Assembly: GCA_028751875.1 (NCBI GenBank)
Contig: CM054162.1
Location: forward strand, 7,380,456 to 7,444,455
Source of the DNA: Rapana venosa
Taxonomy: Eukaryota; Mollusca; Gastropoda; Neogastropoda; Muricidae
Direction of reading: 5' to 3'
DNA: 64,000 nucleotides
The notes beneath the pieces are model-generated. The model was not told where the DNA came from, searched no databases, and saw nothing but the letters and a program-made list of their open reading frames with translations. Below are positions 1-64,000 of this stretch, in pieces. The position numbers and the translations under genes are program-made. The stretch's first letter is position 1; every line of letters begins with the position of its first letter.

Positions 1-801
1 TCCTAAGCCTCCCGAGCCGAAGGTTTAAAAAAAAAAGGGGTGTTTTGTACAGCCCCCGTCATTCAGTCTCAATCCTATTTATCCATGTTTTCCATGTGTT
101 TTAAAGTCATTAGAAAAGCACAGTCGGATTCACAACAACCTCGTACCCTGGTTTCGTTATGATGATCTCATTCGAGCATGTGCAGAATTATTTCTGAAAA
201 TCTGAGTTTGGCAAATCATAGAATACTTGTCATCCAGGTGACAAACCCGACTCTATGGAATATGTTCAACAGACTCTAGATGAATGATGAATATGTCAAA
301 GACTCCTATATGAATATGTCAAAAACCCTTAGGAATATGTCATCATCTGCGCCAAATTTTATGCGTCATTTGTGTTCAGTAGTGGGGTGAGTAAGAGGTG
401 CACAACTGATACTGAATAGAGAAGGCATCACGCAACACTGTCAAAGCGGTAGTAGGAGCACTGTAGCGCCTTTCCCGGTTGATGTTTTCCCATTAGCCCG
501 ATACTGTGGGTTGCATGCTCTAAGGGCACAATGGCTGGAAAAAACGTACGTGTAGAAAAAAAACAGCTACAACAAGATGAGTGGTGTGCACAGCTCTTCG
601 AAGTAAATGAAGAAGCAAAAACGAACAAATTAGTCATTACAGTTTGCACTGAGATGCATCCTTCCCTGTCTTGCTTTTGCATTAAATAACAGATGTTAAC
701 AACCGGCTGAGTTTATATGAAATCATGGATATGTCCGTAAGCTTCAAAGGCATTAAAAATCAGACAACTCTTTCCTGATAGATACAAAATATAGATCTCA
801 C
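1..801. other. No recognised gene; probable intron or flank
   Basis: I recognise no domain or repeat here. An open frame starts at the ATG near 531 on the plus strand (about 53 codons, beginning MAGKNVRVEKK), but it has no supporting context. No C2H2 zinc-finger array is visible on the minus strand, where one would be expected if the PRDM9-like gene continued in this direction. Confidence 0.4.
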
Positions 802-929
802 CTTCACCATCCTGGTTTTTTTGTTGTCCCTCTGACTGTCTGCGGAATCTGAGAATTCGATGTCACGGGTTCTGATGTCAGAGTCGGAGCAGGTCAGCTG
901 CTCATGGGTCTCCTCATCTTGGAATGATT
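802..929 (-). CDS. Isolated acidic exon, possibly a post-SET linker of the PRDM9-like gene
   Basis: On the minus strand a 128-nt segment is bounded by a good acceptor (ccactcacag at the 929 side) and a good donor (AAG then gtgaga at the 802 side). It is open in one frame throughout and reads in part SFQDEETHEQLTCSDSDI and RDIEFSDSADSQRDNKK, so it is acidic and polar with no known domain. It lies on the same strand as the PRDM9-like exons and beyond the last SET exon, where vertebrate PRDM9 has a linker before its zinc fingers. Membership of that gene is inference. A GTA|AG structure this clean suggests a real exon, but it could belong to another gene. A plus-strand LINE lies between it and the SET exon. 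Confidence 0.45.
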
Positions 930-1189
930 CTGTGAGTGGAAAAAAACATTACGTAAATGTTTTCATACACAGGCTGATACTGTATTCGTAACTGAGGTCA
1001 CAAAAACATTCAAATCTTCCATACATAAAATTCTTCAAATTATGTGTTCCTTTACCACGTTATTTAACAAACAATTCCTGTTTTGAAAGCATCTGCCGTG
1101 GTTTTGATATATTCTCTGATTATAAGACGGTTTCTTGAGAAATTTCATCGGCTTTTTTCTTTTTCAGTGAAAAAATTTTTAACCAAGTT

Positions 1190-4100
1190 ACATGTGACAC
1201 TATGGTCAGGTCAGAGACTCCCTCTGCTACTGGTAACCATGTAACCCAGTACCACCTGCCACATGTGGGGAGTAAACCCAACCAAAAAATCCGACCTGGA
1301 GAGGGATGGGCTCCGCCAGGTTTGATTTGCCAAGATACACCAATGACAAAGACAGCCAAAATTTCTCCATACCGGATCGGTCGTTCGCCCGGGTTACCAA
1401 GGACCGCGCCTTCTGTTGCTCATCAGGACAATGTCGAAAGTATGCTACTGATGGTAAAACGAAAGCAAAAATTCGTGCCAAAAACAACACCATCATTGGC
1501 AAAATGGAATGTACGGACACTAAGAGCTGCAGGCAAAGTGGAAGAACTGACACATGAGATGTCCAGATATCAAGGCACATCCTTGGGCTCTGCGAAGTCA
1601 GGTGGAAAAAACATGGGAGAACAACGACCCAGGAAGCCACAAATTATACTACAGTGGAAAACGATAAACATGAACAGGGGCGTGGGGTTTCTCGTTCACA
1701 AAGACACGTGAACACCGTCATGAGCTGTCAGCCTGTGCCAGCAGACTTATTACCATCCCCTGAGAGCAACCCCCTTTAACATAACTATAGTACAGGCATA
1801 CGCCCCTACATCAACTGCACAGATGAAGCCGTAGAAGAATTTTATGACCAGCTACAAGAGGTTCTGAATCAAAACCAAGAAAGACATCCTCGTTGTGCAA
1901 GGCGACTGGAACGCCAAGGTAGGAGAAGATGCAGGGGAAAGACTGGGAGGGCGTTTGTGGGCCACATTGAAATAACCAATCAAATGAAAGGGCCCTTGAG
2001 ACTCCGGATTTTGCCAGTAACAACCACCTCCAGCTAGTGAATACACTTGGCCCACACAAGAAATCCAAAAAATGGACATGGCATACCCCAAATGGAGAAC
2101 ACCACAACCAATAGAGTACATCATGGTGAAAGAGGGTTTTTCAGTCTAGCTTTAAAACATCGCACAGACACGAAGTTTTCCAGGAGCAGACATGGGGAGT
2201 GATCATGATCTTGTGATGATGACTTTCCGACTACGTCTAAAGAAAATCCACAAGCGGAACAACATCAGGATCAAAATTTGACCTCGAGAAGCTGAAGGAC
2301 CCAGGGGGTGGGCCCCTATTAGAAATTTTTCAAGCAAGGATAGGTGGAAAGTTTGCAGCACTCACTGTGATAGACTCAGACATAGATACAAATGACGAAT
2401 AGTTTCAAACAGCGGTACTGAAACAGCAAAAAGAGCCCTTTTGGCAAACGCCGACCAGTCAAAAAACCATGGTCCCCACCTAACATCCTAAACTATGGAC
2501 AAGCGTAAGAGTTGAAGAAAAAGAAAAATGAACAAAAGAAAGAGCAGAACAATATAGGCCCGTCAACAAAAAGATCAGGAAGTCCCTGGGCGGAGGCAAA
2601 AAAAGAAATGATCGGGGAACAGTGCCAAGACTGAAGAGAACAACAAGAAAAACAATGCAAAAAAGCATATTTAGGGGGGAAAGAATGGGTAGCACGAAAC
2701 AGAGAAAAGGTTTAACAATCAAGACAAAAATGGAAGTGTCTCACTGACGACCAGTAATTTTGAACCCGATGGACAGAATACTGCTCGACCTGATAACATA
2801 GAACCGCAGGAATCCAGAAGTCCTAATGTAAACCCAAAGCAAAGACACAACAAGTCACCTATCCTCCGAGAAGAAGTGAAACAGCAGTCAATCCTGAAAA
2901 AGGGGAAGTCAGCAGGGCTACAAAAAATTCCAGCTAGTGGTCCAAGCTGGAGGGGAACCATGATCAGCGCCCTACTAAAAACTGCAACAAGATGCAGACA
3001 GGGAAAATGGCCAACACATGGACCAGTCACTCATCACACCTCCCAAGAAAGGAAAAACTACAACAATGCCATAATTACCGCACAATCACCTCATAAGTAC
3101 CCAAGAAGGTCAAGTGAATAATATTGAATAGACGAAGCCACAAGCAAACCATCAGCTGAGGAAAAAAGCAGGTTCAGAGAGGCCAGCACAACAAACAGAT
3201 ATGCAAAACCCCAAATACTAATGAGCGGACCTTCAACATCAACAAGAAACCCTTTTCCACGTATTTACGTTTTAAGAAGGGATTTTACAGGGTGTGGCCC
3301 TGCAGCTTTGTGGGGAACCCTGATTGTACAGCATCAATGCAAAACCCGATCAGAGTCATCAAACAGCCCGTACACGAGGCCACCAGTGCAGTGTACTAAA
3401 AACAACACATTGAAAGTTTCGAACAACAGTTTTGGGGTAAGCAGGGGGTCTATCTCACCCACTCTTTTAACTTTTCCTTGAGAGAATCATGGATGCACGG
3501 AACAAACATGAAGGTCAGTCAGCATTGGGGCAGAACGATCACAAACCTCCGCTTCGCAGATGACTTGATGGAATAGCAGATCAGAAAAAGACTTGCCAGC
3601 CTAAAAAACACCTTTAATAAGGGCCCCAAACATCGGCAGGAAATCAGTGCAGAGAAACCCAAAATGATGACTATAACACCACGGCATAGCCCCGATACAG
3701 GTTAATGACCAGAAGCTGGAAACAGTTTCAAACTTCAAGTACCCGGGGCCAATTTTATCCGACCAGGATCCAAGCCAGAAGTAGTATGCAGGACTGCACA
3801 GACAATAACAGCTTGTAAAACTAAACACCATCTGGAGAGATAAAAAATTTTCACATTATCCAAGATCAGAATGCGCCCCTTGTCATACCCCTAATTTTGA
3901 TGCCTGTAATCAGGACCCTGACTGCAATTGGAGAGAAGGGGTACAGGCCCGTGGAGATGAATGCTTCGGAGACTCTTGGCAAATCCCCCTCAAAGACCAA
4001 AATAAGCAACGAAAGCGTGCATAACAGATCCAGCAAACCATTGGACCCTATAGAACCCTTTAACGATCGTGAAAAAGCGTAAACTAACTGGTATGGCATG

Positions 4101-4332
4101 TCCAAGATCCCAAGAATTACCAAGACGTTTGCAGGCAACTGCCAGGGGGAAGAAAAAGAGGCAGACAAGGAAGAGCTGGGAGGGTAAAAATCAGTGAATG
4201 GACAAGGCCTAAGAACTCAACAAACCCTGAGACAGGCAGAACAGAGAGAGGATTGGAGGGAACTGGTTGCTGAGTCTTTGAGGGTGCCCCCACGGTCGTC
4301 AGACTACGGGACAGATAGATAGATAGATAGAC
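1190..4332 (+). mobile_element. RTE-type LINE, coding region full of indels, GATA tail
   Basis: Degenerate non-LTR retrotransposon in which an apurinic-like endonuclease precedes a reverse transcriptase. Endonuclease signatures are WNVRTLRAAGKVEELTHEM (about 1505-1560), GVGFLVHKDT (about 1680-1710) and GDWNAKVGEDA (about 1899-1931). A reverse-transcriptase motif LRFADDL, with the catalytic Asp pair, is at about 3549-3569. The C-terminal basic tail is at about 4070-4310. The element ends in a short (gata)n run at 4313-4332, as RTE-type elements typically end in a short tandem repeat. The frame shifts every 50-200 nt. Copy B carries a clean version of the last 340 nt (20386-20728), so some shifts here may be consensus errors. 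The 5' end is not clear; 1190-1390 may be an older, separate repeat. Confidence 0.8.
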
Positions 4333-4582
4333 ATGTGACACATAAATACCGAGCAGTTACCAGTTCCTGAAAATTTTGGACACACTATTATACCATATAC
4401 CGTGAATGACAACAACTGCGCAAACACATCAAATTGGATAATTCAAACTTCTACACTTCATCACGACTGACAGTCACATGTTACCGAAAAAAATTTAAAG
4501 CTCTGACAATCAGCGACATTCCTGATCAGTCTTACAAGTGAAAAAAACGAACCCATTTCACAGTGTCAAAGAAATACACAAC

Positions 4583-4754
4583 CATGTTGGACAGCAACGA
4601 ATCGTCTTTTTTCTTGGGTTCATCTTCCTCCTCCCCGTATTATGCCGACAGTTCCTTTCCGTACCTCTGCCGTATACCACACCAGGACCTCAGTGCCGAG
4701 GCTACAAGGAACACACACAGTCCACACAAGCGTTGACACGTGATAGTCCAGTGC
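4583..4754 (-). CDS. PRDM9: PRDM9-like exon: C-terminal SET segment plus acidic/basic tail
   Basis: On the minus strand, after acceptor cgctcacttcag, the exon encodes GTEVLVWY followed, in a shifted frame, by RYGKEL and then EEEDEPKKKDDSLLSNM. In human PRDM9 the matching segment runs E-LLVWYG--YGQELGI, and the Tyr of VWY corresponds to catalytic Tyr357, so that residue is kept. Frame breaks occur next to VWY (about 4671-4674) and after YGKEL (about 4640-4647), where the alternative frame gives GI as in vertebrates. The donor is ATG followed by gttgtg. The N-terminal third (4700-4754) matches the family poorly. Copy B is identical. Confidence 0.72.
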
Positions 4755-6293
4755 CTGAAGTGAGCGGACGCTATAACATCTAGAGCTTCGAACCCACGTT
4801 CTGACAGACTCTGGGGCAGGGGCACGTTTCGAGCCTCTGCCTGAGGAGTCTGACTAAGAGGCCTTCCTTGGAGTTTTACATTGCAACGCTTTTGGAGTTG
4901 AAGGTTTATGGAGTAGGTCGTTGAGGGACGTTGTGGTGGACGCCAACCTGGGTGGGCGAAATCACTCAGTCTGGGCTCCGCGACTAGAGCAGATACTAAC
5001 TTCAGAATAGGGTTTATAGGCGAGTCATGAGCATGTCGCTCGGAAAAAGGCAACCAATGCACACAAGCAAAGCCACCCCAGCAGCAGTGCAATGCTGGTG
5101 GGGGCCCACGACGCCTGACACAGAGGGCATTCCCTGTAGACTCCGACCCTGGGTATATGCGACATAACGAACTGGTATGCTGGCGGGGGCGGCGAGATTG
5201 AAATGAGAGGCATGAAAACAGCAAGACAATGAGCTCACAGAAATGAGGCAGCACAAAACAAAATACCAAATCGGATACTGTCACCATTCCCCATAAACAA
5301 GGTTTAAATACTACCAACAGCCCATTTACCAAATAAAGGAGACTCTAAATCGAAGGTCGATGTGACATGCGCCAAAAAACCCCACATCCACCATTCACGA
5401 AGTGAAAGGTCAACCCTGAGTTAACTGGATAGGTCTACTTGAAACCTACCCTGCATGCACCCTGCTTATGGAGAGGGATGGCTCCGTCAAGTTCCAATGC
5501 TCCCACGACACCTAACTGAAAAAATCAGGGCAGTGCTCCAAAGACCCCTGCTGAAGTTGAGGGGGAAATCAAGTGTAGAATTCAAGCCAGGTCGCATGAC
5601 ATAATTATGGCTACAGCAGAGGGTACAACGGCGCTGTTTCTGCGTTTGTTTGGGGCGTTAACAGGGACACCATATGTGCCCATCTGGGCAATAAATGTTA
5701 AGACAGCTTCCAGTTTGAAGTTTCCAGCACTGATGCATTGTGAGTGTGTGAGTGTGTGTTGTTGTGTGTGTGAGTGTGTGTGTGTGTGTGTTTGTGTGAG
5801 TGTGTGTGTGGGTGCGTGCGTTATGCCCCGTGGGGGGGTTGTGTGTTGTTTTGTGTGTGTTTGGTACTGTCAGTCACTATATCACAGCAATAATAATCAC
5901 TTCACATTATTTAATTACCTGTATATCACAGTGGGACTCTGTAGTAACCCCTCCCCACAGTGTGGTAGTCCTGTCAAATCACAATATCAAACAACAAAAT
6001 AATGACTCACATATTTATTTACCTGTATATCACAGTGGGCTCTGTAAAACCTCTCCATAGTGTTAGTAGTCCGTCAGACCACTATATCACAACAATTTTT
6101 TAAATTTTAATGGACAGTATTTTATTTACGTTGTATAGCACAGTGAGCTCTGGAGTAAACATCTACCCAGTATTGGTAGCCTGCAGTCACTATATCACAG
6201 CAATAATAAGGCCACATTATTAATTACCTGTATATCACAGTTGGGCTCTGTATAAACCTCCCAACGAGTGTTTGGTAGCTGTCAGTCAAAAAA

Positions 6294-6324
<31 letters not shown>

Positions 6325-7602
6325 GAATGTATGAATTTAATATAGCGGTTTGGAATCTTGTATAAGCACCAAATCAAAGCGCTCAGATGACCTTTTTTAT
6401 CGAGGGATAATGGAATAACACTCGTGTGCTTTTTTACATTTACTCTCCGTGTGTATGCGCTTTTGTAAATTTTGTCATTTGTTCCCACCGGCATACAATG
6501 GCCTACTCTTTCGAAAAGCGGAACAGAATTTAACGTGTACGCATAATGTTCTGCATGCGTTCGCACACGGGGCCTCGGTTTATAGTCTCATCCGAAGAAT
6601 AATAATGAAAATAATTTAGCAATAATAACGACTCCCATTATTTAATTACCTGTATATCGCAGTGAGTTCTGTAGTAAACCTCCCCACAGTGATGGTAGTC
6701 TGTCAGTCACTACATCACAGCAATAATAATGACTCATATTATTTATTTACCTGTATATCACTGTGGGCTCTGTAGTAAACCTATCCACAGTGTTGGTAGG
6801 CTGTCAGTCACTACATCACAGCAATAATAATGACTCACATTATTTAATTATCTGTATATCACAGTGTAGTAAACCTCTCCACAGTGATGGTAGGCTGTCA
6901 GTCACTACATCACAGCAATAATAATGACTCACATTATTTAATTATCTGTATATCACAGTGAGCTCTGTAGTAAAACCTCCCCACAGTAGTTGGTAGGCTG
7001 TCAGTCCACTATATCACAGCAATAAGAATGGACCTCACATTATTTAATTACCTGTATATCACAGTGGGCTCTGTAGTAAACTCCCACATTGTGGAGGCCC
7101 GTCCAGTACTAAATATCACAGCAATAATAATCATCCCATTATAATTTACCTGTAGATCACAGTGGCCTCTGTAGTAAACCTCCCCACAGTGTTGTAGGGA
7201 CGCGTCACACTATATCACAGCAATAATAAACCCTCCCCACTCCACATTATTTAATTACCTGTATATCACAGTGGCTCTGTAGTAAAACCTCCCCACAAGT
7301 GTTTGGTAGGACCGTCACTTCTGTTCAGCCTGTCTGGCACAGTTCACGTATCTCATCCAGTTGGCTGTCTTGCATCTTTGCATCCACAAAGTAACTGTAC
7401 CTTACGTCTGTGCAAATCTGTGTTGACATATTCTAACATTGATAAAGTTTTAATACAACGATGATGTATTGGATATAAATCATTTCTTTAGCTCCTGTTA
7501 TCTATTGCATATATCAAATCAACAAAGAAGATTACACGAATCTTTGGCACTGAATTTATTGCCGAAAAGAGATGAAGCACACACAAAGCGACATACAGAC
7601 AA

Positions 7603-7635
<33 letters not shown>

Positions 7636-7661
7636 TAGAGAGAAGAGGAGAGAGAGAGAGA

Positions 7662-7700
<39 letters not shown>

Positions 7701-7752
7701 GAAGAGAGAGAGAGAAAAGAGAGAGATAAGAGAGAGAGAGAAAGAGAGAGAG

Positions 7753-7811
<59 letters not shown>

Positions 7812-10800
7812 CCTGCCCACAGAACAGACAAAGCAATGTTATCACAGGACCGTCCAAGCCAAAAATCACCTGGCAATAACTTACGTACCAGAAGTATTAG
7901 AAGAAATTGTCCACAATATCCAGTGAAAATAGCCACTAACATTCAGTTATTACCTATAGAAGTTTATGGAGTTCCTGACTCTGAAGCGAATTAAAGAGAG
8001 ATTACCTGTCTATGCCTAGCATTGTTTAGAAAAATAAACTATGAAATATGATAATGAAATACTAAGGCAACCCATTGTTCAATTGCGTTTGAGTACTGAA
8101 CCCATGATACTGCTGTATAACTAAGGCTACTATCAGGAGTTTCTAGGAGAATGAACGAAAAATGATTAACCTGGCAAAGAGTGACACATAAACAGCCCAC
8201 CTGTACAGCATGCAGCAACTAACACTGCGGTTACACGAGTTTTACCGCCAGCAGTATCCCGAGGAATGAGCTATGTCCGGTCAGGTGACACGACGTCCCG
8301 TAAGGTCCCAAGCGTAACGGGAGGGAAAAACTGGGTGGCAAACACTCCTAGTCCAGCGTTGGGGATCACTGACTCCTTTCACCCACAGACCTGGGGCAAA
8401 GTCTTCATGGCTCTCTGTGATCAGGTCGTTTCTTTTCTCCACCAGAAATAATCCAAGCGCAGTGATTTTCTGCTCGTTTGTTTTCGGGAAAAAATACTGT
8501 ACATGTAATCTGAAACAGTTTTCCGACTTAAAATTAAAAATTAACTCAGTCACGCATGGAGCATCTTTCTAAAGTATAATCGAGTCAATTCTTTTTTTTT
8601 TCATAAACTGTACACGACCTGAACATAATTATATATATATAAAATTGTGGAATACAGTTTCAATCTCCAGAGCATTAACCTTAGTTTTCACTTCATATGC
8701 AAGCGGTCTCATCTCCTGTACCCAAGGTATCATTAATATTTTTAGCAAATGTAATGCTTATCAAAATAAACGTTCCCCTAGGACATAAAACTTTTTAATA
8801 TACATTCGAATTCAAAATTCTTTTTCTTTCAAAGACAATAAATACAGGACTCGTGGTGCTTTTTTGTTTACATCCTATTCCCCTGTGCAATGCATGTTGT
8901 AAATTGAGTTATCTGTTTCTGCCACAGCCACACAATGGCCTACATTCACGGGCAAGTTTATATCAATTTTTTTTTTTCTCGTTTATCCCCCTAAGCTAAA
9001 GCTTCGAGGTTCACAAATGAATGCGATTTGTATATGCAACCGTTTTTATCCTTACGTAAGGTAGACTCCTTCCCAACAACGGATATATCATTAAATTGCT
9101 ATTGGTTGCATGACTGTGTAAAAATGAGTTGAGTGCAAATCGCTTTGATTAGTCTGAGCAACATACAGCGCAATACAATCCATTTATTATTAATATATAT
9201 CTCAAATAAAAAAGTGAGTGGGAAAAGTCGAAGATATAGGCATGTATCTCTAACATTTGTATTCTGTTCTAATTGAGATCTAAAAGAAATACGTAAAATT
9301 CTTTCTCCTCTTTCCTTCTTCTTCTTGTTTTCTTTTACAGAAGGAAAAATATCAAATTCTAGAACTTGACAGTGTTTCATATCATATTTCTGTGAAACCA
9401 GTTTTCTTTCTAAGCAATGTTTTAACAGAAGCCCGTGATATTTGTGACCACCTTACAGGAGTGTCCTCCACCACATGCAAAGGACCATTATGTTTTTAAT
9501 AGGAAAAGAACAGTCTCCTTGGATGGAACTCCAGATCACAAACGAACTCCTCACAATCTGGCACAACAATATTTTATGTATTTTAAGCATCTAGGCCCAA
9601 ACATACGTTTAAACAAAAAACTAGTGCTATAATCTTAGTAACCTCTGAATTGGCTTCTTTGGTCAAAACAATCTCTTACTGGCAAAACAACACAGATTCG
9701 TAGTTACTATTACATGTTTACACAACTTTGTAGTTAACATCTACATGACTAAAAACAAAAGTGTTTATTAATGAATTATTCTCGATTTCACATCCACTCT
9801 CTAGCTATGGTAAGAACTTTTCCTTCTCTTCATGTGCCAAGGTCTGTTGCAGACATCGGCGATCATGGCCCTTTAACCATTCTCTCTGTGCAGTTCTCCC
9901 GATGAGTTTCATTGTTGGGGATTCATTCCTCGTTGCGTAGACGTATTCAGAACTGTCTTGTGTTCTTTGTGCGTTTGTCTTCCTCTTCTTTGGTACCTAC
10001 AAATCTTTCCACACATATTTGCTTTTCTATTCCATCAGCTCAGTTTAATGTGCCAAAAAAACTGTAGTTGTCTTTTTCTGAATGGTTTTGAGTAAGGGTC
10101 TTTGTACCCGCATTTCCATGACTTCTTCGTTTGACTTCTTTCACTCCATGATATTCTCATAAATTCCTTCTGATAAACACATTTCTGCTGACTTCAAGTC
10201 TTCTTTCGAGGTCGATTGTCAGCGTGAACTTTCCAATTCCCGTAATCCGTGATGCGGCTACCTAAAGGTGGGTGGAAAAACGGTTACATGCGAACAAAAA
10301 ATCTCACCATAAGGGTAAACCTCGGATCTCTAGCGAGAACGAAAAGAAGAAGAAAAAAAAAGAACTCGAAAATCACAAGATTTATTACACTGAATAATTG
10401 TTCCTAAGACCCAGACTGTTAAGTTTTATGACTAAGGCTGTTGGTTCTTTGCCTCTCGCACAGTTGAAGTGGCTCAGATCTTACTTTTGGTAACACACAC
10501 ACCATCATATGAACGTAAGACATTACTATGTCCTGTTAAAGCAACATATAAAATTTCGTCCCGTCGTTTGGGAACTTCCAGTTTTCATGTAGTTCACTTC
10601 TTCCATCTCAGAAGAGTACACACGTCGTTCTTCTTTGGTTTCTCTGCTGTCTGTCCTGGTCTTCCTCTTGTTCGAACCACCTAGATTCCTGAACAAATCC
10701 AAAATAATGCAATACAGCTACTTCTGTTACTTTACTGTTGAACTCGTAGCAGAAATAAGTTCTGATTCTAAATCATTTACACACCGGAATCATTGAAATT

Positions 10801-12168
10801 TGCGTCTTTTTTTGCGTTCTGTTAAAAGACGCCTGCTTAAGTCCTATGCATGCACTGTTTAGAAAGAAGCAAAATGTGACAGACACTGTGGGGGCAGTGT
10901 TTTAAGCACTGAGTTACTCACTGGAAGATCATTGCCTTCAATCACATCATAGGCAAGGATGTTGTGTGTTGGGGGGGGGGGGGGGGGGGTAGAGGAAAAT
11001 GGGGTTACCCTGGATTTCTAACCATACAGATTTTTCTTGGGCTAACTGTACAAGAAGGACTGGGGTCCACACAGCAATCATTATTCCTTCTGACAACTGT
11101 GCCTTTGTAAAAGTTGTGTTTTGAGAAAATCGCAATGCTAATAGTTTACTAAGTTAGGACAAAAAAGCGCATGGATTAAAGGGGAAAAAAAAAAAAAACC
11201 AACAACGGGCCTCCCTCTACATACACCCAGCGAATCAAAAATTATTTGTGGAGACTGGGGCTTATAAAATTATGATGAAGTATGGACTGATCTGTGTAAA
11301 AGATAAGAGAACACAGAAAGATCAGGAAAAAAAAGAAAAAAAGAAATATGTGAAAGAAAAGGGTCGATTTCTAGCAAAATAAATTCCAGAAAATGGGAAT
11401 ACAACTCATACCGATAGAGCCCGACGTATCCTAACCAGAAGAAACTAGCTAGATAACTAATATTACAGGTGGAAGAAATTACCTGTTCTTAAGATAAACG
11501 TTTCCTCAAGAAAAGATTTATGTAAAGATTAAGAGTAGCTGCTGTTAACAATGTAGATGAAATGAATAAGTATTAGTAGCAGGTGTTTTCATTATTGTTT
11601 ATTAGGCACATACATGTGTAAAGTTTCAAGCAATATCAAAACAAGACAAAGAAAGTGCCTAAAAGCCAATACAGAGTATGGCTATGTTAAGCCCAACGAA
11701 ACATTGTAGACGTTTAACTTTGAAACAAGCAAAGATGCAAGAACAAATTAGTTTATGACCGAGAATAAAACTGACTTTAATACCAGAGATCATTGGCAAG
11801 TACCGTTGTGTACTCATGTATGTGCACACACAACACGCGCGCGCGCGCGCGCAAACACACACACCAACACACACACACACACTCACACACCGAGTTGCCT
11901 GTGCGACGTGACTGTTGCTGACGGAGGACGGAATGGCGGACGCCATGGCTTTGGCCCTGATAGTCAGAAATAAAGGTTTAAAATGTTGAAAGAAGTAAAC
12001 ATATAAACACAAACCTGGAATGCAAGAAACAAACTAAACAATACACAAATCAACCCAAATCTATACATTACTTCCACGTGATGAAAGCAACATGATAGGT
12101 AGGCTCAATCAGATCACATACTTCTTAATATACACAACGGTTTCAGAGAGTGAGAGGATAGATAAGAG

Positions 12169-12202
<34 letters not shown>

Positions 12203-12230
12203 TAAACTAAAGACAAGGAGAGAGAGAGAA

Positions 12231-12278
<48 letters not shown>

Positions 12279-14496
12279 AGAGAGAGACAGAGAGAGAGAA
12301 GAGAGAGAAGAGAGAGAGAGGAGAGAGAGAGAGAGAAGAGAGAGAGCATTTACAAGGCACATAAACACAAAAAACAGAGAAGAGAAAAAGCAAGACGAAA
12401 GCTTATAAAAGAATTAGGAGCGTTTTCTCCTATTGACACATCTATCAGTTTCACTGCACTGTCTTCCTATAACACTGCCAGAGACATTTATACCGACAGA
12501 CTCTGAAACTGTGGGTGTAGCTATGGTGTTAAAGCGCAAAACCATTCATTTGGAGTTTTTTGTTTGGATTTGTTTGTGTTTAGTCTTTGTTTAGTTGTTG
12601 TTGTTTATTTGTTTTGTTTTGGGGTTTTTTTTGGTTTTTGTGTGTTTTTTTTTTTGGGGGGGGATGTTTGGGGGGGGGTGGGGGGGGGGTGGGGGGTAGG
12701 GGGAATAGTCTGCAGCCTAGTAGTTATGGATGTTGACCTGGAGATCTGATGGCCCGGCATTAAGCTACCACCGAGGCACCCGTTCGAAGGGATTTTTCCC
12801 CCTGGAGTTAACACCAGTACTGACTGACTCTACTCCCCAGAAAGTTCGGCAGATGAGACTATAAACCGAAATACCCTGTGCAGACGCACGCAGAGCATTT
12901 TGCACACACATTAAAACCAGTTTTGCCTCTCGGAACAGTGGGCCAGCGGGTGCCAGTAAGAAGGGATGCCAACATGTTAAACAGCGCATGGACGCTGGTG
13001 TCGCCTTTAGACATCATCCCCAAAGTCGGAATGCGGCTATCTTCACGGTGGGCAAAAAGAGCCACGTCTGGTACGCAAAAATCTCACCATCGGTGAACTT
13101 CCGGGCTCTAGCTCCGGAGCTATGTTTTAAGCTTTGAACTAGGCCCGCTGAAAAAAAGCTAGAATGCTCAACTTAAGAAACTTATAATTATGGATAATTT
13201 TTATGTAATTCCACTGCCTAATTACGATTTTATCGAGAAGATTTAATAAAGTATGAAAGTATCAAATATTTCCTCCAAGCCTATTTCCTGATTAAGTGTT
13301 TATACTAATCACTACAGTAAGATGGAGGCTGACTGCACTGATGCCCCTAGATGCTGATAATTATATTAATCATATATATAAAATAGCCAGAAAAATTGAT
13401 ACATCCTCCTGTCCTACCACCTCCTTATTTTTCTGTCCGCGACCAAGCTCTGTGGCATGTACTGATAGAAATCTATCATACTATATTCCCCCAACTCCAC
13501 TGGTAGGAAATCTTCACACTTATATTTTCTCCAATTCAATCTTCCAACTTAAAGATATTCTCTCCAACACCACTACCGAATCGGATATAGATCTACATCT
13601 GGGTCTGATAAATGAATTGAATATCTAATGCGCAAGCATGTTCAAAGGCAGAAAACAGCAGTAAACAAAGGCTTATTCTCTCATTCCACCAACAGGTTTG
13701 CGTTTGTCATGCACTAAGATAATGAATTTAATAAAGAAGAAAAAACTACGATAAAACATTTTCCAGACCCACTCCTTCGCTTCGCTTCCGCTTTAGCTTA
13801 AACCCCCTTTTGCTGAAGAAGTAAAACTTAAATTAACTACCTTCTCTAATCCCAAAACATTTGTCATACAATGTCTAATGTACTTTGGGATTAAATTTTT
13901 TTTTAAATCATGTTGCTTTGTGCGTTCCCCAGCTTTACATCCTGGGGGTCACCCAGAACATGCTACACTCTGACTCACTCATCATCCCACCTGGGAATCA
14001 CTGTGAGATAGGAAGTACACCGGATGAGAGGTTTGCGTGTATGACTCTGTTCAAGTACCTCGCCATACAGGCAGCCATACTCCGACTTCAGAGGATTTTT
14101 TTCATCTTTAAAGGAGAGTGCACGTTGTTATGTTAAGAGTTTGTCATGGTTGAAGGCAGTCTCAACACAACATTTCTACAACATAACAACATTTTAGTGT
14201 AGGCCTTGGCAATTAGCCGACATCAATAACTGACACAGCTTTTGGCCTGGGCCAAGAAAATCAACTTATCGTCCATTCCGTCTACCTGCTTTACGTTTTG
14301 CCCTTGGCCGCCACTCCTCATCAGACTCAGGCTCAAGGTGGTCGTTCACCGACTGTCTAGGTCTGCCCCAGTTGGGCTTCATAAAGTCGGGTTTCAGAGC
14401 TGGTAAACCGGTACACACACACACACACACACAAAGAAAAAACACACACACACACACACACACACATACACTCACACGCACACACACAACACACAC

Positions 14497-14551
<55 letters not shown>

Positions 14552-15043
14552 AACATATCCACTGAAGAGGTGGGAGAGATTCAATTAGTTTAATTGCCTC
14601 TTATCCCTTATACAAAAATTGATCCACTTTGAAATTAAAAAACTTTGTGGAATGTATGATTTTAAAACAACTGTGGACCACCAACTCAAAAGAAATCGTC
14701 TGTTTGTCATTCATTAGCAAAAACTGCTTCTAGTCTGGACATGTCAAAGAGTACACTTTACTGTCACGGAAAACTAAGTGGAAGACTTTTTCCTCTTTTT
14801 TCGACTATTCAAACAAACGGTTTTAATACTGAAATTGTGAAGAAAATGTGGAAAAATATCTAAACCATAAATTCAATATTGCCATATACTTTTAACTTGA
14901 TTGGCAAAGAACGCGTCACTCCCCCAATAAGAAACGACCAAATTGCAACCGAAATATTCTAGACCTAAAGACGGAAGGAACCGAACACCCAATTAGTAGA
15001 ACTCTAGGAAAACTCAACACACACAACACACAACACACACAAT

Positions 15044-15077
<34 letters not shown>

Positions 15078-16303
15078 CACCACACACACATTCTTCTTCT
15101 TCTTAATCCCTTTAGCTCCTAGCGGAGCATAGCATATTTTTAATTTCACTGCATGATGATTATCAAGAAAAGGATGACAAAGAATGTGTAGATATTTAGT
15201 TTACCTTGAGATCAAGTTATGAGCACTTAATGTGCTGAAAGTTTCCTCACAAAAATTTCACGGCCTGAATCAAGTACAGCAGATATAAGCACCTGCATTC
15301 ACGTTATTATTAAGTATATGTTGAAGTCTTCAAAATTTTCAGTCTGATAGGACTATGGCTCAGAGCAGGGATTTCAATCTGCCTCTACAGCTTAGTAGTG
15401 GGTTTTTTTGTTGTTGAAGAGAAGATTTCAGCGTATAGATCTACTTGATCACAACATACAGCACTAGAAATCATTTAAAGGATCCAGAATGAATGCAGGG
15501 CCTCTTTTTTCAGAAATCTCATGGCGGCACAACATCAGCAGTTGACTGCAAGTAGGGAGAGAGAGTGTGTGTTTATCAAACCTGACTAAGCTGTGTATGG
15601 TGAGGCTGGGATGACGGACTGTAGCAGCATCACAGAGATGCGTGCAGTAACATTAAAAGAAACAGAAAACAAACCAATTCAACCAGAAAAATATTGCAAA
15701 CGTGTAGCAAGATTCACTATACATAGTAAATCTTCTTTGTCGAACTTTCAGACAGCAACTATTGTCTATCACATGAGCGAAAATGCGTTGCGCTATCATG
15801 AAGCGCCTGACAAGTCTGGGTCATCCCATTTCGGCTTCGTTTTTGGTTTTGATCAGTAATAAACGAAGAGAGGAAAAAATAAAGCTGTTGTTTTAGTTGA
15901 AAAAGGTATGTTAAATTCAAAGTAAACTAGTCCAAGCGGTATACAAAATGTTGATTTGATATATAATTTTGGCATAGGTACACACCACTATGTTTGACCA
16001 AAAAAAATTATTAAAAAAAAAAATACAACAATGCACATTTATTCTTTTACACTTTTCTGTTGCATCAACTTTATCTCTCTTAACTTTTTCTCCAAGCACT
16101 GAAGTCATTTTTAGATATCACGCATTACTTTCACTGCACACTTGACCGCATTTATACTTACCAAACTTCAACATCATTTCATAGTTCAGGCGCAAATTTT
16201 TAAAGCGCAGTTTCTCCAAGTCACACATGTTCTTGTATTCTTCCTTGGAGAAGAACTCTTCAATAGACGTGTCAGTCTCCACATTGCTAAAATCGTACTT
16301 TTC
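4583..16303 (-). CDS. PRDM9: PRDM9-like histone methyltransferase gene, copy A (multi-exon span)
   Basis: Reading from 16303 down to 4583 on the minus strand, I find KRAB, SSXRD, linker, zinc knuckle and a PR/SET domain split over three exons, the order in vertebrate PRDM9 (Meisetz). PRDM9 trimethylates histone H3 at K4 and K36 in meiotic prophase nuclei and, through a C-terminal C2H2 array, places recombination hotspots. KRAB and SSXRD are protein-interaction modules. KRAB and SSXRD exons join in phase 1 with good splice sites, and SSXRD joins the 11.9-kb linker exon in phase. The knuckle and SET exons carry 1-2-nt frame breaks, so as written the protein is not continuous. They also appear unchanged in copy B. 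No first exon with a start codon and no zinc-finger array was found in the window. Alternatives are a decayed paralogue or an intact gene with consensus errors. Confidence 0.8.
4780..5300 (+). repeat. Dispersed repeat related to 16870-17393
   Basis: The sequence around 4915-5250 aligns by eye, at perhaps two-thirds identity, with the reverse complement of 16930-17300. Shared landmarks include gagggacgttg, tcagtctgg followed by cgcgactagagc, ggcccacgacg and gacataac. It is therefore an interspersed repeat, probably the body of a SINE or short non-autonomous element. A long minus-strand open frame over 4640-5332 is a by-product and not a gene. Confidence 0.55.
5735..5870 (+). repeat. GT-rich microsatellite
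   Basis: Imperfect (gt)n with interspersed ga and gc steps, e.g. gagtgtgtgtgtgtgtgt. It leads directly into the 100-bp tandem array. Confidence 0.9.
5865..7318 (+). repeat. ~100-bp tandem repeat array (about 12 units)
   Basis: Units of about 100 bp recur with landmarks tatatcacagcaataataa, then ttaattacctgtatatcaca, then ctctgtagtaaacc and ccccacagtg. The landmark cagcaataat occurs near 5885, 6199, 6718, 6819, 6912, 7016, 7119 and 7218. The array is interrupted by a SINE at about 6290-6600. It ends exactly at the donor site of SET exon 2 of the PRDM9-like gene (7319). Unit-to-unit divergence is mostly small indels. Confidence 0.9.
6290..6600 (-). mobile_element. SINE with AAG/TTC tail, inserted in the tandem array
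   Basis: Read on the minus strand, the element contains tcggatgagactataaacc, a conserved block also present near 12855 and 38175, then a body ending gcgctttgatttgg, and finishes in a (ttc)n tail, seen on the plus strand as (aag)n at 6293-6324. The 3' end resembles many invertebrate SINE/LINE tails that run into 'ctatataaat'. It splits the 100-bp array, so it is younger than the array. Confidence 0.75.
7319..7417 (-). CDS. PRDM9: PRDM9-like exon: central SET segment
   Basis: After acceptor tcaacacag the minus strand reads ICTDVRYSYFVDAKMQDS and then, in a frame shifted by a missing 2 nt at about 7361-7366, ANWMRYVNCARQAEQ. This aligns residue for residue in length with the vertebrate PRDM9 segment ending WANWMRYVNCARDDEEQN, including the conserved Asn-Cys of the cofactor/substrate region. 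The donor is AA followed by gtgacg, in a phase consistent with an Asn codon at the junction as in vertebrates. The intron begins immediately with the 100-bp tandem array. Copy B is identical. This is one of the clearest domain matches in the window. Confidence 0.85.
7593..7808 (+). repeat. GA microsatellite
   Basis: About 215 bp of imperfect (ga)n. It generates several spurious long open frames (Arg/Glu and Leu/Ser repeats). It also marks the point where inverted copy C stops (about 59840). Confidence 0.97.
8246..8436 (-). CDS. PRDM9: PRDM9-like exon: N-terminal SET segment
   Basis: On the minus strand the exon reads ESHEDFAPGLWVKGVS, then (2 nt missing at about 8366-8370) VIPNAGLGVFATQFFPP, then after another break (8298-8310) a GPYG-like stretch, and finally SSGYCW before donor gtaaaa. 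Vertebrate PRDM9 has LPPGL, IP-AGLGVW, FGPYEG and GYSW in this order, so the match is specific to the PR/SET fold. The acceptor may be at 8436 (ttctggtggag) or 8414 (tgatcacag). A missing G at the donor (CGG-gtaaaa written as CG-gtaaaa) would restore phase with the next exon. Copy B is identical, breaks included. Confidence 0.82.
8437..9084. other. Intronic AT-rich sequence, nothing recognised
   Basis: The stretch has several short T or AT runs (8592-8602, 8630-8642, 8968-8979). I see no coding signal, RNA gene or repeat family with a second copy outside A and B. Confidence 0.4.
9085..9200 (+). repeat. Retroelement 3'-tail remnant
   Basis: It contains tattggttgcatgactgtgt followed by gagttgagtgcaa and gctttgatta. 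The same string with minor changes lies at 49078-49165, ahead of a (ttc)n run and behind a CR1/L2/Rex-type LINE C-terminus. I therefore read this as a solitary 3' tail of that LINE or of a SINE that borrows it. Confidence 0.6.
9452..9557 (-). CDS. PRDM9: PRDM9-like exon: zinc knuckle before the SET domain
   Basis: The minus strand, after acceptor gttgtgccag, reads DCEEFVCDLEFHPRR and later, in a shifted frame, HNGPLHVVEDTPV, ending at donor AAG followed by gtggtc. Vertebrate PRDM9 has a C-x-x-C knuckle followed by HGPPTFVKDSAV just ahead of its SET domain. The spacing between the Cys motif and the GPLHVVEDTPV motif is longer here and includes a frame break and an in-frame stop near 9490. The first Cys pair is not clearly placed and may lie in the preceding exon or be split by an error. 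The position between the linker and SET exons supports the call. The plus-strand open frame over this exon is an antisense shadow. Confidence 0.62.
9790..10240 (-). mobile_element. RTE/BovB-like LINE, 3' end of ORF2
   Basis: The reverse strand reads, across frames, MRISWSERSQTKKSW, then PFRKRQLQFFWHIK, then MIADVCNRPWHMKRRKS before a stop near 9808. This is the standard carboxy-terminal tail of RTE-type LINE polymerases (a -RISW- block, RQLQF-GH, then a terminal -MIADV- block). It is 5'-truncated and lies in a PRDM9-like intron in the same orientation as that gene. Confidence 0.75.
10225..10375 (+). mobile_element. SINE 3' fragment (same family as 12720-13140)
   Basis: It shares gatgcggctacctaaaggtg and aaaaaatctcaccat with 13030-13100 and ends in an aagaagaag-type tail. 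It is a short fragment of the SINE family whose fuller copy is at 12720-13140. Confidence 0.55.
10546..10680 (-). CDS. PRDM9: PRDM9-like linker exon upstream of the zinc knuckle
   Basis: On the minus strand, after acceptor ttcctgaatctag-like sequence ending ctag (10681-10684), an open frame reads SNKRKTRTDSRETKEERRVY then SSEMEEVNYMKT. Vertebrate PRDM9 has a basic KKETERKMYSLRERKG stretch followed by a Tyr-x-Glu-Val motif and an acidic segment before the knuckle. The order, charge and -Y-S-x-x-x-x-x-V-N-Y- spacing fit. The last 40 nt could read PNDGDEILY with a frame shift, matching the acidic -DDDYLYC- that precedes the knuckle. The donor is placed at gttgct (weak). The evidence is moderate because linkers evolve quickly. 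Confidence 0.55.
10970..10990 (+). repeat. Poly-G run
   Basis: About 20 consecutive G, matched in copy B (27383-27402). Confidence 0.95.
11822..11890 (+). repeat. CA/CG dinucleotide microsatellite
   Basis: (ca)n with an internal (gc)n run of about 16 nt (11837-11852). It abuts the donor site of the exon at 11891. Confidence 0.95.
11891..11956 (-). CDS. PRDM9: PRDM9-like linker exon after SSXRD
   Basis: The acceptor tttctgactatcag lies at the 11957 side and the donor g-gtgtgtgag at the 11890 side. Joined to the phase-1 end of the SSXRD exon, it reads GPKPWRPPFRPPSATV, comparable to the short KPPWMALR segment that follows SSXRD in vertebrate PRDM9. Copy A is 66 nt and has lost two T residues relative to copy B (68 nt, 28301-28368), in which the frame is open to the donor. 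The copy A breaks therefore look like consensus errors. A degraded version is in copy C (57170-57229). Confidence 0.6.
12147..12348 (+). repeat. GA microsatellite
   Basis: About 200 bp of imperfect (ga)n in an intron, duplicated in B (28559-28762) and present as CT in C (about 56780-56905). Confidence 0.97.
12555..12715 (+). repeat. T/G-rich low-complexity tract
   Basis: Runs of T and G (tttggggg, gggggtgggggg) form a strand-asymmetric tract ahead of the SINE at 12720. Confidence 0.9.
12720..13140 (+). mobile_element. SINE, fullest copy of a multi-copy family
   Basis: It contains a head with tcgaaggg (weak B-box like), the block gatgagactataaaccg, the middle gcacacacattaaaacc, and a 3' part with gtcggaatgcggctatcttc and aaaaatctcaccatcgg. 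Related copies are at 6290-6600 (-), 10225-10375, 42100-42425 (-) and the B/C duplicates (29133-29553; about 56040-56470, -). It is also related to the head-to-middle part of the element at 38030-38457. No target-site duplication was resolved. Confidence 0.65.
13141..14285. other. Intron, no recognised feature
   Basis: AT-rich sequence with no domain or RNA gene recognised. A minus-strand open stretch at about 13995-14115 (KSEYGCLYGEVLEQ and onward) is open for some 40 codons but matches nothing I know. A and B differ by dense indels at 13330-13600 and 14030-14280, so the consensus is unreliable here. Confidence 0.4.
14286..14399 (-). CDS. PRDM9: PRDM9-like exon: SSXRD domain
   Basis: The minus strand, after acceptor gtttaccag, gives a 114-nt open exon ending at donor GCAG-gtagac. 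Joined in phase 1 to the KRAB exon, it reads ALKPDFMKPNWGRPRQS, then VNDHLEPESDEEWRPRAKRK. SSXRD in vertebrate PRDM9 and the SSX proteins has the same core: R-P-x-F-M, a basic patch, then D-S-D-E-E-W-x-P-R. The DEEW core is intact. In SSX proteins this domain mediates chromatin/nucleosome binding and repression. In copy B the exon has grown to 118 nt by scattered insertions and is out of frame; in copy C it is partly legible at 54871-54983. Confidence 0.9.
14412..14551 (+). repeat. CA microsatellite
   Basis: About 140 bp of (ca)n with interruptions, starting 12 nt from the SSXRD acceptor. The polypyrimidine tract of that acceptor on the minus strand is therefore a (tg)n run. Confidence 0.97.
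15019..15092 (+). repeat. CA microsatellite
   Basis: (ca)n with a few interruptions. Length differs slightly from copy B (31444-31515). Confidence 0.95.
15590..15870 (+). repeat. Dispersed repeat carrying a spurious 88-codon open frame
   Basis: The segment cagacagcaactattgtcta at about 15750 and the following 110 nt reappear, diverged, at 37180-37200 and 37507-37590, where a SINE has inserted into the middle. The open frame here (starting MYGEAGMTDCSSITEM) is conserved only because copies A and B are near-identical. I treat it as repeat-derived and not a gene. Confidence 0.55.
16162..16303 (-). CDS. PRDM9: PRDM9-like exon: KRAB domain
   Basis: A complete 142-nt exon on the minus strand has a strong acceptor (gcttttgtttcag) and donor (TTTG-gtaagt). 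It is open throughout and encodes EKYDFSNVETDTSIEEFF, then SKEEYKNMCDLEKLRFKNLR, then LNYEMMLKFG. It matches the KRAB domain of PRDM9: F-T-K-E-E-W, then M-x-D-W-E-K-x-R-x-R-N, then N-Y. The Trp of the canonical EEW is Tyr here. The exon ends in phase 1 and joins SSXRD in frame. PRDM9-type KRAB contributes to protein contacts in meiosis rather than acting as a strong TRIM28 repressor module. Copy B is identical (32589-32730); copy C is degraded (53162-53298). The upstream first exon was not found. Confidence 0.9.
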
Positions 16304-16504
16304 CTGAAACAAAAGCACCTGACTATGTCAGTATAAACATATCTGTGGGCTGTTTCGCTTTCTTTTACTGCATGAATTATATCCTGTACCCATCAACATT
16401 CAAGGTCCGATTATCTAATAACAAAAGCAAGGTTGTATGGGTTTATTTGTTGTTGTTGTTGTTGTTTAGTGATTGTGCTAGTGCGCGGTGGAGTTTATGT
16501 GTCA

Positions 16505-16700
16505 CAGAGAGAGAGAAAGAGAGAGAGACAGACAGACAGACAGGCAGACAAACAGAGACAGATAGACAGAGAGAGACAGATAGACAGACAGAGAGCAACA
16601 CACACACGCACACAGAGAAAGAAAGAAAGGTAGAAAGAGACAAAGTGAGAAAGGAGAGACGGACAAAGAAGGAAGAGAGACGGGGTAGGGGAGGGGATGG
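16505..16700 (+). repeat. GA/CAGA microsatellite
   Basis: Mixture of (ga)n, (caga)n and (gata)n, indel-variable against copy B (32925-33100). Confidence 0.95.
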
Positions 16701-16817
16701 GGGGATCACGCAAAATTTGTTGAACTCATCATGTGTAAGTACATGGATGGTTGTTTGTGAGATAGATGCGTCAGTTTGCCCTATGCAGACATTTGAATGC
16801 GTGTGAATAAGTGTAAA

Positions 16818-16820
<3 letters not shown>

Positions 16821-16849
<29 letters not shown>
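16821..16849 (+). repeat. CA microsatellite
   Basis: (ca)n of about 29 nt following gtaaacgt. Confidence 0.95.
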
Positions 16850-16851
<2 letters not shown>

Positions 16852-16869
16852 TCCATCAATTTAGCTTTT

Positions 16870-17393
16870 TTTTTTTCTTTTTATTATTTTGCTGCCTCAT
16901 CTTCTACGAACCCCGTCTACAGTTCCCTAACGTCCCACGCCGCCTCATTCCAATCTCCCCGCCACAAACCACACCCAATTTGTTTATGTCTCCATCCTCA
17001 GGGTCGGAAGTCCACGGGAGCCCATCACTATCAAGGCCGCTCGTGGGGCACCACCAGAGTGGCCCTGCAACTGCTGCTAGGTTCACTTTGGTGTGTTCAG
17101 TGTGCCTGTTTTCTGAGCTAACATAACGCAGGACACCACCTACTTAAGTCCCCCTACTAACACGGTATTGCTCAGTCGCGAGGCCAGACTGAAGTGAGGT
17201 TGCCCACCCCAGGTGCAACCACAACCAACGTCCCTCCAACGAACCGTCCCCCGCGAACCTCCAACCCCAAAGTGCTTTGACCACAACTCACCACAGGCAC
17301 AGAAGTGTTATGGAAAACCGAACTGAGGCCCACCATGATACCAGAGAATTCGGAAACCAACCGAAAATCAGAGGCCAATTTTTTTTTTTTTAA
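16870..17393 (-). repeat. Dispersed repeat, minus orientation, T-run at 17380-17391
   Basis: Related to 4780-5300. It includes cctcagggtcggaagtccac and ctcagtcgcgaggcc landmarks. On the minus strand it begins just after a poly-A and reads GC-rich; its protein-like frames (e.g. MASDFRLVSEFSG) are not conserved in the other copy. Confidence 0.55.
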
Positions 17394-17750
17394 TGCATGA
17401 TGATCATGACAATGAGATGACGAAATGATGCTTTCTGTGGAAGTGCTATCTTGAGCAGTTGTACTCTACATTACTATCATAATATATCCCTGCGTCAACC
17501 GGGCCCGAGAAGGATACAGACACGCCTGCAGTGTGGCAGGTAATTTTAGCAACACTCTCAAAACTCGCATCCGTTAAGTGGTTGAAGCTCGACTGTGTGG
17601 TCCCAGTCTTCCACTGACCCAACAGCACACACACTCTGTAGGATCCGGCCGAGTCCCGAAAAAATCCCTATACTCTTATGGATACGAACCCGCGACCATT
17701 CCAGTCCGTAACCCCAAGGTCGCTAACCACTGCGCCATGGCGGCTGGTTC
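17394..17750 (-). mobile_element. tRNA-derived SINE
   Basis: The minus strand begins with a tRNA-like head: A box tggcgcagtggttagcg (about 17719-17736) and B box ggttcgtatcc (about 17683-17693), spaced as in RNA polymerase III promoters. The body continues through gtcagtggaagactgggac and finishes near the poly-A (plus-strand T run) at 17380-17391. The duplicate in B is at about 33814-34168; a legible degraded copy in C is at about 51735-51940. Confidence 0.7.
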
Positions 17751-17752
17751 CA

Positions 17753-17784
17753 TCAATTTATCTATCTATCTATCTATCTATCGT
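17753..17784 (+). repeat. (TCTA)n microsatellite
   Basis: Seven to eight tetramers between two SINEs. It is the complement of the GATA unit that ends the RTE LINE, but it is not attached to one here. Confidence 0.9.
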
Positions 17785-17785
17785 A

Positions 17786-18056
17786 GGGGACGGGATAGCT
17801 TAGTGGTCGGAGCACTCGCTTTCCCCCAGCCAAGTTAAGCAGCGTCGAGCGTGGTTACTAGTTGGATGGGTGACCGTTTGCGCGCTCCCCCAGTTCACCC
17901 AGGTGTAAATAGGTACCTGCCCTCTTTAGGGTCAGGGAAGGTAAAGCAGCGAGGGAGAGGAGATGGGCGCCGCCCTCAATATGCTGGCCCTAGAGAAGTG
18001 AGGTCTCTGACGCTTCGCTCCCCTATGACCTTACAGGTTATGGGACACCTTTACAT
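17786..18056 (+). mobile_element. Chimeric tRNA/5S-rRNA SINE
   Basis: The head gatagcttagtggtcggagc resembles a tRNA D-arm/A box. It is followed directly by aagttaagcagcgtcgag (17832-17849), gtggttacta and gttggatgggtgaccg (17861-17876). These are the A box, intermediate element and C box of 5S rRNA, nearly intact. The body then has cacccaggtgtaaataggta, a block gatgggcgccgccctcaata, and ends ggttatgggacaccttta. The window has seven copies. In fuller copies 'gcgccttggcttcagtacag' follows the C box; it is partly deleted here. Confidence 0.85.
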
Positions 18057-18150
18057 CTCTCTCTCCTCTCTCTCTCTCTCATCTCAATCTACTCTCTCTC
18101 TCTCATCGCTCTCTCCCCCCCCCCCCCACCCCTCTCTCTCCTCTCTGACT
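18057..18150 (+). repeat. CT-rich microsatellite
   Basis: (ct)n with a poly-C run, downstream of the SINE. Confidence 0.9.
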
Positions 18151-19032
18151 CTGCACTAACCAATTTAAAAAAATTCATTTAATTTTGCACTAAAAAAAAT
18201 TCTTGGAGTAACTAAGAAAAACCCAATGATCTGTCTATGCAGAAACCTAATGGCTATCCATTATTGTGAATTCCATCGTGAATGTGTTTTTGTTAACTGA
18301 AAATCTCAAGCGTCGTGACCTGAAGAAAAAACAAAAGTAATCATATGTTATATAATTTAGATGAAAGGGGGAAAGAAATTGGTATCAAAACTGAGGTACA
18401 AATTAGTGAATTTGCTTATGTATGTTCAATCAAGGATATAGATATAAATCGTTATACAGTATGTGCACGTAGAATGATAGATTGTAGTGCAGAGTATCCA
18501 GTCATATACATGAGAGTGATCGTTTTAGTTTGTATAGGCAGTTTTAGTTTATTAGGTATAATTATGCCCTGGTTATATTTGTCAATGAACATGGATAGAC
18601 TCTTAAACATATTATGACAAAGTTAATTGGAGTGTCTGAATTGTTTGGCACCATCTTCGCTATAGACAACACTGTGTTACAGATTCTTCTTTGTCCATAT
18701 GTAAGGGGTCAGTCGATAACGAAGTTCATTTGTATTATGTTGTCCCTATGTTAAATGATCTTAGAACTCAGTTTATACCGCAAAAATAGTGAGACTGTCC
18801 TTCCATGTTTAACTTTGTATACTTATGTCATCTACTAAGGAACGCATTAATAAGCGAACTAGCATTTATTTGTAATAAAGCTTCAAAATTAAAATACTAT
18901 CTGTATTTGAGTATTATTCTTATGTTCATAAAATTTTCTTATCCAACATGTTTGGAATGTTCATTATAATAACGCAAAAACCCCCTTCAATGATGGGCCA
19001 AGCCTACTAATGATAAAACTTTTCGCATACGC

Positions 19033-19036
<4 letters not shown>
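18151..19036. other. No recognised feature; AT-rich
   Basis: The open frame 18345-18617 (+) begins MLYNLDERGKEIGIK and has a hydrophobic stretch, VLVCIGSFSLLGIIM. It is kept in copy B but absent from C, matches nothing I know, and has no splice or promoter support. Confidence 0.35.

Positions 19037-19075
<39 letters not shown>
19037..19075 (+). repeat. AT microsatellite
   Basis: (at)n of about 38 nt, also in B (35450-35487). Confidence 0.97.
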
Positions 19076-19080
<5 letters not shown>

Positions 19081-19352
19081 ATATAACTGCTGAGTCTCCT
19101 TGAAAGACTCCACTTCGCCCCCCACCCACCCACATTCACCAAGGCAAGCCACTAGGCACACACCAACCTTCCAAATTTTCCTCTTTTTCCGTCTGTTTTC
19201 CTATATTACTCTTGCATTTATATCAATGACAATGACAAATTCTTGTCTTTTATTTAGAGGATAATGAATGAGCACCCATGTGCTTCTTTATATCTAGTCC
19301 CTGCACATAGGAATACATCATATATCAAACGTACTAAGGCATCCACAGAAAT

Positions 19353-20385
19353 AACTATGAACCACTTTCTCTGACAGACTATCCTCAAAACTCACGATTT
19401 TGCGCAAATTTAGTAGGTTTCAGTTTTTTAGCAAACACTGACCCCCTCCAACACAGTCCTCAAATCGTCTGCTAGCATATGCATGCGCTGGGTCAACGCT
19501 GTAGGAACACATAGCTATCATTTGATGATAATTTTCCAACTTTCGCATGGCACCCGGTATGCTTTTAATTCCAAAATCTCTAAAAACTAGAAACAGTGCA
19601 TTTTTCATCCTTTAAAGAATCTCTCAAAATCATCAAAACATTTTCTGACTTGCACTTTACAGAAGATACTAATTCACTTGAAGTGTAAAGGTGAGTGTGA
19701 CCTGTATTTAAAGTATACACACGCCAGCTGAAGTTGAACTGCACTCATCCACAGACCATTGTAGCTTCTGCGAAGTTGGCCATAGGTGGAAAGCTTTAGA
19801 TTCTATTCATGAATCATACTTCTACTTTAAAAACTCGGAATATTCTAAATTTGTAATTGTATTTAAACCACGTAAACTGGGTATACTAACTGGAAATAAA
19901 GTTTTTGTAGAATCCATTTCTTATGGCTGAAATAGGCCATATTTCAGCAACAGTAACCACTGCAAAAAAAAAAATCCATGAAGTAATTGTGTATGTGTGA
20001 GTGAGAGAGAGAGAGAAAGTGTGTGTGTGTGTGTTGTGTGTGTGTGTGTTGTGTGTGTGTGTGTTTGATGTGATAATAATAGTAGTAGTAGTAAGTAGTT
20101 AGTAGTAGTAGCAGCAGCAGCAAGCAGCAGCAGCAGCAGCATCAGCAGCAAAGCAGCAGCAGCAGCAGCAATAGTAGTAGTAGAGGTGGTTGTGGTGGTG
20201 CTTGATTGTCATTTCAGCGCACGGACTTATTGGCTCACACAGATCACATGAAATTGTTATCGTCACAGATAATCATTACGTTTTTCATGGGTGGAACTGT
20301 ATTAAAAATGGGGGGGTAAAAAAAAAAAAAAGAAAGAAATAGACTCTTTCAGAAAAAAGCCTAAGCCGATTATCAAAATGAAAAG
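19353..20385. other. A/B junction segment, shared only with inverted copy C
   Basis: This 1-kb segment follows copy A and has no counterpart at the end of copy B, but its reverse complement is at 49720-50700 at the start of copy C. It holds (gt)n at about 20018-20065 and a (gtag)/(cag)n trinucleotide tract at 20078-20185. No gene is recognised. The minus-strand open frame 19420-19608 is not supported. Confidence 0.7.
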
Positions 20386-20728
20386 AATAAGCAACGAAAA
20401 GCGTGCCTAACAGACTCCAGCAAACCATTGGACCCTATGAGAACCTTCCTAATCGATCGTGAAAAAGCGTAAACTTAAATGGTATGGGCATGTCCAAGAA
20501 TCACTAAGAATTACAAAGACAGTTTGCAAGGCAACTGTCCAAGGAGGAAGAAGAAGAGGCAGACCAAGGAAGAGCTGGGAGGATAACATCAGTGAATGGA
20601 CAGGCCTAGAACTCAACAAAACCCTGAGAAAGGCAGAACAGAGAGAGGAATGGAGGGAACTGGTTGCTGAGTCTTTGAGGGTGCCCCCACGGTCGTCAGA
20701 CTACGGGACAGATAGATAGATAGATAGA
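20386..20728 (+). mobile_element. RTE-type LINE, clean 3' end with GATA tail
   Basis: An uninterrupted frame encodes the C-terminal tail: KKRKLKWYGHVQ, GGRRRGRPRKSWEDN, ISEWTGLELNKTLRKAE and REEWRELVAESLRV, then a stop and (gata)n. This is the typical end of RTE-type LINE polymerases. The equivalent in copy A (about 4002-4332) is broken by many single-base indels. The B duplicate begins inside this element. Confidence 0.85.
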
Positions 20729-20978
20729 CATGTGACACATAAATACCGGGCAGTTACCAGTTCCTGAAAATTTTGGACACACTATTATACCATATACCGT
20801 GAATGACAACAACTGCGCAAACACATCAAATTGGATAATTCAAACTTCTACACTTCATCACGACTGACAGTCACATGTTACCGACAAAATTTAAAGCTCT
20901 GAAAATCAGCGACATTCCTGATCAGTCTTACAAGTGAAAAAAACGAACCCATTTCACAGTGTCAAAGAAATACACAAC

Positions 20979-21150
20979 CATGTTGGACAGCAACGAATCG
21001 TCTTTTTTCTTGGGTTCATCTTCCTCCTCCCCGTATTATGCCGACAGTTCCTTTCCGTACCTCTGCCGTATACCACACCAGGACCTCAGTGCCGAGGCTA
21101 CAAGGAACACACACAGTCCACACAAGCGTTGACACGTGATAGTCCAGTGC
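20979..21150 (-). CDS. PRDM9: PRDM9-like C-terminal SET exon, copy B
   Basis: Identical to 4583-4754, with GTEVLVWY and RYGKEL in different frames. Confidence 0.72.
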
Positions 21151-22693
21151 CTGAAGTGAGCGGACGCTATAACATCTAGAGCTTCGAACCCACGTTCTGA
21201 CAGACTCTGGGGCAGGGGCACGTTTCGAGCCTCTGCCTGAGGAGTCTGACTAAGAGGCCTTCCTTGGAGTTTTACATTGCAACGCTTTTGGAGTTGAAGG
21301 TTTATGGAGTAGGTCGTTGAGGGACGTTGTGGTGGACGCCAACCTGGGTGGGCGAAATCACTCAGTCTGGGCTCCGCGACTAGAGCAGATACTAACTTCA
21401 GAATAGGGTTTATAGGCGAGTCATGAGCATGTCGCTCGGAAAAAGGCAACCAATGCACACAAGCAAAGCCACCCCAGCAGCAGTGCAATGCTGGTGGGGG
21501 CCCACGACGCCTGACACAGAGGGCATTCCCTGTAGACTCCGACCCTGGGTATATGCGACATAACGAACTGGTATGCTGGCGGGGGCGGCGAGATTGAAAT
21601 GAGAGGCATGAAAACAGCAAGACAATGAGCTCACAGAAATGAGGCAGCACAAAACAAAATACCAAATCGGATACTGTCACCATTCCCCATAAACAAGGTT
21701 TAAATACTACCAACAGCCCATTTACCAAATAAAGGAGACTCTAAATCGAAGGTCGATGTGACATGCGCCAAAAAACCCCACATCCACCATTCACGAAGTG
21801 AAAGGTCAACCCTGAGTTAACTGGATAGGTCTACTTGAAACCTACCCTGCATGCACCCTGCTTATGGAGAGGGATGGCTCCGTCAAGTTCCAATGCTCCC
21901 ACGACACCTAACTGAAAAAATCAGGGCAGTGCTCCAAAGACCCCTGCTGAAGTTGAGGGGGAAATCAAGTGTAGAATTCAAGCCAGGTCGCATGACATAA
22001 TTATGGCTACAGCAGAGGGTACAACGGCGCTGTTTCTGCGGGTTTGTTTTGGGGGCGTTAACAGGGACACCATATGTGCCCATCTGGGCAATAAATGTTA
22101 AGACAGCTTCCAGTTTGAAGTTTCCAGCACTGATGCATTGTGAGTGTGTGAGTGTGTGTTGTTGTGTGTGTGAGTGTGTGTGTGTGTGTGTTTGTGTGAG
22201 TGTGTGTGTGGGTGCGTGCGTTATGCCCCGTGGGGGGGTTGTGTGTTGTTTTGTGTGTGTTTGGTACTGTCAGTCACTATATCACAGCAATAATAATCAC
22301 TTCACATTATTTAATTACCTGTATATCACAGTGGGACTCTGTAGTAACCCCTCCCCACAGTGTGGTAGTCCTGTCAAATCACAATATCAAACAACAAAAT
22401 AATGACTCACATATTTATTTACCTGTATATCACAGTGGGCTCTGTAAAACCTCTCCATAGTGTTAGTAGTCCGTCAGACCACTATATCACAACAATTTTT
22501 TAAATTTTAATGGACAGTATTTTATTTACGTTGTATAGCACAGTGAGCTCTGGAGTAAACATCTACCCAGTATTGGTAGCCTGCAGTCACTATATCACAG
22601 CAATAATAAGGCCACATTATTAATTACCTGTATATCACAGTTGGGCTCTGTATAAACCTCCCAACGAGTGTTTGGTAGCTGTCAGTCAAAAAA

Positions 22694-22724
<31 letters not shown>

Positions 22725-24012
22725 GAATGTATGAATTTAATATAGCGGTTTGGAATCTTGTATAAGCACCAAATCAAAGCGCTCAGATGACCTTTTTTAT
22801 CGAGGGATAATGGAATAACACTCGTGTGCTTTTTACATTTACTCTCCGTGTGTATGCGCTTGTAAATTTTGTCATTTGTTCCACACGAAAAAAATAACAT
22901 ACAATGGCCTACTCTTTCGAAAAGCGGAACAGAATTTAACGTGTACGCAAAATTTTCTGCATGCTTTCGCACACGGGGCCTACTCGGTTTATAGTCTCAT
23001 CCGAAGAATATAATGAAATAATTTAGCAATAATAACGACTCCCATTATTTAATTACCTGTATATCGCAGTGAGTTCTGTAGTAAACCTTCCCACAGTGAT
23101 GGTAGTCTGTCAGTCACTACATCACAGCAATAATAATGACTCATATTAATTATTTAACCTGTATATCAATGTGGGCCTCTGTAGTAAACCTATCACATGT
23201 TGGTAGGCTGTCATCACTACATCACACAATAATAATGACGCACATTAATTTTAATTATCTGTATATCACACAGTGGTATAAACCTCTCCACAGTGATGTA
23301 AGGGCTGTCAGTCACTACATCACAGCAATAATAATGACTCACATTATTTAATTATCTGTATATCACATTGAGCTCTGTAGTAAAACCTCCCCACAGTAGT
23401 TGGTAGGCTGTCAGTCCACTATATCACAGCAATAAGAATGGACCTCACATTATTTAATTACCTGTATATCACAGTGGGCTCTGTAGTAAACTCCCACATT
23501 GTGGAGGCCCGTCCAGTACTAAATATCACAGCAATAATAATCATCCCATTATAATTTACCTGTAGATCACAGTGGCCTCTGTAGTAAACCTCCCCACAGT
23601 GTTGTAGGGACGCGTCACACTATATCACAGCAATAATAAACCCTCCCCACTCCACATTATTTAATTACCTGTATATCACAGTGGCTCTGTAGTAAAACCT
23701 CCCCACAAGTGTTTGGTAGGACCGTCACTTCTGTTCAGCCTGTCTGGCACAGTTCACGTATCTCATCCAGTTGGCTGTCTTGCATCTTTGCATCCACAAA
23801 GTAACTGTACCTTACGTCTGTGCAAATCTGTGTTGACATATTCTAACATTGATAAAGTTTTAATACAACGATGATGTATTGGATATAAATCATTTCTTTA
23901 GCTCCTGTTATCTATTGCATATATCAAATCAACAAAGAAGATTACACGAATCTTTGGCACTGAATTTATTGCCGAAAAGAGATGAAGCACACACAAAGCG
24001 ACATACAGACAA

Positions 24013-24045
<33 letters not shown>

Positions 24046-24071
24046 TAGAGAGAAGAGGAGAGAGAGAGAGA

Positions 24072-24110
<39 letters not shown>

Positions 24111-24162
24111 GAAGAGAGAGAGAGAAAAGAGAGAGATAAGAGAGAGAGAGAAAGAGAGAGAG

Positions 24163-24221
<59 letters not shown>

Positions 24222-27200
24222 CCTGCCCACAGAACAGACAAAGCAATGTTATCACAGGACCGTCCAAGCCAAAAATCACCTGGCAATAACTTACGTACCA
24301 GAAGTATTAGAAGAAATTGTCCACAATATCCAGTGAAAATAGCCACTAACATTCAGTTATTACCTATAGAAGTTTATGGAGTTCCTGACTCTGAAGCGAA
24401 TTAAAGAGAGATTACCTGTCTATGCCTAGCATTGTTTAGAAAAATAAACTATGAAATATGATAATGAAATACTAAGGCAACCCATTGTTCAATTGCGTTT
24501 GAGTACTGAACCCATGATACTGCTGTATAACTAAGGCTACTATCAGGAGTTTCTAGGAGAATGAACGAAAAATGATTAACCTGGCAAAGAGTGACACATA
24601 AACAGCCCACCTGTACAGCATGCAGCAACTAACACTGCGGTTACACGAGTTTTACCGCCAGCAGTATCCCGAGGAATGAGCTATGTCCGGTCAGGTGACA
24701 CGACGTCCCGTAAGGTCCCAAGCGTAACGGGAGGGAAAAACTGGGTGGCAAACACTCCTAGTCCAGCGTTGGGGATCACTGACTCCTTTCACCCACAGAC
24801 CTGGGGCAAAGTCTTCATGGCTCTCTGTGATCAGGTCGTTTCTTTTCTCCACCAGAAATAATCCAAGCGCAGTGATTTTCTGCTCGTTTGTTTTCGGGAA
24901 AAAATACTGTACATGTAATCTGAAACAGTTTTCCGACTTAAAATTAAAAATTAACTCAGTCACGCATGGAGCATCTTTCTAAAGTATAATCGAGTCAATT
25001 CTTTTTTTTTTCATAAACTGTACACGACCTGAACATAATTATATATATATAAAATTGTGGAATACAGTTTCAATCTCCAGAGCATTAACCTTAGTTTTCA
25101 CTTCATATGCAAGCGGTCTCATCTCCTGTACCCAAGGTATCATTAATATTTTTAGCAAATGTAATGCTTATCAAAATAAACGTTCCCCTAGGACATAAAA
25201 CTTTTTAATATACATTCGAATTCAAAATTCTTTTTCTTTCAAAGACAATAAATACAGGACTCGTGGTGCTTTTTTGTTTACATCCTATTCCCCTGTGCAA
25301 TGCATGTTGTAAATTGAGTTATCTGTTTCTGCCACAGCCACACAATGGCCTACATTCACGGGCAAGTTTATATCAATTTTTTTTTTTCTCGTTTATCCCC
25401 CTAAGCTAAAGCTTCGAGGTTCACAAATGAATGCGATTTGTATATGCAACCGTTTTTATCCTTACGTAAGGTAGACTCCTTCCCAACAACGGATATATCA
25501 TTAAATTGCTATTGGTTGCATGACTGTGTAAAAATGAGTTGAGTGCAAATCGCTTTGATTAGTCTGAGCAACATACAGCGCAATACAATCCATTTATTAT
25601 TAATATATATCTCAAATAAAAAAGTGAGTGGGAAAAGTCGAAGATATAGGCATGTATCTCTAACATTTGTATTCTGTTCTAATTGAGATCTAAAAGAAAT
25701 ACGTAAAATTCTTTCTCCTCTTTCCTTCTTCTTCTTGTTTTCTTTTACAGAAGGAAAAATATCAAATTCTAGAACTTGACAGTGTTTCATATCATATTTC
25801 TGTGAAACCAGTTTTCTTTCTAAGCAATGTTTTAACAGAAGCCCGTGATATTTGTGACCACCTTACAGGAGTGTCCTCCACCACATGCAAAGGACCATTA
25901 TGTTTTTAATAGGAAAAGAACAGTCTCCTTGGATGGAACTCCAGATCACAAACGAACTCCTCACAATCTGGCACAACAATATTTTATGTATTTTAAGCAT
26001 CTAGGCCCAAACATACGTTTAAACAAAAAACTAGTGCTATAATCTTAGTAACCTCTGAATTGGCTTCTTTGGTCAAAACAATCTCTTACTGGCAAAACAA
26101 CACAGATTCGTAGTTACTATTACATGTTTACACAACTTTGTAGTTAACATCTACATGACTAAAAACAAAAGTGTTTATTAATGAATTATTCTCGATTTCA
26201 CATCCACTCTCTAGCTATGGTAAGAACTTTTCCTTCTCTTCATGTGCCAAGGTCTGTTGCAGACATCGGCGATCATGGCCCTTTAACCATTCTCTCTGTG
26301 CAGTTCTCCCGATGAGTTTCATTGTTGGGGATTCATTCCTCGTTGCGTAGACGTATTCAGAACTGTCTTGTGTTCTTTGTGCGTTTGTCTTCCTCTTCTT
26401 TGGTACCTACAAATCTTTCCACACATATTTGCTTTTCTATTCCATCAGCTCAGTTTAATGTGCCAAAAAAACTGTAGTTGTCTTTTTCTGAATGGTTTTG
26501 AGTAAGGGTCTTTGTACCCGCATTTCCATGACTTCTTCGTTTGACTTCTTTCACTCCATGATATTCTCATAAATTCCTTCTGATAAACACATTTCTGCTG
26601 ACTTCAAGTCTTCTTTCGAGGTCGATTGTCAGCGTGAACTTTCCAATTCCCGTAATCCGTGATGCGGCTACCTAAAGGTGGGTGGAAAAACGGTTACATG
26701 CGAACAAAAAATCTCACCATAAGGGTAAACCTCGGATCTCTAGCGAGAACGAAAAGAAGAAGAAAAAAAAAGAACTCGAAAATCACAAGATTTATTACAC
26801 TGAATAATTGTTCCTAAGACCCAGACTGTTAAGTTTTATGACTAAGGCTGTTGGTTCTTTGCCTCTCGCACAGTTGAAGTGGCTCAGATCTTACTTTTGG
26901 TAACACACACACCATCATATGAACGTAAGACATTACTATGTCCTGTTAAAGCAACATATAAAATTTCGTCCCGTCGTTTGGGAACTTCCAGTTTTCATGT
27001 AGTTCACTTCTTCCATCTCAGAAGAGTACACACGTCGTTCTTCTTTGGTTTCTCTGCTGTCTGTCCTGGTCTTCCTCTTGTTCGAACCACCTAGATTCCT
27101 GAACAAATCCCAACTAATGCAATACAGCTACTTCTGTTACTTTACTGTTGAACTCGTAGCAGAAATAAGTTCTGATTCTAAATCATTTACACACCGGAAT

Positions 27201-28581
27201 CATTGAAATTTGCGTCTTTTTTTGCGTTCTGTTAAAAGACGCCTGCTTAAGAAGTCCAATGCATGCACTGTTTTAGAAAGAAAGCAAAAAGTGACAGACA
27301 CTGTGGGGGCATGTTTTAGCACTGATTTACTCACGGAAGATCATTGCCTTCAATCACATCATAGGCAAGGATGTTGTGTGTTGGGGGGGGGGGGGGGGGG
27401 GTAGAGGAAAATGGGGTTACCCTGGATTTCTAACCATACAGATTTTTCTTGGGCTAACTGTACAAGAAGGACTGGGGTCCACACAGCAATCATTATTCCT
27501 TCTGACAACTGTGCCTTTGTAAAAGTTGTGTTTTGAGAAAATCGCAATGCTAATAGTTTACTAAGTTAGGACAAAAAAGCGCATGGATTAAAGGGGAAAA
27601 AAAAAAAAAACCAACAACGGGCCTCCCTCTACATACACCCAGCGAATCAAAAATATTTTGGAGACTGGGGCTTATAAAATTAATATGAAGTATGGACTGA
27701 TCTTGTGTAAAAGATAAGAGAACACAGAAAGATCAGAAAAAAAGAAAAAAAGAAATATGTGAAAGAAAAGGGTCGATTTCTAGCAAAATAAATTCCAGAA
27801 AATGGGAATACAACTCATACCGATAGAGCCCGACGTATCCTCACCAAAAGAAACTAGCTAGATAACTAATATTACAGGTGGAAGAAATTACCTGTTCTTA
27901 AGATAAACGTTTCCTCAAGAAAAGATTTATGTAAAGATTAAGAGTAGCTGCTGTTAACAATGTAGATGAAATGAATAAGTATTAGTAGCAGGTGTTTTCA
28001 TTATTGTTTATTAGGCACATACATGTGTAAAGTTTCAAGCAATATCAAAACAAGACAAAGCAAAGTGCCTAAAAGCCAATACAGAGTATGGCTATATTAA
28101 GCCCAACGAAACATTGTAGACGTTTAACTTTGAAACAAGCAAAGATGCAAGAACAAATTAGTTTATGACCGAGAATAAAACTGACTTTAATACCAGAGAT
28201 CATTGGCAAGTACCGTTGTGTACTCATGTATGTGCACACACAACACGCGCGCGCGCGCGCGCAAACACACACACCAACACACACACACACACTCACACAC
28301 CGTAGTTGCCTGTGCTGACGTGACTGTTGCTGACGGAGGACGGAATGGCGGACGCCATGGCTTTGGCCCTGATAGTCAGAAATAAAGGTTTAAAATGTTG
28401 AAAGAAGTAAACATATAAACACAAACCTGGAATGCAAGAAACAAACTAAACAATACACAAATCAACCCAAATCTATACATTACTTCCACGTGATGAAAGC
28501 AACATGATAGGTAGGCTCAATCAGATCACATACTTTCTTAATATACAAAACGGTTTCAGAGAGTGAGAGGATAGATAAGAG

Positions 28582-28615
<34 letters not shown>

Positions 28616-28643
28616 TAAACTAAAGACAAGGAGAGAGAGAGAA

Positions 28644-28691
<48 letters not shown>

Positions 28692-30930
28692 AGAGAGAGA
28701 CAGAGAGAGAGAAGAGAGAGAAGAGAGAGAGAGGAGAGAGAGAGAGAGAAGAGAGAGAGCATTTACAAGGCACATAAACACAAAAAACAGAGAAGAGAAA
28801 AAGCAAGACGAAAGCTTATAAAAGAATTAGGAGCGTTTTCTCCTATTGACACATCTATCAGTTTCACTGCACTGTCTTCCTATAACACTGCCAGAGACAT
28901 TTATACCGACAGACTCTGAAACTGTGGGTGTAGCTATGGTGTTAAAGCGCAAAACCATTCATTTGGAGTTTTTTGTTTGGATTTGTTTGTGTTTAGTCTT
29001 TGTTTAGTTGTTGTTGTTTATTTGTTTTGTTTTGGGGTTTTTTTTGGTTTTTGTGTGTTTTTTTTTTTGGGGGGGGATGTTTGGGGGGGGGTGGGGGGGG
29101 GGTGGGGGGTAGGGGGAATAGTCTGCAGCCTAGTAGTTATGGATGTTGACCTGGAGATCTGATGGCCCGGCATTAAGCTACCACCGAGGCACCCGTTCGA
29201 AGGGATTTTTCCCCCTGGAGTTAACACCAGTACTGACTGACTCTACTCCCCAGAAAGTTCGGCAGATGAGACTATAAACCGAAATACCCTGTGCAGACGC
29301 ACGCAGAGCATTTTGCACACACATTAAAACCAGTTTTGCCTCTCGGAGCAGTGGGCCAGCGGGTGCCAGTAAGAAGGGATGCCAACATGTTAAACAGCGC
29401 ATGGACGCTGGTGTCGCCTTTAGACATCATCCCCAAAGTCGGAATGCGGCTACCTTCACGGTGGGCAAAAAGAGGCCACTCTGGTACGCAAAAATCTCAC
29501 CATCGGTGAACTTCCGGGCTCTAGCTCCGGAGCTATGTTTTAAGCTTTGAACTAGGCCCGCTGAAAAAAAGCTAGAATGCTCAACTTAAGAAACTTATAA
29601 TTATGGATAATTTTTATGTAATTCCACTGCCTAATTACGATTTTATCGAGAAGATTTAATAAAGTATGAAAGTATCAAATATTTCCTCCAAGCCTATTTC
29701 CTGATTAAGTGTTTATACTAATCACTACAGTAAGATGGAGGCTGACTGCACTGATGCCCCTAGAGCTGATAAGTATAGTAAATCATAATATAAATACAGA
29801 AAAATTGATACAATCCTCCTCTCCCTACCACCTCCTTATTTTTCTGTCCGCGACCAAGCTCTGTGGCATGTACTGATAGAAATCTATCATACTATATTCC
29901 CCCAACTCCACTGGTAGGAATCTTCACAACTTATATTTTCTCTCCAATTCAATCTCCAACTAAAGATATTACTCCATCCAACACCCACTACAGAATCGGA
30001 TATAGATCAACATCTGGGACTGATAAATGAATTGAATATCTAATGCGCAAGCATGTTCAAAGGCAGAAAACAGCAGTAAACAAAGGCTTATTCTCTCATT
30101 CCACCAACAGGTTTGCGTTTGTCATGCACTAAGATAATGAATTTAATAAAGAAGAAAAAACTACGATAAAACATTTTCCAGACCCACTCCTTCGCTTCGC
30201 TTCCGCTTTAGCTTAAACCCCCTTTTGCTGAAGAAGTAAAACTTAAATTAACTACCTTCTCTAATCCCAAAACATTTGTCATACAATGTCTAATGTACTT
30301 TGGGATTAAATTTTTTTTTAAATCATGTTGCTTTGTGCGTTCCCCAGCTTTACATCCTGGGGGTCACCCAGAACATGCTACACTCTGACTCACTCATCAT
30401 CCCACCTGGGAATCACTGTGAGATAGGAAGTACACCGGATGAGAGGTTTGCGTGTATGACTCTGTTCAAGTACCCTCGCCATACAGCATCCATACTCCGA
30501 CTTTCATAGGATTTTTTCATTCTTTAAAGGAGAGTGCACGTTTGTTATGTTAAAGTTGTCATGGTTGAAGGCAGTCCTCAACACCACATTTCTACAAAAC
30601 AAAACAACATTTTAGTGTTAGGCCTTGGCAATAAGCCGACAACAAATCAATAACTGACACATCAGCTTTTTGGCCTGGCCATAGAAAAAATCAACTTATC
30701 GTCCATATCCGTCTACCTGCTTTACGTTTTGCCCTTGGCCGCCACACCTCAATCAGACTCAGGCTCAAGGTGGTCGTTCTCCGACTGTCTAGGTCTGTCC
30801 CCAGTTGGGCATCATAAAGTCGGGTAATTCAGAGCTGGTAAACCGGTAACACACACACACACAGAGAAAGAAAAAACACACACACACACACACACACACA
30901 TACACTCACACGCACACACACAACACACAC

Positions 30931-30985
<55 letters not shown>

Positions 30986-31469
30986 AACATATCCACTGAA
31001 GAGGTGGGAGAGATTCAATTAGTTTAATTGCCTCTTATCCCTTATACAAAAATTGATCCACTTTGAAATTAAAAAACTTTGTGGAATGTATGATTTTAAA
31101 ACAACTGTGGACCACCAACTCAAAAGAAATCGTCTGTTTGTCATTCATTAGCAAAAACTGCTTCTAGTCTGGACAATGGTCAAGAGTACACTTACTGTCA
31201 CGGAAAACAAAGTGGAAGACTTTTTCTCTTTTTTCGACTATCAAACGTTTTAATACCTGAAATTGTGAAGAAAATGTGGAAAAATATCTAAACCATAAAT
31301 CAATATTGCCAGTATACTGTTTAGAATAGCAAAGAACGCGTCAACTCCCCCAATAAGAAACGAGCCAAATTGCAACCGAAATATTCTAGACCTAAAGACG
31401 GAAGGAACCGAACACCCAATTAGTAGAACTCTAGGAAAACTCAACACACACAACACACAACACACACAA

Positions 31470-31517
<48 letters not shown>

Positions 31518-33000
31518 CTTATTCTTCTTCTTTAGTCCTTATAGCTCCTAGCGGAGCATAGCATATTTTTAATTTCACTGCATGATGATTATCAAGAAAA
31601 GGATGACAAAGAATGTGTAGATATTTAGTTTACCTTGAGATCAAGTTATGCGCACTTAATGTGCTGAAAGTTTCCTCACAAAAATTTCACGGCCTGAATC
31701 AAGTACAGCAGATATAAGCACCTGCATTCACGTTATTATTAAGTATATGTTGAAGTCTTCAAAATTTTCAGTCTGATAGGACTATGGCTCAGAGCAGGGA
31801 TTTCAATCTGCCTCTACAGCTTAGTAGTGGGTTTTTTTGTTGTTGAAGAGAAGATTTCAGCGTATAGATCTACTTGATCACAACATACAGCACTAGAAAT
31901 CATTTAAAGGATCCAGAATGAATGCAGGGCCTCTTTTTTCAGAAATCTCATGGCGGCACAACATCAGCAGTTGACTGCAAGTAGGGAGAGAGAGTGTGTG
32001 TTTATCAAACCTGACTAAGCTGTGTATGGTGAGGCTGGGATGACGGACTGTAGCAGCATCACAGAGATGCGTGCAGTAACATTAAAAGAAACAGAAAACA
32101 AACCAATTCAACCAGAAAAATATTGCAAACGTGTAGCAAGATTCACTATACATAGTAAATCTTCTTTGTCGAACTTTCAGACAGCAACTATTGTCTATCA
32201 CATGAGCGAAAATGCGTTGCGCTATCATGAAGCGCCTGACAAGTCTGGGTCATCCCATTTCGGCTTCGTTTTTGGTTTTGATCAGTAATAAACGAAGAGA
32301 GGAAAAAATAAAGCTGTTGTTTTAGTTAAAAAGTATGTTAAATTCAAAGTAAACTAGTCCAAGCGGTATACAAAATGTTGATTTGATATATAATTTTGGC
32401 ATAGGTACACACCACTATGTTTGACCAAAAAAAATTATTAAAAAAAAAAATACAACAATGCACATTTATTCTTTTACACTTTTCTGTTGCATCAACTTTA
32501 TCTCTCTTAACTTTTTCTCCAAGCACTGAAGTCATTTTTAGATATCACGCATTACTTTCACTGCACACTTGACCGCATTTATACTTACCAAACTTCAACA
32601 TCATTTCATAGTTCAGGCGCAAATTTTTAAAGCGCAGTTTCTCCAAGTCACACATGTTCTTGTATTCTTCCTTGGAGAAGAACTCTTCAATAGACGTGTC
32701 AGTCTCCACATTGCTAAAATCGTACTTTTCCTGAAACAAAAGCACCTGACTATGTCAGTATAAACATATCTGTGGGCTGTTTCGCTTTCTTTTACTGCAT
32801 GAATTATATCCTGTACCCATCAACATTCAAGGTCCGATTATCTAATAACAAAAGCAAGGTTGTATGGGTTTATTTGTTGTTGTTGTTGTTGTTTAGTGAT
32901 TGTGCAGTCGCGGTGATTGATGTGTCACAGAGAGAGAGAAAAGAGAGAGAGACAGACAGACAGACAGGCAAGACAAACAGAGACAGATAGACAGAGAGAG
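20979..33000 (-). CDS. PRDM9: PRDM9-like gene, copy B (multi-exon span; KRAB exon ends at 32730)
   Basis: Duplicate of the copy A gene, read on the minus strand. Exons are KRAB 32589-32730 (intact), SSXRD 30717-30834 (118 nt, broken by insertions), linker 28301-28368 (frame intact, unlike A), linker 26956-27090, zinc knuckle 25862-25967, and SET at 24656-24846, 23729-23827 and 20979-21150. The knuckle and SET exons are base-identical to A, including the same frame breaks. No separate counterpart of the 802-929 exon is present. If the duplication is artificial, A and B are two error-bearing readings of one locus and should be merged. Confidence 0.75.
22275..23728 (+). repeat. ~100-bp tandem array, copy B, with SINE at about 22695-23010
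   Basis: Same array as 5865-7318. Differences from A cluster at 23140-23300, where units have lost or gained single bases. The SINE insertion is at the same site. Confidence 0.9.
23729..23827 (-). CDS. PRDM9: PRDM9-like central SET exon, copy B
   Basis: Identical to 7319-7417, encoding NWMRYVNCARQAEQ after the same 2-nt frame break. Confidence 0.85.
24003..24218 (+). repeat. GA microsatellite, copy B
   Basis: Same length and interruptions as 7593-7808. A hypervariable tract identical in two copies is unusual for independent loci. Confidence 0.97.
24656..24846 (-). CDS. PRDM9: PRDM9-like N-terminal SET exon, copy B
   Basis: Identical to 8246-8436, with VIPNAGLGVFATQFF and the same frame breaks. 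Confidence 0.82.
25862..25967 (-). CDS. PRDM9: PRDM9-like zinc-knuckle exon, copy B
   Basis: Identical to 9452-9557, with GPLHVVEDTPV. Confidence 0.6.
26200..26650 (-). mobile_element. RTE/BovB-like LINE 3' end, copy B
   Basis: Duplicate of 9790-10240. Confidence 0.75.
26956..27090 (-). CDS. PRDM9: PRDM9-like linker exon before the knuckle, copy B
   Basis: Identical to 10546-10680. Confidence 0.55.
28301..28368 (-). CDS. PRDM9: PRDM9-like linker exon after SSXRD, copy B (frame intact)
   Basis: 68 nt between acceptor ctgactatcag and donor ACG-gtgtgtgag. Entered in the phase left by SSXRD, it is open to the donor (GPKPWRPPFRPPSATVTSAQ). The copy A version lacks two T residues. Confidence 0.62.
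29133..29553 (+). mobile_element. SINE, duplicate of 12720-13140
   Basis: Same element in copy B with a handful of substitutions and indels (e.g. near 29470). Confidence 0.65.
30717..30834 (-). CDS. PRDM9: PRDM9-like SSXRD exon, copy B (frame broken)
   Basis: The same splice boundaries as 14286-14399, but four extra nucleotides (in runs such as gtcccc and gggtaat) break the frame that is open in A. The SDEEW core is interrupted by an insertion. Confidence 0.8.
32589..32730 (-). CDS. PRDM9: PRDM9-like KRAB exon, copy B
   Basis: Identical to 16162-16303, with strong acceptor and donor and an open frame. Confidence 0.9.
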
Positions 33001-33238
33001 ACAGATAACAGACAGAGAGCAACACACACACGCACACAGAAAAGAAAGAAGGTAAGAAAGAGACAAAGAGAGAAAGAAGACGGACAAAGAAGGAAGAGAG
33101 ACGGGGTAGGGGAGGGGATGGGGGGATCACGCAAAATTTGTTGAACTCATCATGTGTAAGTACATGGATGGTTGTTTGTGAGATAGATGCGTCAGTTTGC
33201 CCTATGCAGACATTTGAATGCGTGTGAATAAGTGTAAA

Positions 33239-33272
<34 letters not shown>

Positions 33273-34206
33273 TCCAACATTTAGCTTTTTTTTTTTCTTT
33301 TTATTATTTTGCTGCCTCATCTTCTACGAACCCCGTCTACAGTTCCCTAACGTCCCACGCCGCCTCATTCCAATCTCCCCGCCACAAACCACACCCAATT
33401 TGTTTATGTCTCCATCCTCAGGGTCGGAAGTCCACGGGAGCCCATCACTATCAAGGCCGCTCGTGGGGCACCACCAGAGTGGCCCTGCAACTGCTGCTAG
33501 GTTCACTTTGGTGTGTTCAGTGTGCCTGTTTTCTGAGCTAACATAACGCAGGACACCACCTACTTAAGTCCCCCTACTAACACGGTATTGCTCAGTCGCG
33601 AGGCCAGACTGAAGTGAGGTTGCCCACCCCAGGTGCAACCACAACCAACGTCCCTCCAACGAACCGTCCCCCGCGAACCTCCAACCCCAAAGTGCTTTGA
33701 CCACAACTCACCACAGGCACAGAAGTGTTATGGAAAACCGAACTGAGGCCCACCATGATACCAGAGAATTCGGAAACCAACCGAAAATCAGAGGCCAATT
33801 TTTTTTTTTTTAATGCATGATGATCATGACAATGAGATGACGAAATGATGCTTTCTGTGGAAGTGCTATCTTGAGCAGTTGTACTCTACATTACTATCAT
33901 AATATATCCCTGCGTCAACCGGGCCCGAGAAGGATACAGACACGCCTGCAGTGTGGCAGGTAATTTTAGCAACACTCTCAAAACTCGCATCCGTTAAGTG
34001 GTTGAAGCTCGACTGTGTGGTCCCAGTCTTCCACTGACCCAACAGCACACACACTCTGTAGGATCCGGCCGAGTCCCGAAAAAATCCCTATACTCTTATG
34101 GATACGAACCCGCGACCATTCCAGTCCGTAACCCCAAGGTCGCTAACCACAGCGCCCATGGCCGGCTGGATCCATCAATTTATCTAACTATCTAATCTAT
34201 CTATCG

Positions 34207-34468
34207 TAGGGACGGATCGCTTAGTGGTCGGAGCACTCGCTTTCCCCCCACCAAGTTAGCACGTCGCGCGTGACTAGTTGATGGGTGACCGTTTGCGCGC
34301 TCCCCCAGTTCACCCAGGTGTAAATAGGTACCTGCCCTCTTTAGGGTCAGGGAAGGTAAAGCAGCGAGGGAGAGGAGATGGGCGCCGCCCTCAATATGCT
34401 GGCCCTAGAGAATGAGGTCTCTGACGCTTCGCTCCCCTATGACATACAGGTTATGGGACACTTTACAT
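34207..34468 (+). mobile_element. Chimeric tRNA/5S SINE, copy B
   Basis: Duplicate of 17786-18056 with extra single-base deletions in the 5S-like part (e.g. ttagcacgtcgcgcg). Confidence 0.8.
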
Positions 34469-35444
34469 CTCTCTCTCCTCTCTCTCTCTCTCATCTCAAT
34501 CTACTCTCTCTCTCTCATCGCTCTCTCCCCCCCCCCCCCACCCCTCTCTCTCCTCTCTGACTCTGCACTAACCAATTTAAAAAAATTCATTTAATTTTGC
34601 ACTAAAAAAAATTCTTGGAGTAACTAAGAAAAACCCAATGATCTGTCTATGCAGAAACCTAATGGCTATCCATTATTGTGAATTCCATCGTGAATGTGTT
34701 TTTGTTAACTGAAAATCTCAAGCGTCGTGACCTGAAGAAAAAACAAAAGTAATCATATGTTATATAATTTAGATGAAAGGGGGAAAGAAATTGGTATCAA
34801 AACTGAGGTACAAATTAGTGAATTTGCTTATGTATGTTCAATCAAGGATATAGATATAAATCGTTATACAGTATGTGCACGTAGAATGATAGATTGTAGT
34901 GCAGAGTATCCAGTCATATACATGAGAGTGATCGTTTTAGTTTGTATAGGCAGTTTTAGTTTATTAGGTATAATTATGCCCTGGTTATATTTGTCAATGA
35001 ACATGGATAGACTCTTAAACATATTATGACAAAGTTAATTGGAGTGTCTGAATTGTTTGGCACCATCTTCGCTATAGACAACACTGTGTTACAGATTCTT
35101 CTTTGTCCATATGTAAGGGGTCAGTCGATAACGAAGTTCATTTGTATTATGTTGTCCCTATGTTAAATGATCTTAGAACTCAGTTTATACCGCAAAAATA
35201 GTGAGACTGTCCTTCCATGTTTAACTTTGTATACTTATGTCATCTACTAAGGAACGCATTAATAAGCGAACTAGCATTTATTTGTAATAAAGCTTCAAAA
35301 TTAAAATACTATCTGTATTTGAGTATTATTCTTATGTTCATAAAATTTTCTTATCCAACATGTTTGGAATGTTCATTATAATAACGCAAAAACCCCCTTC
35401 AATGATGGGCCAAGCCTACTAATGATAAAACTTTTCGCATACGC

Positions 35445-35492
<48 letters not shown>

Positions 35493-35765
35493 ATATAACT
35501 GCTGAGTCTCCTTGAAAGACTCCACTTCGCCCCCCACCCACCCACATTCACCAAGGCAAGCCACTAGGCACACACCAACCTTCCAAATTTTCCTCTTTTT
35601 CCGTCTTTTCCTATATTACTCTTGCATTTATATCAATGACAATGACAAATTCTTGTCTTTTATTTAGAGGATAATGAATGAGCACCCATGTGCTTCTTTA
35701 TATCTAGTCCCTGCACATAGGAATACATCATATATCAAACGAACTAAGGCATCCACAAAATAACA

Positions 35766-36320
35766 TGACCCAGAACCTTCCAGTGGCTAGTAGGAGGGGC
35801 CCTGGCACTGTATATATACAAGGGGATGTTATCACACTGGAGGGAGGAGAGTCTGAGAGAGAGATGACAGATGGAGAGGAGAAGGGCGTGGGAAACGGAC
35901 GGACAGATGGAGGGGAGGAGAGGCCAAGAGAGTGAGAGGGACAGTCAGTCAGTCCGGAGAGTTCAAGGAAGAAAGATGGGATAGAAGGAGAGTAGGAAAG
36001 GCCGAGAGCCAAGGGGAGGCAAGCGGAGATTGCCTGAAGAAGGGGAGAGAACTGAAGGAATAGAAGGAGAGCTATGGTTATGAGGACTGTAGAAGTCATT
36101 TTAACTGATTGAGCTCTTATGTAGTGAGTGTAGTCACAGAATTTTGGCTGTTGATCCAAGTAATTGTGAAAAGGATTTTTCCTGTTTTGTTTTGGAACTT
36201 TTGTATTGGAAATGAATAATGTTTTGAATTGGTTTAGTAGAATAAAAGAGATCCAACTTGATTCCTGAGTCAACTTGTGCTCTGTTTGGATGTGATTCAC
36301 GAGAGATAGGAGAAACCAAC
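35766..36320 (+). mobile_element. Possible LTR of an LTR retrotransposon
   Basis: The segment starts with TG (tgacccagaacc) exactly where copy B diverges from A. It has a TATA-like tatatata at 35811-35818, a long transcribed-looking stretch, an AATAAA at 36241-36246 and a TG/T-rich region after it. I could not identify the 3' CA terminus, a target-site duplication or a primer-binding site. It could instead be an unrelated promoter-like or 3'-terminal sequence. Confidence 0.3.
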
Positions 36321-37198
36321 TTTTAGCATTTCAGTCAGCGTTCTACGTCCACTGGAGTGTTTTCAAATAAAGAGTTAGTTCTTCAAAGAACCACTGACAG
36401 AAGTTCAGGCAGGCTGTGGGTGTGAGGCAAAGGAGTTGATTTTAAAGATCCAATGAGATTTGAGATGAGAGAAAAAAGAGATTTTATGGATGTAGCACAG
36501 AGAACTTGGGAAGAGTAGTAGTCTGTCTTTGCTAAATGGATTAAGAGTTTGACTTTGTTTATTTGTTTTCGGAAAAGCTGTTTGTTGATTTCGGTTTTTG
36601 ACTTCCGCCACTGCCGTTCTAGTTGCCGGCGTTTGCGTCGCCATCAAGATTACCAACATAACAAAAACTACGTCATGATGATGATGATCATCATCATTAT
36701 CAGCAGCAGCAGCAGCAGGATCACTATCATCATGAGAAGGAGGACGATAAGAAAAATTATTTACGCTTAGGTCTTTGTCTTCTCCTTATGAGTTCACAAT
36801 CCCTCGTGTCTGTTTTACAACTTAGAACTATAAGGAAAATGATAACTATAAGTCGACTATGGATCTGTTCCGAATTTCTCTAGGTCTACAGAAAATAATA
36901 CTAATTTCCGAATGAATATTAACGTATTGATATTTCAAACTGTGCGTCACTTTATTGTTAAATCATATCGTTTTCAAATATGTAACTTTCGTGTTTTGAC
37001 CAACGAGTTGTGTCTTATGTTTCCATATATGCTGTGACACTGTAGGCATGGGGTGATTCCATTATGGATACATATCCTATCTTTCTCCAGCTCAGGGAAA
37101 GTTTGTGTTTTACTTCTTTTAGTTTTTTTAATCTTCACTGATGTCTCTGCTTCGTCGTCGTTGTGGTCCAGCGTTCAGACAGCAACTTTTGTCTGTCA

Positions 37199-37518
37199 TA
37201 TGGGCAAAAAGGGGACGGGATAGCTCAGTGGTCGGAGCACTCGCTTTTCCCCAGCCAAGTTAAGCAGCCTCGAGCGTGGTTACCAGTTGGATGGGATACC
37301 GTTTGCGCGCCTTGGCTTCAGTACAGTTCCCCCATTTCACCCAGCTGTAAATGGGTACCTGCCCTCTTTCGGGTCAGGGAAGGTAAAGCAGCGAGGGAGA
37401 GGAGATGGGCGCCGCCCTCAATATGCTGGCCCTAGAGAAGTGAGGTCTCTGACGCCTCGCTCCCCTACGACCTTATAGGTTGTGGGACTCCTTTACCTTT
37501 ACCTCCTATGGGCAAAAA
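37199..37518 (+). mobile_element. Chimeric tRNA/5S SINE with target-site duplication
   Basis: The element proper is 37211-37506, flanked by perfect 12-nt repeats tatgggcaaaaa at 37199-37210 and 37507-37518. It has the tRNA-like head gatagctcagtggtcggagc, the 5S-like aagttaagcagc and ggttaccagttggatggg, and the full middle gcgccttggcttcagtacag. The target-site duplication shows it moved as a unit by LINE machinery, so the tRNA/5S fusion is part of the mobile element. Confidence 0.9.
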
Positions 37519-38029
37519 ATGGGTTGTTCTTCCGTTAAACGCCTGGCAAGTCATCCCAGCGCTTTCGACTTTGGCGTGGGAGAAAATTATCTTTTAAGTC
37601 TTTCTGGGGGGGAGGGGGGTGTTGGGTAAGGCCAAGAGAATGGACTAAGAAGGCAGAAAATAAACAAGAAGGGGATGACAGGTAAAAATAAAAATAAAAA
37701 GGAACAAGGCAGAAACGAAGAGAAGGATAGAAATGGGGGAATTTCTAGCCCTGAATTTCCAGAAGATGGGGATGCTTTTTTATAGTGACAGAACCCCGGC
37801 ATCCCCTCGGAGGAAACTGCTGTGTCTCTTTTAAACGATTTCTTATGTACCCTTTGTATGCGTCTATTTTTGTTCTGATCTTTTTGGTGGGGTTTTTTTT
37901 TCTTTCTTTTTTTCTTTTACGTATTCATTTTGGAATAGTTTTCACGCATCTGTAGGCCCTCATTGTTTTGCTTGCCTTGTCTTCTTCCGATGTGTGTTTG
38001 CTAAATTCTTAAATCAATTAAAAATTTGG

Positions 38030-38164
38030 ATCAGCGGTCTAGAGGTAATGCATTTACCGAGAAAGCAAAAAGTCTGGGCCGGAAGTGTGCGGTGGTTTGA
38101 TCCCCGTTCGGACCCGAAACTTTTACCCCTATCCATTAGACCATAAGTGTTCGTCTGGGTGCTA

Positions 38165-38195
<31 letters not shown>

Positions 38196-38457
38196 CGTGT
38201 GTTGCACATAATTATTTAGCGCACGTAAGAGAACCCACGAAAACAAAAGAGTTGTCCCTGGCCAAATTTTGTAGAAAAAAGTCGTTCTGATAGGAAAACA
38301 ACAGTTGCAGACAGAGAAAGAGAAGAAAAAATAATAGGTGGCGCTGCTCTTGTGGCGACGCGCTCTCCCCCGGGTAGAGGAGCCCGGATTTCACGCAGAG
38401 AAATCTGCCGTGACTTAAAGTGATATACAAATCAGTTATAGCTTTCGTCTGGAACAT
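38030..38457 (+). mobile_element. tRNA-derived SINE
   Basis: Head: A box-like gatcagcggtctagaggtaa and B box ggtttgatccc (about 38094-38104). A central block follows (gctagtctttcggatgagac, aataaaccgaggtcccgtgt), then gagaacccacgaaaac, gttgtccctggc, ggtggcgctgctcttgtggc and a tail gatatacaaatc. The central block is shared with the family at 12720-13140 and 6290-6600, so the two have a common domain with different 3' ends. Confidence 0.8.
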
Positions 38458-38737
38458 GGTAGCAGCAAAACTTGGTAAAGGCGATTAGTTGGTTTGTCAT
38501 ACTTGGAATGGTATTAAACGAATATTTTGTTCTATATGAACACATGGCTAATAGTTGCTAAAGTACTAGATCTATTTAGTTTTCATGTTTTCTTTGTGTT
38601 AGGGTACGTTATAAGCTGTTTGCTTGTTGTTGTTGCTCTTACCGTCATCAATATGTATGTAATGAATATTTTTCTTTCTTTCTGAATAAACATTATTTAA
38701 ACCAATTAATCTCCACACAAAAAGGTGTGTGTAGGGG

Positions 38738-38905
38738 GGGGGGGGGGGGGGGGTAATGTCAGTTCATCTTGTACATATGGACAAAAAAGCAGTCTTGTTG
38801 CTGCTGCTACTGCCTAATGCTGCTGCTGTTGCTTTTTTTTGTTGTCTTCTTTTGTTTTTGGTCCGCTAGTTTTGGGCTTTGATGGGTGGGGGGGGGGGGG
38901 GGGAG
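38738..38905 (+). repeat. Poly-G runs and CTG-rich tract
   Basis: Poly-G at about 38737-38753 and 38887-38903 with (ctg)-type triplets in between. Confidence 0.9.
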
Positions 38906-39170
38906 GGGTATCGGTAGGAGGTTTTGTGAGTAGGGGTGTTTTTTGTTTAGTTGGGGCTTTTTTGGTTTGGGTTTGGTTTGTTTGTTGTGGTTGTTATTGT
39001 TGCTTTTGTGTTTAATGGGGTCTGTTTTGCTATTGTTATTGTTATTGTTGTGTTTTTATGGGGTCTGTTATTTGTGTGTCTCATTTTTCAAAAGAGCCAT
39101 TTTGACCTAAATCGTAACCTACATACTAATTCACTCATAACATTCGAACCACACACAAAAACACAAGAAG

Positions 39171-39176
<6 letters not shown>

Positions 39177-39257
<81 letters not shown>
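39177..39257 (+). repeat. CT microsatellite
   Basis: About 80 nt of uninterrupted (ct)n. The mirror (ga)n is at 42961-43041 in the right arm. Confidence 0.98.
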
Positions 39258-39258
<1 letters not shown>

Positions 39259-39460
39259 GTGAGGGGTTTAAAGGCACTGCACTAAATTTGCCAAGCTGTC
39301 TCTTTCGGGTAAGTTGAACCTGGCGGAGCCCATTTCTCTCCAGGTACAGGGTGCATGCTTGGTATATTCATGTTTCCGTCACCCATGGAGCGCTGACATG
39401 AAGAACAATAACTTAAACGTGCATCTTTGAACTTCTGCAAGTGTACATACACATGGGCAG

Positions 39461-39753
39461 ACGGGACAGCTCAGTGGTCAGAGCACTCGCTTTCCCCCAG
39501 CCAAGGTTAATTAAGCAGCATCGAGCGTGGTTACCACTTGGATGAGGGACCGTTTGCGCGCCTTGGTTTCAGTACAGTCCCCCTAGTTCACCCAGCTGTA
39601 AATGGGTACCTGCCCTCTTTAGGGTCCAGGAAGGTAAAGCAGCGAGGGAGAGGAGATGGGCGCCGCCCTTAATATGCTGGCCCTAGAGAAGTGAGGTCTC
39701 TGACGCCTCGCTTCCCTACGATCTGATAGGTTATGGGACACCTTTACCTTTAG
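39461..39753 (+). mobile_element. Chimeric tRNA/5S SINE
   Basis: Full-length copy with ggacagctcagtggtcagag, ttaagcagcatcgagcgtgg, cttggatgagggaccg and the common body and tail. It has a small taa insertion before the 5S-like part. Confidence 0.85.
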
Positions 39754-39913
39754 CCTACATGCACAAAGGAAATAGAGACACTGGCAGGTCTGCGCTTTCA
39801 TTTAACCAGAATATCGTAAACGTCCCCTTCATTCATTCATCGCACATGTCAATGCAGAGATTTTCCCCTGGAGTTGATTTCAGTGCAGACCACTCTCCCC
39901 AAAAGTCCTTCGG

Positions 39914-40413
39914 NNNNNNNNNNNNNNNNNNNNNNNNNNNNNNNNNNNNNNNNNNNNNNNNNNNNNNNNNNNNNNNNNNNNNNNNNNNNNNNNNNNNNNN
40001 NNNNNNNNNNNNNNNNNNNNNNNNNNNNNNNNNNNNNNNNNNNNNNNNNNNNNNNNNNNNNNNNNNNNNNNNNNNNNNNNNNNNNNNNNNNNNNNNNNNN
40101 NNNNNNNNNNNNNNNNNNNNNNNNNNNNNNNNNNNNNNNNNNNNNNNNNNNNNNNNNNNNNNNNNNNNNNNNNNNNNNNNNNNNNNNNNNNNNNNNNNNN
40201 NNNNNNNNNNNNNNNNNNNNNNNNNNNNNNNNNNNNNNNNNNNNNNNNNNNNNNNNNNNNNNNNNNNNNNNNNNNNNNNNNNNNNNNNNNNNNNNNNNNN
40301 NNNNNNNNNNNNNNNNNNNNNNNNNNNNNNNNNNNNNNNNNNNNNNNNNNNNNNNNNNNNNNNNNNNNNNNNNNNNNNNNNNNNNNNNNNNNNNNNNNNN
40401 NNNNNNNNNNNNN
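39914..40413. other. Assembly gap (500 N)
   Basis: Exactly 500 N. The left flank breaks off in sequence whose reverse complement continues at 42100-42350 as a SINE, so the gap hides at least the rest of that SINE copy. Confidence 1.
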
Positions 40414-40706
40414 GTGTGATCTGCCCAAACCGTTTTTTTTCTAAAACAATTAAAATTTTTTTTTTTATTTATTGTCCAAAAAAGCTGATATTTAGAAAGA
40501 CCGGCAGGCATTACGACGGATAAGTATTTTCATACGGGAAAAAAAGTGTTAGCCTACCTAACATTCAATAAAAATAAGCAGTCTTCCTAGTGTAACTATT
40601 TGCTCATCAGAATGTCATCAGAAAACGGGGGAAAACCTTTATTTGGGCGAGGGTTTTATGCATCCCGGGGATCCCTGAGATCATGGGTTCAAAACTCTGC
40701 CCCCAA
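40414..40706. other. Short unique segment between gap and satellite
   Basis: Nothing coding. The stretch ctgagatcatgggttcaaaa (about 40673-40692) has a B box-like ggttcaaaactc and leads into the pentanucleotide array; it may be a truncated tRNA-like SINE whose tail expanded. Confidence 0.35.
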
Positions 40707-41920
40707 AAAATACCATACCTACCATACCCTACCAACCATACCATACCCTCCCCATACCAAACCCCCAAATACCCTACCATACCAACATACCCAAAACCCA
40801 AACCCCACCATACCCCAACCCTACCAAAACCCCTACCACACCAAAACCATACCCTCCCACCATACCACCCTACCATACCATACCAACCATCCCACCTACC
40901 ATACCTAACAAAACCATACCATACCCTATATATCATACCTACCCTACCTTTCCTATATACCATCCCTACCCTACCCAAACCCAAAATCCTTTCATACCAT
41001 ACATACCATACCAACCATACCATACCACCAGCCATCCATACCATACCATAAAACCCAACCATCCAAAAACCATCCTCAAAACCATACCATGCCCTCCATA
41101 ACCCTACCCTACCATCCTCCAACCACACAACCATTATCATACCTTCCCTAACCTACCAACCATACCATACCATACCTACCAAACCAAACCCTACCTGCCA
41201 TACCTACCTCCATACCCCAAACCATACCATCCAAACCATACCAGGCCCTACCATACCCTGCCATAAAAAAAAAAAAATGCCAGCCCCGCCACGCCACGCC
41301 CGCCCAGCAACCTGCCACCCCGCCAGCCAACCCTACCATGCCATCACCATCCCATACCATACCATACCATACCACACCTACCCTACCATACCTTTCCCTT
41401 TCCATACCATACCATACATACCAACCATACCATACCATACCTACCAATACCATACCAAACCATCCAACCATACCAACCATACCATAACCCTACCACACCA
41501 CCCTACCATACCATACCAACCAATCATCCATACCATACCATACCCTCCATACCATACCATACCATCCATACCATACCATACCATACCATACAATACCAAA
41601 CCACACCATTTCCATACCATACCCCACCCTAAACCCTACCACACCATACCCTACCCTACCCTACCATACCTACCATACCATACCATACCATACCATACCA
41701 TACCACACCATACCCTACCCTACCATACCATACCATACCATGCCATGCCACACCATACCATACCATGCCATGCCATACCATACCACACCACACCAGCCAT
41801 GCCATGCCATACCATACCATACCATACTATACCATACCCTACCCTACCCTACCGTACCGTACCGCCGCATCATACCATACCATACGGTACAATATCATCC
41901 CATGCCATACTATAGCCCTA
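40707..41920 (+). repeat. CCATA-type pentanucleotide satellite, ~1.2 kb
   Basis: Variants of ccata (with cccta, ccaaa and ccaac) fill this stretch. Between about 41560 and 41850 the array is nearly perfect (ccata)n. The plus strand is almost free of G. Long open frames across it (His-Thr-Ile-Pro-Tyr repeats) are artefacts of a pentamer repeat. Confidence 0.95.
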
Positions 41921-42046
41921 TCAACCACGAAGCCATATCAGAGCTGTTACCTCATTCAGTTTTCCACGGCTCCAGTAACTTTCACTTCAAGTTGAAAACC
42001 ATCACCTCCTAATATACCTTCGATTATCTAACACCGTCCATCTGAA

Positions 42047-42047
<1 letters not shown>

Positions 42048-42076
<29 letters not shown>
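42048..42076 (+). repeat. Poly-C run
   Basis: About 28 consecutive C. Confidence 0.95.
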
Positions 42077-42077
<1 letters not shown>

Positions 42078-42099
42078 TAAATGACAAATACCCAAATCT

Positions 42100-42425
42100 T
42101 TTTCTTTTCCTTAAGGCTAATAAAAAAGCGCCCCCCCTTTAAAAAAAAAAAAACCTTTTTTTAATCGAAGAAAATGAAATAACATTTTGTCTTTTTTTAC
42201 ATCCAGTCCCCGTATGTATGCGGTTTTTTCATTCTGTCTCTGTTCCCACCGGCACACAATGCCTACTCTTACGAAAGGCGGAACAGGGTTTTAAAGTGGG
42301 GCGCAAGATGTTCTGGTGCGTTCGCACGCGGGGGGCCCCGTCTCATCCGAAGACTTTTGGGAGATGGTCTGACGAAATCACCCAGGGGGAAAACCCCTGC
42401 ATTGGCATGTGCGATAATGAATGAA
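42100..42425 (-). mobile_element. SINE copy (family of 6290-6600)
   Basis: It shares ttcccaccggcacacaatg, ttacgaaaggcggaacag and gtctcatccgaag with 6470-6595. It lies at the inner edge of the right arm. Confidence 0.65.
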
Positions 42426-42489
42426 GGGACGTTTACGAATTCTGGTTAAATGAAAGGCAGACCGCCCTGCTCTATTTCCTTTGTGCTGT

Positions 42490-42769
42490 AGGCAAAAGGG
42501 AAAGGTGTCCCCTAACCTATCAGATGTAGGGAAGCGAGGGGTCAGAGACCTCACTTCCTAGGGGCCGCATTTAAGGGCGGCGCCCTCTCCTCCCCTCCCT
42601 TTTCCTTCCTTTACCCCAAAGAGGGGAGGGGACCCATTTACGCGGGTGAACGGGGGGGTGTACGAAGCCGAGCGCGCAAACGGCCCCCCCCAAGTGGTAA
42701 CCACGCTCGATGCTGCTTAAATTTAAACCTTGGCGGGGGAAAGCAGTCTCGACCCCTGAGCTTCCCCTC
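42490..42769 (-). mobile_element. Chimeric tRNA/5S SINE, inverted and degraded
   Basis: Mirror of 39461-39753 with many C/G-run expansions. Confidence 0.75.
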
Positions 42770-42957
42770 TGCCATGTGTATGTAAATTCAGAAGTTCAAG
42801 ATGCCGTTAAAGGTTTTGTTCTTCATGTCAGCGCTCCAGGGTGCGGAAACATGAACATACCAACATGCACCCGTACCTGGAGAGAAATGGGCCCCGCCGG
42901 GTTCAACTTCCCGAAAGAAGTTTGGAAAATTTGTGCAGTGCCTTTAAACCCCCTCAC

Positions 42958-42960
<3 letters not shown>

Positions 42961-43041
<81 letters not shown>
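42961..43041 (+). repeat. GA microsatellite (mirror of 39177-39257)
   Basis: Near-perfect (ga)n with one extra G. Confidence 0.97.
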
Positions 43042-43046
<5 letters not shown>

Positions 43047-43139
43047 CTTCTTGGTTTTTGGTGTGGTTCAATGGTATGATAAATTTATATGTGGGTTTAA
43101 TTTAGGTAAAAATGGTCTTTTGAAAAAATGGCACACAAA

Positions 43140-43480
43140 TAACAGACCCCTAAAAAAACAACAAACAAAAAAAAACAAAACAGACCCCCTTAAACAAAAG
43201 CAACAAAACAACAACACAACAAAAAACCAAAACCCAAAACCAAAAAAACCCAACTAAACAAAACACCCCTAAAAAAAAACCCCAAAAACCCCCCCCCCCC
43301 CCCCCCCCCCCCCAAACCCCAAAATACACCCAAAAAAAAAAAAAAAAAAAAAAAGCAAAAAGCAGCAGCAAGGAGTGCCCAGCAACAAGACTGCTTTTTG
43401 TCCATTTTGTACAAGAAACTGACTTTTCCCCCCCCCCCCCCCCCCCCCCCACACACACACCCAAAAACCTTTTTTTTTAG
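43140..43480 (+). repeat. A/C-rich low-complexity tract with long homopolymers
   Basis: Mirror of the T/G-rich 38740-39100. Runs of C and A here exceed those in the left arm. Confidence 0.85.
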
Positions 43481-44785
43481 ATTAATTGGTTTAAAAAATG
43501 TTTATTCAGAAAAAAAAAAATTATTCAACAAAATTTAAGGGAAGAGCAACAACAAAAAAAAACAGCTTATAACGTACCCAAAACAAGAGAAAACTTTAAA
43601 ACTAAATAGATCTATCTTTAGCAACATTAGCCATGTGTTCTAAAAAACAAATATTTTTTTGTTTAATACCATTTCCCTATCCAAAACCAATTCGCCATAC
43701 CCCCGTCTTTCTGCTACCCGTTAGACGAAAGCAAACTGTTTGTTTAAATTTAATTCCCCCCCCCCCCCCCAAAAACCCCCCAAAACCCCTTTAAAGGGGG
43801 TGAAAACAGGATTTTTTTTTTTCCCTTTTCTGTCTCAATGTTGCCTAAGAACACCAAAAAATTTTGAAAAACTTTTTTTGGTTTTTTTTTTTTAAACTGG
43901 AAAATTTATTGAACAAAAAATGGGTTTTTTCCATCCAAAAAAAACCCCCAACGCCCCAAAGCAAATTTGGAAAGGGGATAAAATTTGGGGTAAATTTTAA
44001 ACCCCCAATTCCCCCCGGGGGGCCGGGGGTTTTGGGGGGAGACCTTTTCCCCCCAGAAAGAAGCGCCAATTTCCTTTGGGGGGCCCGTTTTCGCGCCTTT
44101 TTCATTTTTTTAAACCCCCCCTTTTTTCCTTTTTTGGTTAAAAACGGGAAAAAGGGGCCCCCTCTTTTTGGGGCCAAAAGGGAAAAGGCCCCCCCGCCCC
44201 CACCCCTTATGGTTATGGGAAATTTCCATTTCCCCGGCCCTTAAATTTTTTTTCTGGAAATGCGTTACCTCTAGACGCCGATCTAATTTTTAAAAATTTA
44301 TTTTAAAAATTTAGCAACACACATCAGCAGAAGACAAGGCAAGCAAAACCCTGGGGGGTACAGATGCTGAAAACTATTCCAAATAATATAAAAAAAAAAA
44401 AGAAAAAAAAACCCCCCCCCCAAAAAGATCAGAACAAAAATGACGCATACAAGGTACATAAGAAATCGTTTAAAGAACACAGCAGTTTCGGGTTGCCGGG
44501 GTTCTGTCACTATAAAAAAGCATCCCCATCTTCTGGAAATTTAGGGCTAGAAATTCCCCCATTTCTATCCTTCTCTTCGTTTCTGCCTTGTTCCTTTTTT
44601 TTTAACCTGTCATCCCCCTTCTTGTTTAGTTTTCTGCCTTCTTAGTCCATTCTCTTGGCCTTACCCAACACCCCCCCCCCCCCCCCCAAGACTTAAAAGA
44701 TAATTTTCTCCCACGCCAAAGTCGAAAGCGCTGGGGATGACTTGCCAGGCGTTTAACGGAAGAACAACGCATTTTTTGCCCATAG

Positions 44786-45079
44786 GAGGTAAAGGTAAAG
44801 GAGTCCCATAAACTATAAGGTTAGGGGAGCGAGGCGTCAGAGACCTCACTTCTCTAGGGCCAGCATATTGAGGGCGGCGCCCATCTCCTCTCCCTCGCTG
44901 CTTTACCTTCCCTGACCCTAAAGAGGGCAGGTACCCATTTACAGCTGGGTGAACTGGGGAGCTGTACTGAAGCCAAGGCGCGCAAACGGTCACCCATCCA
45001 ACTGGTAACCACGCTCCACGCTGCTTAACTTGGCTGGGGGAAAGCGAGTGCTCCGACCACTGAGCTATCCGTCCCCTTT
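44786..45079 (-). mobile_element. Chimeric tRNA/5S SINE, inverted
   Basis: Mirror of 37211-37506, well preserved, with the flanking tttttgcccata target-site duplication on both sides. Confidence 0.88.
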
Positions 45080-45829
45080 TTGCCCATATGACAGACAATA
45101 GTTGCTGTCTGAACGTTGGACCACGACGACGACGAAGCAGAGACATCAGTGAAGATTAAAAAAAACCAAAAGAAGTAAAACACGAACTTTCCCTGAGCTG
45201 GAGAAAGATAGGATATGTATCCATAATGGAATCAACCCATGCCTACAGTGTCACAGCATATATGGAAACATAAGACACAACTCGTTGGTCAAAACACGAA
45301 AGGTACATTTTTGAAAACGATATAATTTAACAATAAAGTGACGCACAGTTTGAAATATCAATACGTTAAAATTCATTCGGGAAAATTTTTTATTTTTTTT
45401 CTGTAGACCTAGAGAAATTCGAACAATTTCCCTAGTCGACTTATAGTTTCATTTTCCTTATAGTCCTAAATTGTAAACAGACACAAGGGATTGTGAACTC
45501 AAAGGAGAATACAAAGCAAAGCCCAAAAGGGTTTAAAAAAAATTTTTTTAGTCTCCCCTCAATGGATGATGATGATAATGATAAACACTCACATGAGTAT
45601 TTTTTTGTTTTGGTGGAAATCTTGACATTTTGATGGGAACCCCAAACGCCGGAACTGAACGGCGTGGCGGGGTCAAAACCGAAATCAAAAAACGCTTTTC
45701 GAAAACAAATAACAAAGTAAAACCCTTTTAAATCCATTTAGCAAAGACAGAAACACTTTTCCCAATTCTCTGTGCATCCTAAAATCTTTTTTTTCCTTAT
45801 TAAAATTTTTGGGATTTTCAAAACAATTC

Positions 45830-47010
45830 CTTGCCTCCCACCCAAGCCTCCCTGAATTTCCTCCTCTTTCGCCTTTTTTTTAGACAAAGTCCGCAAATAC
45901 GCTCCAGGGTCAGACTAAATTTCCCCACCCTGCCCCTTTCCCTGTCCCAGTTCCTGGCACTCCTCTCTTTCCCCTTCATCCCGGGGGGAAAAAAAATCCG
46001 AAAATTTCTGAAAAAAAGACTAAAAATCATGCGCCCTTGATCCCATCCCGTCCTGTTTTCTACAATGCCTTCCCAACTTGTCCTATTACACTAAAAATAA
46101 TAAATCATCCTTGTGTCAAAAATTTTCCAACTCAAAAACCGCAATGTCACCCTTACTGAAAAACCACCTCATCCCAACTCGAAGAATTATAGACCGTTCA
46201 AAACTTACCGTTGTCTAAAAGACTAAAAAAAGTTGTTCCAAACAGCCAAGGTCCCCCTTCATTCCAATGATCTCTTCCCCCCTTTTTCAATCTCCCTATC
46301 GCCCAACACGCACGAAAACCCTATCCACATTTTGGGTACACTTCTACTTGCTTCTGATGCGGGAAAATCTCCCCCTCACTCTCCCTTTACTTATCTTCAG
46401 CCTTTGAACTATGGTCATTTAATTCTTCTTTCTCGCCCCCAAAAAAGTTTGGGTTTTTTGGCACAGCCCCACCTGGTTTTTTTCAACCTCACAGACCGGT
46501 TCCCGAAAATTATTTAACAAAAAAGCAATAAAACCTCAAAAGGAATATGGAGTCCGCAGGGATCAGTCAAAAGCCCTAAAACTGAAGCCCTCTCTTAAAG
46601 TCCCCTATGCAACTTCCAAGCTTGTCAACTCCATTCTTTCACGTTTAATACTGTAATTTCTTTGGCTGGGCCCAAAAGCTTCTTCCACTCTCTTTAAAGC
46701 TTTCAAAAACCCGCAGCCGACTGGTCCTAAGAAAAAAAAATTGAACCATCCTCCTCTTTTCCCATCTCTTCACTGGCTGCCTGTCTCAAAAGAGGAGAAA
46801 GATCAATACCCTCTGTTTTGAAAGTCTCCACAAATCCACCCTTATCCTGTAAATTCTTCACCCGTAACTCCATCCCCTTCCCCCCGTTTAGCCAAAAATT
46901 TGTGCTTTCGAACACCCAATTCAAAAAAAACACTGTAGGCCCTCCTCTTTTTCCTGTTTTGGTCCATCCACCGGAAGACCTCCCCCTTTTCACTTGCCCC
47001 AAACCCCTTT
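45830..47010 (+). mobile_element. CR1/L2/Rex-type LINE, reverse-transcriptase fragment
   Basis: Protein-like pieces in successive frames: VFYNAFPTCPITLKIINHP (about 46060-46115), NYRPF (about 46188), GTLLLASDAGK (about 46340-46370), then HLILLSRPQKSLGFLAQP, LTDRFPKI and, after a break, EYGVPQGS (about 46540-46565). These follow the order of the palm/finger motifs of CR1/L2/Rex LINE reverse transcriptases (NYRP, then ASDAGK, LLSRLQ, LTDRFQ, YGVPQGSVLGP). The LHWLP-equivalent and C-terminal parts follow to about 47000. There are many frame breaks and C/A-run expansions. No full-length element. Confidence 0.75.
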
Positions 47011-47134
47011 ATTAACCTTAAAAACCTCACCTTTTCCTATTCGGCCCCTTTCCCCTTTTTTCTTTTCCAAAATTTCAAAAAACCCCTTTCCCCCTTTGTT
47101 TAACCCAAAAAAAAAGGAGAAAAAAAGTAAAAAA

Positions 47135-47410
47135 CTAAGAGTTTTTTTGAAATAAAAGAACCCCGGGAAAAGGGAGGAGCGAGAGAGGGGGAAAGAGAGT
47201 AGAGAGAGAGAGAGAGAGAGAGAGGAAGAGAGGATGTGGGTGGTGTGGTGTGTGGTGTGGGGCGGGGGCCGTGGTGTACGTGCGTGCGCGCGCAGGGGAT
47301 TTGAAATCTTGTTCTTTTTGTTTAAGGGAGTTGCATGCCGAAAATGTTTGAGTGCAACCTTCGATTTTTTTTTTTTTTTTTTTAACAGATTCAGGGCTAA
47401 AAAATTCCAT
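47135..47410. repeat. GA, GT and T tracts
   Basis: (ga)n at about 47175-47235, GT-rich 47237-47300, poly-T at 47367-47383. Confidence 0.85.
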
Positions 47411-48560
47411 ATATTATTTTTATTAATTTTATTTTATTTTTTAATTTTTTTTTTAAAATTTTGGGATAAAACTTTTTGTCTTGGGCCTATCATTTATATT
47501 TGAAAAATGCTATTTTCTTGTCCCAAAATTTCTTTACCGGATGTACGTACTCACACTATGAATATCACTTTATAACCCCCCCCCCCCACACACCACACAC
47601 ACCATTAAAAAATAAAATTATAAAATATTTTTATTATATATATTTATATAGGGGTTTTTTTTTGTTTTTAGAATTGTCTTTGTATCACTCTTTGATTTTA
47701 AAGCAGTATAAAATTTTATATATTTTTATTATATATATATATATAATTATATATTATATAAAAAATATATATATTTATTATTCTTTTGTTTATGGATACA
47801 AAAAAGTGTGTATGGCATGAGGTGTGCCATAGTGTGTTGTGGGGGTGTGGGGGAAAACAATTCGGGTTTTTGTGGAATTTTTTTTTTTAAAAACACATGT
47901 TGTGAATCAAGGGAATGAATGAGCTATAAACTTTGAAAAAATATATTCCCCCCTTTGTTTGTAAACAGGATAAAGATTATTAAGTCAATTAGGCAACAAA
48001 GTATATTGCTTATTATTTATTATTATTATTATTTTTATTATTTTAAAAAAGGGTAAGGAAAAAAAATGTAAGCGCATGCGCGTAAATGAATTAAAGAAAA
48101 AGCGCGCATGGCTGACCCCCCAAATGGTCTGTTTTCACTAGCCAAGGCCAACTGTAGATGCTGCTTGACTTCAGATTGCCAGATTTCATTCATTGGTGAT
48201 TGGGGGAGGAAAAGAATTCTTTCATTTCAATGCTTCATTTCAGCGAATGACTTAAAGGTTTGCAAGGTTTGAGTCATACTTAAGTTCGTGACTGCATGTT
48301 TTTTGAATCAGTAAACCATTTAGATCCAGACCAGATTGTGTACATCTCTACATGTAGAATAGGCTACAATTCAACTTACCATGGATACAAGAGTAAATTT
48401 GATACTGTCATACATTTTTTAAAACTAGTTAAGCAGAGTGTTAATCATAACTCAGATGTATTTACCTAGATTTAAATGTTTCCTCTTAGACTTGCAGGTT
48501 AGTGAGTAACATTGTAGGCATTCAAGGACCTGCCCTTAAATTCAAATCTTTTACTGTACA
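47411..48560. other. AT-rich sequence, nothing recognised
   Basis: AT microsatellites at 47630-47780 and 48005-48045. No coding signal. Confidence 0.5.
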
Positions 48561-49003
48561 TTCGGAATCAATTGTATTCAAAACTCTGCAGCTCGACTAG
48601 ATCTAGTCCTCAGAAAGAAAAAAATCTGAGCCCGTGCCAGAAAGTATAAGATCAGTACTCCCTGTTACAAATGTCTCCACAAAACAGCACCCTTCTACCT
48701 CAGTGAATGTCTTCACTTGTACACTCCTTCTCTTTCCCTTCGCTCTGCTGCAGATTCCTTGTGCTTAGAATACCTGGATTCAGCCAGTCCACCGTCGGCC
48801 GTCGCTCTTTCTCTGTTTCTGGTCCATGGATTTGGAATGGCCTCCCTATCTCTCTTCGCCAAAGGCCTTCTTGTGACACTTTTAAATCTGGCCTCAAGAC
48901 ATATTTGTTTCAAACCTAAGATTTTCCTCTCCTGTTTCATTTCATAGCTGTTCCTGCTTTTCAACAGCCAAAAATCCCATCACTCTGCCAAAGTGTATAA
49001 CCT

Positions 49004-49040
<37 letters not shown>

Positions 49041-49190
49041 GTGTGTACATTTGGACTTGTTAGAACTATTACTTGTTATTGGTTGCATGACTGTGTAAGA
49101 ATGAGTTGAGTGCAAGGGCTTTGATTTATCTGTGCAAGATACTGGGCTATATAAATTCCATTTCTTCTTCTTCTTCTTCTTTTTATTTTA
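48560..49190 (+). mobile_element. CR1/L2/Rex-type LINE, 3' end
   Basis: An open stretch reads LCCRFLVLRIPGFSQSTV, then GRRSFSVSGPWIWNGLPISL and FKSGLKTYLFQT (about 48760-48918). This is the conserved carboxy terminus of CR1/L2/Rex-type LINE polymerases. Upstream (48585-48720) shifted frames give remnants of -QNSAARL-, LRKKKSE and -LSECLHLYTPSLSL-. Downstream come (ct)n (49009-49037), a tail tattggttgcatgactgtgt and (ttc)n at about 49165-49182. It is a second, separate fragment from 45830-47010 because both contain the C-terminal region. Confidence 0.82.
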
Positions 49191-49302
49191 ATACCCTCCG
49201 TTTTTTAAATCATATACTTTTTGGGGTTCATTTTTAGTGGTTTTTAATTTATTTGTTTCAGCTCGAGAAATAATTACAAAGTACTATTGAAAATTTGTAC
49301 TT

Positions 49303-49412
49303 GTATTCCTATTTTTTAGGAGGTGATAGCCCTGATATGGTCTCTGTAGTCGGTGGAGTATTCCTATTTTTTAGGAAGTGATAGCCCTGATATGGTCTCT
49401 GTAGTCGGTGGA
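49303..49412 (+). repeat. Exact tandem duplication of a 55-bp unit
   Basis: Two adjacent units (49303-49357 and 49358-49412) start gtattcctattttttagga and end gtagtcggtgga; they differ at one position (ggagg versus ggaag). Confidence 0.95.
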
Positions 49413-49562
49413 GGTTTAGCCTAATCAACACGATTCATCAATTAGATTGCTATTTTTGCGTTCTCTTGTCGTATATATTATATTGCTAACTGGAAGAGTT
49501 AAAAAAATCAGGATGTAGACTAGGTGTGTTATATTGTTAGTTAGATTGAGCACGCGTGCGCG

Positions 49563-49588
49563 TAGGTGTGTGTGTGTGTGTGTGTGTG

Positions 49589-49620
<32 letters not shown>
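49563..49620 (+). repeat. GT microsatellite
   Basis: (gt)n with one ga interruption. Confidence 0.95.
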
Positions 49621-49622
<2 letters not shown>

Positions 49623-49974
49623 ACTAATGTGCATGCTTTTATGAAAAGTGAAAGCAGTAGTCTATACGCTTTACGTCTTAAAACATGAAAGCATTTTGAA
49701 AATAGCAAAAGTTCTTTCTCCTCTTTTCATTTTGAAATCGGCTTAGGCTTTTTTCTGAAAGACGTCTATTTTCTTTCTTTCCCCCCCCCATTTTTAAACA
49801 TTTCACCCATGAAACTGTAATGATTATCTGTGACGCATAACAATTCATGTGATCTGTGAAAGCCAATAAGTCACGTGAAGCTGAAATTGACAATCAAGCA
49901 CCACCACCACCACCTCTACTACTACTATTGCTGCTGCTGCTGCTGCTTCTGCTTGCTGCTACTACTACTACTAC

Positions 49975-50072
49975 TACTACTACTTATTATCACATCAAAC
50001 ACACACACACACACACACACCACACACACACACACACACACACTCTCTCTCTCTCACACACACATACACACT
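49975..50072 (+). repeat. Triplet, CA and CT microsatellites
   Basis: (ctg)n and (cta)n at 49925-49985, then (ca)n and (ct)n. Mirror of 19998-20185. Confidence 0.9.
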
Positions 50073-51460
50073 TACTTCATGGATTTTATTTTTTGCAGGG
50101 TTACTGTTGCTGAAATATCGGCCTATTTCAGCATAAGAAATGGATTCTACAAACTTTTTTCCAGTAAGTATACCCCAGTTTACGTTGGTTTAAATACAAT
50201 TACAAATTTAGAATATTCCAGCAGTTTTTAAGTCAGAAGATGATTCATGAATATAATCTAACAGCTTTACACCAAGGCCAACTTCGCAGAAGTACAATGG
50301 TCTGTGGATGAGTGGTTCCAAACTTCAGCTGGCGTGTGTACTTTCAATACAGGTCACACTCCACCTTAAACTTCAAGGTGAATTAGTATCTTCTGTAAAG
50401 TGCAAGTCAGAAAATGTTTTGCTGATTTTGAGAGATTCTTTAAAGGATGAAAAATGCACTGTTTCCTAGTTTTTTGAGATTTTGGACATAAAGCAATACC
50501 GGGTGGCCATGAGAAAGTTGGAAATTATCATCAAATGATTGCATGAGTCCTACAGCGTTGACCCAGCGCATGCATATTGCTAGCAGACGATTGAGGACTG
50601 AGTTGAGGGGGTACAGTGTTTGCTAAAAAACTGAAACCTACTAAATTTGCGCAAAATCGTGAGTTTTGAGGATAGTCTGTCAGAGAAAGTGGTTCATAGT
50701 TATTTCTGTGGATGCCTTAGTACGTTTGATATATGATGTATTCCTATGTGCAGGGACTAGATATAAAGAAGCACATGGGTGCTCATTCATTATCCTCTAA
50801 ATAAAAGACAAGAATTTGTCATTGTCATTGATATAAATGCAAGAGTAATATAGGAAAACAGACGGAAAAATAGCAAAATTTGAAGGTGGTGTGTAGCCTA
50901 GAGGCTGCCTTGGTGAATGTGGGTGGGTGGGAGTGGAGTCTTTTCAAGGGACACAGCAGTTATTTTATATTTTTATATTTTTAATATATTTTTATATATT
51001 TATTTATATAAAATATATATATTTTATAAAAGCAATGCGAAAGTTTTATTCATTATAGGCCTTGGCCCCTCATGAAGGGGGTGCGTTTATATAATAAATT
51101 CCCAAAAAATTGATAAGAAACTTTATAACAAAGAATAATAGTGCCATTTTTCTTTATAAACATTTTTTCCTTTCCTTGTTTTGAAAACCACCAAAGAAAT
51201 CACAAAAATTTTGAACCCCAGTTTTTGATACCCAATTTTTTTTTCCCTTTTTATCAAAATTTTTTAACATTGTATCTTTTTTTGGAAAACCGGAAAACCA
51301 AAACAACCACGGGGGGAATTAAATAATGGAAGCCATTTTTGATAAAAGAAGGGGTTTTAAGCCCCAGAAAAAGGCAAAAAATGAATTTTTTAAGGAGAGA
51401 GTAGAGAAAAGGAGAGGAGAGAAGGGGGAAAAAGGAGAGAGAGAGTAAAGAGAGAGAGAT

Positions 51461-51712
51461 GTAAAGGTGCCCCTAACCGAAAGTCATAGGGGGCAAGGCA
51501 GAGACCTCATTCTCTGGGCCGCATATTGAGGGGGCGCCCCTCCTCTCCCTTTCCCCCTTTTCCTTTCCTGACCCTAAAGGGGCGGGGTACCTATTTACAC
51601 CTGGTGAACTGGGGGGAAGCGCAAACGGTCACCCATCCAACAGAACCCACGCTCGACGTGCTTAACTTGGGGGGAAAGCGAGTGTTTCCCGACCACTAAC
51701 TTCCCGTCCCCT
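51461..51712 (-). mobile_element. Chimeric tRNA/5S SINE in copy C
   Basis: Mirror of 17786-18056. acccatccaacagaacccac and cgctcgacgtgcttaac are still readable. Confidence 0.75.
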
Positions 51713-53161
51713 CGATAGAAAAAGGGATAGATAATAGATAAATTGGGGAACCACCCGCCAGGCGCAGTTTTTGGGCCCCTTGGGTTACGGACGGGAAGGG
51801 TCCGGGTTCGTCCCAAAAAGAGTATAGGGTTTTTTCGGACCCCGGGCCGGCTCCTCCCCCAGAGTGAGTGTGCTGTGGCTCAGGGGGAAGACTGGGACCC
51901 ACAGTCGAGCTTCATCCATTAACGGATGCATTTTTGAGAGTTTTTGCAAAAATTTTTCCGCCCAAACAGCAGTGCTTTATCTCTCGGGCCCCGGGTTTGG
52001 GACCCGGGATTTTTTGGGATTAGAAAGCGTAGAGTACAACCCTGCAAGTGTTCAAAGCTAGCATTTCCCACGCGTCATTACGTCATCCTCTTTGTCATTG
52101 ATCATTGCATTATAAAAAAAAAAATTTGGGCCCGATTGGGTGGCCCCGAATTCTCTGGTTCGGGGTGGCCTCAGATTGGGTTTTCCCCAACACTTCTGTG
52201 CCGGGGTGAGTTTGTGTCAAACCCTTTTGGGGGTTGGAGGTTCGGGGGGGCGGTCGTTGGGGGGGACGTTGTTGTGGTTGCCCCCTGGGGGGGAAACTCA
52301 TCAGTTGGCCCCGCGACTGAGCTAATACCGTCGTTGTAGGGGGCTTATGGGGGGTGCCCTGGTATGTTAGTCAAAAACGGGCCCCACTGAACACCCCCAA
52401 AGGCCCAGCGCAGTGCGGGCCCTCTGGCTGGGGGCCCCACGGGGGCCCTTGATAGGGGGGTCCTGTGGACTTCCGCCCCTGAGGATGAGACATAACAAAT
52501 CGGGGTGTGGTTTGGCGGGGAGATTGGAAATGAGCCCCCGGGGGAACAGTAGGAGGGGGGTTCTCAGAAGTGGGGCAGAAAAAAAAAAAAAAAAAAAAAA
52601 ATTTGATTTGGATAGGGGGTTGGGGTGGTGTGTGTGTGGTTTGGGGTTTTTGTGTGTGTGGTGGTGTGTGGGGTGTGTATTTTTACATTTTTCACCGCAT
52701 TAAATGTTCATAGGGAAAAACGACGATCTATCCACAAACAACCACCAGTACTTAACATGATAGTTAAACAAATTTTGGTGTCCCCCCATCCCCCCCCTCC
52801 CCGTCCTTTTCCTTCTTGCCGTCTCCCTTTCTCACTTTGTCTCTTTCTCCCCTTTCCCTTCTTTCTTGTGTGGGGTTGTGTTTTGCTCTCTGTCTTCTTT
52901 TGCCTTCTCTGTCATCTGTCTCTGCTTTTTTGTCTGCTGTCGTCTCTCTCTTTTCTCTCTCTGTGACACAAAAACTCCCCCGGCCACTAGCACAATCCTA
53001 AACAACCAACAAAACAACAAAATAAACCCATACAACCTTGCTTTTGTTATTAGAAAACGGACCTTAAATTTGATGGGTCAGGTTAATTTTAATGGTAAAA
53101 AAAAAGCGAAACACCCCACGTATTTTTAAAACTGACATAGTCAGGTGTTTTTTTGTTTCAA

Positions 53162-53298
53162 AAAAAGTACATTTTAGCAATGGGGAACGGGGAAGTTATT
53201 GAGATTTCTCTCCAAAGAAAATACAAGAACATTGTGACTTGGAGAAAACTGCGTTTAAAAAATTTTGCGCCTGAACTATAAAATGATGCTAAAGTTTG
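53162..53298 (+). pseudogene. PRDM9: Degraded PRDM9-like KRAB exon, copy C
   Basis: It follows a ttttttgtttca acceptor remnant and ends TTTG-gtaagt. Fragments equivalent to YKNIVTWRKL- and LNY-MML remain (gaactataaaatgatgct). Frame is lost at A/T-run expansions, and the acceptor AG is written as AA. Confidence 0.75.
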
Positions 53299-54870
53299 GT
53301 AAGTTAAAATCGGTCAAGTGTGCGGAAAGTAATGCGTGATATAAAAAAAATGACTTCAGTGTTGGAGACATGGGAAATAAAGTTGTGCAACAAAAAAGTG
53401 TAAAAAAAAATGGTTTTTGTTTTTTTTTTTTTAAAAAATTTTTTTTGGGGTCAAACTTGGTGGTACCTATCCCAAAATTTATATCAAATAAACTTTTTGT
53501 ATCCCGCTTGGCTAGTTTACTTTGTTTTAACATACCCTTTCAATTTAAACAACAGCTTTTTTTTTCCTTCTTCATTTTTTACTGATCAAAACCAAAAACG
53601 AAGCCGAAATGGGATACCCAGACTTGCGGCCCCTTATGATAGCGAACGCTTTTCGCTCATGTGAAGACAATATTTTGCTGTCTGAAAGTTCGACAAAGAA
53701 GATTTCTATGTATGGAATCTTGTACCTTTTGAAAATATTTTTTTTGGTTGAATGGTTTTTTTTCTGTTTCTTTTAATTTTTTACTGCACGCATCTCTGTG
53801 AGCTGCTACAGTCCGTCCCCCAGCCTCACCTACACAGCTTAGTCATTTTTGAAAAAACACACACCTCTCTCCTACTTGCTCAATGCTGATGTTGTGCCGC
53901 CTAGTTTTGAAAAAAGGGGCCCCTTTTGCTTCATTTGGATCCTTAAATGATTTCAGTTTTTGTATGTTGTACAAGTGATCTATACGCTGAAATCTTCTCT
54001 TCAAAAAAAAAAACCCACTCTAAGCTGTAAGGCGATTAAAAACCCTGTCTACCCCCTTTTTCCCTATCAGACTGAAAATTTTGAGACTTCAACATATATT
54101 TAAATTAAAAACGGAAGCGGTGCTTAATTCTTACTTGTTTTAGGCCGTGAAATTTTTGGGGAAAATTTTCAGCACATTAAGTGCGCATAATTGATTCAAG
54201 GTAAACTAAAATCTACACATTTCTTTGCATCCTTTTCTTGTAATCATAAGCAGTGAAATTAAAAAATAGCTATGCTCCGCTAGGAGCTAAAAGGGACTAA
54301 AGAAGAAGAAAAGAAGTGTGTGTGGTGTGTTTTGTTTTGGGGTTTTGTGTGGTGTGTGGTTTTGTGGTGTTGTGTTGTGTGTTTTTGGGGTGAGTTTTCC
54401 TAGGTTTACTAAATAGGGTTTTTCCTGTTTTTTCCCCTGTCTTTGGGGCTAAAATTTTTCGGTTGCAATTTGGCTCGTTTCTTATTGGGGAGTTGACGCG
54501 TTTTTGCTATTCAAAAACAGTTATGGCAATATTGATTTATGGTTAGTCCACATTTTCTTCACAATTTTTAGGTATAAAAAAAATTTGTTAGCGAAAAAAG
54601 AGAAAGTCTTCCACTTTTTTTGTGACTTTGTTATCTTAATTTCCAATTTTAAACAGTTTTTTGTAATTAAAAATGAACCCCCGGAATTTTTGGTTGGTGG
54701 TTTTTGTTTTTTTTTTTGTTTTGGTTTTTTTTTAAAGGGGGGCTTTTTGGTTTTTGGTTGGTTTGTGTTGGTGTGTGGTGTGTTTGTTGTTGGGGGGTGT
54801 GTGTGTTGTGTGGGGGGTGGGTATTTTGTGGTGTGTGTGTGGGTGTTGGGGTTTTTGTACCAGGTTTCCA

Positions 54871-54983
54871 GTCTAAACCCTTTATGAAGCCCAACTGGGG
54901 CGACCTAGACAGTCGGTGAACGACCCCCTTGAGCCGATTTGAGAGGAGGGGGGCCAGGGCAAAACGTAAGCGGGTTGACGGAA
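54871..54983 (+). pseudogene. PRDM9: Degraded PRDM9-like SSXRD exon, copy C
   Basis: After accaggtttccag, the sequence still carries tttatgaagcccaactgggg and agacagtcggtgaacgac, the FMKPNWG-type core, but the DEEW region reads gagaggaggggggcc and is lost. Confidence 0.75.
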
Positions 54984-57169
54984 TGGACGAAAATTTGATT
55001 TTTCTTGGCCCGGCCCCAAAAAGCTGTGTCAGTTATTGATGTCGGTAATTGCAGGGCCTACACAAAATGGTTATGTTGTAAAAAAAGTTTTGTTAGACGC
55101 CTTAACCATGACAAACTCTTTAAAATAACAACCGCCTCTCCTTTAAAGATGAAAAAAAAATTGAGGTCGGAGTATGGTGCCTGTAGGCGAGGTCTTTAAA
55201 AAGATCAACACGCAAACTCTCATCCGTGTACTTTCCCATCTCACGTGATTCCCAGGTGGGGTGAAATGAGCAAGTTAGCTGTTGGGTGACCCCCAGGAGA
55301 AAGTGGGGGCGCACAAAGCTTTTTTTTTTTTTCCCAAAGTACATTAACTTTTTTGACAAAATTTTTGGGGGTTAAGGGAAAGGGAGTTAATTTAAGTTTT
55401 ACTTCTTCAGCAAAAGGGGGTTTAAGCTAAAGCAAAACGAAGCGAAGGGTGGGTCGGAAAAAGTTTTTCGTAGTTTTTTCTTCTTTATTTTAAATTTATT
55501 AACTTGTGCATGACAAAAGCAAAAACCCTTTTGGTGGAATGAGAGAAAAGCCTTTGTTTACTGCTGTTTTCTGCCTTTTGAAATGCTTGGCTAGATATTA
55601 ATCATTTATCAGACCCCGATGTAGTCTATACCCATTCGGTGTGGTGTTGGAGAGTATCTTTAAATTGGAAGATTGAAATTTGGGGAGTATAAGTGTGAAG
55701 ATTTCCTACCAGAAATTGGGGGAAATAAGTGTGAAGATTTCCCTTTTGTCAAAAATGCCAGAGCTTGGCTCCCGGACAGAAAAACAAGGGAGGGGGGTAG
55801 GGACGGGGAGATCAATTTTTCTGGTATTTTTTTACATTTTAATATAATTACAGCATTTGGGGCATCAGGGAGTCAGCCTCATTTCTGCAATGATTAGTAT
55901 AGACACTTAATCAGGAAATAGGCTTGGAGGAAATATTTGATACTTTCATACTTCATAAAATCTTCTCGATAAAATCGTAATTAGGCAGTGGAATTACATA
56001 AAAATTATCCATAATTATAAGTTTCTTAAGTTGAGCATTCTAGCTTTTTTCAGGCGGCCTAGTTCTAAGCTTAAAACATAGCTTCGGAGCTAGAGCCCCG
56101 AAGTTCACCGATGGTGAGATTTTTGCGTCGACGTGGGTCTTTTTCCCACCGTGAGGTACCGCATTCCGACTTTGGGGTGAGCTAAAGGGACCCAGCGCCC
56201 CGCGCTTTTTTTAAAAAGTTGGCATCCCTTCTTTTCTGGCACCCCCGGGGCCCCCTGTTCCCAGAGGCAAAACTGGGTTTTTAAAGTGTGTGCAAAAAAT
56301 GCTCTGCTGCGTTTTTGCACAGGGATTTTTGGTTTATAGTCTCATCTGCGGAAAATTTTGGGGAGTAAGTCAGTCGTACTGGTTTTAACTCCAGGGGGGA
56401 AAAAATCCCTTCGAACGGGTTTCCTCGGTGGTGCTTTAAAGCCCGGGGCCAAACAGATCTCCCCAGGTCAACATCCATAACTATAGGGGGCAGCTATTCC
56501 CCCCACCCCCCAACCCCCCCAAAAAAAAAACCACCCAAAAAAAACCAAAACAAACCCCCCCAAAAAAAAAAAAAAAAACAAAACCAACAACTTAACAAAA
56601 ACCAAATCCCAAACAAAAAACCCCCAAATGAAATGGTTTTTGCGCTTTAACACCATGCTTTTCACCACAGTTTCGAAGCTGTGTTTAAAGTCTCAGGCAG
56701 CCCTTTTAGAAGAATGCAGTGAAATGATTTGTGAATCAATCGGGAGGGCGTTCAAATCCTTTTAAGCTTTCGTCTTTGCTTTTTCTCTCTCTCTGTTTTT
56801 TTGTTTATGTGCCTTGTAATGTTTCTCTTTCTTCTCTCTCTCTCTTTTCTCTCTTTCCCCTTTTCTCTCCTCCTCTTTTCTTCTCTCTCTCTCTCCTCTC
56901 TCCTGAAAAACCCTTTTTTTATTTTAAAAAGTTGTGATCTATTGGCCTCCCCATCATGGGTTGCTTTATCACGTGGAAGTAATGTTTGATTTGGGTTATT
57001 TTTTATTGTTTGTTTTTTTCTTTCATTCCCGGTTTTTTTTTTTATGTTTACTTGCGCTTTGATTTTTTTTGCTTTTCAAGTTCAGCGCAATTTAAAAATT
57101 TCCTCTTTTTTATTTATTATTACTATTTCTTTTTAAAAAAATTTTTAAAACCTTTTTTTTCTGTATCAG

Positions 57170-57229
57170 GGCCAAAGCCGGCGTCCGCAATTTCGCCTCC
57201 TCAGCAACGTCACGCGCACGGCAATTACG
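57170..57229 (+). pseudogene. PRDM9: Degraded PRDM9-like linker exon, copy C
   Basis: Acceptor ctgtatcag, then ggccaaagccggcgtccgca and so on to ATTACG-gtgg. It is shorter than B (60 versus 68 nt). Confidence 0.65.
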
Positions 57230-57559
57230 GTGGTTTTGTTGTGTGTGTGTGTGTGTGTGTGGTTTTGTGTGTGTGTGTGTTTTGTGTGTGTGTGTGTTTT
57301 CGCGCGCGCGCGGGTTGTGTGTGAATTGAATACACACCGCGTATTCCCAAAGATCTTGCTATTTAAAAATAGGTTTTATTCCTCGGTTCAAAAGGGTTTG
57401 TTCTTTTCTTCTTTGTTTCAAAAAAAATAATTACTACATTGTTTCGTTGGGCTTAAAATAGCCATACTCAGTATTGACTTTTTTGGCACTTTTTTTTGTC
57501 TTGGTTTTTAATTGCTTAAACTTTTCACATTTTGTGCCCAATAAACATAAGAAAACCCT

Positions 57560-58204
57560 TTTTGTGGGAAAAGGGGGAAAAAAAAAAAAAAAGTTGGTTT
57601 GGGCCCTTTTTCCCCCTTTTCCCCCCCTTTAAAAAAACCCCCTTCCCCTTTTTTTTTTGGGTTTTGTGTTTAAAAAAACCCCCAAAACCCCCCCCCTTTT
57701 TTTCCCCCTTTTTTTTTTTTCCAAACCGTTTTTTTTAAAAAATTCCCCTTTTTTTTAAAAGGGTCAAGGGGGGTGGGGGGGTTTTTTTTTTTGGTGGGCA
57801 AGGTTTGGGGTTAGATTTCCAAAAAAAAAAATTTTAGGTTTTTCCTTTTTTTTTTTAAAATTCTTTTTAAAAAAAACCCCTTTTTTTATAAAAACCTGCG
57901 GAAAATTTTTGAAAAATTTTTGGGGAAAAAAAATTTTTTTTTTGAAATTTTTTGGGGGGAAAAAAAGGTTTTTGGGTTTTTTTTTTTTTTTTTTAAAAAT
58001 ATTAAAAAAATTAAAATTTTTTTTAAAATTTTTTTTTTTTTTTTTTCGTTTTTTTTTGGGGGGAAAAAGGGGGGGAACCCAACCGGGGACTTTCCCCGGG
58101 GGGGGTTTTAAGGGGTTTCCGGGTTTTTTTTAAAAATTGGTGAGGAAATTTTTGTTTTGGGGGTTTTTTGAAAAAAAAAAAGGGGGGGGGCCGGGGTTTT
58201 CCCC

Positions 58205-58251
<47 letters not shown>

Positions 58252-59330
58252 TTTTTGGGGGGAAAAAGGGGGGGGGGGGGGGGGGGGGGGGGTTGGGGGG
58301 TTTTTGGGCCCCGGGGGGGGGGGGGGGGGGGGGTGGGGGGGGGGGGGGTCCCAAAAAAAAAATTTTTTTCAAAGGGGGGGGGCCTTTTTTAAAAAAAAAA
58401 GGGGGGGGGGGGTTGGGGGGGTTTTTTTTTTTTATTTTTTTTTTTGTTGGGGGGGGGGGGGGTTTTTTTTTTTTTTTTTGGTGATTTTTTTTTTTTGGGT
58501 GGGTTTGGGTTTTTGGGGGGGGGGTTTTTTTTTGTGGGGGGGTTTTGGGGAAATTTGGGCCCTTGGGGGTTGGGAGGGTATTTAGGGGTTTTGGGGTTTA
58601 TTTTTTGGGTTTATTGTAATGTGAATAATTTTATGGGTTTTTGGGTGGTGTTTGGGGGGTTTATTTTATTTTTGGGTGAATGGGAGCCATGGGTTGGGCG
58701 GGAAAAAATGTTAAAAATTTTTTTTTTTGTTGTTAAGTATTTAATTTTAATTTTATTTTTAAAATTTATTTAAAAATTTTCATCATTAAAAATTTTTATA
58801 TTTAATTTTATATTTTTTGGTTAATTTTAATAATTTTAAATTTTTTTTAAATAATTAAAATTTAATTTTATTTAAATTTTGGGTTGGGTTTTGTTTTTTT
58901 TCTTTTAATTTTAAATTATTTTAATTTTTTTCCTTTTTTATTTTTTTTTTTTTTCTATTTTTTTCTACCTTAATATTTTTTCTTTATTTTTAAAATTTTT
59001 TTTTTTTAATTGGGGGTTAGTTTATTGAAAATTTAAAAGGATTTTATAAAAATTTAAAATTTTTTAAAAAAAAACCCAATTCAAAAAGAAAAAAATTCAA
59101 AATAAATAATTTTAAAAAATTTTAAAATTTTACTTTTGAATTAAAAAGATTAACCTAATAAATTTTTAAAAAAAATTTTTTTTTTTTTTTTTTAAAAATT
59201 AAATTTTTAAAAAAAAAAAAAAAAGGGGAAAAAGGGGGGGTTTAAAAAAAAAAAAAAATAAAAATTTTTAAAAAATTTTTTTTTTTAAAATTTTTATTTA
59301 AAAATTTATAAAAAATATCTCCGGGGTACC
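57560..59330. other. Homopolymer-dominated, uninterpretable sequence
   Basis: Nearly all bases are in runs of 3-40 identical nucleotides (e.g. poly-G with few breaks at 58209-58350, A/T runs 58730-59300). It occupies the place of 8260-11580 of copy A but is about half as long. I take it for failed consensus, and every open frame in it is meaningless. Confidence 0.85.
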
Positions 59331-59840
59331 GCAGTAAAATTTTTTTTAAGAAGTTTTTAGTGCTGATGCTGTACAGGTGGGCTGTTTATTGTGTCCTTTT
59401 TTTTGCCAGGTTTATCATTTTCGTTTTTTCCTCCTGAATACTACTGATGGGTAGCCCCTTTGTTACGCAGCTTGTTCAGTCTCAAGCTTTGAAAATGGGG
59501 CTTTAAGTCATTCTTTATAAATTTTGTTTATTTTTTCTAGAACAAGCGGCATAGAAGGTAATCCCCGGGTACAGTCGTTTCACGTTCAGGACTCCAAAAT
59601 TTAATAGGTAATTGAATAACGTGGCTTTTTCACTGGATATTTGGACCATTTCTCTGTAATCATCTGGTAGTAAAGTTATTCCCCAATGATTTTTGGCCTT
59701 GGAAAGCCATGTGATAACATTGCTGTTGTTGTTGGCCAGCTCTCCCCTCTCCCCCTCTCTCTCTCTCCCCTTTCTCCCCCCTCTCTCTCCTTTTTCCCCC
59801 CTCTCTCTCTTCTCTCTCCCCCTCTCCCCTCCCCTCTCTC

Positions 59841-62230
59841 TCAAAGACAGTCGTCAAGAAAATTCTTGCTCTTAAATATCTACCGACATGGAGAACTGCA
59901 CTAAAACAGGAATATTGGGACACCCCAAAGTCAGCACCGCAACAACAAAATGGCTAGACTTAACACAATAAAAAGAAATCATAAAAAAATCTAGACACAT
60001 ATTAACCACACTTCCCCCACAACTCTTAAAAACATTTCTACGCTTTTCCTTGAGAGGAAAAAACTGTTGAAAATCACTGTGTACCCCGACAGGGAAATTT
60101 TAAATAAAAGGGAACCTTGTCAAGGTGGCTAAATGGGGAATTCGAATACTCAAAGACATAGTAAACCCTATGTGTGATTGCTGTGCCATGACATGAACCC
60201 CCCCAATCCCCCCTCCTCCCCTGGCTTTTACCCTGCTGGCACATCATTTGCCTAACCACCTGCACGTCCACCTACAGCGAGCCCTTTTGTGTTACGGTAC
60301 ACAACATTTTCCCGGTAACTGCCTCCCCCTAAATGCAGTCAGTTCTGCACATGTTGCCAGGAGACAACAGTAACTGCGCCTTCAAACCCTATCCTCCCTT
60401 TCCCCCTCAACTCCAGTGCCTTCAGTGTTCGGAAAAGCCATTTCCACTAAACCATCTCCACGCAACCCAGCTCTTTCTGTCCCTCAATGACTCAGTAATA
60501 TAGACCATTCCCCCCCCTATCCCCCCCCCTGATACCCCTCCCCAAAGGGAAAACCCCTTTGTCCCATCCCTTTCCCCTCTATTTACCCCCCCCACTCCAC
60601 CAGACCTAAAGCCACCCCCCCCCTCCCCTGACCCTAGCCTTCTTTTCCCGCCTCTGACCCCTCCCTCTCCCTTCACAACCGAAAAAAAGACACCCCCTAC
60701 AAAAACTTCATCCAGTTCTACAGTTTGGCACAGTACTTCATCCCCACTCTCAACTGCCAATGTCCACAGCCATATCCACCATCAATGCCCTCAAAGAAAG
60801 TTACACCTTACAGACAGAGAACAACACTTGCCCCAAACAGTTTGGAAAAACCCCCAAACCCCCCCCCAAAGACCACATCCAACAAAAAACCATATAAACC
60901 ACAAACCCCAAGCCTAAGTCGACCATTGCACCTTCTCACCAAAACACCCAATCAGCAACTCCGCCAAAAACCCCCAAAACCGTCTGCTTTCCACACTGCA
61001 AAACCACATGAAAAAAGAAATAACGCATTAAAAAAAAACCCTACCTCAAACTGATACCTCTACTCGCCTTCCACTCCCCCCAATATTAGTCACCTCCATT
61101 CAAAGATTCCCACCACAAAAAACAACCCCTCCAGAATTTCCCCTAAGTGACTCCCCCTCTAAAATTGACACCCCTATAAAAAGAAATCATTTCCAAACCC
61201 CATGATAATAGTTTTCCCCCCCCGACCCTGACCAAAACCCCCCAACCCAAACCACTCCCTCCTTCCTCCCCTCCTTCATTACCAAAAAGCCAAATGACAA
61301 GTTAATTCAGTTCCCCGAAGGCCCCACAAACCCCAAAACCCCCCCCCCCCCGCCGCCCTTCCCCAACTCCTTAAGGCCTATTGAAAAAACTGTCCCCACT
61401 GCCGCCAGGGGTTTTTGAAACGGTGATCTGTCTTAAATGCAGTGGGGGACAGAATTTTTCCCACGGCCACAAAACTAAAAACTTGTCTCCAGGCCTGACA
61501 GTCCAAAACCTCTTGAATGGCGTCAAAAACTCCCCCCTTCAACACACGTCAAACAGATCATTTTTTGTTGCTCAAAAGCTGCCCACAAAGTTTGGGACAG
61601 TTGATTGCACGACATTTGGAAAGGTGTGGGTTTGAGGGGCACGCCAGGCTTTTTTCCCCAAGCCACCCTAAAAGCCCCTAAATCACCTCCTTCGGTGACC
61701 CTACCACCCTTCGTGGGGGTTCCCAAAACCAACCCTCCAAGGGGCTGTGCCGAGAGGGGGGATTTTCATCGATCACACCTCCTCTTTTTTAGACTGGAGG
61801 GGGGCACCCAGGAAAGCCCCCTTAAAATACATGGACCGTTTCCACCCAAGTGCTGGTGGCATGAACCATGATTACAACCTGCACCAGCCGAAAAAAAACC
61901 CTGCCCCGTCTTCAAACCACCCTTTGGGCCCGATGCAAAAGGCTCGCCAACAAAGCCACCTCCACCCAAAAGTGGAAGTGCAACTGCCATCAAGTCCCGG
62001 GCAACAGCAGGCGCTTCTTCCACACCAGGAACAAGTCCCCCTGCCTTTTGGGCCCGAGAGGGAACAAGTTCACTCAGAGGACTTTTTCCCCTCTTATACA
62101 GCCAAACCCAAACCTGCCTGGGGCCTCCCCCCCACCACTATTCACAGGACCCCAAAGCGCTGGGGGGGGTCTTGTGAATACCATCCGCAACCCCCTTTAG
62201 ACCTAACACCCCTTCACTATAGAAGAAAGG
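59841..62230 (+). other. C/A-rich degraded sequence, possible LINE ORF1 remnants
   Basis: Two weak CCHC-like clusters occur on the plus strand: PKCSQFCTCC near 60330-60360 and CLKCSGGQ with a nearby GHK at about 61430-61480. These suggest nucleic-acid-binding knuckles of non-LTR ORF1 proteins. Homopolymer C runs break every frame. The assignment is weak and I name no family. Confidence 0.25.
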
Positions 62231-62740
62231 GGGAGGCCAGGAAAGAGAAGTGTGTTGGTGTGGGGGTGTGGTGGTGTGTGGTGTTGGTGTGAGAACAAAA
62301 AGCGCGTTTTTAGTGGGGTATGGTGTTACTCTATGCTTATATGCATGCGTTTTTGTGTAAGTGTGTAGTAAGTATGTATATGTAAGGGGTGCGTGTGTGT
62401 AACGTGTATGTAAGTATGTGTGTGTGTGTTGTGTGTGGTTTTTGGTGTGTGTTTTGTGTGTTATGCGAGTTAACGAACACGCGTGTGGTAATATTTGTGT
62501 GTGTATGCGGTGTACTCTATGCTGTGTAGGGGTTTCGGGGTGGCAAGTGTGAAATTTTTTATATGTAAGGGTTTTTAATTGTTGTGTGATTTTTTGTGGT
62601 TTTGTGTGTGTGTGTGATTTTGGGGGTGTTAAAACCTTTTTTTGTTTTGGTGTTGTTGGGGTTTTTTGTTTTTTTGGTTTCGTTGTGGTTGTGTGTGGTT
62701 TTGGGATGGTTTTTGTGTTGTTTTTGTTTTTTTTGTTTAT
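62231..62740 (+). repeat. GT-rich low-complexity tract
   Basis: Irregular (gt)n with T runs. Confidence 0.85.
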
Positions 62741-62989
62741 GTTTAAAACCTTCCCCACCCCAAATTGCAATCGCTGTAAGTGTGGGAAACCCGGGATTTC
62801 CCTTTTGCTTTCCAAAATCCCTAGTTTCTTTTAAAAAATTTTTTTTATATTTTAATTTTTTTAAAATATTTTGTTTTTTTTTTTTTTTACTTGGTTTTAT
62901 GTACTTTTTCTTATTTCAAGTTGATGGAAAAAGGTGCAGTGAAAAGTGTGCATCCTCACGAAATTTAGACGTGAAACCCCCGGGGGTTT

Positions 62990-63196
62990 TTTTTGTTGGT
63001 GTGGGTTGTGTGTGTGTGTGTGTGTGTTTTTTGTGTGGTGGTTTTTGTTGGTGTGTGTGTGGTGCGGTTTGTTGTTGTTGTTTTTGGTTTTTTTTGTTGT
63101 TGTTGTAGTTGTTTGCTTTTTTGTTTTTGGGTTTGGGTTTTTTTTTGGTGTTTTTGTTTTTTTTGTTTGTTTTTTTTTTTTTCTTTTTTTTTTTTA
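62990..63196 (+). repeat. GT/T-rich low-complexity tract
   Basis: (gt)n followed by T-rich sequence and poly-T at 63171-63195. Confidence 0.9.
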
Positions 63197-64000
63197 AACA
63201 ACGTTTTGACCTTTCAACAGGTCTCGCTTTGTTATGAAGTCCCCATGCGTAAGTGGCAACAGTGCTCGAACTTGGAATATTTGCTGTGTGGGATTGTTCG
63301 TGACTGCTGAGTGACATTTTCAGTTCTGCTGAGTGACATTATTCAGTGAGGGAAAGCCGTGCAGCAAACCTGGACTACTTGTGAGTGGCCCCCTTTTCAG
63401 GACAAAAAACTGTGCTGTTCTGCGAGTTCCCCACCCCCACCCCCTTTATTGCTGATGACCTTTCAGTGACAAGTGTGACCTTTTTTCGGACCCACCTCGT
63501 GCTCATCAGGTGCTTTAAGGAGAGGGCATTATAATTTGGGTGGCCCCTTTGGGGGCTCTTCACTGGGGGAACTAATTGTGACCCGGCCTAATTGAAGCAG
63601 GGAACCCTTGTATTGAAATTACAGGGTTGTAGCGAAGTTACCTGAGCTTTTTGTCACTGTTGCGAGCTAAACAGTGGGATTTCAAATTCCCGGTTATTTT
63701 GTTTTTACCTCACCAAATTTTGTTTCCTTGTTTTGTTCTACTTTTTTTCCTCCTCCCCCACCACCCTATCATTTTTTTTTTTCCCCCTTTAGGTTTGAGT
63801 TTCCAACTATAAATCTATTTTTTATTTTCCCTTTTGCCCGTTGTTCCTTTCTTATTTGTCTTCCCCTTTTCACATATCCCCTTTTCATAAAAACCCAAAA
63901 TGCAAAGTACCAACCCAATAAGTGGGGCCCCAAGGGTGGCCACGTATTTGCCACCTAAATATAAACCATGCATTTAATAAAATCGAAAAAATTCAAATCT
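63197..64000. other. No recognised feature
   Basis: It contains a small direct repeat, tgctgagtgacatt, at about 63306 and 63328. The minus-strand frame 63375-63563 matches nothing I know. Confidence 0.35.

Follow-up and report, generated by a model that had tools for sequence, protein, structure and literature searches.

The window, that is, the whole 64-kb stretch of Rapana venosa DNA that was analysed (C29:7380456-7444455, on chromosome 29), carries on its minus strand, between positions 4583 and 16303, a series of exons that encode, in this order, a KRAB-related part, an SDEEW stretch, a linker, an SSXRD-equivalent part, a zinc knuckle, and a PR/SET domain divided over three exons. We refer to this series as copy A1; two further copies in the window, A2 and E, together with a copy C outside it (C29:7168.8-7177.4 kb), are assigned to the same locus, A, while a second locus, B, lies at C29:21746.6-21774.4 kb. 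The features of the window are listed below; positions are those of the window, and the splice boundaries of the exons were set by eye.

16162..16303, minus strand: KRAB-related exon (EKYDFSNV...LNYEMMLKFG), open; 35 amino acids align to human PRDM9 31-65
14286..14408, minus strand: open SDEEW exon, located between the KRAB and SSXRD parts; corresponds in alignment to about residues 65-102 of human PRDM9
11899..11956, minus strand: linker exon (PKPWRPPFRPPSATVTS...); one-base gap relative to A2 and C
10546..10688, minus strand: SSXRD-equivalent exon, frameshifted in A1; EEQRVYSFRKRKEVNYMKLEVPNDDEFI in B and C
9457..9557, minus strand: zinc-knuckle exon, noisy in A1; CEECDQEFQGDCPQHGPLHEVED in B and C
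8246..8442, minus strand: PR/SET exon 1 (IPNAGLGVF ... GPY), frameshifted in A1, open at B, with one 1-base gap at C
7259..7407, minus strand: PR/SET exon 2 (NWMRYVNCA ... VYYRA), frameshifted in A1, with an internal stop in the tblastn match
5861..7317, minus strand: tandem repeat of about 100 bp that joins the 3' half of SET exon 2, with its GT donor, to the first part of the following intron
4590..4701, minus strand: PR/SET exon 3 (VLVWY, YGKEL), frameshifted in A1, open at locus B; 3' end approximate
20986..32737, minus strand: copy A2, with the same exons as A1, within a duplicated block (20386-35772) that matches 4001-19364
51435..59825, plus strand: copy E, a third copy, inverted, very noisy and partial, beyond a 500-N gap; identifiable exons: KRAB, SDEEW, and linker

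All seven peptides quoted in the sequence-only reading of this DNA (KEEYKNM, LEKLRF, SDEEW, GPLHVVEDTPV, IPNAGLGVF, NWMRYVNCA, and VLVWY) occur on the minus strand, in the same order, and the exon series that it described is largely confirmed. Its domain labels need correction, as the SDEEW exon is not SSXRD; the SSXRD counterpart is instead the exon at about 10546-10688 that had been called a linker, which we identify as such because its version in B and C aligns to the stretch of human PRDM9 that Pfam recognises as SSXRD (residues 171-201, directly before the knuckle). The order of the proposed eight-exon gene also holds, although frameshifts disrupt the SSXRD-equivalent, knuckle, and SET exons of the window copy, which in its printed form does not encode an intact protein. 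The KRAB-related exon is identical in A1 and A2, and the SDEEW exon of A1 encodes the same protein as its counterpart at locus B. At locus A (A1, A2, and C), the linker exon ends before a GC (window 11897-11898), a possible GC donor, where locus B has GT. Judged by its donor pattern, the repeat of about 100 bp has some 10 units; it is also present at locus B and could give rise to cryptic exons.

Residues 1-411 of human PRDM9 were compared with the window by tblastn, with rows retained at E up to 1. Seven rows were obtained: the KRAB exon at A1 and, about 16.4 kb higher, at A2 (E 1.4e-4), the SDEEW exon at A1 only (E 0.059), the NWMRYVNCA exon at A1 and A2 with an internal stop (E 1.1e-4), and two chance-like matches on the opposite strand (E 0.53). 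As controls, the reversed window yielded two rows (E 0.18), and reversed copy C and reversed locus B none. Against 2000 shuffles each, the pairwise scores to human PRDM9 stood at z 13.6 for the KRAB exon and 7.4 for the SDEEW exon (both A1), and, with the letters of B and C, at 14.4 for the SSXRD-equivalent exon and 17.2 for the knuckle. The zinc knuckle profile (PF18445) scored 26.1 bits, against a cut-off of 25.8, on the 94-aa sequence from B and C; it fell below the cut-off in the 608-aa composite (18.7 bits), as it did in human PRDM9 itself (18.5).

The sequence-only reading had named failure of profile searches to find KRAB and SSXRD as grounds against itself, and these profiles did fail: neither matched the snail sequences (window pieces, composite, or the version from B and C), while both recognised human PRDM9 (KRAB 30.8 bits, SSXRD 60.4 bits). 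Genome-wide, the Pfam KRAB profile hit weakly at three places, one of them over the cut-off and the best at E 0.52; none is the window gene. When 10 pieces of the window were scanned singly with Pfam, no PRDM9 domain passed the cut-off, and the one row obtained was PRDM2_PR (E 0.2); a PDB search with the KRAB and SDEEW protein found nothing related (one row, E 1.2), and Rfam had no match in the window. The failure of the KRAB and SSXRD profiles counts against the assignment to PRDM9, but it is in our view outweighed by the colinear pairwise matches to human PRDM9, which are clear.

The SET domain was assembled as a composite of locus B and window exon 2, whose frame breaks were bridged by eye; the window exon was needed since locus B has N in place of the first half of its own SET exon 2. 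This composite matched 15 PDB sequences, of which the best three are PRDM9 (107 bits, E 5.5e-30), ahead of PRDM14 (77.5 bits, 8e-21), PRDM12 (68.7 bits, 4e-18), and PRDM11 (62.4 bits, 3.5e-16). Among the solved PRDM structures, the composite is thus closest to PRDM9. It is identical to PRDM9 at 68 of 135 aligned positions and retains the tyrosines matching human Y276, Y341, and Y357, the catalytic tyrosines used by Baker et al. (PMC5519329).

Locus B lies 14 Mb from the window on the same chromosome. Its exons (C29:21755.9-21774.4 kb, minus strand) are of the same type as those of locus A, with introns that are largely different. About 8 kb downstream of these exons, on the same strand, is an isolated finger-like unit with a weak likeness to human (z 3.2), followed by C2H2 finger units of 84 bp. 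TRF reported 6.7 copies at 94% matches and a second row of 1.9 copies; the array has seven units that conform to the finger pattern and about 11 that are legible by eye if frame breaks are bridged. The interval from SET exon 3 to the fingers contains endonuclease and reverse-transcriptase ORFs, three with Pfam hits, one of these below the cut-off. Given that exons and fingers are colinear on one strand, the array probably belongs to the locus B gene, to which it would be joined by splicing. An array was found downstream of the SET exons of locus B; for locus A, none was seen in the window or the fetched flanks, much of the flank beside the window being N. A KRAB zinc-finger protein (KRAB and fingers without SET) was also considered and rejected, as the SET exons lie between KRAB and the fingers. 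Elsewhere on the chromosome, a finger stretch with an internal stop (C29:15932644-15932829) is 81% identical to the locus B array, and is perhaps a relic of another PRDM9 copy.

Overall, the proposal that a mollusc genome carries the N-terminal architecture of PRDM9 largely stands, given the colinear exons, a SET domain nearest to PRDM9, the array at locus B, and an N-terminal half that, in the letters of locus B, matches human PRDM9 at BLASTP E 1e-30 (69 of 232 columns identical). We therefore consider it highly probable that the window contains a genuine PRDM9-family gene viewed through a noisy assembly, and that at least two such loci, A and B, are present on chromosome 29. What is not supported is novelty: a mollusc Prdm9 has been in print since 2009 (PMC2779102), the PRDM9-type KRAB has been traced to Protostomia (PMC8835667), and full-length PRDM9 copies are reported from many metazoans (PMC11703093). 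The window gene is a further member of an already known gene type.

The exons of the two loci were compared by dN/dS, with locus A represented by the letters of A1 or C and codons at gaps omitted. Over 242 codons, there are 14 synonymous and 5 nonsynonymous differences (dN/dS 0.096), which suggests purifying selection, although unevenly distributed. The KRAB exon differs from B by 7 synonymous to 1 nonsynonymous changes in A1 (dN/dS 0.025) and by 4 to 2 in C (0.10), the linker by 5 to 1 (0.06), and the SDEEW exon not at all, whereas the SSXRD-equivalent, knuckle, and SET1 exons together show 2 synonymous to 3 nonsynonymous differences (dN/dS 0.44, with a dS of only 0.02). Constraint is thus apparent in these alignments for the KRAB part and not for the SET part. 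The uneven dS suggests exon conversion between the loci or mixing of haplotypes, and either may distort dN/dS.

We then considered the diversity of the fingers at their DNA-contact residues, using the share of amino-acid diversity at positions -1, 2, 3, and 6, the statistic of Baker et al. (PMC5519329). In units 1-7 of locus B, 55% of the diversity falls at contact positions (expected 14%; hypergeometric p 0.01), and in units 2-6, which were picked after inspection, 81% (expected 14%; p 0.005). For comparison, 10 other arrays were hand-picked from a list in which 150 of 2965 candidates had been scored. When each array is represented by its most homogeneous run of four or more units, B has a share of 0.73 at 96.2% DNA identity; eight of the 10 controls have such a run, with shares of 0.23-0.43 and DNA identities of 61-88%, and two have none. 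Over all seven pattern-intact units of B, divergent ends included, the share is 0.291, third of the 11 arrays and within the control range of 0.186-0.322, with two controls exceeding B (0.30 and 0.32 vs. 0.29). The contact-residue signal therefore appears to be limited to the homogenised part of the array, where the units are few.

Mammalian PRDM9 sets where chromosomes exchange pieces. By analogy, the snail gene, if spliced and expressed as its exons predict, would produce a protein that binds DNA through a changeable finger array, with a SET domain that would trimethylate H3K4 and H3K36 on nearby nucleosomes and KRAB-related and SSXRD parts that would recruit partners; the outcome would be the choice of meiotic break sites. 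A possible partner was sought with the Pfam zf-CW profile, which found seven places in the genome, all over the cut-off, of which five were fetched. At the best of these (C3:55889811-55889957), the CW part is nearest to ASHH2 (1.1e-11) and then ZCWPW2 (6e-11), with further matches to MORC3 (2.8e-9) and ZCWPW1 (1.5e-8). The CW finger is followed by what looks like the start of a PWWP domain, and the place is a candidate ZCWPW2 relative. The fullest picture that could be drawn, in which this gastropod uses PRDM9-directed recombination with a contact-variable array, a ZCWPW2-like reader, and two same-chromosome loci between which gene conversion swaps exons, seems unlikely to be right in all its parts, and we offer it tentatively. 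Nonetheless, a whelk with a full-length candidate, a homogenised array, and a candidate CW reader makes a role of PRDM9 in recombination beyond vertebrates testable by testis ChIP-seq.

An appreciable possibility, although one that we lean against, is that the protein, while a methyltransferase of the PRDM9 family, has no part in directing recombination; Baker et al. argue this for partial orthologues in fish. The share over all seven pattern-intact fingers, which does not leave the control range, is consistent with this, as is the reported high expression of surf-clam Ml-PRDM9 in the blastula, which suggests that mollusc PRDM9 is not only meiotic. However, the KRAB-related part, the SSXRD equivalent, the catalytic tyrosines, and the array are all present in the snail, the share in the homogeneous run reaches 0.73-0.81, and Baker et al. 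link the complete domain set to fast finger evolution (PMC5519329).

Further copies were sought across the 2.28-Gb assembly. With the KRAB and SDEEW protein, 11 rows were obtained. The KRAB exon accounts for four places, all on C29 (two in the window, C29:7168787, and C29:21774281), and the SDEEW exon for another four, of which two are degenerate (E 0.005 and 0.08); the remaining three rows, located elsewhere, are weak (E above 1). SET exon 1 gave eight rows at five places, namely locus B, copy C, A1, A2, and C32. The lone copy on C32 (1476883-1477075) has a frame break and adjoins a 500-N gap, with no other recognised exons within 10 kb.

Within the window, the locus is present three times (A1, A2, and the inverted E), and this is probably in part assembly duplication. 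The block at 4001-19364 and its counterpart at 20386-35772 are 98.3% identical over 15466 columns, with 78 mismatches and 143 gap openings. Aligned over 14 kb, A1 and A2 differ by 137 indels, of which 118 are single-base and 83 are one-base runs beside an identical base. The differences are unevenly placed: none occurs in window kilobases 7-9, which suggests shared reads there, while kilobase 14 has 50 indel columns and 15 mismatches, indicating that the two copies were not built wholly from one consensus. Copy E shows about 77-84% identity in its aligned pieces, with gap openings exceeding mismatches. The 500-N gap (window 39914-40413) has inverted versions of one region on either side, as two assembled haplotypes placed side by side would give. 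The assembly, built from PacBio reads with wtdbg2 and Pilon, is reported to have a heterozygosity of 1.41%, with coverage by short reads over 78.51% of the sequence (59.70% at depths above 10x), and is described as that of a highly heterozygous genome in which haplotig purging was required (PMC10432487).

It is possible that A1 and A2 are instead a real tandem duplication, leaving two KRAB-SSXRD-SET genes, one possibly fingerless, although we consider this rather unlikely. The occurrence of a 15.4-kb block twice in one contig at that identity, with so few mismatches, would fit such an event, as would the concentration of differences in kilobase 14. Yet in kilobases 7-9 the two copies share, without any difference, breaks that are absent from B and C, as if built from the same reads; contig 2 holds the region once, inverted; and the heterozygosity and purging described for the genome also speak for duplication in assembly.

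With regard to the frame breaks, the damage is patchy and differs from copy to copy. The SDEEW exon is clean in A1 and broken in A2, C, and E, while for the KRAB exon E alone is broken, A1, A2, and C being clean. In the SSXRD-equivalent, knuckle, and SET1 exons, A1 and A2 share breaks, whereas C and B closely agree and are in frame save for single-base gaps in C. Between C and A1, there are 147 mismatches and 217 gap openings over 3525 columns, and introns are damaged as exons are. Because the damage is patchy and indel-rich, and because B and C are mostly in frame at the same exons, the breaks of the window copy look like unpolished long-read noise. That locus A is a true decayed PRDM9 pseudogene, recently tandem-duplicated, with locus B alone working, is quite improbable: the SET-exon frameshifts common to A1 and A2, their identity in kilobases 7-9, and the lack of a visible array (beside flanks that are partly N) would agree with it, but the exon-by-exon pattern of damage, the nearly clean state of C where A1 is broken, an excess of gap openings over mismatches unlike ordinary decay, and a dN/dS of about 0.1 in the readable exons all argue against it. 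The preferred reading remains a PRDM9-family gene in a noisy assembly, and it carries a warning: unpolished long-read stretches can yield apparent pseudogenes and possibly false tandem copies.

Among the listed titles of open-licence papers, from searches in which Rapana and PRDM9 were not combined, none concerned PRDM9 in Rapana, and none tested PRDM9-directed recombination in a mollusc. In other molluscs, the family is documented. Oliver et al. (2009, PMC2779102) describe concerted evolution of Prdm9 fingers in the gastropod Lottia as well as in Capitella and Nematostella; the Lottia gigantea gene has 23 fingers and is represented by a male-gonad EST, that is, a gastropod germline transcript. 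It thus resembles the snail gene in belonging to a gastropod and in its homogenised finger array, and differs in finger number (23 vs. the 7 pattern-fitting or about 11 readable units of locus B), a comparison made by description only. In bivalves, the available parts of the oyster and surf-clam papers (PMC12111275, PMC9716669, PMC10451705) describe Prdm9 and Zcwpw2 as high in the oyster male gonad, and PRDM9 of the surf clam Mulinia, a protein with 10 fingers, as testis-specific and also high in the blastula; these are molluscan relatives as well, but from bivalves, and the N-terminal domain is absent from those descriptions. Within the wider family, PRDM11 is a PR/SET relative of PRDM9 to which the snail SET domain is less similar (62 bits vs. 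107 bits to PRDM9). Finally, vertebrate PRDM9 (Meisetz) shares with the snail a KRAB-related part, an SDEEW stretch, SSXRD, a zinc knuckle, PR/SET, and fingers in the same order, with half of the compared SET residues identical and the three catalytic tyrosines kept in the snail composite. The snail differs in having a shorter linker between the SDEEW and SSXRD parts, KRAB and SSXRD parts that Pfam does not recognise, and endonuclease and reverse-transcriptase ORFs before the fingers of locus B.
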